Shown here: positions 1-64,000 of the stretch, one piece after another
Position numbering within the stretch: position 1 is the stretch's first letter
Layout of the letters: each line of letters begins with the position of its first letter
NCBI GenBank assembly: GCA_947259495.1
Contig: CAMYLV010000022.1
Location: 1-64,000 of the forward strand
DNA length: 64,000 nt
DNA from: an uncultured Desulfobacterales bacterium
GTDB lineage: Bacteria; Desulfobacterota; Desulfobacteria; Desulfobacterales; JAHEIW01
Reading direction: 5' to 3'
Position numbers and translations under genes: made by a program
Notes under the pieces: model-generated
What the model saw: the letters and a program-made list of their open reading frames with translations, nothing else
The model's database searches: none
Told to the model about the DNA's origin: nothing

Positions 1-874
1 CGTCTGCCAGCGTGCAGTTGTCCGCAATGATGGAAACACTGACAACACCATTGGAAACCGGGTAACCGGTGCGCGGGTCGATCACGTGCGAATAGCGCAG
101 ACCGTCGATCTCAAAAAAATTGCGGTAATCACCGCTGGTGGCAAAAGCCTGATTGTAAATCGACACGACCTTATAGACCGCGTTAAAGGCCGCATCTTTT
201 TGGGGCCGATTGATGCCCACCCGCCAATTTTTACCATCTGCACGAACGCCAGCGGCATAAACCTCACCGCCGATTTCAACCAGATAGTTTTTAAACCCCT
301 TGGTCGTAACCAATCGGGAAACCTCATCCACCGCATAACCTTTGGCAATGGCATTTAAATCCAACGTGACCGTGGCCAACTTTTTCACCAGAAAATTCGG
401 TTCTATAATTTGAATACGCTCAAATCCAATCTGCGGCAGCAGGGTCTTAATCACGTCGGCGGACGGCATTCGGGGTTCGCGCCGCGTCGGTCCAAAGCCC
501 CATAAATCAACCAGTGGATTGACGGTGCCGTCCCAGGCGCCTTCGGAAAGCCGGTGGATGTCGCGGGCGGTTCTCATGACATGCATGAAATCGTCGGATA
601 CCTGAAATTTTTCGCCGGCCCGATTCAGGGCATTAAAGCGGCTGATTTCGCTATCCTTGACGTAAGTCGAAAAAACCCGGTTAATTTGCGCCAGGCGCCG
701 ATCAATTTTTTCTTTAAGGCCCTTCACGCTTTCAGCGGCATCGGTGACCACCTTGATGTGATAGGTCGTCCCCATGGTCCGCCCCTCAATCAAATGCTTC
801 CGCTTCGCCTCGCAAAGTCCGGTCAATGCGGATAATAGGGAAATTACGATGATAATTTTATGATATGTTTTCAT
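1..874 (-). CDS. apbE: FAD:protein FMN transferase (ApbE family), 3' end beyond the window
   Basis: The minus strand is open from an ATG at 874 to the window edge (291 codons, no stop), so the gene is partial at its C-terminus. ApbE proteins attach FMN covalently to Thr/Ser of target flavoproteins (Rnf/Nqr and related) outside the cytoplasmic membrane. Visible family motifs are MGTTYHIKV near the N-terminus, DGTVNPLVDLWGFG, LDLNAIAKGYAVD, GGEVYAAG, and near the edge GDYRNFF and HVIDPRTGYPVSNG. The first about 20 residues are hydrophobic and end in TGLC, which suggests an exported or lipid-anchored protein, although Leu before the Cys is not a canonical lipobox. No strong Shine-Dalgarno is seen. 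It lies downstream of the hyp genes on the same strand, separated by a 146-bp palindrome, so it may be a separate unit. Confidence 0.9.
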   Translation of the reverse strand, partial: MKTYHKIIIVISLLSALTGLCEAKRKHLIEGRTMGTTYHIKVVTDAAESVKGLKEKIDRRLAQINRVFSTYVKDSEISRFNALNRAGEKFQVSDDFMHVMRTARDIHRLSEGAWDGTVNPLVDLWGFGPTRREPRMPSADVIKTLLPQIGFERIQIIEPNFLVKKLATVTLDLNAIAKGYAVDEVSRLVTTKGFKNYLVEIGGEVYAAGVRADGKNWRVGINRPQKDAAFNAVYKVVSIYNQAFATSGDYRNFFEIDGLRYSHVIDPRTGYPVSNGVVSVSIIADNCTLAD

Positions 875-1025
875 TTTATTTTTTTTGACAGGATTAACAG
901 GATTAACAAGATCTTTTTATCCTTCCTCGTTTCCCGGATGGAAACGAGGAAACTCAATCCGCCTGCGGCGGAAAAATTACTCTTAATAATTACCTTTGTA
1001 TTTCCCTATTATTACCTATTGAACC

Positions 1026-1171
1026 AAACCGGGTTTTAAAGCCGCAGATCATGTTCGAGGGCACGGCTTGAGCCGCTTCAAAAGCGGAGCGTACAAGATA
1101 GTACGCGAGTATTTTGAAGCGGCTCGTAACACAGCCATCGGACATTAGATGCGGTTTTAAAGCCCGGTTTT
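1026..1171. repeat. 146-bp imperfect palindrome (family E, copy 1)
   Basis: The outer arms are AAACCGGGTTTTAAAGCC on the left and its imperfect complement ending GCCCGGTTTTAA on the right. An inner inverted repeat, GAGCCGCTTCAAAA with TTTTGAAGCGGCTC, surrounds a core containing GATAGTACGCGAG. The same core occurs inverted at 56678-56821. The right arm contributes the TAA stop of hypE. It may act as a large transcription terminator or a mobile intergenic element; function is inferred only. Confidence 0.75.
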
Positions 1172-2186
1172 AACATATGCGAGGTAGCTGCTCACCCGCC
1201 AGCATATCCACAATCCGTTTGCCGCCGATGCGGGTATTCATAAACACCTTGCCGGGATAATCCGTGACGACCTGGCCGATCACGGCGGCATCTTTGCCGC
1301 AGGGGTCGGATTGGATTGCTTGCAACACGGCATCGGCACGATCCGGTGCAACAAATGCCAGCAGCTTGCCTTCATTGGCCAGATAAAGGGGGTCAAAGCC
1401 GAGCAATTCACAGGCTCCCGCCACTTCGTCCTTTAACGGTATTTTATCTTCAAAGATTTCAATACCGATTTCTGATTTTTCAGCGATCTCGTTCAAAGCG
1501 GTACCGACACCACCCCGGGTCGGGTCTCTGAGAACATGGATCGCGTTGCCGGCCGCATCCATAAACATTTTTTTGACCATATGATTCAACGGTGCCGAAT
1601 CACTCTGCAACGAAGTCTCAAACGAAAGGCCTTCGCGCTGGGTTAATATGGTAATCGCGTGATCGGCAATGGTTCCGCTTAAAATAATTTTATCGCCGGC
1701 TCTGGCATTGTTGCTGGCCACGTGGACCTCTTGCGGAATCAGGCCGATTCCTGAGGTATTGATAAAAATCCGATCAGCCGTCCCCCTCGGCACCACCTTG
1801 GTATCGCCGGTAATGACAGTAACACCCGCAGCTCTGGCTGCCCGGCCCATCGTGTTGATAATGGTCTCAAGATCGGTCATGGACAGACCTTCTTCGATAA
1901 TCAGACCGACACTCAGATAAAGCGGTGTGGCACCGCACATGGCAAGATCATTTACGGTTCCGTTGATGGCCAGGTCGCCGATATTGCCGCCCGGAAAAAA
2001 AATGGGGTCAACCGTGTAGGAATCGGTAGAAAACGCAAACCGCCGGCCTTCCAGATCAAAGATGGCCCCATCATTAAGTGCCGCCAGAATGTCATTATCA
2101 AAAACCGGCAGCAGCATGTCTTTGGTGAGGCTGTGGGAAATCTTGCCGCCGCTGCCATGATCCAGTAAAATTTTGTCGCTTTTCAT
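1170..2186 (-). CDS. hypE: Hydrogenase maturation factor HypE
   Basis: A 338-residue protein of the PurM/SelD-like AIR-synthase fold. HypE dehydrates the thiocarbamoyl group placed on its C-terminal Cys by HypF, giving the thiocyanate that becomes the CN ligands of the [NiFe] site. The sequence shows the N-terminal ILLDHGSGGK motif, NGTVNDLAMCGA, ITGDTKVV, LRDPTRGGVGTALNE, and the diagnostic C-terminus PRIC ending in the reactive Cys. I start it at the ATG at 2186 because homologues begin just before ILLDHGSGGK; an in-frame upstream ATG would add 13 low-complexity residues. The stop lies inside the palindrome at 1026-1171. It follows hypD after a 290-bp low-complexity spacer, so co-transcription is likely but not certain. 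Confidence 0.96.
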   Translation of the reverse strand: MKSDKILLDHGSGGKISHSLTKDMLLPVFDNDILAALNDGAIFDLEGRRFAFSTDSYTVDPIFFPGGNIGDLAINGTVNDLAMCGATPLYLSVGLIIEEGLSMTDLETIINTMGRAARAAGVTVITGDTKVVPRGTADRIFINTSGIGLIPQEVHVASNNARAGDKIILSGTIADHAITILTQREGLSFETSLQSDSAPLNHMVKKMFMDAAGNAIHVLRDPTRGGVGTALNEIAEKSEIGIEIFEDKIPLKDEVAGACELLGFDPLYLANEGKLLAFVAPDRADAVLQAIQSDPCGKDAAVIGQVVTDYPGKVFMNTRIGGKRIVDMLAGEQLPRIC

Positions 2187-2239
2187 ATTAGTTGTCCGTC
2201 GTCCGTGGCCCGTTGTCTGTGGCACTCTTTAATTTAATT

Positions 2240-2476
2240 CACCCTCACCCTGGACCCTCTCCCTTCAAGGGAGAGGGAAAATTGCGGCCCTCATCGCCGA
2301 GCCTTCCAGCTTCTTACCGCTGTTTTCTGACCGCTGGTAGCCGGCAGCCACGGAATCGATCCAGGCGGGGCTGAACCCCACCCCTACTTCTGACCGTTGA
2401 TTGCCTCGGCGTAGCTCGCCAGAGCGAAGACGGCTCTTCTGTTCTCTGTCCTCTGTTCTCTGTCTTCTGTCCTCTG
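2240..2476. repeat. Low-complexity hypE-hypD spacer with phrase repeats
   Basis: The spacer contains a perfect short hairpin, CCCTCTCCC-TTCAA-GGGAGAGGG (2254-2276), and a degenerate CTCTGTTCTCTGTCTTCTG tract (about 2439-2476) that abuts the hypD stop codon. The same phrase type recurs at 24.7, 28.5, 35.8, 39.2 and 40.3 kb. No gene is seen here. Confidence 0.55.
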
Positions 2477-3568
2477 TCAGTCACTGTGGTACTTGTAATA
2501 CGCCGCACAGGTCCCCTCGGTGGAGACCATACAGGGCCCGACCGGATCCATGGGGGTACAGGCTTTTTTATAGAGCGCACATTCAGGAGGTATCTTGGTC
2601 CCAATTAGAACCTCGCCACAGGCACAGCCGTGTGGGGTTTTGGCATCCGGAACCTGAATGTCAAATAATTGTAAGGCGTCATGGGCGGCATATTTTTCAC
2701 GGATTTTTAGCCCGCTTTGCGGAATTATACCGATCCCACGCCAGCAGGCGTCGGCCGGTTCAAAAATCTCAGTCAAAATTTGCTGCGCCTTGGCATTGCC
2801 TTCTGCGGTTACCGCCCGCCGATAGGCGTTGTCCAGGGCCGGGCTTTTGGATTCCAGCATTTCAACCAGCATGGATATGGCCTGCAAAATGTCGGTGGGT
2901 TCAAATCCGGCAACCACACAGGGAATTTGATAGCGGTCGAAAAAGGGCCGATAGGCGTTCAAACCGATAATCACCGAAACATGGCCGGGTAAGATAAACC
3001 CGTCAATTTTGACGTCCGCGGCGGCCATCAGCGCCTCCAACGCCGGGGGGACCAATTTATGCGCGGAAATCACCGAGAAATTTTTAACATCCGCCTGGGC
3101 GGCCGAAAGGATCGCGGCAGCGATGGTCGGCGCAGTAGTTTCAAACCCGACCCCCAGAAAGACCACCTTTTTAGCGGGATTTTTCCTGGCGATCTCAAGA
3201 GCGTCAAAGGTTGAATACACCACCCGGATGTCCCGGCCCCCGGCACTTTCTTTTTGCAGAGACGACTTTGTGCCGGGAACCCGCATCAGGTCACCAAAGG
3301 TGGTCAGAATCACATCATCGATTCGGGCAAGTTCGATAAAAGCATCGATTTCGGCCTGGTCGGTCACACACACCGGACAACCCGGTCCGGAAAGCAGTGA
3401 AATGCTCGCTGGCAGCACCGAACGGATCCCGCTTCTAAAGATAGAGACGGTATGGGTGCCGCACACCTCCATCAGGCGCACCTCTTTTTGACTGATGGAT
3501 TTTATTTTCTTGATCAGGTTTTGAGAAATCTCCGCATCCCGGTATTCATCGATGTGTTTCAACGTCAT
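2477..3568 (-). CDS. hypD: Hydrogenase maturation factor HypD
   Basis: A 363-residue iron-sulfur protein that, with HypC, is the scaffold on which the Fe(CN)2CO unit of [NiFe] hydrogenase is assembled in the cytoplasm. Family motifs seen: MEVCGTHTVSIFRSGI, LLSGPGCPVCVT, GFETTAPT, LPGHVSVIIG, VAGFEPTDIL and, toward the C-terminus, HGCACGEVLIG with further Cys residues for the [4Fe-4S] cluster. The start at 3568 (MTLKHIDEYRD) matches the family N-terminus and has GGAG about nine bases upstream; the longer in-frame start at 3592 is less likely. Its 3' end runs directly into a low-complexity CTCTGT tract. Confidence 0.96.
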   Translation of the reverse strand: MTLKHIDEYRDAEISQNLIKKIKSISQKEVRLMEVCGTHTVSIFRSGIRSVLPASISLLSGPGCPVCVTDQAEIDAFIELARIDDVILTTFGDLMRVPGTKSSLQKESAGGRDIRVVYSTFDALEIARKNPAKKVVFLGVGFETTAPTIAAAILSAAQADVKNFSVISAHKLVPPALEALMAAADVKIDGFILPGHVSVIIGLNAYRPFFDRYQIPCVVAGFEPTDILQAISMLVEMLESKSPALDNAYRRAVTAEGNAKAQQILTEIFEPADACWRGIGIIPQSGLKIREKYAAHDALQLFDIQVPDAKTPHGCACGEVLIGTKIPPECALYKKACTPMDPVGPCMVSTEGTCAAYYKYHSD

Positions 3569-3717
3569 AATTTCGCTCCGCTCAAGGCCCACGACTCACG
3601 GCATAAGGCACAAGGCTTGATTTTTAGCTGAGTCACCGCCATCTTCCCTTGCGCCTTACGCCTTGTATCTTTGGCCTGATAATTAATGGCTCTAATTTAG
3701 TTCTGTAGAAGCATCAA

Positions 3718-6000
3718 TTAAGATGCATCAGCGATTGAAGCAGCGACAAGTGCCTGCCCCAGCGCAATCCCGCCGTCATTGGCGGGTACCTGCCGGTGAG
3801 CGTATACCTCAAAATTGTGTGCTTCCAGTTGCCCGACCAAACCACTCAGCAGCAAAGCATTTTGAAAACAACCGCCGCTTAAGACCACCCGATTCAGATC
3901 ACGATTGCGACGAATCGTCGCACATATCTCCGTAAACAAGACAATCAAGGTCTGGTGAAACTTGACGCTGATTTCGGTAATCGACAGCCCGTTTTGAATA
4001 TCCTGCACAATACCCCGAATGATGGTTTGCGGCAGTATTTTGATAGGCTCTTGCGACGTCCACTGGATGTCGTAGATGGAATCGCTGCGGCCGTCGGCCA
4101 GCATTTCCAGCTCCATGGCCGCCTGTCCTTCGAAATTCACCCGTTTGCGGACGCCGGCAATGGCCGCGACCGCATCAAACAGGCGGCCCAGGCTGGAAGT
4201 TTGCGGACAGTTGACGCCTTTTACAATCATTTCGGCGATGATTTTGATTTTTTGCTGATCTATTTGCTTTACCAGCGGAAGGTCCAGGTCCCGGAAATTG
4301 TCGCCAAAGGTCGCATGCAGGTAACTGATGGCCATGCGCCAGGGCTCTTTTATGGCGGCGCTGCTGCCCGGCATGGGGACCGTGGCCAGGTGGGCGACCC
4401 TTTCAAATTGTTTGGCTTCGGCCACCAGCACTTCGCCGCCCCAGATGGTGCCGTCGGGCCCGAAGCCGGTGCCGTCAAAAGCCAGGCCAATGACCGCGCC
4501 TTCCAGCTGGTGCTCGGCCATGCAGCTGACAATGTGAGCATGATGATGCTGGACCTCGATAATGCGGGTTTCAACCTGCTCCCTGGCGAAACGGGTGCTC
4601 AGGTAGTCCGGATGCATATCACAGGCGATTATTTCAGGCTGAATCTCTAAGATGCGCTGTAAATGAGCCACCGTCAGCTTAAAAAAATCCAGGGTGATCA
4701 TGTTTTCAAGATCCCCGATATGCTGGCTTAAAAAGGCTTTATCCCCCTTAGTCAGACAGATCGTATTTTTCAGCTCGGCCCCGCAGGCCAAAATCGGAGG
4801 GACTGTGTGGTTTAAAAAAACCGGAATCGGTACAAATCCGCGTGAACGCCGAATGGTGCGCTTCTGACCGGCCGTGTGTTTGACAATCGAATCATCGCTG
4901 CGCAAATAGATGTCACGGTTGTGAATCAAAAAATAATCGGCAATATCGGCCAGGCGTTCGAAGGCATCATCATTATCAATGGCGATGGGCTCCTCACTTA
5001 GATTGGCGCTGGTCATCACCAGGGCGCTAAATCCATGTTTTAACAGCAGGTAATGCAGCGGGGTATAGGGCAGCATGACGCCCCAGTATTTATTGCCGGG
5101 CGCCACCGCCGGCGAAATGGGATTGGGCTTCCTTTTTTGTAGCAATACAATCGGGCGCTGAATGGAAGTCAGTAATTTTTCTTCCTGGGTTCCCACCCGG
5201 GCATATTTTCGAATACTTTTCAGATCGGCGGACATGATGGCAAACGGTTTTTCCTCGCGCAGCTTGCGGCTCCGGAGCCGCATGACCGCTTCGCTGTTGA
5301 CCGCATCGACCACCAGATGATAGCCGCCAAGTCCCTTGACAGCCACAACCCGGCCCCGGCGGATGTGATCGGCCGCCGTTTTAATCGGATCAGCGGTCGT
5401 TATCGACTTTCGGTGGTTATCATAGAAGCTGACATGCGGCCCGCATTTGGCACACGCATTGGGCTGGGCATGAAAGCGCCGGTTGGTCGGGTCGTCGTAC
5501 TCGGCCTGGCAGGCAGCACACATCTTGAAATGCCGCATGGAGGTCCCGGGGCGGTCATAGGGGATATCATCGATGATGGTGTAGCGCGGCCCGCAGTTGG
5601 TGCAATTAATAAACGGATACAGATAACGCCGATCATGGGGATCGAAAAGCTCACTCAGACAATCATCACAGATCGAAACATCCGGCGAGATCAGGGTGGC
5701 CATCTGGGCCTGGCCCCTGCTTTTTACAATTCTGAATTCCGCATATGGCTCTACGGATGCGGTGCGCCCGGATATTTCAACAACATGGGCAAGGGGCGGG
5801 CATTTTGCCGCCAGGTCCGTTTCAAAGGCCTGGATGCCCTCCGGCGGGCCTTCTATATGAATCGATACCCCAGCAGCCGTATTGGCCACCTCGCCTTTCA
5901 AATCGTATTGGTTGGCAAGGTTGTAAACAAAGGGTCGAAAACCGACTCCCTGAACAATGCCGTTTACTTCAATTCTTTTGGCTGCAGTGTTATTCGGCAT
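3718..6000 (-). CDS. hypF: Carbamoyltransferase HypF
   Basis: A 760-residue enzyme, full length for the family, that converts carbamoyl phosphate and ATP to carbamoyl-AMP and transfers the carbamoyl group to the C-terminal Cys of HypE, the first step of cyanide ligand synthesis. Domain order: acylphosphatase-like (residues 1-95, GIVQGVGFRPFVYNLA), two zinc-finger-like Cys clusters (about 110-195, CDDC, CTNC, CAAC, CAKC), YrdC-like domain (about 205-385) and Kae1-like domain (from about 400) with the HHHAHIVSCMAEH metal site, FDGTGFGPDG and the C-terminal LSGGCFQN and ANDGGIALGQ motifs. It lies between hypC and hypD in the minus-strand hydrogenase block, with 92 bp to hypC and 149 bp to hypD. 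Confidence 0.97.
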   Translation of the reverse strand: MPNNTAAKRIEVNGIVQGVGFRPFVYNLANQYDLKGEVANTAAGVSIHIEGPPEGIQAFETDLAAKCPPLAHVVEISGRTASVEPYAEFRIVKSRGQAQMATLISPDVSICDDCLSELFDPHDRRYLYPFINCTNCGPRYTIIDDIPYDRPGTSMRHFKMCAACQAEYDDPTNRRFHAQPNACAKCGPHVSFYDNHRKSITTADPIKTAADHIRRGRVVAVKGLGGYHLVVDAVNSEAVMRLRSRKLREEKPFAIMSADLKSIRKYARVGTQEEKLLTSIQRPIVLLQKRKPNPISPAVAPGNKYWGVMLPYTPLHYLLLKHGFSALVMTSANLSEEPIAIDNDDAFERLADIADYFLIHNRDIYLRSDDSIVKHTAGQKRTIRRSRGFVPIPVFLNHTVPPILACGAELKNTICLTKGDKAFLSQHIGDLENMITLDFFKLTVAHLQRILEIQPEIIACDMHPDYLSTRFAREQVETRIIEVQHHHAHIVSCMAEHQLEGAVIGLAFDGTGFGPDGTIWGGEVLVAEAKQFERVAHLATVPMPGSSAAIKEPWRMAISYLHATFGDNFRDLDLPLVKQIDQQKIKIIAEMIVKGVNCPQTSSLGRLFDAVAAIAGVRKRVNFEGQAAMELEMLADGRSDSIYDIQWTSQEPIKILPQTIIRGIVQDIQNGLSITEISVKFHQTLIVLFTEICATIRRNRDLNRVVLSGGCFQNALLLSGLVGQLEAHNFEVYAHRQVPANDGGIALGQALVAASIADAS

Positions 6001-6092
6001 AACGGATTCAATGACGTGTTGTCTGGGTGGGGGTGGCTCAAAAATTGTGGGGTCTAAAAAGGCAAATACACCCGTATGGCTGCGGTTGTCCG

Positions 6093-6335
6093 CTAATTCT
6101 GTTTGGATTCGCTTTTATCTACCGCGGCGATCGCCTCGCGCAAAAGGTCCAGGGTCTCCTGAGCCGCTGCCTGATCGAGTTTTGAAATGGCAAAGCCGGC
6201 GTGAACGATAACGTAATCACCGACCCGGGCATCTTCGAGAAGCAACAGGCTGGCTTCTCTCTGAACGCCTTCCACATCAATGGTTGCCATATTATTTTCA
6301 ATCTTTGTAATCCTAGATGGGATTGCCAGACACAT
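6093..6335 (-). CDS. hypC: Hydrogenase assembly chaperone HypC/HybG
   Basis: An 80-residue protein starting MCLAIPSRI. The second-position Cys, exposed after Met removal, is the family's conserved ligand that binds the iron precursor with HypD and escorts it to the large-subunit precursor. The β-barrel core VEGVQREASLLLLEDARVGD and the YVIVHAGFAISKLD motif are typical, and length is normal. Its start overlaps the end of the maturation protease gene by 23 bp, which indicates translational coupling. The C-terminal 20 residues are an acidic, charged helix. Confidence 0.95.
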   Translation of the reverse strand: MCLAIPSRITKIENNMATIDVEGVQREASLLLLEDARVGDYVIVHAGFAISKLDQAAAQETLDLLREAIAAVDKSESKQN

Positions 6336-6858
6336 TATCTGCAGTTCCTTTCATTGAATATTTTATACCTAACCGGTCGAGCTCTGCCAGCACCATGGCG
6401 ATGACATCATCAATTTTGCTTTGGGTCACCGGCGTTAGATCAACGCACATGGTGTCGATATCTTCAGGCTCAACACCGACAATGACCGTTTGCGGCACGT
6501 GATCAAGCGCTTGACAGAGGGTCAACGCTTCCAGAAAATCAACCTGATGTAATGAATTTTTGGCCCGAATGCGCTCCGGGATTGCATCTCCTGCCAGACG
6601 ATACAAATCTCCGGGTTTGCCTTTGTTGCGGATGGCATCCACCACAATCAGATGAACCGGTTTTGAAATTACCCCCAGCAGGTTAATTCCCAGCACGCCG
6701 CCGTCTACCAGCAGCACATCATCCGGGAATTCGTATTCGCGCTGCATTTTTTCAACCACCCGCACGCCAAATCCTTCGTCGGAATACAGGGTGCAGCCGA
6801 TGCCCAGAACCATCACATCGACAGCATAAATTTCATCGAAGGGACTTTGCTCGGTCAA
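6313..6858 (-). CDS. [NiFe] hydrogenase maturation endopeptidase (HyaD/HybD family)
   Basis: A 181-residue Ni-dependent protease that trims the large-subunit C-terminus after nickel insertion. Seen motifs: VLGIGCTLYSDEGFGVRVVEKM with the metal-ligand Glu of DEG, DGGVLGINLL with the ligand Asp, VDAIRNKGKPGDLYRL, and NSLHQVDFLEAL with the ligand His. The presumed substrate is encoded just upstream (7008-8657), whose C-terminus retains the 15-residue tail after DPCIACGVH that such proteases remove. The gene lies 149 bp below the hydrogenase terminator and overlaps hypC. I do not assign HyaD, HybD or HynC specifically. Confidence 0.92.
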   Translation of the reverse strand: MTEQSPFDEIYAVDVMVLGIGCTLYSDEGFGVRVVEKMQREYEFPDDVLLVDGGVLGINLLGVISKPVHLIVVDAIRNKGKPGDLYRLAGDAIPERIRAKNSLHQVDFLEALTLCQALDHVPQTVIVGVEPEDIDTMCVDLTPVTQSKIDDVIAMVLAELDRLGIKYSMKGTADNVSGNPI

Positions 6859-6956
6859 TTTTTACCTATTTTCTAAATTTGAAACGCTCAATTATAGAAC
6901 TCTTTTTAAACAAAAGTGCTTATTACACCAAAACTGGACTGAGCGTCAACACCATA

Positions 6957-6992
6957 GAAAACGGCCTTCCACAAATTCGGAAGGCCGTTTTC
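6957..6992 (-). terminator. Rho-independent terminator after the hydrogenase structural genes
   Basis: A perfect 14-bp stem, GAAAACGGCCTTCC with GGAAGGCCGTTTTC, and an 8-nt loop lie 15 bp past the large-subunit stop. The T-run is short (TTTTC), so read-through into the maturation genes is plausible. Confidence 0.75.
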
Positions 6993-7007
6993 ATCAACAG
7001 GTGCGCA

Positions 7008-8657
7008 TTAGAGTGCTTTGATCTTGTAAACCTCGTTGGAGTCCGGGTCAATCACGTGGACACCACAGGCAATGCAAGGATCAAATGAATGAACCGTTCG
7101 CAGGACCTCAAGCGGTTTCTTGGGGTCCGCGACCGGTGTGCCGATCAGAGATTCTTCCACCGGGCCCATTTTGCCGTTGGCATCCCGCGGGCCGAGGTTC
7201 CAGGTCGACGGCACAACATACTGGTAGTTTTTGATCTTTTTATCTTCAATTTGGACCCAGTGCCCGAGGGAGCCCCGGGGGACGTCGTTTAAACCAACCC
7301 CCATGCCGCTGTTGGGCATTTCATAGGGCTCATAGGTCTGAGTATCGCCGGCCTTGAGGTTTGCGACCAGTTCCATGACCCAGCCCTGCATGCGCTGGCC
7401 GATCGCGACCGCCTCGATACCCCTGGCGGCGGTGCGGCCCAGGGTTGAGAACAGGGCGTTGGCGTCCACATCCAGGGTCTTGAGCACATTATCCACGATG
7501 GGTTTAATGTCCTTGTGGCCCCTGGCATATGCCACCAGAACGCGGGTCAGGGGACCCACCTCGCAGGGCTCACCGTCGTATCGCGGGGCTTTGAACCAAG
7601 TATATTGGCCGTCACCCGGTCTGTATTTTGGGTTTTCCTGTAAGGGCTTGGTTTCGCCCTCATACGGATGTCTGGCCGGGCCTTTCTCGTACCAGCCCCG
7701 GGTAACATCCTCTGCCACCCGCGCCTGATCGGCCATTTTTACGCCGCCGAGATTGCGTTTCATGATCACGCCCCGGGGCATATACAGGCTTTCGGGTTCC
7801 TGATCGGATTCGGGGAATTCACCCCAGGCCAAAAAGTTGCTGGTTCCGCCGATGGCGCCCCAATCCTTGTAAAAGGAAGCGACCGCCAGCAGATCGGGAA
7901 TATAAACATTGGTGATGAAGTCCTGGGTCTCTTTGGTGATATACAAAAATTCGGCAATGCGATCCGGCCTCAGGTCTCGAACACAGGTCACACCGCCGAC
8001 CACCAGTGACTGCGGGTGCGGATTTTTACCGCCGAAAATAGCGTGCATCCTGGCGGCCTTGGCCTGCAGACGCAGCGCTTCAATATAATGCGCCGCTGCC
8101 ATCAGGTTGGCTTCGGGCGGCAACTTGTAGGCCGAATGGCCCCAGTACGCGTTGGAAAAGGGACCCAGTTGGCCGCTGTCCACAAAGGTCTTGAGCCGTT
8201 GCTGGACGTTTTTAAAATAAACGGTCCCGCCCCAGGGTGCATTGCTGACATTGTCTGCCAGCGCGGCAGTTTTCTTGGGATCGGCCGCAAGAGCGCTGAC
8301 AACATCCACCCAGTCCAGGGCATGCAGGTGATAAAAATGAACAATATGATCGTGTTGAAACTGGGCACCCATCAAAAGGTTGCGAATGATGCGTGCATTT
8401 TTTGGAATTTTGACACCGACGGCATTATCGACTGCCCTCACCGAGGACAGAGCATGTGTGTACGTTCAGACTCCGCAGGAACGTTGCACAAAATGGTGGG
8501 CATCCCGGGGATCTCTGCCTTGCAGGATCATCTCAATGCCACGGAACATCTGGCCTGAGCTCCAGGCATTGACCACCTTGCCTCCGGCCACCTCGACTTC
8601 GATACGCAGGTGACCCTCGATTCGGGTGATTGGATCTATCGTGATTCGCTGTGCCAT
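7008..8657 (-). CDS. [NiFe] hydrogenase large subunit with in-frame UGA (probable selenocysteine) in the N-terminal CxxC
   Basis: Read through the TGA at 8466-8468, the frame gives a continuous 549-residue catalytic subunit of a group 1 periplasmic uptake hydrogenase. N-terminal segment (63 residues): [32 protein letters not shown], then QRSCGV. The next codon is UGA, followed without a gap by [18 protein letters not shown], the normal family continuation. The UGA replaces Cys-2 of RxCGxC (residues 61-64, CGVU). The C-terminal nickel motif has both Cys: DPCIACGVH (C528, C531, H534), then a 15-residue tail for protease removal. Known [NiFeSe] enzymes carry Sec in the C-terminal motif, so this position is unusual. 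A SECIS-type hairpin follows the UGA. SD GGGAGGAA precedes ATG 8657. The alternative is a nonsense mutation or sequence error; family identity is certain. Confidence 0.9.
8432..8450 (-). promoter_or_regulatory. Candidate bacterial SECIS hairpin
   Basis: On the mRNA strand CUGUCCUC pairs with GAGGGCAG (8 bp, one U-G wobble) around a GGU tri-loop. The loop begins 23 nt after the UGA at 8466-8468, within the roughly 16-37 nt range reported for bacterial SECIS, and starts with G, as SelB-binding loops do. The stem uses an AGG Arg codon. It would direct Sec insertion by SelB; this is predicted only from structure and spacing. Confidence 0.7.
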
Positions 8658-8697
8658 ATGGTTCCTCCCTTTTTTTCTTGGATAGCGATGCTAATAT

Positions 8698-9639
8698 CTA
8701 TAGTTCCTCATAAAACGGCGTAAATTTATCCCAGAATGCCGGCTCGCTGCAGCCGATGCAGGGCGCACCCGCCTCAATCGGCCAGCTGGTGCCGTCGTTG
8801 AATTTCGCCACCGGACAGTTGTTGTAGGTTTCGGGACCCCGGCAGCCGACCTTGTAGAGGCAATAGCCCATCGCAGCCTCCTCGGATCCGAATTGTTCCA
8901 CAAACTCCTCGTTTTCAAAATGCGCCCGTCGCGGACACTGATCGTGAATGGTCTTACCATAGGCCCACACCGGACGGCCCAGATTGTCCAGGGCTGGAAG
9001 TTTGCCCAGCAACAGGTAATTGACCACCGTGCCGACAAAATTAATCCCATTGGGCGGACATCCGGCAATGTTCACGGTTTTGATGCCCATCACCTCACCG
9101 ACACCCTTGTAGCCGCCGGGGTTGGGCTTTGCCGCCGGGATATTGCCGAAACTGGAGCATGATCCATTACAGATCACACCGGCAGCATGGGGGATGACAT
9201 CTTTGGCGATTTCTAAAAATGTCCGGCCGCCGATTTTCCCGTATGCGCCGTCAAATTTGGTGGCAATGGCACCCTCAACTACGCAGATGAATTTGCCTTT
9301 ATACTTATTCACTGCGTTTTGAAGCTGCTCCTCTGCCTGCTGGCCGGCGGCTGCCATGATGGTCTCGTGATATTCGATGTCGAGAATTTCAAGAACCAGC
9401 TCATCGATCCAGGGATACATGGATCTGATCAGGGCTTCCGTGCAACCGGTACATTCACCAAAATGCAGGTAAATGACCGGCGGGCGCTGCGCCGGTGCCG
9501 CAAAGACTTCCGCCACTTTTGGCACAAACGATGACGAGAGCCCCATGGTGGCCGTCAGGAACGTACAGAACTTCATGAAGTCCCTGCGGGAGACGCCTTT
9601 GCCCTCCAACCTCTCATAAAATGCCTTTTCCGTTTCCAT
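8698..9639 (-). CDS. [NiFe] hydrogenase small subunit, Tat-exported
   Basis: A 313-residue electron-transfer subunit. A twin-arginine signal (SRRDFMKFC, residues 17-25, then a hydrophobic stretch to about 48) sends the folded heterodimer to the periplasm. The proximal [4Fe-4S] ligands are in GECTGCTEAL, NGSCSSFGN and AGCPPNG. The distal and medial clusters are served by HDQCPRR, GCRGP, NNCPVAKFN and CIGCSEP. The SWPIEAG segment retains Pro at the position that is Cys in many [NiFeSe] enzymes, which points to a standard [3Fe-4S] medial cluster. There is no C-terminal membrane helix, so the partner is probably a soluble cytochrome c3. SD AAGGAGGTG lies five bases before the ATG. The large subunit follows after 40 bp. 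Confidence 0.96.
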   Translation of the reverse strand: METEKAFYERLEGKGVSRRDFMKFCTFLTATMGLSSSFVPKVAEVFAAPAQRPPVIYLHFGECTGCTEALIRSMYPWIDELVLEILDIEYHETIMAAAGQQAEEQLQNAVNKYKGKFICVVEGAIATKFDGAYGKIGGRTFLEIAKDVIPHAAGVICNGSCSSFGNIPAAKPNPGGYKGVGEVMGIKTVNIAGCPPNGINFVGTVVNYLLLGKLPALDNLGRPVWAYGKTIHDQCPRRAHFENEEFVEQFGSEEAAMGYCLYKVGCRGPETYNNCPVAKFNDGTSWPIEAGAPCIGCSEPAFWDKFTPFYEEL

Positions 9640-9929
9640 TTACACCTCCTTGATGCGATTAAAGATCATTCAGGTACCACTTATGTTAATTACATAGGGT
9701 TTTTGCAAAGATTGGCTAACCAACCGATTTAGCTGGCTGATTCCATAGTTTGCAAGACTAAATGGGAAGGGTGCAGTTAGAAAAACCGTAAATTTAATTT
9801 TAAATAACCTTTTAAATATATCTGAAAGTTACTAAAAATTTGTCGCCTTTTAAAAAACTGAATAAGGTTTATTATTTAAGAAATAAATTCCATTAAGTCA
9901 ACTAAAAAATATCGTTTTAGGGTCGCATA

Positions 9930-10415
9930 TCAGCTGTCATCTGTGCCATTGCTGAAATCGTCATCGGCAATTTTTAGAGACGAATCCAGTTTGTTGAGCT
10001 TATCTTTATCCTCGTAATCGGATTCAAAATCATCCTCGAGCAGTTCATCCATCTCTTCGCCCTGCTCCTCAACCGTCTCTTCTTTATCATCCGCTTCGGG
10101 TGCGGGTCCAGGTTCTATTGCAAGCAACTCCAGATCATCGAAAAACAGGTCCGTTGATTCCTGGCCTTTGGTGGCATACAACTCTTTGACGGAATCTGCA
10201 ATTTTTTCAGCATAAATCCCGGGCGGATAGAGATTGTTTGTCCGCAAAGCGGAAATCAAATTCTCACGACCGCTTTTAATGGCGGCACGGATCACCTTTG
10301 AATCGTAAGTTTCCTCACACAGCAACGATAAAATCTGCTTGTCGAGTTCCGCAAATTCACGGATAATCAATTGTTTGTTATTATCGTCTCTTACAATGGT
10401 GTATTTTTGCTTCAT
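9930..10415 (-). CDS. Acidic hypothetical protein
   Basis: A 161-residue protein I do not recognise. The first about 95 residues look globular (KQKYTIVRD... KQILSLLCEETY ... RTNNLYPPGIYAEKIAD). The last about 60 are strongly acidic (runs of D/E such as MDELLEDDFESDYEDKDK) and probably disordered. The ATG at 10415 has GGAAAGGGAA upstream. The frame stays open further upstream only because it reads antisense through a tRNA-Ser gene, so a longer start is not credible. There is no signal peptide. It sits alone between the hydrogenase promoter region and the tRNA-Ser pair, so context gives no function. Confidence 0.65.
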   Translation of the reverse strand: MKQKYTIVRDDNNKQLIIREFAELDKQILSLLCEETYDSKVIRAAIKSGRENLISALRTNNLYPPGIYAEKIADSVKELYATKGQESTDLFFDDLELLAIEPGPAPEADDKEETVEEQGEEMDELLEDDFESDYEDKDKLNKLDSSLKIADDDFSNGTDDS

Positions 10416-10617
10416 TTTAATTCCCTTTCCAGCAAAAACAAAATTAATTGCAAAAGCATTAACGCCTTCGAAACCATAAAAAATAAAACCTGTCAACACA
10501 TAATGCAAAGACAAAAATATTGACCATATATGTGTGGAATGGTAATTGTATAAATTTGACACCTGAATCTTGCACGAGTCGGAGACTTTCATATGCAAGG
10601 TCCAGGTAATATACAAT

Positions 10618-10705
10618 GGAGGGATGGCTGAGTGGTCGAAAGCGGCGGTCTTGAAAACCGTTGAGGGTAACACCTCCGTGGGTTCGAATCCTACTCCCTC
10701 CGCCA
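10618..10705 (+). tRNA. tRNA-Ser (anticodon TGA)
   Basis: The acceptor stem GGAGGGA pairs with TCCCTCC, followed by discriminator G and an encoded CCA. The anticodon loop CTTGAAA gives TGA. There is a long variable arm (TGAGGGTAACACCTCCG) as expected for a class II tRNA, and the T-loop is GGTTCGAATCC. A 10-bp hairpin, ATAAAATTGC-TTC-GCAATTTTAT, follows at once and may guide 3' processing. Confidence 0.96.
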
Positions 10706-10754
10706 TAAAATTGCTTCGCAATTTTATATAAAAAAACTTTGGAAAATTTTTTTT

Positions 10755-10847
10755 GGAGAGATGGCCGAGTTGGCTGAAGGCACTCGCCTGCTAAGCGAGT
10801 AAGGGGGGAAACCTCCTTCCAGGGTTCGAATCCCTGTCTCTCCGCCA
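10755..10847 (+). tRNA. tRNA-Ser (anticodon GCT), integration target
   Basis: The acceptor stem GGAGAGA pairs with TCTCTCC, with discriminator G and an encoded CCA. The anticodon stem ACTCGC/GCGAGT carries loop CTGCTAA, anticodon GCT. There is a long variable arm and T-loop GGTTCGAATCC. The 3' half from 10786 is duplicated exactly at 14037, marking this gene as the attachment site of a mobile element; the intact copy here keeps the tRNA functional. Confidence 0.96.
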
Positions 10848-10872
10848 CAAGAAATGACTGAGCCGGTTTTCT
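10786..10872 (+). repeat. 87-bp att repeat, left copy (within intact tRNA-Ser)
   Basis: It is identical to 14037-14123, covering the anticodon loop, variable arm, T arm, CCA and 25 further bases ending in GAGCCGGTTTTCT. Beyond the repeat the left copy continues into an imperfect terminator arm (GGAAATCGGCTC). Confidence 0.9.
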
Positions 10873-10910
10873 AATCAGGAAATCGGCTCTCTAATTTGAC
10901 AATAATCAAT

Positions 10911-10934
10911 AAATCGTACTACCTATCGTACTAC
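10911..10934 (+). repeat. Possible integrase arm-type site, left
   Basis: The 24-mer starts AAATCGTACTA and ends CGTACTAC. It matches 13900-13923 at most positions in the same orientation. Placement just inside each island end suggests recombinase binding; this is inferred only. Confidence 0.35.
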
Positions 10935-11277
10935 TTTCCATTGAAATGGCAAAAATCTAATCAGATAGATTCAATTTAGAGCTTACAACCAAATCGCGTA
11001 CCAATTAGCCGAAAAATCCAGATATCCCTTACAAATCTGAAAAATTGCCAAAATGCATGTACTCTCATATCGGTACTTGGCGATATTTGATTATTTGGCA
11101 ACTGATATAATCCCACCACAATAATTTATCTTTTCAAACTGCCGCTCTTCTTAATAATTCTCTAATACCTTTTCCACCAATTTACCCAGAAGATCCAAAA
11201 AGATGGGAATAATGTCCTTTTACGACACCCATCATCATTTTCGATTACACTAGAAGCCATTTCAAAACCCCGTTTCA

Positions 11278-11420
11278 GCCGATTTGCGGCTTTTGCAAAG
11301 CGCTAAGCTTGTTGCGCTAATCCGCCTGAGGCGGAGAAAACTCGGGCTAAAGCCCTCAAACAATTCAAGATTTTACGCTCCACTGCGCTAAGCGCTTTTT
11401 AACAAAAGTCCGCAATTGGC
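11278..11420. repeat. 143-bp imperfect palindrome overlapping the start of the lipoprotein gene
   Basis: The left arm GCCGATTTGCGGCTTTTG is matched by the complement of the right arm CAAAAGTCCGCAATTGGC. Inner parts include AGCGCTAAG on both sides and GGGCTAAAGCCC near the centre. The size equals that of the 144-146 bp palindromes elsewhere in the window, but the sequence is a different family. Its right arm runs into the signal-peptide codons of the next gene. Confidence 0.6.
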
Positions 11421-11486
11421 TTAGCAGTTGGATTTTTTTCTGCTTCAACGATTTTTACAATCGGTTGTACTGCCAAAAAAGTCAAA

Positions 11487-11840
11487 GTGGTCTATGACAA
11501 AGAGGGAAACTCAGGATATTCGGAAGTAGATCATAAGCATAAAAAAGGCGGTCCTCCTTCTCATGCCCCTGCTCATGGGTATCGGGCTAAATACCAGTAC
11601 CGGTATTATCCAAGATGTTCAGTTTATTATGACTATGGACGAAAAATATACTTTTATATAAAAGGCGATCATTGGGAAGTTGGTGCTTCTTTGCCGAGCC
11701 ACCTTAGGATCAGCTTAGGTGATTCTGTAAACATTGAATTGGATACCGATAAGCCCTACATTCATCATACAGAGCATATAAAAAAGCACCCACCGGGGCA
11801 CCTGAAGAAACATCATAAAAAGAAGCACAAATGGGGCTAA
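11487..11840 (+). CDS. Small lipoprotein with a disrupted 5' end
   Basis: A 117-residue frame from a GTG, but the same frame upstream (11403-11486) encodes KSAIGLAVGFFSASTIFTIGC, split here only by position: a hydrophobic segment ending in the lipobox TIGC. No ATG, GTG or TTG precedes it before an in-frame TAA at 11400, so the true start seems to have been lost or replaced by the palindrome ending at 11420. The mature part is rich in His, Lys and Tyr (HKHKKGG, YQYRYYPRC, KKHHKKKHKWG), with a central β-rich core of unknown family. A metal-binding or structural role is possible but unsupported. Base composition is AT-rich like the rest of the island. It may be a pseudogene. Confidence 0.5.
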   Translation: MVYDKEGNSGYSEVDHKHKKGGPPSHAPAHGYRAKYQYRYYPRCSVYYDYGRKIYFYIKGDHWEVGASLPSHLRISLGDSVNIELDTDKPYIHHTEHIKKHPPGHLKKHHKKKHKWG

Positions 11841-11870
11841 GGTAATATTAACAAAAATTAGACCGTTGAT

Positions 11871-11907
11871 AAAGGCAGGGTCAGCTATGGCCCTGCCGTA
11901 ATTTTTG
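11871..11907 (+). terminator. Rho-independent terminator
   Basis: The stem GGCAGGG with CCCTGCC and a 10-nt loop, then GTAATTTTTG, lies 30 bp past the stop of the lipoprotein frame. The about 300 bp that follow (to 12211) are very AT-rich and hold no gene I can support. Confidence 0.65.
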
Positions 11908-12211
11908 ATGCCTCCAGCAGAGAGCAAGTATTAGATGATTAAAGTTCTTGTGTTATTCATTTAGTGTCTACAATCAATATATTGCGGACAAGCCCTTTGC
12001 CAAAGTTGAATATATCGAGCATTTATTTGTGAAAAAAATGAAACACTTTTGTTGACTTTTTTTCACTATTATAGGCCATAAAAAATCTTACATTTCGATT
12101 AACCATTTGAAATTAAATTATATTTAGTTATTACGAAAGGCTTGCATAATTTTTGCAAATTTGAAATGATAAGCTTCATCTATAAAAATATGAATTTGCC
12201 GGAGGAAAACC

Positions 12212-13468
12212 ATGAATTGGCTGATTTCAAAAGGAAAAGCTGGAAAACAAATCTCTATTAGGAATGTGCTCTCAATTTTTGTATTGGGTATTTTTATTGC
12301 TATAGGGATGGGGATATCCGGTATATGGGCGAATGAGGATAATACTGAAAATAATCTGGATGACGCTAACTTCAGCTATCAGAATGCAGCGCAGACCCAA
12401 CATGCACATAACCTGGCGGTCCAGGCAACATTTCAGGACCCTGAAGTGGCTGAGGCCATTGCGAATGCTAAAATAAGCAAAGATCCCCAGAATATTCAAG
12501 ATGCTAAAGAACTGTTTCATGATAAACTGGAAAATTTTAGCAAGCAAATTTCAGATATGCGTGCATCGAATATAGGATGGGGCAATATTGCCAAGCATTT
12601 GGACGTACATCCTTCTGTTTTGGGAAGAGGGCATTCTAAATTTTCCGGCAAACATAATTTTTCGCATTCAAAACACGCTCATATGCAAGAAGATCGCACC
12701 GAAAATAATTTAGATGACGCTCGCTTCAGCTACCAGAATGCAGCGCAGGCGCAACATGCGCAGAACCTTGCTTTTCAGGCGACATTGCAAGACTCTGAGG
12801 TAGCCGATGCCATTGCGCTTGCTAAAACGAGCAAAGATCCCCAAGATATTCATGACGCGAAAGCATTGTTTCATGATAAAATGGACGCGTTTAGCAAGCA
12901 AATTTCAGATATGCGTGCATCGAATATAGGATGGGGCAATATTGCCAAACAAATAAACGTGCATCCTTCTTATTTAGGAAAGGGACAATCTATAATTTTT
13001 GGCAAACATAATGTTTCGTATTCAAGGCACGCCCAAACCAAATCTAAGATTAAAGCAGCACCTGCCAAGAGCCATAAAGGTAAAAATGCAAAGGGGCATT
13101 ATGGCCGTAGCGCAGTATCAAAGGGTAAAAGCTTAGGCCTATCCCGAACGGTAGACTCAGGTCATAGCAAAGGCCGGGGGCTTGCCTTAGGGCACAGTGA
13201 AGGCACAGGCGGCAGCGCCCTTGCCGGACATAGCGCCGGCCACGGTAACGGTCATGGTAATGGCCATGGCGGCGGCAACGGCGTCGGTCATGGTGGCGGC
13301 AACGGCGGCGGTAATGGTGGCGGAAACGGTGGTGGCAATGGCGGTGGCAACGGCGGCGGTAACGGCGGTGGCAACGGTGGCGGTAATGGCGGCGGTAACG
13401 GTGGCGGTAATGGCGGCGGTAACGGCGGTGGCAACGGTGGCGGTAACGGCGGCGGTAACGGAAAATAG
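12212..13468 (+). CDS. Secreted protein with a duplicated domain and a (GGGN)n tail
   Basis: A 418-residue protein with SD GGAGGAAAA. It has an N-terminal membrane/signal segment (residues about 22-44, VLSIFVLGIFIAIGMGIS). Two tandem copies of a roughly 115-residue unit follow (about 46-160 and 164-275), each with NNLDDA.FSYQNAAQ, a helical centre and SDMRASNIGWGNIAK followed by a V-H-P-S motif. Next comes a Lys/His/Gly linker and from about residue 345 a Gly-rich tail of GGGN repeats to the end. The GWGNIAK unit occurs, from memory, in other bacterial exported proteins of unknown function. The tail resembles glycine-rich surface or matrix proteins. The duplication is recent: the SDMRASNIGWGNIAK segments are identical in DNA. 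Function unknown; the gene is cargo of the tRNA island. Confidence 0.8.
   Translation: MNWLISKGKAGKQISIRNVLSIFVLGIFIAIGMGISGIWANEDNTENNLDDANFSYQNAAQTQHAHNLAVQATFQDPEVAEAIANAKISKDPQNIQDAKELFHDKLENFSKQISDMRASNIGWGNIAKHLDVHPSVLGRGHSKFSGKHNFSHSKHAHMQEDRTENNLDDARFSYQNAAQAQHAQNLAFQATLQDSEVADAIALAKTSKDPQDIHDAKALFHDKMDAFSKQISDMRASNIGWGNIAKQINVHPSYLGKGQSIIFGKHNVSYSRHAQTKSKIKAAPAKSHKGKNAKGHYGRSAVSKGKSLGLSRTVDSGHSKGRGLALGHSEGTGGSALAGHSAGHGNGHGNGHGGGNGVGHGGGNGGGNGGGNGGGNGGGNGGGNGGGNGGGNGGGNGGGNGGGNGGGNGGGNGGGNGK
13248..13465 (+). repeat. 12-bp coding repeat (Gly-Gly-Gly-Asn)
   Basis: A tandem array of GGYGGYAAYGGY-type units with third-position variation only encodes the GGGN tail. Such arrays change length easily by slippage, so tail length is probably variable between strains. 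Confidence 0.85.
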
Positions 13469-13506
13469 AATTTTAATTATCTAAATATACGTAATAATTT
13501 ATTATT

Positions 13507-13538
13507 AAGGCAGAGCCAGCAAAGGTTTTGCCTTTTTT
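13507..13538 (+). terminator. Rho-independent terminator
   Basis: AAGGCA pairs with TGCCTT, followed by T residues, 38 bp after the stop of the secreted repeat protein. Confidence 0.55.
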
Positions 13539-13539
13539 A

Positions 13540-14036
13540 TATATTTTCATTTTGGCTTTGGATTTTATCACCTAATTGCATTTGTATGCTTCTGCAAAAC
13601 TTGCGATATCTCCATCTATGCAAAATGAACAGCCATTAAAACCTAAAGATACCTTAGAAAATATCACAAGCTCGGGAAGGGATAAGGATAGAGCCTTAGC
13701 GACTCTATCCCGCTAATTGTCAAAGAGCTTTTCAATCCGACTTCACCTTTCTATAGTTTAAGAAAATTTGATTTTTATTTTTTCAAGATGCGAGCGCGCC
13801 GATAAACTCGCGGGAAAATGCCCCCCCTAAAAATTCAAAATCCGCGTTTCTGCGGGCCCATCGAGGGTACTAAGCGGTGGCACCTTGACTCCCTCCCCCA
13901 AATCGTACTATATACTGTACCACTTATAAATTATCTTGCCCCATTTTACAGATTCGAATAAACACAAGATAGATCTCAGTTGCTGATTTTTTAAAGTAAA
14001 CACGGTTCATTAGTATTACAGTTAAATCAGGTATTT
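13540..14036. other. Non-coding right part of the tRNA island
   Basis: No supported gene. It contains a hairpin GGATAGAG...CTCTATCC (about 13692-13717) without a T-run and a GC-rich stretch around 13790-13900. The sequence changes character abruptly at the att repeat (14037). Confidence 0.4.
13900..13923 (+). repeat. Possible integrase arm-type site, right
   Basis: The 24-mer starting AAATCGTACTA is similar to 10911-10934 and lies 113 bp inside the right att repeat. Confidence 0.35.
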
Positions 14037-14123
14037 GCCTGCTAAGCGAGTAAGGGGGGAAACCTCCTTCCAGGGTTCGAATCCCTGTCTCTCCGCCACA
14101 AGAAATGACTGAGCCGGTTTTCT
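14037..14123 (+). repeat. 87-bp att repeat, right copy (tRNA-Ser 3' fragment)
   Basis: An exact copy of 10786-10872 that lacks the 5' half of the tRNA, so it is not a functional gene. Beyond the repeat lies GAAAACCGGCTC, which completes a perfect 12-bp terminator with GAGCCGGTTTTC; this side probably preserves the original chromosomal terminator of the tRNA. The 477 bp that follow (to 14600) hold no gene I can support. Confidence 0.9.
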
Positions 14124-14600
14124 GACCCGAAAACCGGCTCTCGCATTTATTGTTAAAAATGTTCGGTTTTGCAATATGTTGCAATTTATGTTGCGTTTGG
14201 ACAATATTACCCAATCCTCTGAATCTAAAGGATATACAAGATAGTTTAACAGCTTCTGCAATAAAATGTTGCAAATTGATGCGCCATTGTGTGCTCCTTG
14301 AACCCGGTGTTCTTGCTATTTTATATTTAACCTACCGTAATTATATATAAATATCACTTTTCAGCTATCCTGGCACAATTTGTGCTCCACTTGAGTAAAA
14401 ACGACATCTCTGATTCCACTAGATTTCATTTTGCAGGCTCTTGCAGCGCAGTGCGCAAACCGCCGGATCTACCCATTTTCTTCTTCTGCCGCGACCCTCA
14501 TCTACCAATGACTTGAATCCAAGTTACACCCTGTTTGATACTGGTATATTTTTGTGTAACGCCAAACATTGAATCATTTAGGCGCAAAGGAGGTCAAAAA

Positions 14601-14939
14601 ATGAAAGCCAAAATGTATTGTAGCGTTTCTCTGGTGCTGATCGTGGCCGTCATCGGTGCTGCAAGCGCAGCAGCGCAGTCGTTATCAAAAGCGCAAATGG
14701 TTAAATATTATGACAATTGCATTACAAAAAAAATCACCAACTGCAATGCCAAAACCGTTTTGAAAACTTCAAGATCAGCTAATCTAAGGCGAAAATCAAG
14801 GCTGGCGACAAGACAGGTAACTTTTTTTACATCAAATAGAAACAAGCTGGTCAATGAAATGGTTGAACAGGAAATTGGTCAAAAACAATACAAGGTGGAT
14901 CATTATCTGAACAAACGCTTTTTCGAAACGCACCCGTAA
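14601..14939 (+). CDS. Small exported protein of unknown function
   Basis: A 112-residue protein. The ATG at 14601 has SD AAAGGAGG; an in-frame start 66 bp upstream would only add non-family residues. A clear signal peptide (residues 1-25, hydrophobic LVLIVAVIGAASA) has a likely cleavage after ASAAA. The mature part is basic (CITKKITNC, RRKSRLATR), with two Cys close together (about residues 38 and 46) that could form a disulfide, and no recognisable family. It stands alone just outside the tRNA island. Confidence 0.65.
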   Translation: MKAKMYCSVSLVLIVAVIGAASAAAQSLSKAQMVKYYDNCITKKITNCNAKTVLKTSRSANLRRKSRLATRQVTFFTSNRNKLVNEMVEQEIGQKQYKVDHYLNKRFFETHP

Positions 14940-14987
14940 TTGTCGGTGTTGAGCTTAAAACTGCTGGACGCCCTACCCGTGAATGAC

Positions 14988-15099
14988 ATTTTATACCGCT
15001 TTTCGTAATAATGTTCTTGATTACGGAATTGGGGTATAAGTGGTTGTAGAAAAAAACGTTGGCATAACGCAACGTTTTTTTCTACAACCACTATACAAG
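14988..15099 (-). repeat. About 110-bp hairpin element (family B, copy 1)
   Basis: It contains a perfect 21-bp inverted repeat: TGGTTGTAGAAAAAAACGTT plus G, an 8-nt loop, and its exact complement ending TTTCTACAACCA. It is flanked by TTATACCGCTTTTCGTAATA. Relatives in the opposite orientation occur at 29068 and 51769. It may be a terminator-like or mobile intergenic repeat. Confidence 0.75.
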
Positions 15100-15488
15100 G
15101 GTGTTTCTACAGTATAGTCGAAAATTTTCAGAACAGACGGCCGACGCGGACTTAAGTTCTTCCGCAGCCGCCACAGGTCATCAAGCCCGAGGTAAAACCC
15201 CGGGTTTTTGACGTTTATAGGGCTGGCCCTAAAAAAGTGGCACCAACCATATCCCAATATCCAGACCGATTCAGGTTTTTACAGGGCGTTTCCTGGTTGA
15301 CCGATCTGCACGCAAAAGGCATCATCTAGGGCCTGCAATTTGTAGACAAAACGTTTCAATAACAGGTCTAACCAAAATAGAACGGGGGGCGATGATCATC
15401 GCTTGACACCCAATTGGCCAAATCTTATGTTACACATTGTAATAACTTGGGTTTATAGATAACCTTCTCAAAGAGGTCAACGTATAAA
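15100..15488. other. Non-coding spacer upstream of the lipoprotein pair
   Basis: No gene supported. Short stop-interrupted fragments around 15275-15345 read like degraded coding sequence on the plus strand, but no family can be named. A CCGAGGTAAAACCCCGGG palindrome lies near 15190. Confidence 0.3.
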
Positions 15489-16607
15489 ATGAAAGCGCTT
15501 ATTCTAATGTCGGCCTTTCTGGCAGGATTGTGGTTTTCCGCCTGCAAATCAACGCCGGAGCCCAGTACACCGGTGCCCCAGCTGCCGCAGACCCAAGAAT
15601 CGACCGAATCCCTTCCGCCGCCCTCTTCTGAGACCCGGGAATCCGATCAAGCCGGCGCACAGCCGGAATCAAAAACCAGCCGGTCGACCGGTTCCGAAGC
15701 CACCGAACCGCTAGAGCAATCGCCAACGGAAAAAGCGCAGACCGAACCGGCTGCTTCCGAAGATGCAGGTGAATCCACCCCGCCGGAAGCAGCTCAAAAA
15801 TCGGAGGGGCGTCAATCAGAAGCTGCGCCTACAGCAGAATCCAAATTGGCAAAAGCGCGGGAGGATTTGCGGGTCAGCCAGGCGACCGAGAAAAAAATAG
15901 CGGACAAGCTTGAGGCGCTCAAAAAATCCGGCACTGCCTCAGCCGAGGATATTCGCAATTACGAAATCTACCACGAGCGAGTCCGGGATATGGTCGCTGA
16001 AAACCGCAAAAGAGTCGAAAAAATGGAGAGCGCTTACAGCAAGCACACGCCGGAAGGAAAAGCGTCTGAGGCGCCTGCCGGCAGCGGTTTGCCCGGTTCG
16101 GATAAAACAATCCCTGAAGAACAAACCCAAGATCAGGTGGCAGAGCTGGACCGTCAGCTAACCGCCTCTCTTAACCAATTTGATGCACTGCTGCTAAAGG
16201 AAATGGAAACCATTGAAACCCAGTCCGCCGCCAAAATGCGGGATCTGGCACAAGAAGCAGCTGAGGCCGCCAAACGTTTGAAGGAAAAAGGCGTCGATCT
16301 AGGCACCTCAGAATCCGAATCATCCGATGAGGCCTCAGATCAGGAAAAGGCGGGTGAGAAAGAGGAATCGACCAAAGAAAATGACGCATCCGCTGAACAG
16401 GGTGACGTCGATGAGGCTGTTGCCTCCGGTGATCGACCCAAAGGCCAAGGTCCGGGTCCAAAAGACGACAGGGGCGGTCGCTATAGCAAGGAGGATGATG
16501 ATATCGTTGCCCGCCAGCTGCGTGAGGCAGCTGAAAACGAAACCGATCCGGAGCTCAAAGAAAAGCTCTGGAAAGAATACGAAGATTATAAGAAAAACAC
16601 GCAATAA
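15489..16607 (+). CDS. Acidic coiled-coil lipoprotein
   Basis: A 372-residue protein with a lipoprotein signal (residues 1-19, AFLAGLWFSAC, Cys19 as lipidation site). Residues 20-115 are Ser/Pro/Glu/Gln-rich and probably disordered. Residues about 118-185 and 225-280 form charged helices likely to be coiled coils (EDLRVSQATEKKIADKLEAL; MRDLAQEAAEAAKRLKEKG). A second acidic linker follows, and the end has the motif DDDIVARQLREAAENETDPE followed by KLWKEY. I recognise this end as recurring in proteobacterial lipoproteins of unknown function. It overlaps no gene, and its stop is one base before the next gene's ATG, so the pair is an operon. It is probably an outer-membrane-attached periplasmic spacer or scaffold. 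Confidence 0.75.
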   Translation: MKALILMSAFLAGLWFSACKSTPEPSTPVPQLPQTQESTESLPPPSSETRESDQAGAQPESKTSRSTGSEATEPLEQSPTEKAQTEPAASEDAGESTPPEAAQKSEGRQSEAAPTAESKLAKAREDLRVSQATEKKIADKLEALKKSGTASAEDIRNYEIYHERVRDMVAENRKRVEKMESAYSKHTPEGKASEAPAGSGLPGSDKTIPEEQTQDQVAELDRQLTASLNQFDALLLKEMETIETQSAAKMRDLAQEAAEAAKRLKEKGVDLGTSESESSDEASDQEKAGEKEESTKENDASAEQGDVDEAVASGDRPKGQGPGPKDDRGGRYSKEDDDIVARQLREAAENETDPELKEKLWKEYEDYKKNTQ

Positions 16608-16608
16608 A

Positions 16609-17835
16609 ATGAATAAAACTGCACTCCACTGCATATTGATATTTGCGACCATGATCGCCCCGTGGGGGTGCGCTACTTACAACGCCCAGAAGGTTGGCCC
16701 GACTGCGATCGAGCGTGCCCGGACCCAAATTCCGGAAGAGCAGTTGCTCGACGTCGGCATCCTCGTTTTCGAAACAAAAGAACTGACACCGGAAGCGGCC
16801 AAAAAAGAAGGCACCAACACGGATATCCGCAATTCCGAAACACACTTTATGCCTTACCATCTGAAAAATACGTTGCATCAAAGCAGCCACTGGGGCGCCA
16901 TCCAGGTAGTCCCGGCCGAAACCAACAGTGTGGACCTGCTGGTGAAAGGCAAAATACTCGAATCAAATGGCGAGAATCTGGTGTTAGAAATCGATGTGGT
17001 GGATGCGACCGACATGCGCTGGTTTAAAAAGACATACAGCGTCAAGGCGTCTGATGCTTATTATTTCGGTAATATAGCGGGGGAAAAAGATGCTTACCAG
17101 GATCTCTACAATGCCATCGCCAATGATATGGCCCGCTATAAAATGAAGCTCAAGGCTGCCCAAATCGAATCGATTCGCACCGTTGCCAAACTCAAATTTG
17201 CCCGGGAATTTGCGCCGGACGCATTTGACGGCTACCTGACGGCGGACAAAAAAAACCACCTGAGCGTCAACCGCCTGCCGGCGGACAATGACCCCATGAT
17301 GGAACGTCTGCTGCAAATCAGAGAGCGAGAATACATGTATGTGGATACCCTCAATCAGCAATATGAAAAGTTTTACGCTGAAATGTGGCCATCTTACGAA
17401 AATTGGCGTCAGTTGAACCTGACCGAGCGTGAAGCCATAAAAAAAATTAAACAGGATGCGCTGACCCGGCAATTGCTCGGCGCACTGTTAATCGCAGGAG
17501 CGATTGCGGCCGGCTCACAGGACGCCAACATCGGCCGTGTAATAGCACCGGCAATGGTTATCATCGGTGGGCAGGTGTTTATTAGCGGCTGGAATGTGTC
17601 AAAAGAATCCGAAATGCATAAAGCGGCCATCGAAGAGCTCAGCGAATCATTCGGCGCCGAAATGCAACCCGTTACGATGGAATTTGAAGGACAGCAATAC
17701 AAACTGACCGGATCCGCCGAGGAGCAGTTTAAAAGCTGGAAAACGCTGCTGCGCCAAATCTATTTTGCCGAAACCGGCTTTAATCCGACACCTCCACCCG
17801 ATCAGACGGAAGCGGAACAAGACCAAAATCTTTAG
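16609..17835 (+). CDS. Predicted lipoprotein, partner of the preceding gene
   Basis: A 408-residue protein with signal and lipobox (FATMIAPWGC, Cys21). Residues 30-200 form a mixed α/β domain (LLDVGILVFETKEL, MPYHLKNTLHQSSHWGAIQVVP, DLLVKGKI, KTYSVKASDAYYF). A helical middle follows, then a short hydrophobic stretch (about 295-330, LLGALLIAGAIAAGS ... IAPAMVIIGGQVFIS) and a C-terminal EEQFKSWKTLLRQIYFAETG segment. I do not recognise a named family. The ATG at 16609 follows the upstream stop by one base. The pattern of an N-terminal lipidated domain plus an inner hydrophobic patch suggests a periplasmic or outer-membrane complex component. A strong terminator follows. Confidence 0.75.
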   Translation: MNKTALHCILIFATMIAPWGCATYNAQKVGPTAIERARTQIPEEQLLDVGILVFETKELTPEAAKKEGTNTDIRNSETHFMPYHLKNTLHQSSHWGAIQVVPAETNSVDLLVKGKILESNGENLVLEIDVVDATDMRWFKKTYSVKASDAYYFGNIAGEKDAYQDLYNAIANDMARYKMKLKAAQIESIRTVAKLKFAREFAPDAFDGYLTADKKNHLSVNRLPADNDPMMERLLQIREREYMYVDTLNQQYEKFYAEMWPSYENWRQLNLTEREAIKKIKQDALTRQLLGALLIAGAIAAGSQDANIGRVIAPAMVIIGGQVFISGWNVSKESEMHKAAIEELSESFGAEMQPVTMEFEGQQYKLTGSAEEQFKSWKTLLRQIYFAETGFNPTPPPDQTEAEQDQNL

Positions 17836-17929
17836 TCCTTTGCCCCTGTTTGTTTTGATAAAGATTGTCGACCATCAGTGTAACCGAGACATACTCAGCA
17901 GCGACACTGTGACCGGATTCAGTAACTGA

Positions 17930-17985
17930 AATCACGAAAATGGCTGCGGTCAATCCCAGGCCTTTCATATTTTCGTGATTTTTTA
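17930..17985 (+). terminator. Rho-independent terminator of the lipoprotein pair
   Basis: AATCACGAAAAT (17930-17941) pairs perfectly with ATTTTCGTGATT (17969-17980), followed by TTTTTATA. It separates the two lipoproteins from the kinase gene. Confidence 0.8.
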
Positions 17986-17999
17986 TATAGTTGCCCCTT

Positions 18000-18118
18000 A
18001 GGGGGCACATGGCACCCAGAGGGCACATGGCACCCAGAGGGCACATAGCACCCAAAGGGCACATAGCACCCAAAGGGCACATAGCACCCAGAGGGCACAT
18101 AGCACCTCAGGGGCATAG
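18000..18118. repeat. 18-bp tandem repeat upstream of the kinase
   Basis: Six full units and one partial of consensus AGAGGGCACATAGCACCC. The units differ only at positions 1-3, in CATGG versus CATAG, and in the last base. It lies 68 bp before the kinase ATG, in its probable promoter/leader. The length is a multiple of three and all minus frames stay open (Met-Cys-Pro-Leu-Gly-Ala units), but no gene is supported there. Confidence 0.9.
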
Positions 18119-18186
18119 AATATCTTGAACCGGAACAGAGGATATCCCAACGGCACATAATAGCCGAATTGAACACATCCGAAGCC

Positions 18187-20598
18187 ATGCTGAATTTAAA
18201 AAAAGACCAGATATTGCTTTCCCGCTTTTCCCTGAATGAGATGATCGGCCAGGGCGGCATGGGCCAGGTCTGGCTTGTTTGGGACCTTGAACTTGAAATC
18301 CAAATTGCCGCAAAAATTTTAAACCCGCAGTTGATGTCCGATCCGAATCGCGTCAAACTGCTAAAGAATGAGTGTCGCAACACCCGTCGCCTCGCACACC
18401 CCAATATCGTGCGCGTATTTGATTTTCACCGATCTGAAGATCTGGCGTTCATATCCATGGAATATGTGGACGGCCAAAACCTGAACGTTTACCGCAGCCA
18501 ATGGGAACAGATCAGCACCTCGCAGATCATCAAGCTGATAAAGCCGGTCATCAATGCGCTTGGGTACGCACACGAAATGGGGCTGGTCCATCGAGATGTC
18601 AAAGCCGGCAATATCCTGGTTGATCGGCAGCAAACACCGCGCTTGACTGACTTTGGCATCGCCGGTGCTTTCAAGTCGGGCCACCATGCGCTGGAAATTA
18701 CCTCCGGTGGTTCGCTGTTTTGCATGAGCCCGCAGCAATTGGACAATCGCCGGCCTTCTCCGTCTGACGACATTTATGCCCTCGGCGTTCTGCTATATCA
18801 AATGTTCACCGGCTATCCGCCGTTCTATCCAGATATCACCCGTGACAGAATCCGACATGAAGCACCCGATCCCGTAAACCAACGCTTACGGCAACTGGCA
18901 GTCGATACGGTCGTCCCCGCTGCAATGGAAAACGGGATTGCCGGCATGCTGGCCAAGAACCCTGCTGATCGTCCGGCCAGTATGCGGGAAATTGAGGCGT
19001 TCTTTGATCGGCAGTTGCGGCCGGGCACCGATCAGACCATGGCACCGGACAGCCTGACGGCAGGCGTCCGTGCGCAACAGCAGGTATCAGAACACACCGA
19101 AATGATCGCACCGGTCAGCGTCATCCCAACAAAGGTTCGCAAGGGGCTGCCGGTCACTCTGCGCAGTAACCGGATAAAGGGGACGGTCCTGGTGGTTGCT
19201 TTTGTTTTTCTGCTGGTCGGCGGTTTTTGGCTGTGGCAATATCTGGCCCGTCAACACGGGAGACAACCCGCGCCGGAAGCGCCGGTGAGCGAACAAAGTC
19301 AATCGGAATCTGAAAAGACCGTAGCGCCAGCCGCGGTTTTGCCGAAAACAACACCGGATCCGACCCGGCTGGCCGCTGAAAAAAATGAAGCGGATAAGCA
19401 GCTGGGCGAATTTCTGCAGCTCAAACAGGAATTGGAAGCCAAGGGCGTTTCAAAATGGGGCGTCGAGACCTATCGCCAAATGTCGCTGCTTGCGGATGAA
19501 GCCGACCGCCTTTTAATTGAAAAGCAGTATGCCACAGCAGCTGCAAAATATGCGGCGGCCGTCGCCAAGGGGCAGGAATTGGTCAACCAGCTCGAGCCGG
19601 TTCTGAAACGGCTACTCGCTGAGGGCCAGGTCGCGCTCGAGGAAGGCAACGCTCAACTGGCAGAGGAAAAATTCACGATCGCCCTGATGATGGATCCAAA
19701 CAACCGAATTGCCCGGGACAGCCTGCAGCGGGCCAAAAACACGGACGCCGTCATGCGGTTGCTCGAATCGGGAAACCACCATGAAAAGGCAGACAATTTT
19801 GCAGCTGCCCACACCGATTATCAGGAGGCGGTGCGACTGGATCCTGCTTCAAAAAAGGCACGGCAAGCGCTCGCGCGGGTTGACGACACGATCCGTGAGC
19901 AACAGTATCAACAGTTGATGTCAGAAGGTCTGACGGCACTTCACAACAAAAACTTTCAGCTGGCCCGGACAAAATTGCGCAAAGCTCAAGCGTACCGCCC
20001 GGAATCCCGCGAGGTCAAAGATGCCCTGGCCCAGGCGGAGCAGTCCATGCGCCTGTCGCGGATTGAAACTTATCGCGGGCAGGCCGCCGCCTCAGAGCAG
20101 TCTGAAAACTGGCAACAGGCCTTAAACGCCTACCAGCAGGTCCTGGAAATCGATCCCAATGTCCGGTTTGCGGTACAGGGCAAACAACGCGCTCAAAAAC
20201 ACATCCGCATCGAAACGCGCCTCAATTATTTTCTGCAACAGCCTGCCGTACTGGAATCCGATCGGCAGCTTGACAACGCCCTTCAGCTGATTTCCGAAAT
20301 TGAGGCCATGGATAACAAAGGCCTGGCGCTCAAAAACCGGTTCGCTAAATTGAAACGAATCGTAGACGCTGCCCAAACCCCTATAAAAATAACCCTTGAA
20401 TCCGATACATTCACGGAAGTTGCGGTTTACAAAGTCGGCAAGCTGGGCCGTTTTGCGACCCGGGAGCTGAGCCTGCGACCCGGATCCTATACCGTTGTCG
20501 GTACACGTGACGGTTACCAGGATGTCCGCAAGAAAATTGTCATCAAACCGGAGCAGGGCCCGACACGCGTGACGATTCGATGTGAGGTTCAAATTTGA
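18187..20598 (+). CDS. Membrane Ser/Thr protein kinase with helical-repeat and PEGA-like C-terminus
   Basis: An 803-residue Hanks-type kinase with the catalytic set intact: G-loop GQGGMGQV (21-28), Lys43, HRDVKAGN (135-142) and DFG (155-157). A linker leads to one transmembrane helix (about 333-354, VLVVAFVFLLVGGFWLW). The extracytoplasmic part contains charged helices and TPR-like repeats (about 400-690, FTIALMMDPNN, YQEAVRLDPASKKARQAL, AYQQVLEIDPN) and a C-terminal PEGA-like β domain (ELSLRPGSYTVVGTRDGY). The likely role is to sense the envelope and phosphorylate cytoplasmic partners, such as the FHA proteins encoded downstream. The ATG at 18187 is preferred; a TTG at 18169 is possible, and neither has a good SD. 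The gene overlaps the next by 4 bp. Confidence 0.93.
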   Translation: MLNLKKDQILLSRFSLNEMIGQGGMGQVWLVWDLELEIQIAAKILNPQLMSDPNRVKLLKNECRNTRRLAHPNIVRVFDFHRSEDLAFISMEYVDGQNLNVYRSQWEQISTSQIIKLIKPVINALGYAHEMGLVHRDVKAGNILVDRQQTPRLTDFGIAGAFKSGHHALEITSGGSLFCMSPQQLDNRRPSPSDDIYALGVLLYQMFTGYPPFYPDITRDRIRHEAPDPVNQRLRQLAVDTVVPAAMENGIAGMLAKNPADRPASMREIEAFFDRQLRPGTDQTMAPDSLTAGVRAQQQVSEHTEMIAPVSVIPTKVRKGLPVTLRSNRIKGTVLVVAFVFLLVGGFWLWQYLARQHGRQPAPEAPVSEQSQSESEKTVAPAAVLPKTTPDPTRLAAEKNEADKQLGEFLQLKQELEAKGVSKWGVETYRQMSLLADEADRLLIEKQYATAAAKYAAAVAKGQELVNQLEPVLKRLLAEGQVALEEGNAQLAEEKFTIALMMDPNNRIARDSLQRAKNTDAVMRLLESGNHHEKADNFAAAHTDYQEAVRLDPASKKARQALARVDDTIREQQYQQLMSEGLTALHNKNFQLARTKLRKAQAYRPESREVKDALAQAEQSMRLSRIETYRGQAAASEQSENWQQALNAYQQVLEIDPNVRFAVQGKQRAQKHIRIETRLNYFLQQPAVLESDRQLDNALQLISEIEAMDNKGLALKNRFAKLKRIVDAAQTPIKITLESDTFTEVAVYKVGKLGRFATRELSLRPGSYTVVGTRDGYQDVRKKIVIKPEQGPTRVTIRCEVQI

Positions 20599-23033
20599 CC
20601 ATCCGCTACATAATTAAAGACCACAGCGGTAAACGGACCATACCGCAAGATGCCTTTCCGATCGTCATCGGAGCAGGCCCGACCGCCGCCATCCAAATCA
20701 CCGATTTAAAATCCGAAACGGAAGCGGCCTATATCGACCTATCGCAGAACCGGCCTTTTGTGCAAGCCGGCCACGCCGGTGTTGCGGTAAGCTATAATGA
20801 GCAAAAATTAGAAGATTCCGTCTGGCTGATGCACGGTGACCGGCTTGAAATCGGCTCCTGTGAAATAACGGTTGCAGCCCACGGCAACGATTTCATTATC
20901 CAGGTCGTCTGCCGGGAATCGGCCGAGGCGTCCGTCACATCGCCAGCTGCCGTCAGCCCGGCGCAGGCATTGAAAATCGACCCTGTGTCTTTCCGGTCGG
21001 ATCGCAGACAGCGGGGCGCAGGAGCCATTCATCGTTATCGTCGCTGGCTTGGTCTGGCAATCGCTCTGGGTTTCCTTATACTTTTGGCGGCCGGCTGGTT
21101 TGTCTTTACCGCCCGACAAATCACAATCCAAATTGAACCGCCGTCGGATCATGTTTCCATTGGCGGCAGCTGGATTGCACCTCGCTTTGGCGGGCACTTT
21201 CTGCTGAGACCCGGAACATACACACTATACGCCTCTAAAGAATGCTATTTTGCACTTGAAAAACCCTTTGAGGTGGGGGTTGAAAAAAACCAGACAATCC
21301 GGTTTAACATGGAAAAACTTCCCGGACGCATTTCCGTACAGGCCCATCCATCCGGCCAACCGGACCAACCGCTGACCGGTGCCCGGCTCATCATTGACGG
21401 GCAGGCGCTCGGGGTCACACCGGTTTCAAACCTGGAAGTAAAAGCGGGCCGGCGGGTTGTGGAAGTTCAAGCCGAGCATTACCAGGACATCAAAACAGAA
21501 GTGCAAATTATCGGCTGTCCGGAGGAACAGGCGTTTGAATTTGCCTTAATCCCCGGCTGGTCGGATGTGTTCATCAGCTCGGTCCCGGAGGGCGCCACTG
21601 TATCCGTAGACGGCAAGCCGGCCGGCAACACCCCTATAAAAATTGAGTTGCCCGAAGGCAATTACCGTCTGCAAATAAGTGCTGCAGGATTTAAAACTTG
21701 GCAAACCCGGCTGGCTGTTGTGCCAAATCAACCCCAATCCATAAAAGACGTGCAACTACAACCGGCCGACGGGACATTGGTCTTGCAGACCACACCATCC
21801 GGCGCTAATGTGACCATCAAACAAAAATTTGTGGGTAAAACGCCTTTAAAGATCCCCTTACCGGCAAATATGCGACATGAGGTTCAAATCTCGAAAGCCG
21901 GTTATGAGAACGCGGCCCAAACGGTCCAGGTGGCTACCGGCAAAGAAAAAACACTGGCTGTCAAATTGAAACCGATGCTGGGTGTTATTCAATTTGTGGT
22001 TGAACCGGCTGATGCCCGGCTGATTGTCGACGGGAAAAACCGGGGAACCGTGCCGCCAACACTCAACTTATTGGCGGTCAGTCACCAGCTGGAAATCCAA
22101 AAACCCGGCTACGAAACCTATCAAACCCGGATTACCCCGCGACCCGGATATCCGCAAGAAATCAAGATCACCCTGAAGCGGCGCCAATCAGCGCCTGCCG
22201 CTGCGGCTGGTGTCATCACGGCCAAAAACGGTAGCATGCTGAAACTGATCCGCCCGCAGCCTTTCACCATGGGCTCCTCGCGCCGTGAACAGGGCCGCCG
22301 CACCAACGAGACCCTTCGCAGGATAAATCTGCAACGACCATTTTACATGGGCCTGAAAGAAGTGACCAACAAAGAGTTTAAACTATTTTTGGCCGGCCAC
22401 GACTCCGGGGCTTTCAACGGACAGCCCTTATCGTCGGACGATGATCCGGTTGTTCAGATCACCTGGGAGCAAGCGGCATTGTACTGCAACTGGTTGAGCG
22501 CCCAGGAATCATTGCCGCCGGCGTATGTAAAAAAGGGCGGTCGCCTGGTGGCTGCTGATCCCATCGGCACCGGATACCGGTTGCCCACCGAAGCTGAATG
22601 GGAATATAGCGCCCGCTTCACAAACAATCCGGCCGGCCTCAAATACCCCTGGGGGAATCGGTTTCCGCCGGCCACTCCCTCGGGTAATTATGCCGATACT
22701 TCAGCTAAAAAACTGCTGGCCGTAGTTATCGAAAATTACAATGACGGCTTTCCGGGCACGGCCCCGCCGGCCAAATTTAAAGCCAACGGCCTGGGATTAT
22801 TTGACCTGGGCGGCAACGTTGCGGAATGGTGCCATGACTTTTACACAATTTATACCTATAATAGCAGTAAGACCGATGTCGATCCGTCCGGTCCCCCGCA
22901 GGGAAACCATCATGTGGTCAGGGGCTCCAGCTGGAAAAATGCCAGCATAAGCAAATTGAGGCTGGCCTATCGCGATTACAGCAATGGAAAACGCTCGGAT
23001 CTCGGGTTTCGCATATGCCGCTATTCACAGTGA
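20595..23033 (+). CDS. FHA-like / transmembrane / PEGA / FGE-like multidomain protein
   Basis: An 812-residue protein from a TTG that overlaps the kinase stop (TTGA). Residues 1-115 look like an FHA fold (FPIVIGAG ... WLMHGDRLEIGSCEITV), suited to binding phosphothreonine from the kinase. A transmembrane helix lies at about 152-173 (LAIALGFLILLAAGWFVF). Five PEGA-type β repeats follow (about 180-535, for example SVPEGATVSVDGKPAGNTPI). The end is a formylglycine-generating-enzyme-like (SUMF1) domain (from about 545: YRLPTEAEWEYSAR, GGNVAEWCHD, VVRGSSW, LGFRICR). The segment after GSSW (KNASISKLRLAYRD) lacks the two catalytic Cys of true FGE, so this is a binding version of the fold, not a sulfatase activator. 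Outer parts face the periplasm by topology. Confidence 0.9.
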   Translation: MTIRYIIKDHSGKRTIPQDAFPIVIGAGPTAAIQITDLKSETEAAYIDLSQNRPFVQAGHAGVAVSYNEQKLEDSVWLMHGDRLEIGSCEITVAAHGNDFIIQVVCRESAEASVTSPAAVSPAQALKIDPVSFRSDRRQRGAGAIHRYRRWLGLAIALGFLILLAAGWFVFTARQITIQIEPPSDHVSIGGSWIAPRFGGHFLLRPGTYTLYASKECYFALEKPFEVGVEKNQTIRFNMEKLPGRISVQAHPSGQPDQPLTGARLIIDGQALGVTPVSNLEVKAGRRVVEVQAEHYQDIKTEVQIIGCPEEQAFEFALIPGWSDVFISSVPEGATVSVDGKPAGNTPIKIELPEGNYRLQISAAGFKTWQTRLAVVPNQPQSIKDVQLQPADGTLVLQTTPSGANVTIKQKFVGKTPLKIPLPANMRHEVQISKAGYENAAQTVQVATGKEKTLAVKLKPMLGVIQFVVEPADARLIVDGKNRGTVPPTLNLLAVSHQLEIQKPGYETYQTRITPRPGYPQEIKITLKRRQSAPAAAAGVITAKNGSMLKLIRPQPFTMGSSRREQGRRTNETLRRINLQRPFYMGLKEVTNKEFKLFLAGHDSGAFNGQPLSSDDDPVVQITWEQAALYCNWLSAQESLPPAYVKKGGRLVAADPIGTGYRLPTEAEWEYSARFTNNPAGLKYPWGNRFPPATPSGNYADTSAKKLLAVVIENYNDGFPGTAPPAKFKANGLGLFDLGGNVAEWCHDFYTIYTYNSSKTDVDPSGPPQGNHHVVRGSSWKNASISKLRLAYRDYSNGKRSDLGFRICRYSQ

Positions 23034-23102
23034 AACCTAAATTGAACGTTTCAAATATTTATCGCAAAATTCGAAACGCTCAACTCGGGTGAGAGAGAAC
23101 AT

Positions 23103-23444
23103 ATGAGCACGCAAACATCTTCACGGTTCAAGCGGTTTGCAATCATCACCTTTGCATTGGCGGGTTTTGGGGTGGCCGCAAAATGGGTCGTCCCGGCCGA
23201 TGCTGCAAATCAGGTACTGTCCGAGCAGAAACAAAAGGCCCCGGCGGCCGTGCTCGTCGCACAGAGCGCAACCCAGACATCCACCGGCCAGGAGGCAGCA
23301 CCTTTGCCTGAAAGTCAAAAATCGGAAGCTAAAACCGATGAAAAGGATGAATCGGCCGAGCCCAAGAAGAAAGCACTTAAAAATTTTCGCCCGTCAGAAC
23401 AAATTGAAGCGGAGCAGGCGGTTGACTTCCCTTACGACATTTAG
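23103..23444 (+). CDS. Small exported protein ending in VDFPYDI
   Basis: A 113-residue protein with an N-terminal hydrophobic signal or anchor (residues 11-30, FAIITFALAGFGVAAKWVV). A low-complexity Ala/Gln/Glu/Lys-rich region (35-88) leads to the end NFRPSEQIEAEQAVDFPYDI. I recall a similar terminal motif (SEKI.AD.AVDFPVDI) in small proteins beside ExbB/MotA and vWA genes in related bacteria, which would place it in the same system; this is from memory and unverified. The start at 23103 lies 14 bases after GGTGAGAG. The stop codon directly abuts a 144-bp palindrome. Confidence 0.7.
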   Translation: MSTQTSSRFKRFAIITFALAGFGVAAKWVVPADAANQVLSEQKQKAPAAVLVAQSATQTSTGQEAAPLPESQKSEAKTDEKDESAEPKKKALKNFRPSEQIEAEQAVDFPYDI

Positions 23445-23587
23445 TTTTCAAATAGAAATGGCCTTTTTCCCGATGAGCTGTGTTCTCCGCGTCTTTAGGC
23501 CTTCAACGTACTACCAAGTACGCCGAAGGCTTAAAGACTTGTGCGGCCGAGCTCATCCGAAAAAATTCTCATTTCTATTTTGAAAAC
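23444..23587. repeat. 144-bp imperfect palindrome (family A, copy 1)
   Basis: Outer arms GTTTTCAAATAGAAATG and CATTTCTATTTTGAAAAC; the inner core is CTTCAACGTACT...AGTACGCCGAAG, with CGATGAGCT/AGCTCATC between them. Homologous copies lie at 42173-42318 and 46561-46651, with a fragment at 30734-30787. It begins at the last base of the preceding stop codon. The remaining bases to the channel gene at 23844 show no gene. Confidence 0.8.
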
Positions 23588-23843
23588 AACTCATTCTAAA
23601 CATAATGAGACAGCTTCTAATTTCATTACAGAAGCGGTTCTTCTGAGGGCCTGAATTCACAGGAACATTGATAATTGCTAAGCGGCTAAAAATAGAGCAT
23701 AACAGATTAGAAACTGGACGAACTAGAATATAGCGTGACAGAAACAATCAAGTATATTGGACCGCAAGCCTTAGATTTTGGTCGAGGGCATGGTGCATGG
23801 CGCATAGGGCAAAGCGTTATAATCTAAAATATGGATAATTATA

Positions 23844-24647
23844 ATGAAAAAAACGTTTCCGTTTTCTTTTGAATTCATTTACCAGGTGTTTTCTTTGATT
23901 GTCATCGTCATTATCGTGCATGCCATCTATGTGGCGGTGATTCGACCCAGAGCCGACGCAATTTTGGCCAAGCAGGCCATCGCGCTGGCCGAGGACAAGT
24001 CGCAGGTAATGGAACGCTCGGTGTTCGTAATCATCCGAGATTATGAACAGGAAACCTGTTTTATTCTGATGCTCTGGGCGATATCCATTATGGGGTACAA
24101 GGCCTTAAAAACGTCGCGCCAGAGCGCCCTATTACAAATGGACCTGATCCCGTTAGCCGAAGGTGTGCGCATCCTGCCGGAAGACACCCGGGATGTGTCC
24201 CGGCAGATCCAGGCGTTACCAGCCCAACAGCGCGAAGCGCTGTTACCCCGGGCGCTGCTGGCGGGTTTGCAGCGATTCAGCACCACTCGTAACATACAAG
24301 ATGTTGCCAGCGCCACCCGGGCCTATTGCGATTCGGAAGCCGAGCGGCTGGAATCCGAACTGTCCATGATTCGTTATATCGCCTGGGCCATTCCGTCTGT
24401 CGGATTTATTGGAACTGTGCGGGGCATTGGCGATGCGCTGGGCCAGGCGCACAAGGCCATCGAAGGCGATATCTTTGACGTCACGCGCAGCCTGGGTGTG
24501 GCCTTTAATTCAACTTTAATCGCGCTGTTAATCAGCATCGGCCTGATGTTTTTGCTGCATCAATTACAGCAGTTGCAGGAGCGCTATGTTCTGGATGCCG
24601 AAACCTATTGCGATGAAAACCTCATCAGTCATTTGTATACCAAGTAA
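23844..24647 (+). CDS. MotA/TolQ/ExbB-type proton channel protein
   Basis: A 267-residue membrane protein with four predicted helices: 11-33, 71-86, 178-196 and 216-240. Helices 3 and 4 carry the family pattern: AIPSVGFIGTVRGIGDAL (184-199 region, Thr191) and FNSTLIALLISIGLMFLL (Thr224), equivalent to the GLLGTV and TTA.GL motifs lining the ExbB/TolQ/MotA proton path. A cytoplasmic loop of about 90 residues (87-177) is typical. Such proteins form pentamers around a dimer of ExbD/TolR/MotB-like subunits and convert proton flow to mechanical work. No conventional ExbD or MotB gene follows; instead two vWA proteins whose N-terminal helices resemble ExbD lie just downstream. Confidence 0.9.
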   Translation: MKKTFPFSFEFIYQVFSLIVIVIIVHAIYVAVIRPRADAILAKQAIALAEDKSQVMERSVFVIIRDYEQETCFILMLWAISIMGYKALKTSRQSALLQMDLIPLAEGVRILPEDTRDVSRQIQALPAQQREALLPRALLAGLQRFSTTRNIQDVASATRAYCDSEAERLESELSMIRYIAWAIPSVGFIGTVRGIGDALGQAHKAIEGDIFDVTRSLGVAFNSTLIALLISIGLMFLLHQLQQLQERYVLDAETYCDENLISHLYTK

Positions 24648-24662
24648 TGGCGGTTGTAACCG

Positions 24663-24825
24663 CCCGGTTCAGAGGTTCAGGGTTCCCGGCTGGCGGTGAC
24701 TGGCATCTGGCTGCCGCAGAGGGCTGCCCTGCGCTCCAGTTGTCATCTGCCCTCTGTCTTCTGACTTCTGTCTTCTGATATCTAACCTTTGAACCCCTGA
24801 ACCCGGAACCTCTGAACCTTTAAAT
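24663..24825. repeat. Phrase-built low-complexity spacer
   Basis: It begins GGTTCAGAGGTTCAGGGTTC and ends with complementary phrases (CTGAACCCGGAACCTCTGAACC split across the arm), with CTGTCTTCTGACTTCTG in the middle. It is an imperfect inverted repeat of about 160 bp between the channel and ATPase genes, and no gene is seen. Confidence 0.65.
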
Positions 24826-24839
24826 TAAGGGTGCCCCGC

Positions 24840-26261
24840 ATGAGCCTATTGGGAATAGAACTGAGTGATGCCGGTATTCTTGTCGCCGGAGGCGACCCGC
24901 CCGGGCTGTTAAACATTGATGGGGGCGGTGTTGCGAGCCCCGGGTTTGCACTGCCGGAAAAAAAAGGATTGGCCGTCGGCACGGCTGCTGAAAGAAAAGC
25001 GCATCTTTATCCCCGTCAGATACTCAATCATTTCTGGGATCAATTAAACACTGAGCCACTGGAACAACCCATTCCGTTTGCACACAATCATGCCGAGATC
25101 GCCTTCGAGCACTTTGCCAATATCTGGCAGACCGTCAAGCAACACGGAACCGAAATGGTTATTGCCGTGCCGGGTTTTTATACGCGCAAACATTTGGGGT
25201 TGATCCTGGGGATTACAAATGAGTTGGCCATTCCCGTAAAAGCATTTATCCCGCTGGCCGTCGCTGCGGTGCCGGATCAGCTGCCTCAGGGGTTATTGCT
25301 GCATCTGGACCTGCATTTGCAGCGCTTTGAAATCACCCGTCTCCAGCGGGCAAACCAATTAAGCCGAGAGGATTCCATATCTGCCGAAGGAAGCGGTCTG
25401 AGCACATTATATCGGAGATGGGTGGATGCCATCGCAGAAGAATTCGTGCGCCACACCCGTTTTGATCCCCTCCATCAGGCCGCCACCGAGCAGGAGCTCT
25501 ACGACCGGCTGCCCGGCATCCTGGTGCAGCTCAAGCAAAATCCCAATGTCCATTTTGAAATGACGGGCGGTTCCAAGGTATATCACGTAACGCTGACGGC
25601 CGGGCTCTTTCACAAAATAGCCGCTCCCGTGTTGGAAGAAATCCGCCGTCAGGTGATTCGTTTTTACGACCGCTATGGCAGGGAGGCTCCCGGTCGAATC
25701 CTGCTGCTCACAGATCGCATCGCCCGTCTGCCGGGGATAAAAACCATTCTGCGCGAGATTGAGAATTGTAAAATAATCGCCTTGCCGTCCGGTTCAGGCG
25801 CATTGGGGGCCCTGCGATTTTGCGACCGGCTCGGTGAGCAAGACGAGGGCAGCAGCGCCCCGTTTTTAACCGCCCGGCCGTTGCCGGCTGAAGAGTCGCT
25901 TGTGGTTGAAGCGCCCCGGCAGCCGGCCAAAGCGCAACAGCGGCCCACCCATATCCTATATCGTGATCTGGCCTATCCCATTGCAGAGACGCCTTTGACC
26001 ATCGGCCTGGCAGCAGTTAAAGACGGATCCGGCATTCAGATCCGCAGCCAGGTCGCCGGTGTTTCCCGCAAACACTGCTCGGTTCAACTGCGCGGCAATA
26101 AAGTCGTTTTAAATGATCACAGCACCTACGGCACGTATGTGAACGAAATGCCGGTGGCCGGAACAACGAAACTGGAACTCGGCCAGGTCATTCGCGTGGG
26201 CACACCGGGTGAAAAACTTAAACTGATTGCATGTCTGGACACAGCACCTGATGAAACGTAG
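24840..26261 (+). CDS. Actin/Hsp70-like ATPase domain fused to FHA
   Basis: A 473-residue cytoplasmic protein. The N-terminal about 330 residues follow an actin/Hsp70-like order: phosphate-1 motif LLGIELSDAGILVAGG, VIAVPGFYTRKHLGLILGIT, phosphate-2-like LLLHLDLHLQRFEIT, and ILLLTDRIARLPGI in the adenosine region. The C-terminal about 90 residues form an FHA domain (PLTIGLAAVKDGSGIQI, SRKHCSVQL, DHSTYGTYVNE), which binds phosphothreonine peptides. It is a natural reader of the kinase encoded upstream. The ATG at 24840 has AAGGGTG upstream; a GTG three codons earlier is possible. The end overlaps the next gene by 11 bp, so the two are translated together. Confidence 0.85.
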   Translation: MSLLGIELSDAGILVAGGDPPGLLNIDGGGVASPGFALPEKKGLAVGTAAERKAHLYPRQILNHFWDQLNTEPLEQPIPFAHNHAEIAFEHFANIWQTVKQHGTEMVIAVPGFYTRKHLGLILGITNELAIPVKAFIPLAVAAVPDQLPQGLLLHLDLHLQRFEITRLQRANQLSREDSISAEGSGLSTLYRRWVDAIAEEFVRHTRFDPLHQAATEQELYDRLPGILVQLKQNPNVHFEMTGGSKVYHVTLTAGLFHKIAAPVLEEIRRQVIRFYDRYGREAPGRILLLTDRIARLPGIKTILREIENCKIIALPSGSGALGALRFCDRLGEQDEGSSAPFLTARPLPAEESLVVEAPRQPAKAQQRPTHILYRDLAYPIAETPLTIGLAAVKDGSGIQIRSQVAGVSRKHCSVQLRGNKVVLNDHSTYGTYVNEMPVAGTTKLELGQVIRVGTPGEKLKLIACLDTAPDET

Positions 26262-27339
26262 AGCCGTCAACGTATTCAACTTATCGTTTCTGGATATCAT
26301 TACCTGCGGCCTGGGGGCGATCATCCTTTTGTTTGTGCTGGTAAATGCAAAAAGTGCAGCCCAAAGGGATTCAATAACATCTGATTTTCGTGCTGAAGCG
26401 GATCGCATGCAGCAGGAAGTCCTGGAAGCCAAAAAGGATCTGGTTCTGGCACGCAATTCCTTAGAGCAGACCGATGCGAATCTGGTGCGCACAGAAGGTC
26501 TGTCTCGCAAAATCATCGAAATACTGGAACCAAAAAAAATCGAGCTGTCCGACAGACAGGATGACACCCTGGCCACCAAGGAACATGTCAATAAATTAAA
26601 GGCGGATCTGAAATCAATAGAAGAGGAACTTAAGCGCCTGAGAGCCGGGGCCAAGACCCAGGATGATCAGGGCACCCGACTGCGCAAGTTTCCCGGACAG
26701 GGAGACCGTCAGTATTTAACCGACCTGAAGATGGGCGGCCGGCGAATTTTTATCCTGGTGGATGCCTCTGCCAGCATGCTGGATGAAACGGTTGTCGGAA
26801 TCATTCGGCGGCGCAACCTGAGCACTAACGCAAAACTGAAATCTGCCAAATGGCAGCAGGCGGTCGCCACCGTCAATTGGCTGACCACGCAGCTTCCGCA
26901 AACAAGCCAGTTCCAGATATACGCATTTAACGAAAACGCCCGCCCCCTTCTCGAAGGCACCGGGGGAACCTGGCTGGACGCCGGCAATGTGGATCAATTA
27001 AATCAGTCCGCCAAGGGTATCCGCGGTGTTATCCCGGAAAAAGGTACCAGTCTTTTAAATGCCATCACGGCCATGCGCTCGATGAAGCCTGCGCCCGATA
27101 ACATTTTTTTGCTGACCGATGGCCTGCCGACGATGGGGTCGGACAAACCCTGGCGCAAACGGGTGTCCAGCGAAAAGCGATTGAGTCTTTTTAAAGCAGC
27201 GATCAGCGAATTTCCAAAGGCGCCGGTAAACGTCATTTTATACCCGATGGAAGGCGACCCTCTCGCAGCGGATGCCTATTGGCGCCTGGCGAATCGCACG
27301 CGCGGATCATTTTTTTCGCCGTCAAAGGATTGGCCATAG
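26251..27339 (+). CDS. Membrane-anchored vWA protein 1 with an ExbD-like N-terminal helix
   Basis: A 362-residue protein. The N-terminal transmembrane helix (NLSFLDIITCGLGAIILLFVL, cut here for position: residues 10-30) has an Asp at 15, placed as in the proton-carrying helix of ExbD/TolR. A coiled coil follows (about 40-135), then a von Willebrand factor A domain with a complete MIDAS: DASAS (from Asp171), the KGTSLLNAI Thr and LLTDGLPTMG Asp. vWA domains bind partners through a divalent cation. By topology the coil and vWA lie in the periplasm. The start ATGAAACG lies inside the end of the ATPase-FHA gene. It is a paralogue of the next gene, and the two could form the dimer inside the ExbB-like pentamer. 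Confidence 0.88.
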   Translation: MKRRAVNVFNLSFLDIITCGLGAIILLFVLVNAKSAAQRDSITSDFRAEADRMQQEVLEAKKDLVLARNSLEQTDANLVRTEGLSRKIIEILEPKKIELSDRQDDTLATKEHVNKLKADLKSIEEELKRLRAGAKTQDDQGTRLRKFPGQGDRQYLTDLKMGGRRIFILVDASASMLDETVVGIIRRRNLSTNAKLKSAKWQQAVATVNWLTTQLPQTSQFQIYAFNENARPLLEGTGGTWLDAGNVDQLNQSAKGIRGVIPEKGTSLLNAITAMRSMKPAPDNIFLLTDGLPTMGSDKPWRKRVSSEKRLSLFKAAISEFPKAPVNVILYPMEGDPLAADAYWRLANRTRGSFFSPSKDWP

Positions 27340-27445
27340 ACACGGCTCAGGGCTAAAGACGAAAGGCCAAGCAAAAAAGACAGATTTAGCCGAGTACTGT
27401 GTGCCGGTAACGACATGGCTTTTTCTAGATGGCGTAACTAAAATT

Positions 27446-28447
27446 ATGAAAAAGAAAAGAAAAGACATCAAGATTTTCAGCTTATCTTTTCTGGACTGCA
27501 TTTGCTGTGGATTCGGAGCGGTTATCCTGCTGTTCGTATTATCCAAATTCGCCGAACCGTTGATCATCGAAGAAGTAAAAGAAGATCTGGAGGCTAAAAT
27601 CGTGCTGCTGGAAGAGGAACTGGTCGAGATTCGGGGGGAAACAACGATACTGAACCGTGACTTAACGGCGAAAAAGGAGCAGCTCTCAAAAGAAAAGATT
27701 CGGCTGGCTCGCTTGCAGGGTGACCTGTCCAAAATCCAGGGTCAATTTGCGGCATCAAAAGATACCGCCCAGGTCCAGAATATTATTGAGGGTCAACTGG
27801 CCCGAGCCATGCAGGAATTAACCGCAGAAATGCGACGCCTGCTCAAGGCACGACCCCGTAAAATCGACCGCTCTATCGGCGGTATTCCGGTGGACAGCGA
27901 GTACATTATTTTTATCATCGACACGTCAGGCAGCATGCAGCGCAATGCCTGGTCTCTGGTGCAGCGGAAATTAAGAGAAACCCTGGATGTATACCCGAAA
28001 GTCAAAGGCATCCAGATCATGAATGATATGGGCGAATACATGTTTTCGCAATACCGGGGCAAGTGGATTCCTGACACACCGGCCCGCCGGCGAGCCATTA
28101 TTTCACGGCTCAGTTCCTGGCGCGCTTTCAGCAACTCCAGCCCGGTAGAAGGCATCACGGCAGCCATCCGAACCTTTTATGCAACGGACAAAAAGATAAG
28201 CCTCTATGTTTTTGGGGATGAATTCAGCGGATCCCGGATGCAACCGGTTGTCGATGCCGTGGATCGCATTAACAAACGGACAACAGACGGCTCCCGGCGG
28301 GTTCGGATACATGCCGTGGGCTTTCCGGTAGTAATGGGAAAAACCAACATGCGGGGCAATACGGGGGAACGCTTTGCGACCTTGATGCGCATTTTGTGCC
28401 ACAAAAACGGCGGCACTTTTGTGGGGCTGAACAGTACGAGGCCGTAA
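27446..28447 (+). CDS. Membrane-anchored vWA protein 2 with an ExbD-like N-terminal helix
   Basis: A 333-residue protein with the same architecture as the preceding one: helix FSLSFLDCICCGFGAVILLF (residues 11-30, Asp17), a coiled coil (about 40-125) and a vWA domain with DTSGSM (Asp159) and a later YVFGDEFSG segment. The C-terminal end HKNGGTFVGLN is typical of the family. The start at 27446 (MKKKRKDIK) is chosen because the frame upstream shows no family sequence, although it is open to 27272. A 106-bp spacer separates it from vWA 1. The two differ in coil length and are only moderately alike in the vWA domain, so they are old paralogues rather than a recent duplication. Confidence 0.88.
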   Translation: MKKKRKDIKIFSLSFLDCICCGFGAVILLFVLSKFAEPLIIEEVKEDLEAKIVLLEEELVEIRGETTILNRDLTAKKEQLSKEKIRLARLQGDLSKIQGQFAASKDTAQVQNIIEGQLARAMQELTAEMRRLLKARPRKIDRSIGGIPVDSEYIIFIIDTSGSMQRNAWSLVQRKLRETLDVYPKVKGIQIMNDMGEYMFSQYRGKWIPDTPARRRAIISRLSSWRAFSNSSPVEGITAAIRTFYATDKKISLYVFGDEFSGSRMQPVVDAVDRINKRTTDGSRRVRIHAVGFPVVMGKTNMRGNTGERFATLMRILCHKNGGTFVGLNSTRP

Positions 28448-28489
28448 TGAGGTGTCAGAAAACAGATAGCGTTCTTCATCTTCAAGTTT

Positions 28490-28545
28490 TTAGCCTCTGT
28501 CTTCTGTCGTCTGACTTCTGTCCTCTGATACCTGAAACCCGGAGC
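28490..28545. repeat. CTGTCTTCTG phrase tract
   Basis: Degenerate repeats of CTCTGTCTTCTGTCGTCTG lie in the spacer between vWA 2 and the zinc-ribbon gene, matching the tracts at 2.4, 24.7 and 39.2 kb. Confidence 0.5.
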
Positions 28546-28611
28546 GCGGCACCCGAAACCAAAAATCTATTTATAGAAATTGCAATTGAGAACCAAAAAG
28601 CGACAAAACAT

Positions 28612-29067
28612 ATGAACCTCAGATGCCCCAAATGCAGCAAGCAGTTGCCGGAAGTGGAAACGCTGGAATATCGTTTTTGCCCCCATTGCGGGGCTGAAAT
28701 CACGGCCAAACCCCAGCAACTTGAAGAAGCCTTTTTGACCATTCCACCGGATTTACCGCCACCCCGAGCAGACCCGCAGCCCAGGGATTTAAACACTGAA
28801 ACTGAAAAAAAAATAACCGTTGCCGGCCTGTTCGATAATCAAACCATCGAACCGCAGCCCGTCACCTCACGAAATCGGCCGGAAATCAAACCGCCGCTTG
28901 AATCTCCACCCCCCCATTTCCGCCGAATGCCGTCTGAAGACGCCGACCCGCCGCCACCGAAACCAAAAAAACAACCGCCGACAAAAAACCAGAACAAGAT
29001 TATTATCGTGGTTTTGATTTTGCTGGTCGTGGTAATTTTGATATTGGGCGGGTTGTTTACCTTTTAG
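28612..29067 (+). CDS. Zinc-ribbon protein with a C-terminal membrane anchor
   Basis: A 151-residue protein. It starts with a zinc ribbon (CPKC at residues 5-8, CPHCG at about 24-28). A Pro-rich acidic linker (about 35-125) follows, with KKITVAGLFDNQTIEPQPV as the only conserved-looking part. One C-terminal transmembrane helix (about 130-149, IIIVVLILLVVVILILGGLF) makes this a tail-anchored cytoplasmic adaptor. The ATG at 28612 is chosen because the zinc ribbon begins right after it; the frame is open upstream through low-complexity spacer. As last gene of the cluster it may tie cytoplasmic components to the membrane complex. The stop is directly followed by a family B hairpin. Confidence 0.75.
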   Translation: MNLRCPKCSKQLPEVETLEYRFCPHCGAEITAKPQQLEEAFLTIPPDLPPPRADPQPRDLNTETEKKITVAGLFDNQTIEPQPVTSRNRPEIKPPLESPPPHFRRMPSEDADPPPPKPKKQPPTKNQNKIIIVVLILLVVVILILGGLFTF

Positions 29068-29166
29068 GGGTTGGTAAAAAAATGTTCCGTTAATCCAACG
29101 TTTTTTTCTACAACCCTTTATGCCGCACTTCCGCATTCCGGAATATTATTATGGAAAACGGTATAA
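29068..29166 (+). repeat. About 100-bp hairpin element (family B, copy 2)
   Basis: It starts at the stop codon: GGGTTGGTAAAAAAATGTT pairs imperfectly with AACGTTTTTTTCTACAACCC. The tail contains TTCCGGAATATTATTATGG and ends CGGTATAA, as in the copy at 51769. Confidence 0.7.
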
Positions 29167-29180
29167 GCGCGGAATTCCGC

Positions 29181-29209
29181 TTGACAAAAGCGGCCATCCC
29201 TATTAATCA
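29181..29209 (+). promoter_or_regulatory. sat: Possible sat promoter
   Basis: A consensus -35 TTGACA (29181-29186) is followed by TATTAA/TAATCA at 14-17 bp, a weak -10. It lies 88 bp before sat, whose own SD is AAAGGAG. Confidence 0.35.
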
Positions 29210-29296
29210 ATACCCTTTTATACAAAATAATACTAAGCATTGATGGAGATCGACGATCTATCATTATAAAATTAGATTGAAAGGAGATGAAAACAA

Positions 29297-30571
29297 ATGG
29301 CTACTTTAATTCCACCTCATGGCGGAAAAGGACTGACCTGTTGCCTGCTCGAAGGCGCTGCGCTGGAGGCTGAAAAGAAAAAGGCCGAAGGCCTTAAAAA
29401 GATTTCGGTTTCGCCGCGTGAAAAAGGCGATTTGATCATGATGGGTATCGGCGGCTTCAGCCCGCTGACCGGCTTTATGACCAAAGCGGATTGGAAAGGG
29501 GTATGTGATAACTTTCTGATGGCCGATGGGACTTTTTGGCCCATTCCGGTGACCTTATCGGCTTCAAAAGAAGATGCAGAAGGCATCAAAGAGGGTGAGG
29601 AAATTGCGCTCTATGATCCGGAGGCCGATGAGATCATGGCCACCATGACGGTCACCGAAAAATATGAAATGACCGAAGCCGACAAAAAATTTGAATGTGA
29701 AAAAGTTTACATGGGCGAAGGCACCGCCACTGCAGAAGAGTTCTGGAAAATCGCCAAAGATGATCATCCGGGCGTTCAGATGGTCATGGAACAAAAAGAT
29801 TATAGCCTGGCCGGACCGGTCAAGGTGCTTAGTGAAGGCGAGTATCCCACCCGCTATGCCGGCGTTTACATGCGACCGGAAGAATCCCGTAAAATATTCG
29901 AAGAACGCGGCTGGAGCGAAGTGGCTGCGCTGCAGCTCAGAAACCCCATGCACCGCTCTCACGAATACCTCTGCAAGATTGCCGTTGAGGTGTGCGACGG
30001 CGTTTACATTCACTCTCTGGTCGGCAATTTGAAGCCGGGCGATATCCCGGCCAGCGTTCGGGTAAAATGTATCGATGCACTGGTTAAGGGTTATTTCGTC
30101 CAAGATAAGGTCGTCCAGGGCGGATACCCGCTGGACATGCGCTACGCCGGTCCCAGAGAAGGATTGCTGCACGCTACTTTCCGGCAAAATTACGGGTGTT
30201 CCCGTATGATCATTGGCCGCGACCATGCCGGTGTGGGCGACTTCTACGGCATGTTTGAAGCCCAGACCATCTTTGATAAAATTCCGTGCCCGGAGGAAGA
30301 AGGCAAAGCCCTGCTGTGCGCCCCGCTGAAAATTGACTGGACCTTTTATTGCTACAAATGCGACGGCATGGCATCGCTGCGAACCTGCCCGCATGAAAAA
30401 GGGGACCGCGTCCTGCTCAGCGGAACCATGCTGCGAAAGATGCTCTCAGAAGGCGAAGCATTGCCGGATCACTTTGGGCGTGACGAAGTCGTTGAAATTC
30501 TGCGCGGATACTACGAAGGCCTGACTGACAAAGTGGAGATCAAGCTGCACGGAGCTGCTACCGGAGATTGA
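29297..30571 (+). CDS. sat: Sulfate adenylyltransferase (ATP sulfurylase), dissimilatory
   Basis: A 424-residue enzyme that forms APS and pyrophosphate from ATP and sulfate, the activation step of dissimilatory sulfate reduction in the cytoplasm. Active-site motifs seen: [13 protein letters not shown] (the RNPxHRxH nucleotide/sulfate motif), [11 protein letters not shown], and [26 protein letters not shown] cluster near residues 350-365 is the zinc site of the homo-oligomeric prokaryotic type. There is no APS-kinase domain. SD AAAGGAGATG precedes the ATG. It is monocistronic, with a strong terminator 30 bp downstream, and convergent with the qmoC end of the minus-strand apr-qmo genes. Confidence 0.98.
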
Positions 30572-30600
30572 TTTGATCATCTAAAACAAGCGCAGAAATC

Positions 30601-30640
30601 AAAAGGGAGCCGCCGCAAGGCGCGCTCCCTTTTCATTTTT
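30601..30640 (+). terminator. Rho-independent terminator of sat
   Basis: AAAAGGGAGC pairs with GCTCCCTTTT (10 bp) around a GC-rich loop, followed by CATTTTTC. Confidence 0.88.
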
Positions 30641-30733
30641 CAGGTTCCAAGGTTCAACGTTCAACGGTTCAGAGGTTAGTGGCTGCTGGTCATTGGCTAC
30701 TTGGTGCTGGATAGCTGCCAGAAGCGAGAAGCC

Positions 30734-30787
30734 AAAACCCGCGGAGAACACAGCTCAGCAGAAAAAGGACCTTTGCCGATTAAAAAT
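30734..30787 (-). repeat. Fragment of family A palindrome at the qmoC stop
   Basis: CCCGCGGAGAACACAGCTCAG and AGAAAAAGGACC (read together with a short gap) match one arm of the family A elements. It overlaps the last codons of qmoC. The preceding 30641-30733 is GGTTCAACGTTCA-type phrase sequence. Confidence 0.6.
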
Positions 30788-31937
30788 TTCGACCGGCGTA
30801 TTCATTGTACGCCATCGCCACTGTGCGGTAGACAAAATGGGCCATCTTTGAAAACGGCAGATAGGCGATCAGACAAAACACCAATATCAGGTGAATATAA
30901 TATGTCGCAAAGCTAATAAAGGCCAAACCCGCCAGCCGTGCCAGTTCGGTCCCCATACCGGTCACCCCCAGCCCGAAGGCGAGGTAAACCAGATACCAGT
31001 CCCAGTAGTCTGATTTCTGATCTTTTTTGGCGGCACGGCTCTTGAGCAGAAGAAGCGTTCCCACAATCAGCGCAATCCCGCTGATGTTGGCCAGCCATTT
31101 TATCGGATTTAGCTGGGACCAGGGGCCATGAATCGGACCGCTGGGCAGCAAATACGACCCATAGATCAAAACGAAAACGACCGAGGTCACGATAAAAAGC
31201 CCGATAAATGAAAACAGGGTCAACAGGTGAGCGATCTGGCGATCTTTGTTTTCGGTGCATTCAGAGAATTTATTATGCGTCAGAATGGTTGGAATGACGC
31301 GCACCAGGGCCTTGATAAATCCAGCGGGTTCAATTTTTTCCTGAGTGGTCTTACCCTCCGCCAGAGCGTTTTGATGAATATCGCTTAAAAACCGTTTCAG
31401 GCTCAATGCAAAAACAGCAGCCATAAAAATGGCAGCCGGCACCATATGAAGGTCCACCAGCCAGGTGGAGAAAAATTTATAATGTGCGATTCCCTGGCTG
31501 AGGTCGGGTGTAAAATCCAGCAAACCGGTGATGGTGCCCACCACTAAAAACAGGATCGCCGGAATGGCCAGCAGAAGGGGCAGCTTTTTGGGATCCTTGA
31601 GCGCTTTTGCCAGCCACCTGGGCCGCGCATATTCACCAATGGCATACGTCCGCACGGCTGCCAGCACGTCACCCGGTTTGGCTTCCCGCGGACAGCGCGT
31701 TGAACAATCGCCGCAGTTATGGCACAACCAGATGTCGGAACTGCCCACCAGTTTGTCTTTTAGACCCCATGAAGCCGCAATCATCTCTTTACGGGGAAAC
31801 GGTTTGTTATCCGGCGAGATGGCACAGGCCACCGAACAGGTTGCGCATTGATAGCACTTTTTCAGGTCTGCGCCCCCCAGGGCACCGACTTCTTTAATAA
31901 AATCTAAATCAGGCTCAATAACATATGCTTCAGCCAT
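30780..31937 (-). CDS. qmoC: Quinone-interacting membrane-bound oxidoreductase subunit QmoC
   Basis: A 385-residue subunit fusing an HdrC-like iron-sulfur part to an HdrE/NarI-like cytochrome b. Two [4Fe-4S] motifs lie near the N-terminus: CYQCATCSVAC and CHNCGDCSTRCP. About six membrane helices follow from residue 120 (LLLAIPAILFLVVGTITGLL and others) with His residues for heme b. It exchanges electrons with menaquinone and passes them through QmoB/QmoA toward AprAB. The ATG at 31937 is preferred: AGGAGGT lies eight bases upstream, whereas the in-frame ATG at 31943 touches that SD. It is the third gene of qmoABC, 141 bp after qmoB. The 3' end touches a family A palindrome fragment. Confidence 0.97.
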   Translation of the reverse strand: MAEAYVIEPDLDFIKEVGALGGADLKKCYQCATCSVACAISPDNKPFPRKEMIAASWGLKDKLVGSSDIWLCHNCGDCSTRCPREAKPGDVLAAVRTYAIGEYARPRWLAKALKDPKKLPLLLAIPAILFLVVGTITGLLDFTPDLSQGIAHYKFFSTWLVDLHMVPAAIFMAAVFALSLKRFLSDIHQNALAEGKTTQEKIEPAGFIKALVRVIPTILTHNKFSECTENKDRQIAHLLTLFSFIGLFIVTSVVFVLIYGSYLLPSGPIHGPWSQLNPIKWLANISGIALIVGTLLLLKSRAAKKDQKSDYWDWYLVYLAFGLGVTGMGTELARLAGLAFISFATYYIHLILVFCLIAYLPFSKMAHFVYRTVAMAYNEYAGRNF

Positions 31938-32078
31938 ATTCATACCTCCTAAAAAATTGAAGAATGAAAATTGACAATTGAATATTTAAGGATCTCAATC
32001 CGTATTATCTTTGTGTCATTCAAATCAGCAAGTTTCATTTCAACAAATCGTCAATATTCAATATTCAATATTCAATTA

Positions 32079-34415
32079 TTAGAATCCCTTGAAGGGGTTC
32101 GGGCCCATTTCCTCGACGCTGGCCACAAAATCATCGATGATTTGCGGAAGTTTATCATATTCATCGATGGCCACCTGGAATTGCGCCACGCGTTCTTCTT
32201 CAAGCGCCAGGCTCGACAGGGCATCGCCGATTTTTTTCATTCGGATTTCGGCCAGCTCGCTGCCCTTGACGAAATGACACTGGTAGTCGTCGCCGTGTTT
32301 GCAGCCCAGCAAAAAAACACCGTCCATACCCTGGGCCAGAGCGTCTTTGATCCAGATGACATTGACCGAACCCAGGCACCTGACCGGTATGAAGCGCACT
32401 TCGGCCGAATACGTAAGCCGGTTGAGAGCGGCGATATCCAGGGCCGGATAGGCATCATTTTCACAGATCAGTCCGAGGATTCGCAGCGGCGGCTCGTCAT
32501 AATCGTCTTCGGACGGCACGCCGATCGCTTTGACCATCGATCCGATACTGTCAATGCTGTAATCGACAAAGTTGATGATGCGCTCCGGGCAGCAGCCCAT
32601 ACAGGTGCCGCAACGGCGGCAGCGTGCCGGATTCGGCTTGGGGGTGCCCTTTTCATCGTCATCGATGGCGCCAAAGGGACATTCTTCCGTGCAGCGTTTG
32701 CACTGGGTGCAGCGCTGGAAGAAAAAGTCGGGAAAGGTCATATCGCCCGAGCGGGGATGTACCGAGACGCCGCGGTTGACCGATTCCAGACATTGAATCG
32801 CTTTCAAGGCTGCTCCGGTGGCATCCTCCACTGCTTCTTCCACGCTCATACTGCGCCGGATGGCACCGGCGGCATAAATGCCGGTTCGCTGCGTTTCATA
32901 GGGAAAACAGATAAAATTCGAATCGGCATAGTCATCAAAGAGCGCGTTATCGCGAAATCCCGGTCCCTGCCGGTAGGCCAGGTTGATCACCGGGTCATCT
33001 GCGGTTACCGGAACCATACCGGTCCCCAGCACCACCATATCGGCCTTGACCTGTACCTTTTCACCCAGCAGGGTATTGTCGGCTTCGACAATTAAGCCAC
33101 CTCCGTTCTTAGAGACGCGGGTGACTTCCCCCTTGGTTAGAAAGATGCCCGGGTCCTGCTGGATGTTTTTGTAAAAGTTTTCCGTCAGACCCACCGTGCG
33201 CATGTGCTGGTAAAAAACATAGGATTTGCCGTCCGCATAATCTTCCCGCAGGTATTTGGCCTGTTTGAGCGCCACCAGGCTGGTCACCGCACCGCTATAG
33301 GCAAAGTCCTTGTCATCCCCCTGACCGGGGCTCTGGATGAAAACAACGGATTTGGCCTCCTTGCCGTCTGAGGGCCGCACGATTTTACCGGCGGCGGCGA
33401 TTTCCTCAAATTGATGGTTGGTGACCACATCGGCATTTTCGCCAAAACCCAGATGGGCAAATTCGCCTTCCTCAGGCTGATAGGGCCGCCATCCGGCTGC
33501 CAGAATCACGGCACCGAACTTTTCACCATTAGGATCCAGCGTCAAAATGTCCTGTTTGCCCTTGTTGTATTCCATAAATGCTTCGTGCAGTTTTTCGGCA
33601 TCCAACTCTTTGCCCTTGTCGTCGACCTTCATTTCCTCCGGCAGGGGAAAGGGGACGTCGAATTCGGTTTTTTCGCCGGGCTTTTTAAGGGTCACGGTAA
33701 AATCCCCCGGTTCCCCGGCGATACGCGCAACGACTGTCTCGGTTTTCACCGCAATGTTGGAATAATTTTCAAGTTCATTTATTTTTGATTCGATCGCCGG
33801 TGGGATCAGATCCTCATAGGGGTACGCGCCGGGCAGTTGTTGGCGCCACGTGTTGGCATTGCCGCCCAGCGACGCTTCTTTTTCAACGATGGTCACCTCG
33901 TAGCCGGTTTTGGCCGCATCGATGGCCGCCGAGATCCCGCTCATGCCACCGCCGATCACCAGGATCTTTTTATTGAGCGCTTCCAGCAGATAGGGCTCCG
34001 GCAGATCGACTTTTTCGACCCGCGCCATGCCCATCTTTAAATAGTCTTCAGCCATCATCTGAATATGGTCGATAAAGGTTTCATCGTCTTTTTGTTCTTC
34101 GGTGGGAGCCGGATATTTCGACCGCAGGTGCGTCCAGACCACCCCTTCTCTTAAGTTCACCCGATCCACGATGCAGCCGTCAAAACGGAAGACATCATAA
34201 AGAACCCGGCGCGAACAGGCGGCAATCACCAGCGTGTTGACACCCTCATCGGCAATGTCCTTTTTAAGGAGTTCAACTCCGGCCTGACCGCACAGAATCG
34301 GGCAGGTTTTGACCGCAAGCCCTTCTTCCTTGGCAACATCGCCCAGCTTTTCGATATCGACGGCTTCCCCGATCCCACAACCTTCGCAGATATATATACC
34401 GTATTTTTTATCCAT
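32079..34415 (-). CDS. qmoB: QmoB, HdrA-like flavoprotein with MvhD domain
   Basis: A 778-residue cytoplasmic subunit. The N-terminal 140 residues are an HdrA-type domain (ICEGCGIGEAVD, CPILCGQAG, ACSRRVLYD). An FAD domain begins near residue 150 (ILVIGGGMSGISAAIDAA), with a second nucleotide segment DMVVLGTGMVPV. Two [4Fe-4S] motifs follow: CTQCKRCTEECP and CRRCGTCMGCCPE. The C-terminal about 140 residues are MvhD-like, with Cys in GLICEND, VRCLGSV and LGCKHGDDYQCH. It transfers electrons within the Qmo complex, possibly with electron confurcation as suggested for the family. SD AGGAGGATAG lies upstream of the ATG. It starts 14 bp after qmoA. Confidence 0.97.
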   Translation of the reverse strand: MDKKYGIYICEGCGIGEAVDIEKLGDVAKEEGLAVKTCPILCGQAGVELLKKDIADEGVNTLVIAACSRRVLYDVFRFDGCIVDRVNLREGVVWTHLRSKYPAPTEEQKDDETFIDHIQMMAEDYLKMGMARVEKVDLPEPYLLEALNKKILVIGGGMSGISAAIDAAKTGYEVTIVEKEASLGGNANTWRQQLPGAYPYEDLIPPAIESKINELENYSNIAVKTETVVARIAGEPGDFTVTLKKPGEKTEFDVPFPLPEEMKVDDKGKELDAEKLHEAFMEYNKGKQDILTLDPNGEKFGAVILAAGWRPYQPEEGEFAHLGFGENADVVTNHQFEEIAAAGKIVRPSDGKEAKSVVFIQSPGQGDDKDFAYSGAVTSLVALKQAKYLREDYADGKSYVFYQHMRTVGLTENFYKNIQQDPGIFLTKGEVTRVSKNGGGLIVEADNTLLGEKVQVKADMVVLGTGMVPVTADDPVINLAYRQGPGFRDNALFDDYADSNFICFPYETQRTGIYAAGAIRRSMSVEEAVEDATGAALKAIQCLESVNRGVSVHPRSGDMTFPDFFFQRCTQCKRCTEECPFGAIDDDEKGTPKPNPARCRRCGTCMGCCPERIINFVDYSIDSIGSMVKAIGVPSEDDYDEPPLRILGLICENDAYPALDIAALNRLTYSAEVRFIPVRCLGSVNVIWIKDALAQGMDGVFLLGCKHGDDYQCHFVKGSELAEIRMKKIGDALSSLALEEERVAQFQVAIDEYDKLPQIIDDFVASVEEMGPNPFKGF

Positions 34416-34429
34416 GTCTGACTATCCTC

Positions 34430-35707
34430 CTACCTGCTCACCAGGGTTTGAATCGCCTTAAGGGCCATTCCGGTAGCATTTTGATTGGATGAAACCACGT
34501 CGGCCGGCTTGTTGGCGCATCCGGCTGCAAACATCCCGCCTTTTTCAAAATCATTGACGATAAATCCGTCATCATTGACCTGCAAATCGGCCGGAAGTTT
34601 GTCGGTCGCGACGGTGGGCTGCATGCCGGTTGCCAGAACCACCATCTCCACCTCCTGATGGATCTTTTCACCGGTTACCGCATTTTCGGCAACAACGGTA
34701 ACATTTTGCGTACCCGAATCTGCGCTGACCTCGGCCACTTTGCCTTTAATCAGGAAGATGTTTTCATCCTCTTTGGTCGTTTGATAGAACCGTTCATAGC
34801 GGTAACCGGGGGCCCGCAAATCGATATAGAAGATGTAAATCCTGGCATCGGGATAGCGCTCGCGGACATAGGTGGCCTGCTTTAAAGATGCCATGCAGCA
34901 AATATAGGAGCAGTATGGCAGGTGATTCTCATCACGGGAGCCCGCACACTGTACAAAAGCCACACTCTGCGGCTCTTTGTTGTCCGAGGGGCGCAGAATT
35001 TTACCCCGGGTCGGCCCATTGGGAGCAGCCAGTCGTTCCATCATCATATTGGTAATGATGTTCGGATACTGACCGAAACCGAGATTGTCGATCTTGGCGG
35101 CATCATAAGGCTGCCAGCCGGTGGACCACACAATGGCACCCACATTCAAATTCAGGGTTTTGGCTTCCATTTCGAGATCAATCGCATCATATTTACAGGC
35201 TTCTTGGGCCCGGGTGGCATCCGAAGTTCCGATGATCTCCGGTGCAATCACATAACGAGCCGGGAAGGCCATCTCAAATGGTAAATAAGCCCCTTTGATC
35301 TTTTGCATCCCGAAATCATACTCGCTGTCGATTTCAGCCTGACAGGCTTCCGTACAGGCATCGCAGCAGGTGCAGTTTTCGTTCACATATCTCGGGTTGA
35401 CTTTAACCGCCACCTCATAGTTACCTGGATCGCCGGTAACCGATTCCACCTCTGCCAGGGTCAGGACTTTGATTCTGGGGTTGTCCTTTATCCGTCTGAA
35501 ATTGATTTCCAGGCCGCAGGTGGGCGGGCACAACTTGGGAAAATATTGATTCAGCTGGGCGACCCTTCCGCCCAGATACGGATTTTTTTCGACCAGGAAA
35601 ACCTCGTACCCCACCTCGGCAGCTTCAATCGCCGTGGTCAGACCGCTGATCCCGCCGCCAACGACTAATATGCTTCCGCTTACCGGAGCTGCTTTTTCTT
35701 CAGTCAT
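34430..35707 (-). CDS. qmoA: QmoA, HdrA-like flavoprotein
   Basis: A 425-residue cytoplasmic subunit. A Rossmann FAD motif (ILVVGGGISGLTTAIEAAEVG) at residues about 13-33 is given here only by position and key residues GGGISG. A conserved LCPPTCGLEINFRR segment follows. The iron-sulfur motif is CTCCDACTEACQAEI (about residue 112). CSYICCMASLKQATYV is the second Cys-rich HdrA signature. The last part contains the second FAD segment LATGMQPT and AAGCANKPADV. In sulfate reducers QmoA contacts AprAB. SD GGAGGGAAG immediately precedes the ATG. It follows aprA by about 350 bp containing a terminator, so qmoABC may have its own promoter or depend on read-through. Confidence 0.97.
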   Translation of the reverse strand: MTEEKAAPVSGSILVVGGGISGLTTAIEAAEVGYEVFLVEKNPYLGGRVAQLNQYFPKLCPPTCGLEINFRRIKDNPRIKVLTLAEVESVTGDPGNYEVAVKVNPRYVNENCTCCDACTEACQAEIDSEYDFGMQKIKGAYLPFEMAFPARYVIAPEIIGTSDATRAQEACKYDAIDLEMEAKTLNLNVGAIVWSTGWQPYDAAKIDNLGFGQYPNIITNMMMERLAAPNGPTRGKILRPSDNKEPQSVAFVQCAGSRDENHLPYCSYICCMASLKQATYVRERYPDARIYIFYIDLRAPGYRYERFYQTTKEDENIFLIKGKVAEVSADSGTQNVTVVAENAVTGEKIHQEVEMVVLATGMQPTVATDKLPADLQVNDDGFIVNDFEKGGMFAAGCANKPADVVSSNQNATGMALKAIQTLVSR

Positions 35708-35734
35708 ACTTCCCTCCGTACAGTTTTGTTGTTA

Positions 35735-35890
35735 GGTTTCAGTTCCCGGGTTCAGGGTTCTGGGTTCAGAAGTTTCATAACTTAAGTTTCCAGTTTCAGG
35801 CTGCGGTCCTATATCCTCTAACATCTGATAACTTATTTCTGCTGTGATCCAACCCCTGAACCTTTGAACGCTGAACCTCTGAACCAGGCG
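35735..35890. repeat. Phrase-built inverted repeat between aprA and qmoA
   Basis: GGTTTCAGTTCCCGGGTTCAG-type phrases on the left face CCCCTGAACCTTTGAACG and CTGAACCTCTGAACC on the right. It is an imperfect about 155-bp inverted repeat lying in the spacer upstream of qmoA; no gene is seen in 35708-36055. Confidence 0.6.
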
Positions 35891-35971
35891 ACTGACGCCT
35901 AAAAAATGGGAGTAACACATGAGAAATGTTGTCGCCCGCTCGCATTAAGCTACCGCCAAGCGAGCGCTCTC

Positions 35972-36007
35972 AACAAAAACCTCCAGGTGTCGGATGACAC
36001 CTGGAGG
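35972..36007 (-). terminator. Rho-independent terminator of aprBA
   Basis: A perfect 12-bp stem, CCTCCAGGTGTC with GACACCTGGAGG, and a 4-nt loop; on the minus strand it is followed by TTTTTGTTG. It lies 48 bp past the displaced aprA stop. Confidence 0.88.
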
Positions 36008-36055
36008 TATCTGTTGGTTAATCAAAGTTGACTCGTCTGCTTCTTAACTGATCCA

Positions 36056-36146
36056 TTAGGCGTCCGGGATGATCTTGATATAATCTTTCTTAAAGATATC
36101 CCATTTCTGCTCTTTGGGATCATACTTGGAGTTGACAAAGCAGAAC
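36056..36146 (-). other. aprA: Out-of-frame C-terminal end of aprA
   Basis: In the +1 frame relative to aprA this stretch reads FCFVNSKYDPKEQKWDIFKK and then DYIKIIPDA and TAA at 36056. That is recognisable as the normal AprA C-terminus. The main frame instead ends early with VLLCQLQV. Read together they show a frameshift or small deletion near 36146. Confidence 0.8.
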
Positions 36147-38015
36147 ATAATCGGCTTGATAGTAAAATCCAGGATAACGGGTCTCTTTACGGTACTGAAT
36201 GTGGCGCAGATGCGATTCCAACGTCCAGATGCGGTGCTGAATCTCCCAGGCTCGCATCAGTTCGTGCAGATCACCGGCAGCCAATTTTTCGTTGTCTTCG
36301 CGCATGGTTGCCAGCAGGTCCATGACGATCTCCAGGTTCTTGGAGGTCGTCTGGTAGAAGGTGGCGGTTCCGGCTCCGTATTCATGGCCGGCCTTCATCA
36401 TGCGATACATCATGCCATTGGGCTTGATGTAGTTGGGGTTGATGTCTTCGGCCGTGGTGTAAGCGCAGTGCTCCAGATAGGTCCGCACCGGTTTATAGAC
36501 GATGTCGACCAGTTCGTCTGCCGACTGGCTGATGGCCGGTGAGTAGTCGGCATGATCCTTGGCATAGCGAACCATTTCTTTGACGGCAATCCGCCCCTCG
36601 GCATGGGAGCCGGAGGAGAATTTATGACCGGAACAGCCCACGCCGTCACCGGCGGTAAACAGGCCGTTGACCGTGGTCATGCGGTTGTAAACCTTACCGT
36701 TGTCAGCTTTGATCTTGTATGCATCCGGTACCCAGTCATAATCCGGACCGGAGGTCCACAGACCGCAGCAGCCGGAGTGAGATCCGAGCAGATACGGTTC
36801 GGTGGGCATAACTTCGGAATTTTTCTTTTCAGGCTCGGTATTGGTGGCGCACCACAGATTCGCCTGGCCGCAGGTCATATCCAAAAAGTCTTCCCAGGCT
36901 TCGGATTCGAGATGTTTGAGCTCTTTTTTGTCCATGGTCTTACCGAGCTCGGCCAGGGCGGACACGGTATCCATAATAATGGGCCCACGGCCTTCTTTCA
37001 TCTCAAAGAGCATCAGGTGGTTTCGCAGACAGGTCGGCGTAATGGCTGCTGTTCCGTAAGGTGCATATTTTTCGAGCTCGGCTTTGGCGGCATCACCGCC
37101 GGCAAAGGCTTCGCCCAGACCGTTAAGTGTTTTGGCCTTAAACAGCAGAAACCAAGCACCGACCGGGCCATAGCCGTCTTTAAAACGGGCCGGGGTGAAG
37201 CGGTTTTCCATCATGGACAGCTCGGCGCCGATTTTCATGCACAGGGTATAGGTGGAACCGGAGTTCCAGACCGGATACCAGGCACGGCCTTTGCCCTCGC
37301 CGACTGAACGGGGCTGATAAATATTGACGGCCCCGCCGCAGGCAACCAGCATGGTCTTGCACTTGATGATGAAGACCTTGTTTTCACGGACGGAGAAGCC
37401 AACCGCACCGGCGATCTGGTTTTCTTTGTTGGCATCCAGCAGCAGTTCGACGATGAAAACCCTTTCCAGAACGTTTTCTTCGCCAATGGCCAGCTTGGCC
37501 GCTTCGGCCACGATGCGCTTGTAGGATTCGCCGTTGATCATGATCTGCCATTTGCCCGTACGCACCGGCTGGGCGCCTGCTTTCAGGGTACCCATTTTCT
37601 GGCCTTTTTTACCATCCAGGTTTTTGCCGTCTTCGGTTTTCTTCCAGATCGGCAGACCCCATTCTTCAAACAGGTACACGGAATCATCCACGTGGCAGCC
37701 CAGATCAAAGATCAGGTCTTCGCGGACAATGCCCATCAGGTCGTTGCGGACCATGCGCACATAATCATCAGGGGTGTTATCGCCAATAAAGGTGTTGATG
37801 GCCGAAAGGCCCTGGGCAACCGCACCGCTTCTTTCCAAAGCAGCTTTGTCGACCATCAAAACACTCTGGTCGTCAGACATCCATTTTTTGGCCTCAAATG
37901 CAGCACCGCTGGCGGCCATACCGCCGCCGACGATCAAAACATCAACTTCTCGCTCCTCGACTTCCGGGTCCTTTACAGCTTTGAGTTCCCCGAGTGGTTT
38001 ATTCGGTAATGCCAT
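36120..38015 (-). CDS. aprA: Adenylylsulfate reductase alpha subunit, frame broken near the 3' end
   Basis: The flavoprotein that reduces APS to AMP and sulfite. The frame gives 631 residues: FAD-binding DVLIVGGGMAASGAAFEA, active-site regions MVDKAALERSGAVAQGLSAI (20 residues), IYQPRSVGEGKGRAWYPVW, GAELSMMENRFTPARFKDGY, and GDGVGCSGHKFSSGSHAEGR. It is normal until PGFYYQADY, then shifts: eight odd residues and a stop at 36120, while the expected end continues in another frame to 36056. Homologues, from memory, have about seven or eight more residues between QADY and CFVNSKYD, so a roughly 23-bp deletion is as likely as a 1-2 bp change. AprA is essential for sulfate respiration, so sequence error is a serious possibility. 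SD AAGGAGG precedes the ATG; it lies 65 bp after aprB. Confidence 0.96.
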   Translation of the reverse strand: MALPNKPLGELKAVKDPEVEEREVDVLIVGGGMAASGAAFEAKKWMSDDQSVLMVDKAALERSGAVAQGLSAINTFIGDNTPDDYVRMVRNDLMGIVREDLIFDLGCHVDDSVYLFEEWGLPIWKKTEDGKNLDGKKGQKMGTLKAGAQPVRTGKWQIMINGESYKRIVAEAAKLAIGEENVLERVFIVELLLDANKENQIAGAVGFSVRENKVFIIKCKTMLVACGGAVNIYQPRSVGEGKGRAWYPVWNSGSTYTLCMKIGAELSMMENRFTPARFKDGYGPVGAWFLLFKAKTLNGLGEAFAGGDAAKAELEKYAPYGTAAITPTCLRNHLMLFEMKEGRGPIIMDTVSALAELGKTMDKKELKHLESEAWEDFLDMTCGQANLWCATNTEPEKKNSEVMPTEPYLLGSHSGCCGLWTSGPDYDWVPDAYKIKADNGKVYNRMTTVNGLFTAGDGVGCSGHKFSSGSHAEGRIAVKEMVRYAKDHADYSPAISQSADELVDIVYKPVRTYLEHCAYTTAEDINPNYIKPNGMMYRMMKAGHEYGAGTATFYQTTSKNLEIVMDLLATMREDNEKLAAGDLHELMRAWEIQHRIWTLESHLRHIQYRKETRYPGFYYQADYVLLCQLQV

Positions 38016-38080
38016 ATCATATCCTCCTTGATTTATAATGCTAATTGATCATTGACTTTAAATAAACAAACCATGCGTAT

Positions 38081-38518
38081 TTACACGGTTGCCTGGGGCG
38101 TCGGAATTGCATAGCCGTCGGCTTCTTCTGTTGACAGCAAGCCGCTTTCCAGGTCCTTGCCTTTCAGTTCCGGATAAGCATTAGCCTGTCCTTCGGGAGT
38201 GGTTCGGATGGGGAACTTAAAGCGTTTGATGGTCCCGTTTCGGAACTTGCAGGTCCACATGATATCCTCGGTTCCAAGCATCGGCATAACACTGCTTCCC
38301 AGGGGAACAAAGTCGGCATAACCCCTGACTTCAATTGCCTGGGTGGGGCAGATCTTGACGCATGAGAAGCATTCCCAACACTGATCCGGCTCCTGGTTGT
38401 AAGCCTTCATCACGTTGGGCTCAAGAACCATCAGGTCATTCGGACAAATGTACTGACAGGCAGTTTTGTCCCCGCCTTTGCATCCATCGCATTTTTCGTC
38501 TATTACAAAACTTGGCAT
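38081..38518 (-). CDS. aprB: Adenylylsulfate reductase beta subunit
   Basis: A 145-residue iron-sulfur subunit with two [4Fe-4S] clusters: CDGCKGGDKTACQYICP (first cluster, with the insertion typical of AprB) and CWECFSCVKICP. The rest forms the β-sheet and C-terminal tail (EDIMWTCKFRNGTIKRFKFP) that wraps around AprA. It accepts electrons from QmoABC and passes them to the AprA FAD. The ATG at 38518 has AGGAGGT eight bases upstream. It is the first gene of aprBA, with a long leader behind a good promoter at 38750-38778. Confidence 0.98.
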   Translation of the reverse strand: MPSFVIDEKCDGCKGGDKTACQYICPNDLMVLEPNVMKAYNQEPDQCWECFSCVKICPTQAIEVRGYADFVPLGSSVMPMLGTEDIMWTCKFRNGTIKRFKFPIRTTPEGQANAYPELKGKDLESGLLSTEEADGYAIPTPQATV

Positions 38519-38749
38519 TTATCATACCTCCTAAATTAATGTAGTAAGTTATTGTGGCAATCCTTAACCGTCGAAAAGAATTAAGTGTTTGCACCTCCCT
38601 TCATATTCCTGAGTTTTTATTTAATGGGTTATTTATCGGTTAAACCGGTACCCACCGGTTGATATTTGAGTTAAAACAGCGATTTTCCATGCTGTCGCTA
38701 TTAAATATTTCCTATAATATCAGCCATATAGCGTTTGCCCAAAGGAGAA

Positions 38750-38778
38750 AACATATCATTGAAAATTTAGCTTGTCAA
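38750..38778 (-). promoter_or_regulatory. Probable sigma-70 promoter of aprBA
   Basis: On the minus strand a perfect -35 TTGACA (38778-38773) and -10 TATGTT (38755-38750) are spaced by 17 bp. Transcription would start near 38743, giving a leader of about 225 nt that includes the hairpin AACCGGT-GGGT-ACCGGTT (about 38643-38660), upstream of the SD. The remaining 38779-38959 shows nothing recognisable. Confidence 0.6.
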
Positions 38779-38959
38779 GGGTTTTTGGCCCCGCAAAAAC
38801 CAAAATTTCAAGCAGTTATGAGACAATGATCGTAACATCTATAACCTGTATTTAAGGGTTAAATTTGATACTATATGTGGTATTCGCGTCCTGAAATTCA
38901 CGTAAAAAATTCCAAGCGTCAGAACCGACCTGAAAATTCTCATGCAAAGGCAATAAGGA

Positions 38960-39255
38960 ATGGTGTCAGGTGTTGGGTTTCAGGTATCAGGTGTCAGTCG
39001 TTGTCCCGGAGGACCTACCGTTGTTTCGAGGAATCACCCAATAAAGAAAAATTGATTGCCAAATTAGAATTATTTTTCTTTGCCACACAGCGAAAACCTG
39101 ATACGAAATTTCATAGGTCCAAAATAAAGGTGTCGGGTTTCAGGTGTCAGAGGACAGAAAACAGAAGTCATACAAGGTGCTTCATTTCCCAGTATTTACC
39201 ATCTGTCTTCTGTCCTCTGTTTTCTGTTAACTGCTCTGACACCTGAACACTAAAC
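38960..39255. repeat. Phrase-built inverted repeats upstream of the first YkgJ-type gene
   Basis: GGTGTCAGGTGTTGGGTTTC phrases (38960-39000) are followed by a hairpin-like unit at 39128-39255. In that unit GGTTTCAGGTGTCAGAGGAC on the left is mirrored by CTGTCCTCTG and GCTCTGACACCTGAACAC on the right. No gene is seen. Confidence 0.6.
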
Positions 39256-39330
39256 ATCGCACACACCTGAATTATGGGTAGTAAATCGAAAATTTTACAT
39301 CAATTTTTTTAATTGGAGAAGCAGATTGAC

Positions 39331-40095
39331 GTGAACGACTGCCTTAAAGCCATAGCACCGGACACGACCTTCCGGTTTGCATGTTCTCCTGCCGTGGCGT
39401 GTTTCAATGAATGTTGCCAGGATTTAAATCAGTTTTTGTACCCTTACGACATCTTACGCCTAAAAAAAAGACTGGGACTGTCTTCGGTTGAATTTCTGGA
39501 ACGCTATACCACCCGGCACATTGGCCCCGAATCAGGGCTGCCAATTGTGGCACTTAAAGCCGCAGCTGCCGAACGGTTAACATGTCCGTTTGTTACCCAA
39601 AAGGGCTGCCGCGTATATCCGGATCGCCCCGCATCCTGCCGCACCTATCCGCTGGTGCGGGCCATATCCCGCAATCGTGAAACCGGCGAGGTCAACGAAC
39701 GTTTCATGCTGTTAAAAGAACCGCACTGCTCAGGTTTTGACGCGCCCACAGCGCAGACTGTATCGCAATGGACCAACAACCAGGAAATTGGGATTTACAA
39801 TCATTTCAACGATCAGCTGCTTGACATCATCCGTCTGAAAAACCAGCTGCGGCCGGGCCCGCTGGACCTGAAAGCGCGACATCTGTTTTACGTGGCGCTT
39901 TATGATCTGGACCGTTTCAGAAATCAGATGATTAACAATAAACTATTGGATAACATTGATGTGGAACCGCAGAAACTGGCCGACGCAAAGGCCGATGATA
40001 CGGCATTGCTGGAAGTAGGAATGGAGTGGGTGAAACAGGTTTTGTTTAAGATGCAAAGGTTCAGAGGTTCTGGGTTCAAAGGTTCAAGGGTTTAG
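39331..40095 (+). CDS. YkgJ-type cysteine-cluster protein 1
   Basis: A 254-residue protein of the Fe-S/zinc-chelating CxxxCxxCC-like (UPF0153/YkgJ) group: FACSPAVACFNECCQDL near the N-terminus, then CPFVTQKGCRVYPDRPASCR, the usual second cluster. The function of the group is not established; the Cys pattern suggests metal or Fe-S binding. GTG 39331 is preferred, with GGAGAA about 12 bases upstream; a TTG at 39313 is possible. The last 14 residues (QRFRGSGFKGSRV) are read from the GGTTCAGAGG phrase repeat, so the original C-terminus has been replaced or extended by it. It is a paralogue of the gene at 41333-42115 on the opposite strand. Confidence 0.8.
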   Translation: MNDCLKAIAPDTTFRFACSPAVACFNECCQDLNQFLYPYDILRLKKRLGLSSVEFLERYTTRHIGPESGLPIVALKAAAAERLTCPFVTQKGCRVYPDRPASCRTYPLVRAISRNRETGEVNERFMLLKEPHCSGFDAPTAQTVSQWTNNQEIGIYNHFNDQLLDIIRLKNQLRPGPLDLKARHLFYVALYDLDRFRNQMINNKLLDNIDVEPQKLADAKADDTALLEVGMEWVKQVLFKMQRFRGSGFKGSRV

Positions 40096-40360
40096 GTTTC
40101 GGACTCATGCCTCTGCTGCTGGCTGCCCCGGCCACTGGCTTCTGGCAGGCACAAAGGCCTGCCATCCGGTTCTGAAGGGGGTCATTTCCCATCGAATGTA
40201 GGGCCGGTGTCTTGCATCCCGACCCATAGGCGGAGCCTGTGTGCCGGCTGGAAATGGTGACTATAGAGGATTTTCCGAGTTTCATCTGTCATCTGACCCA
40301 TGACATCTGTCTTCTGGTATTTAACCTCTGAACCCTTGAACGTTGAACCTTAAAACGTAT
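40062..40360. repeat. Phrase-built inverted repeat overlapping the YkgJ-type gene 3' end
   Basis: The left arm GGTTCAGAGGTTCTGGGTTC continues with AAAGGTTCAAGGG, and the right arm has TAACCTCTGAACCCTTGAACG and TTGAACC (split). The middle carries CATCTGTCTTCTGG. The total is about 300 bp, with its left end coding for the tail of the upstream gene. Confidence 0.6.
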
Positions 40361-40376
40361 AAGCAAGGTGGACGCT

Positions 40377-41192
40377 ATGAAACTCAACGGCAAAGTGGCC
40401 CTGGTGCTGGGCGCAATCAAGGGCATCGGCAAGGGTATTGCGCTGTCCCTGGCTGATGCCGGGGTAAGGGTTGCCCTCAATTACTTCGACTGGGAAGAGG
40501 AACTGGCGGCGCTGAAAAGCGATTTGGCCGCTGCCGGCAGTGATCATCTTGTTTTAGATACCAACCTGCTTGAAACCGAAGCCATTCCCGCAATGATCGA
40601 TAAAGTTGTCGAACGCTTCGGCCGCTTGGACATTTTAATCAACAACATCGAACGCGGCGGCTGGCCGGTGGTGCATGGGCATTATAAACAGCAGCAATGG
40701 GATCTGGAAATGGAGACCACCCTGCGTGCCAAGCGCTGGGTGTTTGATGCCGCCCTGCCGCATTTAAAGGCAGCCGGCGATGCAGTGGTGATCAACTTGT
40801 CTTCGATCGCCGGCATCGTGGGTCGTTCAGGCCCGGCCGGTCTGGTATTTAACGAGGGATACGCTGCAGCCAACCGGGGGATTTCGCTGTTAACCGAGAC
40901 CTGGGCACGCATGGGGGCACCGCAGGTGCGGGTCAATGAAGTCATGCTCGGCTTTTTTGAAACCCGGCATGCACAAAAAACCAGAGGCTGGGGATTACTG
41001 ACCGCCAATCAGAAAAAAGCGATTCTCGATCACACCCTTCTGGCACGCACCGGAGTAATAGAAGATGTGGTCCAGGCCGTGAACTTTATTTTAAAGGGTG
41101 CCCCATTTATGACCGGCAGCGTCATCCGGCTAGACGGCGGGTATACTCTCGGCGGCGAGGTAATACCTGATATGCCCAAAGGCGTTATCTGA
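40377..41192 (+). CDS. Short-chain dehydrogenase/reductase family protein, Lys of the catalytic motif missing
   Basis: A 271-residue protein with a Rossmann fold: LVLGAIKGIGKGIALSLADAG (TGxxxGxG-type, with G-A-I-K-G-I-G), DILINN in place of NNAG, and the INLSSIAG strand with the catalytic Ser. The YxxxK motif reads YAAAN (in NEGYAAANRG), so the Lys that lowers the Tyr pKa is Asn here. The end has FMTGSVIRLDGGYTLGG, as in FabG-like enzymes. Activity may be altered or lost. The ATG at 40377 has AAGGTGG five bases upstream; a GTG three codons earlier overlaps that SD. Substrate unknown. Confidence 0.88.
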   Translation: MKLNGKVALVLGAIKGIGKGIALSLADAGVRVALNYFDWEEELAALKSDLAAAGSDHLVLDTNLLETEAIPAMIDKVVERFGRLDILINNIERGGWPVVHGHYKQQQWDLEMETTLRAKRWVFDAALPHLKAAGDAVVINLSSIAGIVGRSGPAGLVFNEGYAAANRGISLLTETWARMGAPQVRVNEVMLGFFETRHAQKTRGWGLLTANQKKAILDHTLLARTGVIEDVVQAVNFILKGAPFMTGSVIRLDGGYTLGGEVIPDMPKGVI

Positions 41193-41332
41193 ACCCTTTT
41201 AAAAACATCCCCTTTTGCCCAATTTCGGTGTCAAACTCAAATATCAGGCCACAGGCAACTTGCCATTCATAGCGGCTGGAAGAAAATAATATGACCGGCT
41301 CAACTTTTATAAATTATTTCTTGGATGGTATG

Positions 41333-42115
41333 CTACCGCGGCCTTATTTTTTTGGTTTTAATACCCCACAGAAAAAACTTTACCCAATCAATGCCGAATA
41401 TGAGCAATTCCGCATCATGCGCCTTTATCTTTTTTAGAACTGCTGATTTGACCTTATAGCGGTCTAAAAAGCTGCTGTGAATGACAAATTCACGAAAGCG
41501 ATCGAGATTGTAGGTGGCCATAAATGCCATTCTGGCCCGGGAGCCCTCCGCGCCTTCTGCACCCCAGGGGTCATTTTGAAACAGTCGTTTCAATTGCGCC
41601 CAGCGGATCGTCATCCGGTGATAGCGTTGGGCATCCTGGTCCTTTGCCCAGCCTGCCATGTCCCACTGCCGGTCTTCATGCTGCCCCAGGCAAAAATCCG
41701 GTGGTCTGAAAAAATAGATCGGGGTATCTTTTTTTTGGGTGGCATCATACTGAACGCCCTGTTCGACGGGAAAGGTGCGGCAGGTATCCGGGCGGTCTGC
41801 ATAAACCGAGCAACCGGAATCTGTTAAAAAAGGACAGGTTTTCTGTTGGTTTTCAGACATCCGCAACAGCACTTCCGGGAAAAAATTACCCGGGCACAGC
41901 ACCGCATCCGCATGGCGCTCGAGGAATTCATCCGAAGAGATCCCCAAAGAATTTTTAAGGCGCAGGACATCGTAGGGATATAAAAATAGGTTTAAATTTC
42001 GGCAGCAGCGATTAAAGCAGCCGATTTCCGGATAGCAGCGGAACGAAAAAGTATCCTTCTCTTTTATTCGTTTCCCGGGCAGCTCATTTTCTTTATCGAT
42101 ATCTATATACTTCAT
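41333..42115 (-). CDS. YkgJ-type cysteine-cluster protein 2
   Basis: A 260-residue paralogue of the gene at 39331: FRCYPEIGCFNRCCRNLNLF, LYPYDVLRLKNSLGISSDEF, CPFLTDSGCSVYADRPDTCR. It shares the DRFREFVIHSSFLDRY-like helix near the C-terminus. Cys spacing fits metal or Fe-S binding; the role is unknown. No clear SD precedes ATG 42115. It faces the SDR gene convergently, with a 140-bp spacer. Confidence 0.8.
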   Translation of the reverse strand: MKYIDIDKENELPGKRIKEKDTFSFRCYPEIGCFNRCCRNLNLFLYPYDVLRLKNSLGISSDEFLERHADAVLCPGNFFPEVLLRMSENQQKTCPFLTDSGCSVYADRPDTCRTFPVEQGVQYDATQKKDTPIYFFRPPDFCLGQHEDRQWDMAGWAKDQDAQRYHRMTIRWAQLKRLFQNDPWGAEGAEGSRARMAFMATYNLDRFREFVIHSSFLDRYKVKSAVLKKIKAHDAELLIFGIDWVKFFLWGIKTKKIRPR

Positions 42116-42172
42116 ATCAACACTTAAAATTTAAAAAAGCCTGATGGGCATCTACTTTGAACAAAAAATTTG

Positions 42173-42318
42173 GATTTCCTATTCGTAAATGCGGAATTTT
42201 TTCGCTGAGATAGGCCGCACAAGGGGTTTATTCCGAGGCGTACTCATAGTACGTTGAGGAATTAAACCCCGCGGAGAACAACGCTCAGCGGAAAAAGGGC
42301 CATTTAGGAATGGAAATC
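42173..42318 (-). repeat. 146-bp imperfect palindrome (family A, copy 2)
   Basis: Outer arms GATTTCCTATTC and GAATGGAAATC; TTTTTTCGCTGAG mirrors CTCAGCGGAAAAA; the core has GGCGTACTCATAGTACGTTGAGG. Read on the minus strand it aligns along its whole length with 23444-23587. The stop codon of the next gene lies within its right arm. Confidence 0.8.
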
Positions 42319-42909
42319 AAGGATCATTTGCGAAATGCTCATCTTGAATTTTTTCTTGAAGCCCAGTGCCTGCTTAACTTCCTGCTCAAGTTTTGCCATG
42401 TCGAAATAAAAGGGTGTGCGCTCAAAATGGAAATAGCGCTTGTGGCCGCACCGCCGGTTGAAGGTTTCGCATCCCGGACCCATGATGCTTTGCTGGCCGG
42501 GTTTTTTCAGTTCGTGGGGGATACCATGCAGCCGGCAAATCATCGGGCGATAGGGATACAGGATGCAGCGGGCCGCAAAATTGAGAGGGCACATCAATCT
42601 TACCGCCTCCTGGTTGTCATGGGTTTTTTCCGTTGCATCGCTGACGGTCATGGCCCGCAGCTTTATCTGGTCTTGCATCTCGGGTTTGAGGGTCATCAAC
42701 CCCTCTTTAAGATAAGCATATTCAATGAGGGTGTGATGATAAAACCGCGTCCGGCAGCAATTGTCGCGGCACCCATCGCAGGTAAAGCCATAATTGTTGG
42801 CCGCCCTGTCATAGGCGTGGTCCATAGCTGTATAAATCTGCTTCAACCGTTGAATAAAAACGGACGGGACGGTGCTTTCAATAGAGCCTTTCAAAACAGG
42901 GATCATCAT
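42304..42909 (-). CDS. YkgJ-type cysteine-cluster protein 3 (shorter form)
   Basis: A 201-residue protein with a related but divergent Cys pattern: FTCDGCRDNCCRTRFYHHT near residue 43, CPLNFAARCILYPYRPMICR near 106, then GPGCETF. This is the zinc/iron-chelating YkgJ layout without the N-terminal extension of the two neighbours. The start is ATG 42909 or 42906, with no SD in view. The final codons and stop are inside a family A palindrome. It lies 24 bp from the dGTPase-like gene on the same strand, so the two are probably co-transcribed. Confidence 0.78.
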   Translation of the reverse strand: MMIPVLKGSIESTVPSVFIQRLKQIYTAMDHAYDRAANNYGFTCDGCRDNCCRTRFYHHTLIEYAYLKEGLMTLKPEMQDQIKLRAMTVSDATEKTHDNQEAVRLMCPLNFAARCILYPYRPMICRLHGIPHELKKPGQQSIMGPGCETFNRRCGHKRYFHFERTPFYFDMAKLEQEVKQALGFKKKFKMSISQMILDFHS

Positions 42910-42933
42910 TAATTTTCAAACATGGTCGCGCTG

Positions 42934-43989
42934 TTATACAAGCGGCGAGGGAAAGAAAATGCTCTGATAGAGGTTCATGGCATATCGATCGGTCATACTG
43001 GCAATCAAGTCACAAACGGTGCGTTCCTTGGTCTGATTGTTGTTATTGCCTCCCAACATCTGCATATCAATTAATTTTTTATGAAGCATCTCCTCATGGT
43101 CTAAAAAATAGGCATACAGTTCGGACAGCATCTTTTTGGCCTTTTCAAAATCCTGATGCACCTGCGGTGAACGGTAAACGTTCTCATAAAGAAATTGTCT
43201 GAGGACCATCATGGCCGAATGGACATTATCATCTATTTGGAGGTCAAGCTCACCGTTTTGAGGCGTGCTGGAGGCAATCAGCGCTCGAATCATAGTTTCC
43301 GCCCGCTGGGAATGCGTGCGGCCCAGTATATCGGTGCATATATTCGGCACCTGCTCGGACCGGATCACACCGCTGCGAATCGCATCCTCAAGATCGTGGT
43401 TCAGGTAAGCCATGATGTCAGCAATACGGACAATTCGACCTTCATAAGTACTGGCCAGTTCCGCGGGATCATCCGGGATAATTTTTCCATAGCCCTTGGA
43501 ATGTTTTAAAATACCATCGCGAACTTCAATCGTCAGATTTAGCCCTTTTCCGTTGTTTTCTAAAACCTCAACCACCCGCAGGCTCTGGGCGTTGTGTGAA
43601 AAATCGGCTGAATAAATCTCTCTTAAAACCGTTTCACCGCTGTGGCCGAAGGGTGTATGGCCCAGATCATGCCCTAGGGCAATGGCTTCAACCAGATCCT
43701 CGTTTAAAAACAGGGCCCGGGCCATGACTCTTGCCATTTGAGACACTTCCAGCGTATGGGTCAGGCGGGTGCGATAATCATCACCCAATGGAGCTAAAAA
43801 AACCTGCGTTTTATGTTTTAGCCGCCGGAAGGCATTCGAAAAAACAATTCGATCCCGATCCAGCTGGAACACCGTCCGAACCGAGCAGGATTCTTCTTCA
43901 ACGGCGCGCCCCTGGGAATTGGAACTCAAACACCCGAAAGGCGATATAAATTTTTCCTCGCGCTGCTCATATTCTTCACGAATGGTCAT
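42934..43989 (-). CDS. Deoxyguanosinetriphosphate triphosphohydrolase-like protein (HD domain)
   Basis: A 351-residue HD-superfamily enzyme that hydrolyses dNTPs to deoxynucleosides and triphosphate. Metal and phosphate motifs seen: DRDRIVFSNAFRRLKHKTQV, HTLEVSQMARVMARAL (first His), ALGHDLGHTPFGHSGE (HD pair), ADIMAYLNHDLEDA. Length and order fit the Dgt-like, non-E. coli type. It is first of a pair with the YkgJ-type gene downstream. Such enzymes adjust dNTP pools and in some bacteria act against phage; nothing in the local context supports a defence role. Confidence 0.93.
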   Translation of the reverse strand: MTIREEYEQREEKFISPFGCLSSNSQGRAVEEESCSVRTVFQLDRDRIVFSNAFRRLKHKTQVFLAPLGDDYRTRLTHTLEVSQMARVMARALFLNEDLVEAIALGHDLGHTPFGHSGETVLREIYSADFSHNAQSLRVVEVLENNGKGLNLTIEVRDGILKHSKGYGKIIPDDPAELASTYEGRIVRIADIMAYLNHDLEDAIRSGVIRSEQVPNICTDILGRTHSQRAETMIRALIASSTPQNGELDLQIDDNVHSAMMVLRQFLYENVYRSPQVHQDFEKAKKMLSELYAYFLDHEEMLHKKLIDMQMLGGNNNNQTKERTVCDLIASMTDRYAMNLYQSIFFPSPLV

Positions 43990-44289
43990 ATACGGCCTAT
44001 TATCATTTATTTCGATTTATGCGCTGCTAAATAATAAATTCGACAATCAGTCGTTTCGAACTTGAAATATTATGAAAAAAGCTAATATAAATACGAACAT
44101 AGTTGTTTGTAAAGGAATAATTAGTTTGCCATTTAGTGGATCGCCCGAAAAACAACCCGTAATAATTGCAAACTATCTCCTTTGATCCGCCTGCGGCGGA
44201 CTGATCCCGTTTCAGGCGGACCTTCGGCAGGCAACGGCCTTAACTTAGGAACAGTATATACATTCTTAGGAGCGCTTCTGGCATAAACG
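43990..44289. other. Divergent spacer
   Basis: No gene. It contains the short palindrome TCCGCCTGCGGCGGA (about 44180-44194), a motif also at 951-965 and in variant form at 11321-11335. Promoters for the divergent genes must lie here, but I cannot place them. Confidence 0.4.
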
Positions 44290-44841
44290 ATGAATGGTCA
44301 CCACCTCATACTGGGTGAACTGGTCGATTTTATCACCGGTCAAATTTTAAAAGATACCCACGACGAGCGCATCCGACAAGAGATCGCACGCCGGCTGATC
44401 AATCAAAAGGGGTATACAAAAATGGATATAGAGCCACGTAAAGCGCTGGTCGTTCAGGCCGATGATAAAAAGGCAGTTCTAAAAGTTGACTTCATCATCA
44501 CGCTGGCCGGGCTGGTATCAATGGTCGTAAAATACGGGCCCGGATCGCTGGTAACCCGTCGGCGAGCGGTACTGGCGGTATCGCGGCTCATTGCACCGTA
44601 TCAGGTTCCGGTGGCAGTTATCACCAACGGGCAGGATGCCGAGATTATCAGCGGCCCATCCGGTGAAGTCATCGACACCGGTCTTGAGGCGATCCCCTCT
44701 AAACAAGAATTGACACGCCGGGTGGCCGACGAAATTATGGAGCCGATTTCAAAGCGCCAGGCCGAAATGGAGTCAAGAATCCTTTATTGTTATGAAGTCG
44801 ATGACAGCTGCGAATGTGATGATGACATTTGTAAGCTGTAA
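44290..44841 (+). CDS. HsdR N-terminal-domain-like protein
   Basis: A 183-residue protein matching the stand-alone type I restriction enzyme R-protein N-terminal domain (PD-(D/E)xK-like fold) common in this group of bacteria. Seen: HDERIRQEIARRLINQKGY, EPRKALVVQADDKKAVLKVD with the acidic strand LKVDFII, and MVVKYGPGSL (the ExK-like position is V-K). It ends with a Cys/Asp-rich tail (CYEVDDSCECDDDICKL) that could bind a metal. No HsdM or HsdS is near, so it is not a restriction system here. It lies 40 bp before the deaminase gene on the same strand. Confidence 0.75.
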   Translation: MNGHHLILGELVDFITGQILKDTHDERIRQEIARRLINQKGYTKMDIEPRKALVVQADDKKAVLKVDFIITLAGLVSMVVKYGPGSLVTRRRAVLAVSRLIAPYQVPVAVITNGQDAEIISGPSGEVIDTGLEAIPSKQELTRRVADEIMEPISKRQAEMESRILYCYEVDDSCECDDDICKL

Positions 44842-44881
44842 ATGTTAATCTAAATCGTAGTGGTTTTTAAATTGAGTAATT

Positions 44882-45382
44882 ATGGATGATACGTATTTTA
44901 TGAAAAAAGCGCTGAAACAAGCCAAGATGGCCCTGGCGACCGGTGAGTTTCCGGTGGGGTGTGTCATGGTGTATGGCAATAAAGTCCTGGTCACCGGCGC
45001 CCGGGAGGGCACCACCGGGGATGGCCTCAACGAGGTCGATCATGCCGAGATGATGGCTTTAAGAAAGCTGAGCCGCCTTGATCGGAAAGTAAATATGCAG
45101 AAGGTCTCGGTGTTTTGCACCCTGGAGCCCTGCCTGATGTGCTTTGGGGCGCTGATGATCAGCTGTATCGGCAGAGTTGTATTCGCCTATGAGGACGCAA
45201 TGGGCGGGGGCACCCGTTGCAACCGCGCTCAACTGCCACCCTTATATGAAAAAAGTCAAATCGAAGTTAAATCCGGCATATTGCGAAGTGCAAGCATTGA
45301 ATTATTGAAATCCTATTTCTCACAAACGGATAATACCTATTTAAAGGATAGTTTCTTGGCCGCCTATACCCTGGATCAATAA
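44882..45382 (+). CDS. Cytidine/adenosine deaminase-family protein (TadA-like)
   Basis: A 166-residue zinc-dependent deaminase. Metal motifs: DHAEMMAL (His and catalytic Glu) and TLEPCLMCFGALM (two Cys). Position and size fit TadA, the tRNA-Arg A34-to-I34 deaminase, but the segment after the Cys pair (EDAMGGGTRCNRAQLPPLY) differs from typical TadA, so a nucleoside or guanine deaminase role is possible. The first 12 residues (MDDTYFMKKALK) are as in TadA. Moderately sure of the family, not of the substrate. Confidence 0.82.
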   Translation: MDDTYFMKKALKQAKMALATGEFPVGCVMVYGNKVLVTGAREGTTGDGLNEVDHAEMMALRKLSRLDRKVNMQKVSVFCTLEPCLMCFGALMISCIGRVVFAYEDAMGGGTRCNRAQLPPLYEKSQIEVKSGILRSASIELLKSYFSQTDNTYLKDSFLAAYTLDQ

Positions 45383-45562
45383 AAAACGCTTTCTGATAAA
45401 AGGTTATTTTGCCAGGGCATTTGCCTGGATTGCATCACGTTTTACTTGCATTTTTTTCTTGCATTTCTTAAGGTTGTTTTATATTCCACATCTTAAGTAA
45501 ACTGGATTTTAGAGAATTTGAAACCCAAAATATGGATGACCTAACGGGCGAAAAGGCGCGCT

Positions 45563-45591
45563 AATTGCCCGTCTGAATTTGGACGGCAATT
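45563..45591 (+). promoter_or_regulatory. Hairpin in the infC leader
   Basis: AATTGCC and GTC pair with GAC and GGCAATT around a TGAATTTG loop, 67 bp before the infC start. It may be an attenuator or regulatory structure for the infC-rpmI-rplT operon; there is no T-run. The rest of 45383-45658 is featureless. Confidence 0.4.
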
Positions 45592-45658
45592 GGAACTTTC
45601 AGTGTTAAACGCACGCCGAAGTAGTCCCAACTGAAATCATGGCAGAGGAGGTGCACAC

Positions 45659-46198
45659 ATAGCTGTTCCCAGAAGATTCCAGAGACCAAGACAAATTGAC
45701 AAAGTCAACATCAATCAAAGAATTCGAGCAAAAGAAGTCAGATTGATTGACTCTGACGGCGAGCAAGTCGGTATCATACCCACCAAAGAAGCGCTTGCAG
45801 CCGCAGCCGATGCCGGCCTTGACCTGGTTGAAGTCTCACCGAATGCGAATCCGCCGGTCTGTAAAATAATGGACTATGGCCGTTATCGGTACGAGCAAAC
45901 CAAAAAGAAACATGAGGCCAAGAAAAAACAGAGTGCCTTTCAGCTCAAAGAGATAAAGGTTCGCCCCAAAACCGGTGAGCATGACCTGCAGGTTAAAATC
46001 GGCCATATTAAAAAATTCATCGATAAAAAAGATAAGGTCAAAGTGAGCGTTATCTTCAGAGGTCGCGAAATTACCCTTTCCGAGCTGGGCAGATCGGTAC
46101 TTCAAAAAATAGTTGATGAAACCGAAGAAGTTGCGATGGTGGAGCAAGATCCCAAATTTGAAGGCCGAATCCTGGTAATGGTTCTGGCTCCGAAATAG
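45659..46198 (+). CDS. infC: Translation initiation factor IF-3, AUA start
   Basis: A 179-residue factor that checks start-codon pairing on the 30S subunit. I place the start at ATA 45659, with GGAGG seven bases upstream: this gives MAVPRRFQRPRQIDKVNINQ and then RIRAKEVRLID, the complete N-terminal domain. The first standard start codon in frame (TTG 45743) would remove part of that domain. IF-3 genes characteristically use AUU, AUA or AUC so that IF-3, which discriminates against such codons, represses its own translation. Further motifs: SPNANPPVCKIMDYGRYRYE, KEIKVRPKTGEHDLQVK, VSVIFRGREITL. rpmI and rplT follow in the classical order. Confidence 0.95.
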   Translation: MAVPRRFQRPRQIDKVNINQRIRAKEVRLIDSDGEQVGIIPTKEALAAAADAGLDLVEVSPNANPPVCKIMDYGRYRYEQTKKKHEAKKKQSAFQLKEIKVRPKTGEHDLQVKIGHIKKFIDKKDKVKVSVIFRGREITLSELGRSVLQKIVDETEEVAMVEQDPKFEGRILVMVLAPK

Positions 46199-46276
46199 CT
46201 TGATCTTAAAATAAAAATGTTTTAAATATGACCCGTAAAGGGTGTTGCCCCTAAATTCAACTGAATAATTATCTGG

Positions 46277-46320
46277 GTGGCGTGAGCGGGAATTTATGAT
46301 TGCTCACGCCATCTATTTTT
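46277..46320 (+). terminator. Hairpin with T-run between infC and rpmI
   Basis: GGCGTGAGC pairs with GCTCACGCC and is followed by ATCTATTTTT, 30 bp before rpmI. It could attenuate rpmI-rplT; in many bacteria L20 represses this operon by binding such leader RNA. Confidence 0.6.
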
Positions 46321-46349
46321 AAAAAAGTACGACAGAAGGAGTGTGACAG

Positions 46350-46547
46350 ATGCCAAAGATAAAAACAAATCGGGCGGCCGCCAAACGATTTCGCAAAACC
46401 GGCTCCGGAAAGATCGTCTATAACAAGTCCTTTGCCAGTCACATGTTGACCAAAAAGACGACCAAACGAAAACGGTCTTTGCGCAAAAGCCGGATCATTG
46501 ACAAAGCCGATGCAAAGGCAATAAGATTGCTGCTACCCAACGGCTAA
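46350..46547 (+). CDS. rpmI: Ribosomal protein bL35
   Basis: A 65-residue, highly basic large-subunit protein: [40 protein letters not shown], ending [10 protein letters not shown]. Normal length. SD AAGGAG lies before the ATG. It is second in the infC-rpmI-rplT group. A family A palindrome follows within 14 bp of the stop. Confidence 0.98.
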
Positions 46548-46560
46548 TGTTTCTAATTTC

Positions 46561-46651
46561 TAAATGGTTCTTTTCCCGATGAGCTGCGTTCTCCGCGCTT
46601 TTCCGCCTTCAACGTACTTCAAGTACGCCGAAGGCAAAAAATCTTGTGCGG
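46561..46651 (+). repeat. Family A palindrome, copy 3 (right arm eroded)
   Basis: AAATGGTTCTTTTCCCGATG, GCTGCGTTCTCCGCG and the core CTTCAACGTACTTCAAGTACGCCGAAGG match copies 1 and 2 (given as separated parts), but the right outer arm diverges after CTTGTGCGGA. It sits between rpmI and rplT, inside an operon. Confidence 0.75.
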
Positions 46652-46796
46652 ATTGTTGAACACCTTAATTTTCATAAAATAAGACATGAAATCAGGCCAA
46701 TATGCGGGGCTTACCGAAAAAAGCCCTCATTTATAAATTAGAAACTAAAAAAAAATTTAGTTATCGTTTTAAGCGTATAGGAATAGAGAGGACAAA

Positions 46797-47147
46797 ATGA
46801 GAATAAAACGCGGCTTCAAAGCCAGAAGAAGACGAAAAAAGGTTTTAAAGTTAGCCAAGGGGTTTCGCGGTGGCCGCAGTAAGCTATTTCGAACTGCTGC
46901 GGATGCGGTGGATAAATCTTTAATGTACGCCTATCGGGATCGGCGGCAGCGCAAGCGCGATTTTCGCAGGCTCTGGATCGCGCGCATTAATGCCGCAGCC
47001 CGCATCAATAAATTATCCTACAGCAAATTTATGCACGGCCTCACAATGGCAAATATTGATCTGGACCGAAAGGTTCTGGCAGATCTGGCCATTACGGACC
47101 CGACTGGTTTTGCAAAAATTGCCGAGTTGGCTGCCCAAAAACTATAA
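46797..47147 (+). CDS. rplT: Ribosomal protein bL20
   Basis: A 116-residue basic protein needed for early 50S assembly and, in many bacteria, autogenous control of its operon. It begins [20 protein letters not shown] and contains [20 protein letters not shown] and [10 protein letters not shown]. Normal length. It lies 249 bp after rpmI, a longer gap than usual because a palindromic repeat has entered the spacer; its own promoter may exist there. SD GAGAGG precedes the ATG. Confidence 0.98.
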
Positions 47148-47414
47148 TCCTGATTGACCGTTTCAAATTTTAAAAGTGGGAAACTTTTTTTAATTAGCGG
47201 AACGCCCTCTTCCTTGTATATGCGGCAATCCTCCAAAGGCGGATCTGCGACCTCGACAATCGCTCAATGAGGGTGGTAAAATGAAAATTTGGGAATTGGG
47301 GTATTTGGAAGTTTAAAATTGACAGGTTTCCTTTATAATACCTGAATTCCTCAATTCACAATTCTTAAATTATAATTTACGGTTATGTAGAAAGCCCAAG
47401 TTAGTCTCTTTCAA

Positions 47415-47503
47415 CCACGAAGGGCACGAAGGACCCGAAGAGAGAGTGTCAATTTATTCAGCCTGCATTTGTGATCTTCGTGATCTTAGTGATCTTCGTG
47501 GTG
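47415..47503. repeat. CACGAAG-type hairpin upstream of pheS
   Basis: CCACGAAGGGCACGAAGGAC on the left is mirrored by GATCTTCGTGATCTTAG and GATCTTCGTGG on the right. Both arms are built of 9-10 bp direct units, an imperfect long hairpin. Nothing else recognisable is in 47148-47579 apart from a weak AAAAGT/ACTTTT hairpin near 47175. Confidence 0.6.
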
Positions 47504-47579
47504 AAATCACTATCGGACGTAAACTAATGGAACTTTCCAGATAACCACGTTGTAATTTTTTACACCAAAGGTGTAAAAA

Positions 47580-48587
47580 TTGGATAACTCCATTGATCAA
47601 ATTTATCAGGAAGCCTTGCAGGAGCTTAAAGCGGCAGCAGACCGCCAGACGGTTGAGGATATTCGTGTCCGATACCTGGGACGCAAGGGTATTATCACCC
47701 AATTTTTAAGGAACATTTCAAAGCTACCGGCCGATCAGCGCCCGGCAGCCGGCAAACAGGCCAACCAACTTAAAAATCTGCTTGATGAGGCCTGTCAGGA
47801 GACAACTCACAATCTCGAAACAGTCGGCGAAACCGCCGCGGGTGGCATTGATGTTTCATTACCCGGACGACCGGCTCCCTGTGGCTCGTTGCATCCCATT
47901 ACCCAAATCAACCAGCGCATTTGTGACATATTTACCCAGATGGGGTTTGACATCGCCGAAGGCCCTGAAGTTGAGTTGGATTATTATAATTTTGAGGCCC
48001 TTAATTTCCCCAAAGACCATCCGGCCCGGGACATGCAAGATACCTTTTTTGTATCAGATGATGTTGTCCTGAGAACGCATACATCTCCCCTTCAAATTCG
48101 AACCATGGAAAAACAGCCGCCGCCGGTGCGCATCATCATGCCCGGCAAAGTTTATCGCTGCGATTCGGATCTGACCCACACGCCCATGTTTCACCAGGTG
48201 GAAGGCCTGCTGGTCGATGAGAATATATCATTCGGTGATTTGAAGGGCACACTCACGGCCTTTGTGCATCAGATGTTTGATGAACAAACAAGCCTGCGTT
48301 TTCGACCGGGTTTTTTCCCCTTCACCGAACCCAGTGCCGAGGTCGATATCCTGTGTGTAATGTGCCGGGGCAAGGGCTGTCGGGTATGTTCTCGAACCGG
48401 TTGGCTGGAAATTCTCGGTTCCGGAATGGTTCATCCGGCTCTGTATGAAAACGTGGGATATGATGCCGATCGCTATACCGGTTTTGCCTTTGGGATGGGT
48501 GTGGATCGGATTGCCATGTTAAAATTCGGAATTGACGATATCCGCAAATTCTTTGAAAATGACATAAGGTTCCTGTCTCAATTTTAG
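47580..48587 (+). CDS. pheS: Phenylalanyl-tRNA synthetase alpha chain
   Basis: A 335-residue catalytic subunit of the (αβ)2 enzyme. The N-terminal coiled coil is followed by the class II core: HPITQINQRICDIFTQMGFD, the EVELDYYNFEALN segment, DTFFVSDDVVLRTHTSPLQI (motif 2 region), GKVYRCDSDLTHTPMFHQVE, and motif 3 in GFAFGMGVDRIAMLKF with the Phe-site FRPGFFPFTEPSAEVD. The start is TTG 47580 with AAAGGTG five bases upstream; no ATG fits the family N-terminus. It is followed by pheT after 111 bp. Confidence 0.97.
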   Translation: MDNSIDQIYQEALQELKAAADRQTVEDIRVRYLGRKGIITQFLRNISKLPADQRPAAGKQANQLKNLLDEACQETTHNLETVGETAAGGIDVSLPGRPAPCGSLHPITQINQRICDIFTQMGFDIAEGPEVELDYYNFEALNFPKDHPARDMQDTFFVSDDVVLRTHTSPLQIRTMEKQPPPVRIIMPGKVYRCDSDLTHTPMFHQVEGLLVDENISFGDLKGTLTAFVHQMFDEQTSLRFRPGFFPFTEPSAEVDILCVMCRGKGCRVCSRTGWLEILGSGMVHPALYENVGYDADRYTGFAFGMGVDRIAMLKFGIDDIRKFFENDIRFLSQF

Positions 48588-48698
48588 TTTTCAATCATAG
48601 CGCCTGAAAGAAAATGACATGACCGGTTCAACTCTAAAAATAATTGCTTATACAGTAATTTATAAAAGTTAGGAAATCGCTTTTCGGAGTCATCGGAG

Positions 48699-51125
48699 AT
48701 GAAAGTAAGTTTAAGCTGGCTCAATGATTATGTGAACATCGAAATGGCGCCGTCGGATCTGGCGGAGGCATTGACGATGGTCGGACTCGAAATTGAGTCG
48801 GTATCCGAACGCTACCGCTATTTGGATACGGTCTATGTCGGTCGAATTGAGGAGATCGGACCGCACCCCAATGCGGATAAATTGCACCTGTGTCGGGTCG
48901 ATACTGGGCGGGAACAGATTTCAGTTGTCTGTGGCGCGCCCAATGCCGAAATCGGGATGCTTTCACCGATCGCCTTACCGGGCACCGAATTTCCGGATGG
49001 CTTTGTACTGGAAAAAAATGTCATTCGCGGACAAACATCCGCAGGAATGCTTTGCAGTGAAGGCGAGCTGGGCCTTGGAGACGATCGCAGCGGCATTATG
49101 AGCCTTGACCCATCCCTGTCGGTCGGCGATCAGCTGGCTTCGGCCCTGGGACTGTCGGATACGGTTTTTGAAATCGAAATCACCCCTAACCGGCCCGATT
49201 GCCTTAGTGTTATCGGCGTTGCGCGCGAAATCGCCGCCATTCAGAACAGTCGCCTGACATACCCTGATTTCAAACTCGAAGACAAAGACAATAGCATTTC
49301 CCGGCAAACATCGATTAAAATCGAAGCACCGGACCACTGCCCGCGTTATGTGGCCCGCCTGCTTGAAGATATTCAGATTAAACCGTCCCCTTTCTGGCTG
49401 CAGGAACGGCTTTTGTCTGTTGGGCTGCGGCCCATTAATAATATCGTGGATGTGACCAACTTTGTCTTGATGGAAACCGGCCAGCCACTGCATGCCTTTG
49501 ATTTTGACCGACTGTCGGAAAACAGAATTGTGGTGCGTACCGCCAACAAAGGCGAAACATTTATCACCCTGGATCAAAAAGAACGTTTCCTGGACGCTGA
49601 AATGCTGATGATATGTGATGGCGCAAAAGCCGTGGCCATCGGCGGGGTCATGGGCGGTCTGAATTCCGAGATTGAGGATGACACCACCCGGGTACTGTTG
49701 GAAAGTGCTTATTTTAATCCGGTCAGCATTCGCCGGACGACAAAACAGCTTGGCCTGGGTACCGACGCCGCTTATCGCTTCGAGCGCGGAGTTGACCCAG
49801 GTGGAACCATTACGGCCGCCAATAGAGCCGCAAAACTGATGGCCGAGGTCAGCGGCGGCCGGGCGGTCGGCGGCCTGATAGACGAATATCCCGGGCGGCA
49901 GTCTGTAAAAAGTCTCAAGCTCAGCACCCAGAAGACCAACCGCTTGCTGGGAACACGCCTGCAGCGCAAGCAAATTGAAAATCTTCTCAAATCCATTGAA
50001 TTCACCATTGGGCAAAAAACCGCTGCAAAAGATAAAGATACCCTAGTGGTGACCCCGCCGAGCTTCCGGGTGGATATTTCCAGACCGGAGGATTTAATGG
50101 AAGAAGTGGCCCGGCTATTCGGCTATAACAACATACCGACGACATTTCCGCAAATGCCGGCCACCGGCCGATTATCGACCAAAGAAATCAACTTGCGCAA
50201 CCGGACGCGCTTGCTGATGAACGGCTTTGGTTTCCGCGAAGCCATCAACTACAGTTTTGCGCATCGCCAATCCGGTGACCACTTGAGACTAAAAGCCGCT
50301 GATCCACGCAGACAACTTGTGAATATTTTAAATCCGCTGACCGAAGATCAGGCCGCAATGCGCACCTCTTTAGTTCCGGGATTACTGCAGACGGCACATT
50401 ATAATTTTGCCCAGCAGATAAAAAATTTAAGGATTTTTGAAATCGGAAAAATCTTTATCGATGAAACTTCGCAACAGCTGCCCACAGAAAATGAGGTGCT
50501 GGCCGGGCTCTGGACAGGGTCCCGCTATGAGGCTTCCTGGCATGGTCATGAGGCACAATGCGATTTTTATGACATCAAAGGTGTGGTCGAAGCCTTTTTA
50601 AATGCGCTGCAGATTAACGACGTTCAATTTAGCCGCCTGCCGGAAAACGAGTGCACTTATACCCGCCCCGGGTATAGCGCCCAGATTTTAGGCAACCAGA
50701 CCCGGTTGGGTTTGGTGGGGCAACTTCATCCGCAGGTGCTTGCCAATTTCGACTTAGCGCAAGCAGCGTTTTTATTTGAACTCAATTTCGATAACCTGAT
50801 ACCGTTGCTTAAGGACACAACAGTTTCCAGACCGACTCCCAAGTTTCCGGCAATCTTCAGGGACATCACCATCATCGTGAACACGGCGCTTGAAACCCGG
50901 GAGATTATCAGCACAGCCCTAAAACAGTCGCCTGAACTGGTGGAAGATGTCCGCCTGCTGAGTGTGTTCGAGGGCACACCCATTGCCCCGGGCAATAAAA
51001 GCGTATCCCTGCGGGTCACCTATCGGTCACCACAAAAAACTCTGGAAGATGAAGCTGTAACACCGATCCATCAATCTATTGCGGACAGGTTGGTTAAGAC
51101 ATTTAATGCCAGTTTGCCGGCCTGA
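48699..51125 (+). CDS. pheT: Phenylalanyl-tRNA synthetase beta chain
   Basis: An 808-residue subunit of full length. Domains: N-terminal module (MKVSLSWLNDYVNIEM), an EMAP/tRNA-binding insert (VGRIEEIGPHPNADKLHLCR, SVVCGAPN), B3/B4 editing region (AIGGVMGGLNSEIEDDTTRVL given in part, residues about 310-330), B5 (SFRVDISRPEDLMEEVARLF, GYNNIP), a catalytic-like core, and the ferredoxin-fold anticodon-binding domain (PKFPAIFRDITIIV, VTYRSPQKTLEDEAV). It pairs with PheS and edits Tyr-tRNAPhe. SD CGGAG is present upstream. Confidence 0.97.
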   Translation: MKVSLSWLNDYVNIEMAPSDLAEALTMVGLEIESVSERYRYLDTVYVGRIEEIGPHPNADKLHLCRVDTGREQISVVCGAPNAEIGMLSPIALPGTEFPDGFVLEKNVIRGQTSAGMLCSEGELGLGDDRSGIMSLDPSLSVGDQLASALGLSDTVFEIEITPNRPDCLSVIGVAREIAAIQNSRLTYPDFKLEDKDNSISRQTSIKIEAPDHCPRYVARLLEDIQIKPSPFWLQERLLSVGLRPINNIVDVTNFVLMETGQPLHAFDFDRLSENRIVVRTANKGETFITLDQKERFLDAEMLMICDGAKAVAIGGVMGGLNSEIEDDTTRVLLESAYFNPVSIRRTTKQLGLGTDAAYRFERGVDPGGTITAANRAAKLMAEVSGGRAVGGLIDEYPGRQSVKSLKLSTQKTNRLLGTRLQRKQIENLLKSIEFTIGQKTAAKDKDTLVVTPPSFRVDISRPEDLMEEVARLFGYNNIPTTFPQMPATGRLSTKEINLRNRTRLLMNGFGFREAINYSFAHRQSGDHLRLKAADPRRQLVNILNPLTEDQAAMRTSLVPGLLQTAHYNFAQQIKNLRIFEIGKIFIDETSQQLPTENEVLAGLWTGSRYEASWHGHEAQCDFYDIKGVVEAFLNALQINDVQFSRLPENECTYTRPGYSAQILGNQTRLGLVGQLHPQVLANFDLAQAAFLFELNFDNLIPLLKDTTVSRPTPKFPAIFRDITIIVNTALETREIISTALKQSPELVEDVRLLSVFEGTPIAPGNKSVSLRVTYRSPQKTLEDEAVTPIHQSIADRLVKTFNASLPA

Positions 51126-51141
51126 TCGCTACAACCATTTC

Positions 51142-51498
51142 ATGGTCTTAAAAATGCGAGAAAAAAAATCAAGGATTAAGGACATACCGGACAAACTTTA
51201 TTTCAGGATTGGCGAAGTCAGTAATATAGCAGGAATCCCCGCTTACGTCCTGCGGTTTTGGGAAACCGAATTTTCCCGGATTCGACCGAAACGGACCGCC
51301 GCGGGACAGCGGCTGTATACCCGCGCTGATATTGAGCTGATTTTAAAAATCAAAAAGCTTCTCTATGAAAAAAAATTTACCATCCAGGGCGCCCGACAGC
51401 ATTTATCCGTCAGATCCCGTAAAAGTGAGGCTTCGGAAAAGCAATTACTGGCGGATTTGCACGCAGAGCTCAAATCCTTAAGAGATTTGCTCGACTAA
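51142..51498 (+). CDS. MerR-family transcriptional regulator
   Basis: A 118-residue protein with a winged-helix MerR head: YFRIGEVSNIAGIPAYVLRF then WETEFSRIRPKRTAAGQRLY and TRADIELILKIKKLLYEKKF. It has a short coiled coil (EASEKQLLADLHAELKSLRD) and no effector domain. Related short MerR proteins follow pheT (often with ihfA) in many proteobacteria. The start is uncertain: ATG 51142 or 51154, neither with a clear SD, while the open frame begins further back inside pheT. The ligand is unknown. Confidence 0.88.
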   Translation: MVLKMREKKSRIKDIPDKLYFRIGEVSNIAGIPAYVLRFWETEFSRIRPKRTAAGQRLYTRADIELILKIKKLLYEKKFTIQGARQHLSVRSRKSEASEKQLLADLHAELKSLRDLLD

Positions 51499-51549
51499 TG
51501 AAATATATTGACAACCGCTCGATTTTGTCATAATCATTTAAGTTAAAGA

Positions 51550-51625
51550 GCGGGCATAGCTCAGCTGGTAGAGTACAAGCTTCCCAAGCTTGGTGTCGCG
51601 AGTTCGAATCTCGTTGCCCGCTCCA
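51550..51625 (+). tRNA. tRNA-Gly (anticodon CCC)
   Basis: Acceptor GCGGGCA/TGCCCGC, discriminator T and encoded CCA. D-loop AGCTCAGCTGGTAGAG; anticodon stem CAAGC/GCTTG with loop TTCCCAA, anticodon CCC; T-loop AGTTCGAATCT. Length is 76 with CCA. Confidence 0.96.
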
Positions 51626-51694
51626 GTTTGGTTCGTTTCCTTTTACTGATAACTTTTACCGCACAAAGTCAAAGGTCTACCTGGAGTTAAGGAA

Positions 51695-51716
51695 ACGGGC
51701 GTCAGCCCGTTTTTTG
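51695..51716 (+). terminator. Rho-independent terminator after tRNA-Gly
   Basis: ACGGGC-GTCA-GCCCGT followed by TTTTTG and another T-rich run. Confidence 0.88.
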
Positions 51717-51768
51717 TTTTTTCAGGCTGAGTTTTATAGTGGTTGCCAAAAAAACGTTCCAATATTTA

Positions 51769-51871
51769 TAGGGGTTGTCAAAAAACGTTGCGGTATTCAA
51801 ACGTTTTTTTCTACAACCACTTATGCCCCAATTCCATATATCGGAACACTATTATGGAAAGCGGTATAAAT
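51769..51871 (+). repeat. About 100-bp hairpin element (family B, copy 3)
   Basis: GGGGTTGTCAAAAAACGTT pairs imperfectly with AACGTTTTTTTCTACAACCAC; the tail TTATGCCCCAATTCC ... TATTATGGAAAGCGGTATAA matches the other two copies. A partial arm (GTGGTTGCCAAAAAAACGTT) sits just before it at about 51740. It lies immediately upstream of rimP. Confidence 0.75.
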
Positions 51872-51878
51872 AGATCCG

Positions 51879-52412
51879 GTGAAAACGAAACGACATAATT
51901 TTAAAACCAAACCATTGGGCCGGACCCGACGATCCGGAGCCAAAAACGAGAAAGCGATCATCAGGCAGATAGAGGCGCTGGTCGACCCGCTGTGTGATAG
52001 CGAGGGTTTAGAGCTCGTGCATATTGAATATCAGCGCGAATCCGGTGGCAGGATCCTGCGACTGTATATTGACCGACTCGCAGGCGTCAGCATCGATGAT
52101 TGTGTCAACGTGAGTCGCCAGTTAAATGACCTGCTCGATGTCAATCTTGATGATATGGGGCCGTATACACTGGAAGTTACATCACCGGGACCGGAGCGGC
52201 CTCTATCTAAACTGCAGGATTATGAACGCTTCAAGGGTCGCAAGGCGAAGATAAAAACACGGCAACCGATTAATGAACAAAAAAACTTTACCGGTATTAT
52301 TATCGGGACATCCGCTGAGCAGATAAAATTATCGTCAAATGAAGAAACCGTCGTCATTCCGTTTGGACATATCGCCAAAGCGCGGCTTGTCGACGCTGAT
52401 GGAGAAATCTGA
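51879..52412 (+). CDS. rimP: Ribosome maturation factor RimP
   Basis: A 177-residue protein required for 30S assembly. After a basic N-terminal extension (about 22 residues) come IRQIEALVDPLCDSEGLELV, RILRLYIDRLAGVSIDDCV, YTLEVTSPGPERPL and a C-terminal SH3-like domain (FTGIIIGTSAEQIKL, FGHIAKARLV). The start is GTG 51879; an internal start would remove only the basic extension, so this start is not certain. It heads the rimP-nusA-infB operon; its stop overlaps the nusA ATG by one base. Confidence 0.95.
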   Translation: MKTKRHNFKTKPLGRTRRSGAKNEKAIIRQIEALVDPLCDSEGLELVHIEYQRESGGRILRLYIDRLAGVSIDDCVNVSRQLNDLLDVNLDDMGPYTLEVTSPGPERPLSKLQDYERFKGRKAKIKTRQPINEQKNFTGIIIGTSAEQIKLSSNEETVVIPFGHIAKARLVDADGEI

Positions 52413-53989
52413 TGCAAATTTCAGATATCAAACGTGTTGTTGAACAGGTGAGCCGAGATAAAGGCATCGAACGAAAAGTTTTGATTAAGGCCCTGGAAGA
52501 GGCTTTAAAATCCGCTGCCCGTAAAAAGTTCGGCAGCAAAATGGATATCGAGGTCCAATACAATGAAGACTCCGGGGAGATTGAAGTTTTTCAATTCAAG
52601 GATGTTGCCGAAGTGGTGACCGAGCCGGCGCTTGAAATCAGTCTGGAAGAAGGCCGCAAGCTGGATTCGGGATGTGAAATCGGAGACAGCCTCGGTACTA
52701 AAATGGACACTAGCACATTCGGCCGAATAGCGGCTCAATCGGCTAAGCAGGTCATCATCCAGAAAATGAAAGATGCGGAAAAAGATGCTGTATATGCGAG
52801 TTTCGTCGATCGCAAAGGCGAGACGATCAACGGTATCGTGCAACGCATTGACCGCGGCGACATCATTGTTAATCTGGGGCACACCGAAGGGATTGTCCAT
52901 GTGCGCGAACAGGTCCCTAAAGAAACCTATCGACGCGGTGATCGAATCCGCGCTTACATTTTAGATGTCCTGCATGAATCTCGCGGCCCGCAGATCATTC
53001 TGTCTCGGACGCATCCGAACTTTTTGATCCATCTGTTTCACACTGAAGTGCCTGAAATCAGGGAATCAATCGTAACCATCATGGGAGCTGCACGCGAACC
53101 GGGCGTCCGGGCCAAAATCGCGGTGGCTTCAAATAATTCCGATATCGACCCCGTAGGTGCCTGTGTGGGCATGAAAGGCAGCCGCGTCCAAAACGTTGTG
53201 CAGGAATTAAGAGGTGAAAAAATCGATATTATTCCGTGGCATGTCGATCCGGCCAAATTCGTGTGCAATGCCCTGGCACCGGCTGAAATTTCCCGGGTTA
53301 TCATTGATGAAGCCAATCAAACCATGGAGGTTATCGTCCCGGATGATTTTTTATCGATTGCCATCGGCAAAAAGGGGCAAAATGTCAGACTGGCTTCAAA
53401 ATTGACCAGTTGGAATTTGGATGTCAAAAGTGAAACCAAATACACGATCGCCATGCAAAGCGGATATGATTCATTGGTTGCTTTGCCGGGCGTTGGCATC
53501 AGTATGGCGGATGCGCTTTATGAATTGGGGTTTTATTCAGCTGAAGAGATCAGCAATGCCACGCCGGAGGATTTAATTCAAATCAGGGGAATCGGGGATG
53601 AAACAGCCAAGAAATTGATTGCCGCCGCTCAGACGGCTGTAGCAGAGGCCGAACAGGCTGAAGAAATGGAAGAAGAGGTGGCCGCAGGGGCCAGCAAAAC
53701 CGATGAGACCGAGGGCAATGACGCCGATGCCGCCGCTCAGACGGCTGTCGCAGAGGCCGAGCAGGCTGAAGAAAAAGAAGAAGAGGTGGCCGCAGAGGCC
53801 AGCAAAACCGATACCGGCGAAACCGATGATACCGAAGGCGATGCGCCGCCTGCTGAAGAACCACAAGCGCGTCAGGCCAAATCAGAAGGCCTCGATCAGC
53901 CGGGCGGTGACCTGTCTGAAATTGCTGAATCCGATGCCGCAATCGCCGATGAACACACCGATGATAAAACGGATACAGAAGATCGTTAG
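52412..53989 (+). CDS. nusA: Transcription termination/antitermination factor NusA with acidic repeated tail
   Basis: A 525-residue protein. The N-terminal RNA-polymerase-binding domain (1-125) is followed by S1 (GIVQRIDRGDIIVNLGHTEG), KH1 and KH2 (DPVGACVGMKGSRVQNVVQE, LSIAIGKKGQNVRLASKL). A helix-hairpin-helix region follows (LPGVGISMADALYELGFYSA, IRGIGDETAKKLI). The last about 110 residues are an acidic Ala/Glu tail with a duplicated unit (AAQTAVAEAEQAEE, EEEVAA.ASKTD twice), which is unusual; it has the acidity of the AR repeats of E. coli NusA but different sequence. nusA is usually followed by a YlxR gene; none is seen in the 130-bp gap to infB. Confidence 0.97.
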   Translation: MQISDIKRVVEQVSRDKGIERKVLIKALEEALKSAARKKFGSKMDIEVQYNEDSGEIEVFQFKDVAEVVTEPALEISLEEGRKLDSGCEIGDSLGTKMDTSTFGRIAAQSAKQVIIQKMKDAEKDAVYASFVDRKGETINGIVQRIDRGDIIVNLGHTEGIVHVREQVPKETYRRGDRIRAYILDVLHESRGPQIILSRTHPNFLIHLFHTEVPEIRESIVTIMGAAREPGVRAKIAVASNNSDIDPVGACVGMKGSRVQNVVQELRGEKIDIIPWHVDPAKFVCNALAPAEISRVIIDEANQTMEVIVPDDFLSIAIGKKGQNVRLASKLTSWNLDVKSETKYTIAMQSGYDSLVALPGVGISMADALYELGFYSAEEISNATPEDLIQIRGIGDETAKKLIAAAQTAVAEAEQAEEMEEEVAAGASKTDETEGNDADAAAQTAVAEAEQAEEKEEEVAAEASKTDTGETDDTEGDAPPAEEPQARQAKSEGLDQPGGDLSEIAESDAAIADEHTDDKTDTEDR

Positions 53990-54119
53990 CCCTCGATCAC
54001 ATAAAATAGAGACGCGCCCTTGTGTGATATTGATACTTGCATCGAACCAACAACCCGGTGGAGTGAACGCTAAACAACGGTCACATGCCGGTTAAGAATC
54101 AAAACCTTTGGGGGAAAGA

Positions 54120-56678
54120 ATGGCCAAGCTCAGAGTGTACGAACTTGCCAGAGATTTGAATATGACCAACAAGGTGCTTATTGCCAAGCTTAATGGCTTG
54201 GATGTTGCTGTTAAAAGCCATATGAGTGCCTTGGATGAGGAGATCATTTCCAGGGTCAAATCATCTCTGTTTGGCGCCAAAGAGGAAACCGTCGAAGAAA
54301 CACGCATAAAACCGACGGTTATTCGTCGGCGCCGTAAAACTGTTCAAGTTGAAGTGGCCGCGCCCTCAGAGGCAGAGACACAGGAAACCGATGCGACCAC
54401 GACCCAGGCGGACGCAGCAGCTGAAGAGGCTAATCAAGAAGCCGCTCCCCTGGGGGTGGCCGAGGAAGCAACTGTACAGGAAGCGGCTGAAAAACCGTTA
54501 GCCGAGGAAAAGCCGGCTGCCCAAAAAGCGGCCAAGACCGCAAAAGCCCGCAAGAAAGACGCCTCTGCTAAAATTATTAAACTGCCAATTAAACCGCCGC
54601 AAAAACCACTAAAAGAGAAAAAAGCGAAACCGCAGAAAGCAAAAGTTGAAGCGCTGCCCTCCCGCAAAGCGGTTCGGGAACATCCGCCAAAGGGAGGCGA
54701 ATTACCTTCCTCAGATAAAAAGAAAAGAAAACGCAAGCCAAAGTATGAAGAGTCGGAGGTCGATAAGAAATTCCTGAAAAAGAAAATCTCTTTCCGCAAA
54801 AAAGCGGTAGTCGAAGGTGCGGATCTTTACGGGGCAGGATATCGACCGCGCAAGCAGCGCAAGCCGGGCAAAGGCAGGAAAATCGCCGGCGGACAAAAGA
54901 CTCAGATAACCGTTGCTAAAGCAATCAAACGCCGAATCAAAATTGACGAGGCGATTGTTCTATCAGAACTGGCCAAACGCATGGGAATTAAAGCCAGCGA
55001 GATCATTAAGTTTATGATGACAATGGGGTCCATGGCCACGGTCAATCAAACCATTGATTATGATACCGCTTCGCTGATTGCCAGCGAATTTGAATATGAG
55101 GTGGAACGTGCCAGCTTCGAGGAAGAAGCCCTGTTAAAGCAAGAAACCGATGACCCCGAAAAACTGGTACCACGCCCGCCGGTCGTTACCATCATGGGGC
55201 ATGTTGATCATGGCAAAACTTCTCTGCTGGATGTTATTCGTCAATCTCGGATTTCAGAAATGGAGGCCGGCGGAATTACGCAACATATCGGCGCCTATCT
55301 TGTGAAAACCAAGAAGGGACAAATCGTCTTTTTAGATACGCCCGGCCACGAGGCCTTTACAGCAATGAGGGCACGCGGTGCCCAGGTGACCGATATCGTG
55401 GTTTTGGTGGTTGCCGCCGATGATGGCGTCATGCCGCAGACCAATGAAGCCATTAATCACGCCAGGGCAGCTGAAGTTCCCATAATCGTGGCCATCAATA
55501 AAATCGACAAACAGAATGCCGATCCCGATAAAGTGCAACGGGAACTTGCCGAAATCGGCCTGACTCCCGAAGACTGGGGAGGAGACACCATTTATGTCAA
55601 AGTTTCAGCCAAGGAGGCCGAAGGAATTGATGACCTGCTCGAAATGATTTCGCTTCAAGCCGAAGTTTTGGAGCTCAAAGCCAATCCCGATAAACTGGCC
55701 ACCGGTCATGTGGTGGAAGCAAAAATCGATTCGGGGCGGGGCGCCATCGCCACTCTTTTGGTCACCGAAGGCACGCTGCGGGCAGGTGAGCCGGTAGTGT
55801 GCGGCATGCATTACGGCAGAACCCGGGCGATGCTGGATGACAGAGGCAATCAGATTGAATCAGCCGGGCCATCCATACCGGTAGAACTCGTTGGCCTATC
55901 CGGAGTGCCAATGGCCGGCGACGAATTTTTCGCGCTAAAAGATGAAAAATATGCCAAGCAGGTCAGCGAACATCGACAGCAGAAACAAAGGTCAAAGGAA
56001 CTGGCGCAATCGAGCCGCTTGAGTCTTGACAAACTTTACGAGCGCATGCAAGAGGGTGAAGTCAAGGATTTGAACCTCATCATCAAGGCGGATGTCCATG
56101 GTTCAATCGAAGCCTTAAACGATTCACTGACCAAACTTTCCAATGATGAGGTCAATGTAAACGTTGTTCACTCCGCAAGCGGTACGATTGCCGAATCGGA
56201 TATCTCCCTGGCGACCGTTTCAAATGCCATTATTATCGGTTTCAACGTTCGGCCCACTCCCAAAGTCCAGGCACTGGCAAACGAGGAAAATGTGGACATG
56301 CGCTTTTACAGTGTCATCTATGATGTCATCAAAGATGTCAAAAATGCAATGACCGGAATGATGGCATCCACATTTGAGGAACAAATTTTGGGTACGGCAG
56401 AGGTTCGCGAAGTCTTTCAGATTCCCAAGATTGGCAATATTGCCGGCTGCTATGTAACGGATGGCAAAATTGGGCGCGGCCAGAACATGCGCCTCCTTAG
56501 AGACGGCGTTGTGGTTTTTGAAGGTAAAAATTCTTCGTTGCGCCGATTTAAAGATGATGTCAAAGAAGTCCAGGCCGGTTATGAATGCGGCATCGGCATA
56601 GAGCGTTTCAATGATATCAAAGTCGGCGATACGATTGACTGTTATTACTTGAAGGAGATTAGACCCGAACTCGAATAA
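54120..56678 (+). CDS. infB: Translation initiation factor IF-2
   Basis: An 852-residue GTPase that brings fMet-tRNA to the 30S complex. The N-terminal IF2-N motif ([18 protein letters not shown]) is followed by a long Lys/Glu/Ala-rich linker (about 60-270) and a second IF2-N-like motif ([20 protein letters not shown]). The GTPase domain has GHVDHGKT (G1), DTPGHEAF (G3) and NKID (G4). Domains II-IV end with [13 protein letters not shown]. The ATG at 54120 has GGGGGAAAG just upstream; a TTG four codons before overlaps that SD. The stop directly adjoins a family E palindrome. Confidence 0.98.
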
Positions 56679-56821
56679 AAACTGTTTCAAGCCATTTCTC
56701 TTTTGTCCGCTGGCGGTGTTACAATTCGCTTCAAAATGCTCGCGTACTATCGGTACACTCCGCTTTTGAACCGAATTAAGCCTTGCCATCGAACAAAACC
56801 TAAGCGCCTTGAAACAGTTTT
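56678..56821. repeat. 144-bp imperfect palindrome (family E, copy 2)
   Basis: Outer arms AAAAACTGTTTCAAG and CTTGAAACAGTTTT; the inner part TTCGCTTCAAAATGCTCGCG is matched by CGCTTTTGAA; the core is CGCGTACTATCGGTAC. Its reverse complement aligns with 1026-1171. It begins at the last base of the infB stop. The remaining spacer to 56944 contains short AGCGCTCCTT direct repeats. Confidence 0.8.
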
Positions 56822-56944
56822 AACACATGTAGAACAATAGCTTGAAATAAAAGACCACCCCTTTGGGGTTTAAGGTTAACGGATAGTACGCCTAAAGCGA
56901 AGCGCTCCTTAAGCAAAGCGCTCCTTCCGCGGAGCGAAGCGATT

Positions 56945-57232
56945 ATGGTAATCGGAAATGGAATTATCACCTTTAGATTATACGACTGCCGCTCATTGAA
57001 AGGAAAAAGAAAAGTGGTTCGATCGATCGTCAGCCGGCTGCGCAACAATTTTAACGCATCGGTGGCGGAAGTCGGGTCAAACGATATGCACCAGCGCGCC
57101 GAAATTGGTTTTTCGATGGTCGGCAACGATAAGGCCGTCATTAACTCAAAACTCGACAAGATAATTAATCTGGCCGAAGACCTCGGCCTGGCGGAAATTA
57201 TTGACACTGAGATAGAAATCATTCATTTATGA
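56945..57232 (+). CDS. DUF503 (YlxP-like) protein
   Basis: A 95-residue α/β protein: MVIGNGIITFRLYDCRSLKG, KRKVVRSIVSRLRNNFNASV, AEIGFSMVGNDKAVINSKLD. The DUF503/YlxP family is nearly always encoded beside infB and rbfA and is linked by context to ribosome assembly or RNA binding; activity is not established. Its stop overlaps the rbfA start (ATGA), so the two are translationally coupled. The start is ATG 56945. Confidence 0.92.
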   Translation: MVIGNGIITFRLYDCRSLKGKRKVVRSIVSRLRNNFNASVAEVGSNDMHQRAEIGFSMVGNDKAVINSKLDKIINLAEDLGLAEIIDTEIEIIHL

Positions 57233-57600
57233 TTCCCTTTGCACGATCAAACCGGGTCAGCGGATTAATTCAAAAAGTCCTGTCCGAGATAATGCAAAAA
57301 GATATCGGGGACCCGCGATTGAAAATGGCTACTATTACCGCAGTGGAAGTTTCGCGCGATTTAAAGCTGGCACGCATCTATTTTACGACTCCCGACGGCG
57401 AGCAGAAAAAAGATGCGGCCATTAAGGGTTTCAACAGTGCTCGCGGATTCATTAAACGAACCCTGGCGCAAGAGCTGGGTCTCAAGTACATGCCGGACAT
57501 AAAATTTTTTTACGATGAATCCTTAGAGTACGGCTCGCGTATTGACAGTTTGATCAAGTTAACCAAAGATAAAAATGGAACAGATTCTTCAACATATTAA
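57229..57600 (+). CDS. rbfA: Ribosome-binding factor A
   Basis: A 123-residue KH-fold protein for 16S rRNA 5' maturation and cold adaptation. Motifs: RSNRVSGLIQKVLSEIMQKD, IGDPRLKMATITAVEVSRDL, KLARIYFTTP, RGFIKRTLAQELGLKYMPDI, and FFYDESLEYGSRIDSLI. Normal length. It overlaps the upstream YlxP-like gene by 4 bp and the downstream nrnA gene by 26 bp. Confidence 0.97.
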   Translation: MIPFARSNRVSGLIQKVLSEIMQKDIGDPRLKMATITAVEVSRDLKLARIYFTTPDGEQKKDAAIKGFNSARGFIKRTLAQELGLKYMPDIKFFYDESLEYGSRIDSLIKLTKDKNGTDSSTY

Positions 57601-58546
57601 AAACAGTGGGCGTATTTTGATTGCATCACATGCAGAACCCGACGGAGATTGCCTCGGCTCCCTGGTTGCTTTGGGGTTGGCATTGAGCAAATTGGACAAA
57701 ACGACAACCCTGTTTAATCCAAGCCCCATTCCGGCGGTTTACCGGTTTCTCCCCGGGGTTGAACTCATCGTAACGCAGATCAATGAGACTGAACCATACG
57801 ATTTGGCCATTATACTGGATTGCGGCGATATCGTCAGAATCGGCGAGGACAGCTCGGTTGTTGACCAGATACCGATCGTCGTTAACATCGATCATCACGC
57901 TTCCAACACCGGCTTCGGGCACCTCCAGCTCATCGACACCGATGCCTGCGCCACAGCTGAAATCATTTACCGATTGATCAAAGCGCTGGAGATCCCCTTT
58001 GACAAGGCGATTGCGACCTCCATTTACCTGGGGATTTTAACCGATACCGGCTCTTTTCGGTTTTCAAATACAAACCCGGCAGCCTTTGCCATCAGCAAAA
58101 CCATGACCGACATGGGTGTCGAGCCCCACGCGGTGGCGCAACACGTGTTTGGAACCTATTCCTTGGGTCGCATCAAACTGTTAAATATGGCATTGAACTC
58201 GATTGAAATTTCAGAAAATGGCAAATTGTCATTGATGACAGTAAGCCGAAGTATGCTGAATGCAACCGGAACGAGCACCGAAGATATAGACGGTTTGATC
58301 AATTATGCCCGCCGGATCGAGGATGTTAAGGTCGCCGCTCTTATCCATGAGATAAAAAACGGGGCCGGCAAATTCACCAATATGAACCGGTACCATGTCA
58401 GTCTGCGTTCCGACAGTTCGGTGGATGTTGCCAAAATTGCCAGCAAATTTGGCGGCGGCGGACACACCAGTGCCGCCGGATTTCAGATTGAATCAACATT
58501 GGTGGCGTTGAAAGAAAAAATCATCAAGCTGGCGGATGACCTTTAA
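57575..58546 (+). CDS. NrnA-type DHH phosphoesterase
   Basis: A 323-residue DHH/DHHA1 enzyme of the nanoRNase / pAp phosphatase type. DHH-domain motifs: ASHAEPDGDCLGSLVALGLA, LAIILDCGD, VNIDHHASN, LGILTDTGSFRFSNT. DHHA1 motif: KFGGGGHTSAAGF. NrnA-type enzymes degrade 2-5 nt RNAs and dephosphorylate pAp, a by-product of PAPS metabolism; in a sulfate reducer that uses APS directly, the RNA role is more likely. It sits between rbfA and truB, its usual place outside the gamma-proteobacteria. The start ATG lies within rbfA. Confidence 0.93.
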   Translation: MEQILQHIKNSGRILIASHAEPDGDCLGSLVALGLALSKLDKTTTLFNPSPIPAVYRFLPGVELIVTQINETEPYDLAIILDCGDIVRIGEDSSVVDQIPIVVNIDHHASNTGFGHLQLIDTDACATAEIIYRLIKALEIPFDKAIATSIYLGILTDTGSFRFSNTNPAAFAISKTMTDMGVEPHAVAQHVFGTYSLGRIKLLNMALNSIEISENGKLSLMTVSRSMLNATGTSTEDIDGLINYARRIEDVKVAALIHEIKNGAGKFTNMNRYHVSLRSDSSVDVAKIASKFGGGGHTSAAGFQIESTLVALKEKIIKLADDL

Positions 58547-58606
58547 AACGGCCGGTTTAAACATAAAATTATCGCGGCCGAAAATCGCTAAAGAAATGAA
58601 CCATCC

Positions 58607-59539
58607 ATGCAGGCACAGCACCAAAGCGGGATAATCGTTGTCGATAAACCCCCGAATATCTCTTCAGCAAAGGTCGTTGCCGAGGTGAAACGCCTGTTAA
58701 ACGCTAAAAAAGTCGGCCATACCGGCACCCTGGATCCTTTTGCAGAAGGTGTTTTGGTTTGCTGCATAAATGATGCAACCCGACTGGCGCGGTTTCTGCT
58801 GGCCGGCAACAAGACGTACGACGCGACCTTGAAGCTGGGAATCGAAACCGATACCCAGGATTCGACCGGAACCGTCACGGCCAGCAAAGCGGTGATTGGA
58901 TTTACGGAACAAAGGCTAAGATCTACCGTCCAAAAATTTATCGGGCCGATTGAACAACAGCCGCCGATCTTTTCGGCGCTAAAACACAAGGGAACACCGC
59001 TGTATAAATTGGCACGGCAGGGTCGACCGGTTCAAAAGCCGGCCCGGCAGGTTCATATTTCAAAAATAAAAATTCTTGAAATAAAATTGCCGCTGGTACA
59101 TTTAAACGTATCATGCTCTGCTGGAACCTATATCCGCACCCTGTGTGCCGATATTGGAAAGCAGCTGGGATGTGGCGGTCATCTGCTGGCGCTCAAACGC
59201 ACAGAAAGCAGCGGTTTTAAAATTCAACAGGCAATTTCACTGTCGCAATTGGAAAAGCGTGCATTGACCGACAAGTACAATGGCTGTTTAATCAGCATGA
59301 CAGATGCTCTGGGGGACATGCCGGTTTGCAGGGCCAATCAAAATTTGAAGAAAAAAATCAGACATGGTCAGCCCATTCGCAAAACGGATATAGATTTCGG
59401 TCGCTTGTCAGAAAATTTTATGGAACAAGACACCCACCTGAAAATTGTGGGTGCCGACAATGTTTTGCTGGCGGTGTTAAAGTATAAAAAAAACCAGGAC
59501 AAGTTTGGTTACGCCTGTGTTTTTCAAAATCAACGCTAA
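58607..59539 (+). CDS. truB: tRNA pseudouridine-55 synthase
   Basis: A 310-residue enzyme that makes pseudouridine 55 in the T-loop of tRNAs. Motif I/II: KVGHTGTLDPFAEGVL with the catalytic Asp; also YDATLKLGIETDTQDSTGTV, PPIFSALKHKGTPLYKLARQ and CSAGTYIRTLCADIGKQLG. There is a C-terminal PUA-like extension. It lies 60 bp after nrnA and 24 bp before rpsO. Confidence 0.97.
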   Translation: MQAQHQSGIIVVDKPPNISSAKVVAEVKRLLNAKKVGHTGTLDPFAEGVLVCCINDATRLARFLLAGNKTYDATLKLGIETDTQDSTGTVTASKAVIGFTEQRLRSTVQKFIGPIEQQPPIFSALKHKGTPLYKLARQGRPVQKPARQVHISKIKILEIKLPLVHLNVSCSAGTYIRTLCADIGKQLGCGGHLLALKRTESSGFKIQQAISLSQLEKRALTDKYNGCLISMTDALGDMPVCRANQNLKKKIRHGQPIRKTDIDFGRLSENFMEQDTHLKIVGADNVLLAVLKYKKNQDKFGYACVFQNQR

Positions 59540-59563
59540 TTATCCGAACAGGAGGCTGTAACA

Positions 59564-59833
59564 GTGGTTTTCGACACAGAAGAAAAAAAGAAACTGATTG
59601 ACAAATTCAAACTTCACAAAACAGACACCGGATCGCCGGAAGTTCAGGTCGGCTTGTTGACCTATCGTATTTCCTCCCTCACCGAGCATCTGAAAATTCA
59701 CACAAAGGATCATCATTCCCGCAGAGGTTTGCTGATGCTCGTCGGCAGGCGCCGCAGGCTGTTGAACTATGTAAAACACAAAGATGTCAATCGCTACCGG
59801 GCCATAATTGATACGCTGGGGTTGAAACGTTAA
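59564..59833 (+). CDS. rpsO: Ribosomal protein uS15
   Basis: An 89-residue 30S protein: [60 protein letters not shown]. The start is GTG 59564 with CAGGAGG upstream. Normal length. The rpsO-pnp order is classical; in many bacteria the transcript between them is cut by RNase III. Confidence 0.98.
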
Positions 59834-60081
59834 TCAACCGAATCGGCACACCCCTGCCACCTCAAATTCCAGCGGTTTCAGCGCAGAAATTTTGAACTGT
59901 TGCGGACTGACACGGCAACGTCAGATAAAAGAAACGCTGCTCGAAACCCGATCTTTTTCGGATATGTTGAAATGATTGCCCAATACAATTAACCGTCTTG
60001 CCTTTAACAATCGTCAATTTGAAACGCCGGCTTTTTGATGGCTGAAAATAAATTTGGCGTGGCTGACAATTAGGAGAAAAA

Positions 60082-62181
60082 ATGGAAATTTTAGTAAAAG
60101 AAGAAATTGGGGGCAGAACCCTTAATATCCAGGCCGACAAGGTCGCCAAACAGGCGTCCGGGTCCGTCGTGGTTCAATATGGAGATACGATTGTGCTCGT
60201 CACGGTTGTCGCTGCCCATGAAGAAAGGGACTCGGATTTTTTGCCTTTGACCGTTGAATATCAGGAAAAAATTTATGCGGCCGGCCGGATCCCCGGTAAC
60301 TATTTTCGTCGGGAAATCGGTCGGCCCAGTGAGAAAGAGACCCTGACCGCCCGTCTGATCGACCGGCCCATCCGGCCCCTGTTTCCAAAAGAATGGCGTT
60401 ATGAAATCCAGGTCATTGCGACCGTGTTATCCATGGACCAGGAAAATGACCCCGACACCCTGGCAATGATCGGTGCTTCGACGGCGCTGGAGCTTTCAGA
60501 CATCCCGTTTGCCGGACCGATCGCCTGTGTGCGGGTGGGCCGAATTGACGGCCAGTTGAAAATTAATCCCCCCTCTTCGGAATTAGAAAATAGCGATATC
60601 AATATCATCGTTGCCGGCTCCAAGACCGGCGTGGTGATGGTCGAAGGCGGCGGGGGTGTGATCAGCGAAGCCGATATGCTCGAAGCTATATTTTTCGGTC
60701 ACCGCGAAATGCAGCCGCTGATTGATCTGCAACTAAGATTAAAGGAATCAAATGGCCGGCCGAAACGCACCTTTAGCCCGCCGCAAAAAGATCCACAGCT
60801 GGTCAATACCCTGAATGAAACAACAGCCGGGCGATTGCGCGAAGCGATTTTGATCCCTGAGAAAAGAAATCGCCAAACGGCCGTACGCGAACTCAAGGCC
60901 GAAATATTTGAGAGCCTGGGTGAGGACTTTAGCGACCGCAAAGCAGAAGTTTACGCTATTCTCAAAGACCTCCAGAAAAATATCAGCCGGGACCTGATCC
61001 TGAAAGAAAACCGTCGCATCGATAATCGTAAATTCGATGAAATCCGGCCGATCAACTGTGAGGTCGGTCTGCTGCCCAGACCCCACGGCAGTGCACTTTT
61101 CACCCGAGGCGAGACGCAGGTTCTGGGCGTATTGACGCTGGGCTCCGGGCAAGACGAGCAGCGCGTTGAAACGTTGTATGGTGAAGAATTCAGGCCTTTT
61201 ATGCTGCACTATAATTTCCCGCCGTATTCAGTCGGCGAAACCCGCCGCATTTCCGGCCCGTCGCGCCGGGATATCGGGCATGGCGGACTATCCACCCGGG
61301 CAATTGCAAACATATTGCCGGACAAAGAAACATTCGATTATACCATTCGACTGGTTTCTGAGGTTCTGGAATCCAATGGTTCTTCATCTATGGGTACCGT
61401 CTGTTCCTGCTGTATGGCATTAATGGACGGCGGTGTCCCCATCAAGGCCCCGGTGGCCGGTATTGCGATGGGCCTGGTAAAAGAAGAAGATCAGGTCGTC
61501 ATTCTCTCCGATATACTGGGGGATGAAGATCATTCCGGCGATATGGATTTTAAGGTGACCGGCACGGAGGCCGGAATCACTGCGCTTCAAATGGATATCA
61601 AAATCCACGAACTGTCCAGGGAAATTATGCAAAACGCTCTGGAGCAGGCCCGCGTGGGACGGATTTTTATCCTCAACAAAATGCTGGAAACCATCAGGGA
61701 GCCGCGTAAAGAAATCTCGCCGTATGCACCGACCATCACCACGATTAAGATTAATCCGGATAAAATCCGCGAGATCATCGGACCCGGCGGCAAAATTATT
61801 CGCGGGATTCAAAGCGAAACCAATACCAGTGTTGAAATCGATGATTCCGGACTGGTTAAGATTGCCGCCTTCTCAAAAGAAGAAGGCCAAGCTGCAATTA
61901 AAATGGTAGAAGATCTTACCCAGGAACCTGAGGTTGGCGCTCTCTATGAGGGGACCGTCGTTAAGGTTACCGATTTCGGTGCCTTCGTTCAGATCTTACC
62001 GGGTACGGACGGCCTGGTGCATATCTCCCAGCTGGCCAATCGACGCATCACCAAAGTAACCGATGTCGTTAAAGAGGGTGATCCGCTCAAGGTCAAGGTA
62101 TTGGAAATCAGCCGGGATGGCAAAATCCGGCTCAGTCATAAAGCTGTCCTGGAAGAGAAGCATGGCCGCGACCGTAAATAA
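60082..62181 (+). CDS. pnp: Polyribonucleotide nucleotidyltransferase (PNPase)
   Basis: A 699-residue 3'-5' phosphorolytic exoribonuclease. Two RNase PH domains: the first with [20 protein letters not shown] and [20 protein letters not shown]; the second with [33 protein letters not shown] and [20 protein letters not shown]. The C-terminus has a KH domain ([19 protein letters not shown]) and an S1 domain ([20 protein letters not shown]). SD AGGAG precedes ATG. The 3' end overlaps the M16 peptidase gene by 20 bp. The 248-bp gap from rpsO holds no gene. Confidence 0.98.
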
Positions 62182-63430
62182 GACCGAGTTAAAAAACGGT
62201 ATCCGAATTTTGAGTCAAAAGATGCCGCACACCCGTTCGGTGTCCATGGGTGTCTGGGTCAATGTTGGGGCGCGCGATGAAAAACCGGCTGAAAGCGGGC
62301 TTTCTCATTTCATCGAGCATATGATTTTTAAGGGCACCCGGCGGCGATCCGCCTATCAGATTGCCAAAGAATTCGATGCCATCGGTGGCCACACCAATGC
62401 GTTTACGACCATGGAAAATACCTGCTATCACGGCAAGGTGATGGACACCCATACGGATACCATGGTCGATATCCTCTCTGATATCTTCTTAAATTCCGTA
62501 TTCGATCCCCAGGAAATCGAAAAGGAACGCCCGGTCATACTGCAGGAAATCAAAATGGTCAAAGAAAGCCCGGATGAATATGTCCATCTGCTTTCAGGAA
62601 AAAACTTCTGGGGGGACAACCCTTTGGGGCGCTCTATTCTGGGCAGTCAGGAAAATATAATTCAGTTTGACGCCAATCGGATCAAAAACTATTTCCATCG
62701 TCTGTACCAGCCGGATCGAATCGTGGTCTCGGTCGCCGGTAATGTGGACCATAAGCATTTAACTGACCGGCTGGGACTGGCTTTTGAATCCATCAAACCC
62801 GGCAACGGAATAACCGAGCGCATCACCCCGCAAAGCCGGGGGCTTGTGGATCTGAACTATCAGGATCTGGAACAGGTCCACATTTGTTTGGGTACCCTTG
62901 GGCTTTCGATTAAAGATCCACGTCGCTACGCATGTTCCCTGCTGAACACAATCCTGGGCGGCAACATGAGCTCAAGACTTTTTCAGGAAATCAGAGAAAA
63001 AAGAGGGTTGGCCTATACCGTATATTCATTTACGATGTCTCATGTAGACACCGGCATGTGTGGCATCTATCTGGCGGTGGATCCTACCAAAGCCCTGGAA
63101 ACCACGGCCCTTGTGCTCAAGGAATTGGATAAACTCAGCGCAAAATCCGTATCGGCTGCCGAACTTAAAGGTGCTGTCGAATACACCAAAGGCAGTCTGC
63201 TGCTGGCATCGGAAAGCAATGAAAATCAGATGGTCCGCGGTGCCCAGAATGAAATTCATTTTAACCGCGACATCAAGTTACAAGAAGTCATCGAAAAGGT
63301 TGAATCGGTGACCGCTGCGGATATCTTAGAACTTTCCGAAAGTTTATTTGTCAGCAATAAAACGGGATTGACGCTGCTGGGGCCGGTTAAAGACAAAGGG
63401 CCCTTTGAAGATATCCTTTACCGGAATTGA
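62162..63430 (+). CDS. M16 family zinc metallopeptidase
   Basis: A 422-residue pitrilysin-type peptidase of the processing-peptidase subgroup. The inverted zinc motif HFIEH (in [14 protein letters not shown]) with a downstream ENTCYHGKV region supplies the active site. The C-terminal half has the [20 protein letters not shown] motif typical of the YmxG/PepR type encoded after pnp in many bacteria. The substrate is unknown; it is cytoplasmic, with no signal peptide. The start ATG 62162 lies inside pnp; the open frame extends further back but shadows pnp. Confidence 0.94.
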
Positions 63431-63457
63431 TTGCGATTCTGCAAAATCCGTATCCAA

Positions 63458-63916
63458 ATGAACACTAGGCCCATCATTAAAATTCTGCGCTTGCGTCCGG
63501 ACGCGGATTCAGACATCCCCCTTCCCCGTTATATGACCGCTCAATCGGCGGGCATGGATTTATGTGCTTCCATAACCCAGGACCTTGTTCTGAAAAAAGG
63601 TGATCGCGCTCTCATTCCAACCGGTTTTGCGATCGCCCTGCCAGCAGGCTTTGAGGCCCAGATCAGGCCCCGCAGCGGATTGGCCGTAAAACATGGCATC
63701 GGGCTGATTAATTCCCCGGGAACCATCGATGCCGATTATCGTGGCGAAATAAAAATCGCGGTCATCAATTTAGGCCCCGAACCTTACACCTTTCAGCGTG
63801 GAGATCGAATTGCGCAGATGGTTATTAAAAAAGCGTATGTTGCGCAGCTCGATATCGTCACAGAACTTGACGAAACCGAACGCCATACCGGGGGATTCGG
63901 GCATACGGGTAAATAA
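63458..63916 (+). CDS. dut: Deoxyuridine 5'-triphosphate nucleotidohydrolase
   Basis: A 152-residue trimeric dUTPase that keeps uracil out of DNA and supplies dUMP. All five motifs are present: AGMDLCA (1), [11 protein letters not shown] (2), [11 protein letters not shown] (3), RGDRIAQMV (4), and the C-terminal [13 protein letters not shown] (5). The start ATG 63458 is chosen because the family N-terminus begins there; a TTG at 63431 directly after the peptidase stop is open but adds nine residues. It is the last gene of the operon in view. The 84 bp after it contain only GC-rich short repeats. Confidence 0.97.
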
Positions 63917-64000
63917 GTCTGTTGTGCGCCCCAATGAATGCGGGGCTTTAGGAGCGGCTCTTTGAGCCTTGAGGACCAGCCCTGCGGGCTTTGAGGCTGG

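Follow-up and report, generated by a model that had tools for sequence, protein, structure and literature searches.

A candidate Tol-like ion motor locus with a paired vWA axle in a Desulfobacterales genome

Ion motors of the 5:2 class drive swimming, gliding, secretion, and nutrient import, maintain the outer membrane, and serve in defence against phages. Among described systems, the closest to the locus studied here is the TPH-vWA / TolQ-like family, in which vWA proteins with a TolR-like helix were predicted to form a motor and were modelled with AF3 (Williams-Jones et al. 2025; PMC12204202, section 8, Fig. 4c-d). The same paper described a separate first vWA family, which is edge-bound and carries an SHLS/His motif. 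The section on the TPH-vWA / TolQ-like family does not list genes for lipoproteins, Hsp70-like proteins, or small peptides, and a word search of the main text returned neither kinase nor PEGA and returned FHA only within FhaC.

We analysed a window of 64,000 nucleotides from an uncultured Desulfobacterales bacterium. Its vWA family shared the features of the published one: two heterologous, membrane-anchored vWA genes with the helix lay beside a tolQ-like gene without tolR or exbD, the helix Asp and the channel Thr were invariant, and both families occurred in Proteobacteria. The window family was equated with the published Idiomarina family on this shared architecture, not on direct sequence comparison (PMC12204202).

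Gene content of the operon

The operon started at position 15489 and contained nine conserved genes (Table 1). An earlier note on this DNA had described a strand-uniform gene run starting at 18000. Every gene that it named was found, and all were on the plus strand, but the start did not hold, two upstream lipoprotein genes having been overlooked. The zinc ribbon gene at the 3' end had matching genes in 3 of the 108 loci examined and is a lineage-specific accessory. Clustering of flanking genes also revealed two extra lipoprotein genes 3' of vWA2 in about 27 loci, neither of which had any Pfam match. Other flanking-gene clusters were rejected as conserved neighbours, as most of them arose from frame artefacts or chance adjacency.

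Table 1. Positions and features of the operon genes in the window
Gene product	Position	Strand	Features
Lipoprotein 1	15489..16607	+	Lipobox FSAC at residues 16-19 (read in the window protein, not established across all homologues); long disordered region; C-terminal helix; profile matches in 68/108 loci
Outer-membrane lipoprotein 2 (putative)	16606..17835	+	Lipobox Cys22; TolB_N-like alpha/beta domain; long helical hairpin; 73/108 loci
Kinase-TM-TPR protein	18169..20598	+	Pfam PF00069 2.4e-44; TM 338-356; periplasmic TPR region and C-terminal domain
PEGA/FGE protein	20595..23033	+	FHA-like N-terminus; TM 152-170; four PEGA repeats; periplasmic FGE/GldK-like domain; 88/108 loci
Small exported protein	23103..23444	+	TM/signal helix 12-30; disordered linker; C-terminal peptide; 88/108 loci
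TolQ/ExbB/MotA-type proton channel (predicted)	23844..24647	+	PF01618 E = 6.5e-14
Hsp70-NBD-like cytoplasmic protein with C-terminal FHA	24831..26261	+	AF2 and Foldseek; FHA PF00498 1.3e-9; alternative ATG start at 24840
vWA1	26251..27339	+	N-terminal TM helix with cytoplasmic N-terminus, then coiled coil and periplasmic vWA domain; PF13519 1.2e-6, above cut-off
vWA2	27446..28447	+	Helix paralogous to that of vWA1; coiled coil; vWA domain with DTSGS and D258
Tail-anchored zinc ribbon	28612..29067	+	Proline-rich linker; C-terminal TM tail 130-148

The lipoproteins and the TPR, PEGA/FGE, and small proteins were co-conserved with the locus across the 108 loci. Lipoprotein 1, at the operon's 5' end, had a conserved C-terminal helix (DDDxxARQLREAAExExDPELREKLWxEYRxYK). 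In lipoprotein 2, Cys22 was invariant (25/25), and an AF2 model (pLDDT 83, pTM 0.80) placed the hairpin helices at residues 230-302 and 310-351. The best Foldseek match was TolB (E = 7e-4), followed by LptE, and one member of the family matched PF04052 TolB_N (E = 0.0015). The PEGA/FGE protein matched PF08308 (1.8e-56) and PF03781 (5.4e-42), and alignment of the small protein revealed a conserved peptide at its extreme C terminus (F.PSE.I.A(D/E).AV.FP.DI).

The channel scored 52-54 bits against a curated PF01618 cut-off of 22.9, in agreement with the ExbB/MotA-type assignment in the earlier note, and its sole PDB match was a solved TolQ (E = 0.012). Thr191 and Thr224 of the channel pore were each invariant in 99/99 sequences. 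An apparent channel-Hsp70 fusion in locus L050 was rejected because the frame runs through a stretch of N bases.

Linkage and conservation of the vWA pair and the channel

The channel gene adjoined the vWA pair in 99 of the 108 loci. Six of the remaining nine loci lay at contig ends (L011, L013, L034, L058, L067, and L073), one was on a broken contig (G679), and one had an N-filled gap with channel sequence read across it (L050). In the ninth (G580), the channel gene was unlinked, lying on a different contig of that genome. vWA1 was found in 106 of the 108 loci and vWA2 in 105, the few gaps being truncated contigs.

The same pairing was observed at the level of genomes. Among 369 gammaproteobacterial genomes, 31 carried the vWA family, 32 carried the channel subfamily, and 31 carried both, with one channel copy per genome. 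The set drawn for the class of G353 was this same sample and added no lineage. The system was present in 6/345 Desulfobacterota genomes, all six of which had both vWA paralogues. In the phylum of L026, 8/237 genomes were positive and all were paired.

The N-terminal helices of vWA1 and vWA2 were homologous to each other (hhalign E = 9.5e-26) and shared the Asp-bearing motif that had been described from the window sequence. Asp15 of vWA1 (codon 26293-26295) and Asp17 of vWA2 (codon 27494-27496) were each conserved in 102/102 homologues. The metal-binding (MIDAS) residues were similarly well kept. Specifically, the vWA1 site consisted of DxSxS, T266, and D290, with D171/S173/S175 kept in 103/103 sequences, and D159/S161/S163 of vWA2 were kept in 104/104. 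The window vWA2 matched the Pfam vWA models weakly (0.054), and 10 of 33 homologues matched PF13519.

Gene content, conservation, co-occurrence, and domain folds indicate that the locus probably encodes a trans-envelope, Tol-like 5:2 ion motor in which vWA1 and vWA2 form the axle and replace ExbD/TolR/MotB. From these observations we infer a stoichiometry, pore insertion, proton use, rotation, and an outer-membrane output. The proton-conducting ring would be a pentamer of the TolQ/ExbB-like protein, and one vWA1 and one vWA2 would form the dimeric axle, with their N-terminal helices inside the pore and Asp15 and Asp17 facing the Thr191 and Thr224 rings. Entering protons would rotate or ratchet the axle, whose coiled coils and vWA domains would pass this movement into the periplasm. 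On that side, the axle would contact the TPR and PEGA/FGE proteins, the FP.DI tail of the small protein, and the two lipoproteins, one of them TolB_N-like, and these contacts would exert force on the outer membrane or the wall. The MIDAS sites may provide a metal-dependent grip on a partner. Contact with the outer membrane is inferred from the lipoboxes and the TolB_N-like fold only. The kinase head, the Hsp70-like/FHA protein, and the zinc ribbon are optional cytoplasmic additions that may tune the motor in the window lineage.

Cytoplasmic proteins, ExbD genes, and alternative readings

A phosphorylation switch would be a layer added to the motor and not an alternative to it: the kinase would phosphorylate a partner bound by the FHA domains and thereby start or stop proton flow. 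The kinase head spanned about residues 20-275, and its AAK, HRD, and DFG motifs were intact in the window, where the claim of an active membrane kinase stands as a prediction from these motifs. Of 77 complete loci, 16 had the head and 61 lacked it. About 6-7 of the 16 aligned kinase-like sequences clearly retained the motifs, and about half had degenerate ones. The kinase head is thus an optional addition, and the conserved core of this gene product is a TM and TPR membrane protein.

The Hsp70-like protein had been described as an actin-like ATPase fused to FHA. The FHA part of this description was borne out, but the ATPase part was not. The AF2 model (pLDDT 86) matched DnaK and Ssz1 in Foldseek (~1e-18), with target TM-scores of up to 0.79 against DnaK-type NBDs. 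The phosphate-1, phosphate-2, and adenosine loops of DnaK are Gly/Thr-rich, whereas the corresponding loops of the Hsp70-like protein read LGIELSDAG, HLDLHLQR, and LTDRIARLP in the alignment and lacked the expected residues. The gene was also absent from 21 of the 77 loci. In locus L072, from the culturable environmental host Desulfogranum marinum DSM 2058, neither this gene nor the kinase head was found. In its FHA domain (FHA2), the window protein had Leu for the canonical Arg and Tyr for the canonical Asn but kept SRKH; some relatives keep the Arg. In the PEGA/FGE protein, the PEGA and FGE assignments of the earlier note stood, but the FHA-like N-terminus (FHA1) had no phosphothreonine-site residues: inspection by eye of the window protein and the listed relatives showed that Arg, SRxH, and NGT were all missing from their expected positions.

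Kinase and FHA2 co-occurred (both, 14 loci; kinase only, 2; FHA2 only, 8; neither, 53; Fisher p = 3.5e-8 with kinship ignored), but the association was not significant when relatedness was counted because there were too few independent pairs (5). Since the kinase is optional, the nucleotide loops are degenerate, and FHA1 is siteless, a phosphorylation switch is possible in the window but does not belong to the core machine, and kinase/FHA control of the complex, as earlier proposed, has become doubtful. Loss or degeneration of the kinase in most relatives means that such a switch is not the general mode of working of the machine, and we regard the switch-driven reading as rather unlikely.

It is less likely still that the channel borrows an ExbD or TolR encoded elsewhere, in which case the vWA proteins would be TonB/TolA-like arms outside the motor and the Asp would serve helix-helix packing. 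All 23 genomes checked in a PF02472 search carried at least one ExbD somewhere; the absence of ExbD therefore holds for the locus and not for the genome. The topology of the edge-bound family (PMC12204202) would also suit this reading, as would the result of comparing the profiles of the vWA helices with those of 22 ExbD helices. The similarity was not significant (probability 3-4%, E = 0.012-0.015); control helices of unrelated TM or signal type reached 0.017-0.035. The vWA proteins were likewise absent among the PF02472 matches of the source genome. Thus, the proposal that the vWA pair partners the channel held with respect to linkage, co-occurrence, the lack of a local ExbD, and the invariant Asp and Thr residues, but homology of the helix to ExbD was not demonstrated.

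Several observations argue against a borrowed ExbD. The ExbD genes that could be placed were always in separate places and never inside the vWA operon, and the only two in the source genome were both on other contigs, in keeping with the earlier statement that the locus has no true ExbD/TolR. No locus contained an ExbD except for an ordinary ExbBD pair beside L191, which was rejected as an operon member since it lies just upstream, outside the operon. In addition, the Asp was kept without exception in both vWA paralogues, and the SHLS/His motif of the edge-bound family was missing from the window helix.

A Zorya-type anti-phage defence is highly improbable. The channel is ExbB-type, the system is patchily distributed, and the kinase resembles defence kinases (mad6, PD-T4-6), but a PADLOC scan of the tested proteins gave no ZorB, ZorC, or ZorD match and a nonsignificant ZorA match (E = 0.046), the remaining defence matches were to coiled coils or generic kinases, the operon proteins include lipoproteins and periplasmic proteins and no nuclease or helicase, and the operon, with a stable order of its genes and one channel copy in each genome, is unlike defence islands.

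Comparison with known systems

The likeness to Zorya (ZorAB) that had been suggested for this locus thus comes down to the 5:2 motor class. The GldLM motor of T9SS/gliding, with its PorK/GldK ring, resembles the locus in combining a proton motor with an FGE-like (GldK-like) periplasmic protein. However, the PEGA/FGE protein scored far under the cut-off of the GldK/PorK model (8.8e-34, 117 of 350 bits), and the operon proteins had no GldM or GldN match. The Myxococcus AglRQS/Glt system (general knowledge and PMC9389320) pairs a single MotA-like channel with AglQ and AglS, two distinct proteins that each bear the Asp, and also has FHA, TPR, and zinc-ribbon envelope proteins; AglQ and AglS are MotB/ExbD-like and not vWA proteins, and the likeness is drawn from the descriptions of the two systems. 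Tol-Pal shares with the locus a TolQ-like channel, a TolB_N-like lipoprotein, a TPR protein (compare CpoB), and a presumed force on the outer membrane. It differs in that the operon is without TolR, TolA, Pal, or the TolB propeller and has vWA domains in their stead.

Our fuller proposal is more tentative, with slightly less than an even chance of being right. The nine genes may encode a force machine that has not been listed before, in which a vWA1-vWA2 heterodimer axle couples proton flow to outer-membrane work via metal-dependent vWA contacts, the FP.DI peptide, and the TolB_N-like coiled-coil lipoprotein, and to which minority lineages add a cytoplasmic control layer of kinase head and FHA/Hsp70-like protein. 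An axle that ends in adhesive or metal-binding vWA domains and is tied to fixed periplasmic and lipoprotein partners would represent a further kind of output.

We found no literature on the combination of kinase, FHA, TolQ, and PEGA proteins. The idea of a vWA/TolQ-like motor has already been published as a prediction (PMC12204202), and what is new here is the full operon parts list and the optional kinase layer. The parts list makes that unelaborated prediction testable, as it names the partners and the residues and indicates that the kinase is not required.

Gene content and extent of the operon

Every gene named in the earlier note was confirmed in its place, all on the + strand. The start at 18000 was not upheld; two lipoprotein genes had been missed, and the set is larger than noted. 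Pfam domains were confirmed in the window proteins for the kinase, TPR, PEGA, FGE-like, MotA/ExbB, FHA, and vWA (vWA1) assignments. vWA2 itself had a weak Pfam score, and the vWA model was matched by 10 of 33 of its homologues.

Positions of operon features, repeats, and neighboring genes in the window
Feature	Position	Strand	Description
Exported-looking protein	12212-13468		354-base internal duplication; long Gly-Gly-Gly-Asn repeat tail (16 x 12 bases)
Two lipoprotein genes	15489-17835	+	
Tandem repeat	18003-18115		18-base unit GGGCACATAGCACCCAGA, 6.3 copies, immediately upstream of kinase gene
Intergenic element	23440-23600		~150 bases, near-palindromic, between small protein and channel gene
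Short 14-base repeats	24741-24778 and 28494-28528		type TCTGACTTCTGTCTTC, in two operon intergenic stretches
vWA1 true start	26251	+	
vWA2 true start	27446	+	
Genes after the operon	29297-34415	- (QmoC/QmoB-like)	ATP sulfurylase and QmoC/QmoB-like proteins of sulfate respiration (read by eye)

The near-palindromic element had 20 genome matches at E <= 1e-5 (itself and its own opposite strand included), and because of these matches we read it as a member of a dispersed repeat family of the MITE/REP type; the other copies were 74-89% identical. The ATP sulfurylase and QmoC/QmoB-like genes were consistent with a sulfate-reducing host.

For each window gene, a profile was run against every reading frame of 65 public genome contigs from which homologues of vWA2 had been taken. 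Genes for lipoprotein 1, lipoprotein 2, the TPR protein, PEGA/FGE, the small protein, the channel, (Hsp70-like), vWA1, and vWA2 followed one another in this order in Desulfobacterota and Gammaproteobacteria, as well as on one contig labelled as Myxococcales. The comparison set comprised 108 loci from public contigs and unbiased genome samples, which were partly non-independent, as the same genome was sometimes present in two collections. Among these loci, vWA1 was found in 106, vWA2 in 105, the channel in 99, PEGA/FGE and the small protein in 88 each, the TPR protein in 77, lipoprotein 2 in 73, lipoprotein 1 in 68, the Hsp70-like gene in 66, and the zinc ribbon in 3; the lower counts are minima because many contigs ended within the operon.

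The lipobox Cys of lipoprotein 2 was invariant (25/25), and its AF2 model (pLDDT 83) showed an alpha/beta domain followed by a long helical hairpin. The best solved-structure matches of the alpha/beta domain were TolB (E = 7e-4) and LptE, and one homologue matched the Pfam TolB N-terminal domain. Lipoprotein 1 was disordered and carried a strongly conserved helix at its C terminus, and a conserved F.PSE.I...V.FP.DI peptide formed the very end of the small protein; both look like docking elements. Two further lipoprotein genes stood after or before the operon in about 27 loci. In many of these loci, among them L051 (10985-12285), a relative's locus, the extra pair lay directly after vWA2; neither protein had a Pfam match, and the second contained a conserved VVLGRR...ELDFISC stretch. 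The operon protein set extends across both membranes.

Channel linkage and the vWA helices

The channel adjoined the vWA genes in 99/108 loci. Six of the nine exceptions were contig ends (L011, L013, L034, L058, L067, and L073); G679 was a broken contig, in L050 the channel was read through a stretch of undetermined bases, and in G580 the channel sat on a different contig of the same genome. In profile searches of whole genomes, the vWA family was carried by 6/345 Desulfobacterota genomes, 31/369 Gammaproteobacteria genomes, and 8/237 genomes from the phylum of the relative's locus L026. The converse search of the same 369 gammaproteobacteria with the channel profile returned 32 genomes, namely all 31 that carried the vWA family and one borderline partial match (9.6e-31). 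Thus, vWA homologues were rarely without an ExbB-like neighbor, in agreement with the pairing that the earlier note had proposed. The operon was patchily distributed (about 2-8% of sampled genomes) and single-copy, as judged by the channel search. The window genome contained five ExbB/MotA-type genes and two ExbD genes, both of the latter on other contigs and each directly beside another ExbB gene.

The membrane-helix residues Asp15 of vWA1 and Asp17 of vWA2 were each present in 102/102 covering sequences, as the proposed role of this Asp would predict, and the Cys after the Asp and the second Gly were also invariant. Channel residues Thr191 and Thr224, which we take to be the pore-lining ExbB/TolQ/MotA positions opposite the ExbD/MotB Asp, were kept in 99/99 sequences. 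The MIDAS metal-site residues were conserved in both vWA domains. The vWA1 and vWA2 helices showed a clear relationship (hhalign E = 9.5e-26), but neither was significantly similar to the ExbD helices from the same genome group. The likeness of the Asp to that of ExbD is therefore one of position rather than of demonstrated descent.

The kinase, FHA, and Hsp70-like layer

The protein described as an actin-like ATPase fused to FHA did carry the FHA domain, but its model (pLDDT 86) was an Hsp70 nucleotide-binding domain with FHA at the end (Foldseek DnaK/Ssz1, about 1e-18). Because its phosphate and adenosine loops were unlike those of an ATPase in the alignment, the protein is more likely a scaffold.

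The cytoplasmic layer was counted in 77 complete loci. A kinase head was present in 16, FHA on the Hsp70-like protein in 22, and the FHA-like N-terminus of the PEGA protein in 34, and the Hsp70-like gene was missing from 21. Where the head was absent (e.g., L016), the "kinase" gene encoded only a TM-TPR protein. Clearly intact catalytic motifs were seen in the window and at L009, L010, L015, L019, and L148; those of L145 were probably intact, and most of the other kinase-bearing loci had degenerate ones. L190, whose kinase head was degenerate, had a separate second kinase gene with an HRD motif downstream of the operon (15363-17000). The FHA-like N-terminus of the PEGA protein lacked a phosphothreonine site, and in the window FHA domain of the Hsp70-like protein, Leu and Tyr replaced the Arg and Asn of phosphothreonine-binding FHA domains. 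The kinase head was associated with the FHA domain of the Hsp70-like protein across the 77 loci when kinship was ignored (14/2/8/53; Fisher p = 3.5e-8), but the vWA2 tree offered about five independent contrasts, too few to reach significance. Kinase control is possible in the window lineage; it is not the principle on which the machine works. The motor half of the proposed machine was supported by linkage and the invariant Asp and Thr residues, and the case for the kinase/FHA switch was weak.

Published prediction and envelope function

The central idea is already in print as a prediction, since AF3 models of vWA proteins with exactly the same architecture have been described (Williams-Jones and colleagues, Mol Biol Evol 2025, PMC12204202). 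In that work, the vWA genes are reported to form heterologous pairs next to tolQ-like genes, without tolR/exbD, and the helices are predicted to lie within the pentamer, with a Thr ring surrounding the Asp pair. From the shared architecture and host range, we infer that the window family is the Idiomarina-seeded family of that study. Neither kinase nor PEGA turned up when the main text of that study was searched by word, and the sole FHA match was the name FhaC. The machine belongs to a known kind, hitherto described computationally only, to which we add a full parts list and the finding that the kinase layer is optional.

Defense models gave only generic-kinase and coiled-coil matches to the operon proteins. 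Outer-membrane upkeep, adhesion, and gliding are all candidates for the kind of envelope work involved. The presence of lipoproteins, PEGA/FGE (GldK-like), and TPR proteins argues for an operon that does mechanical work on the envelope, by analogy with the Tol-Pal, T9SS/gliding, and Glt systems.
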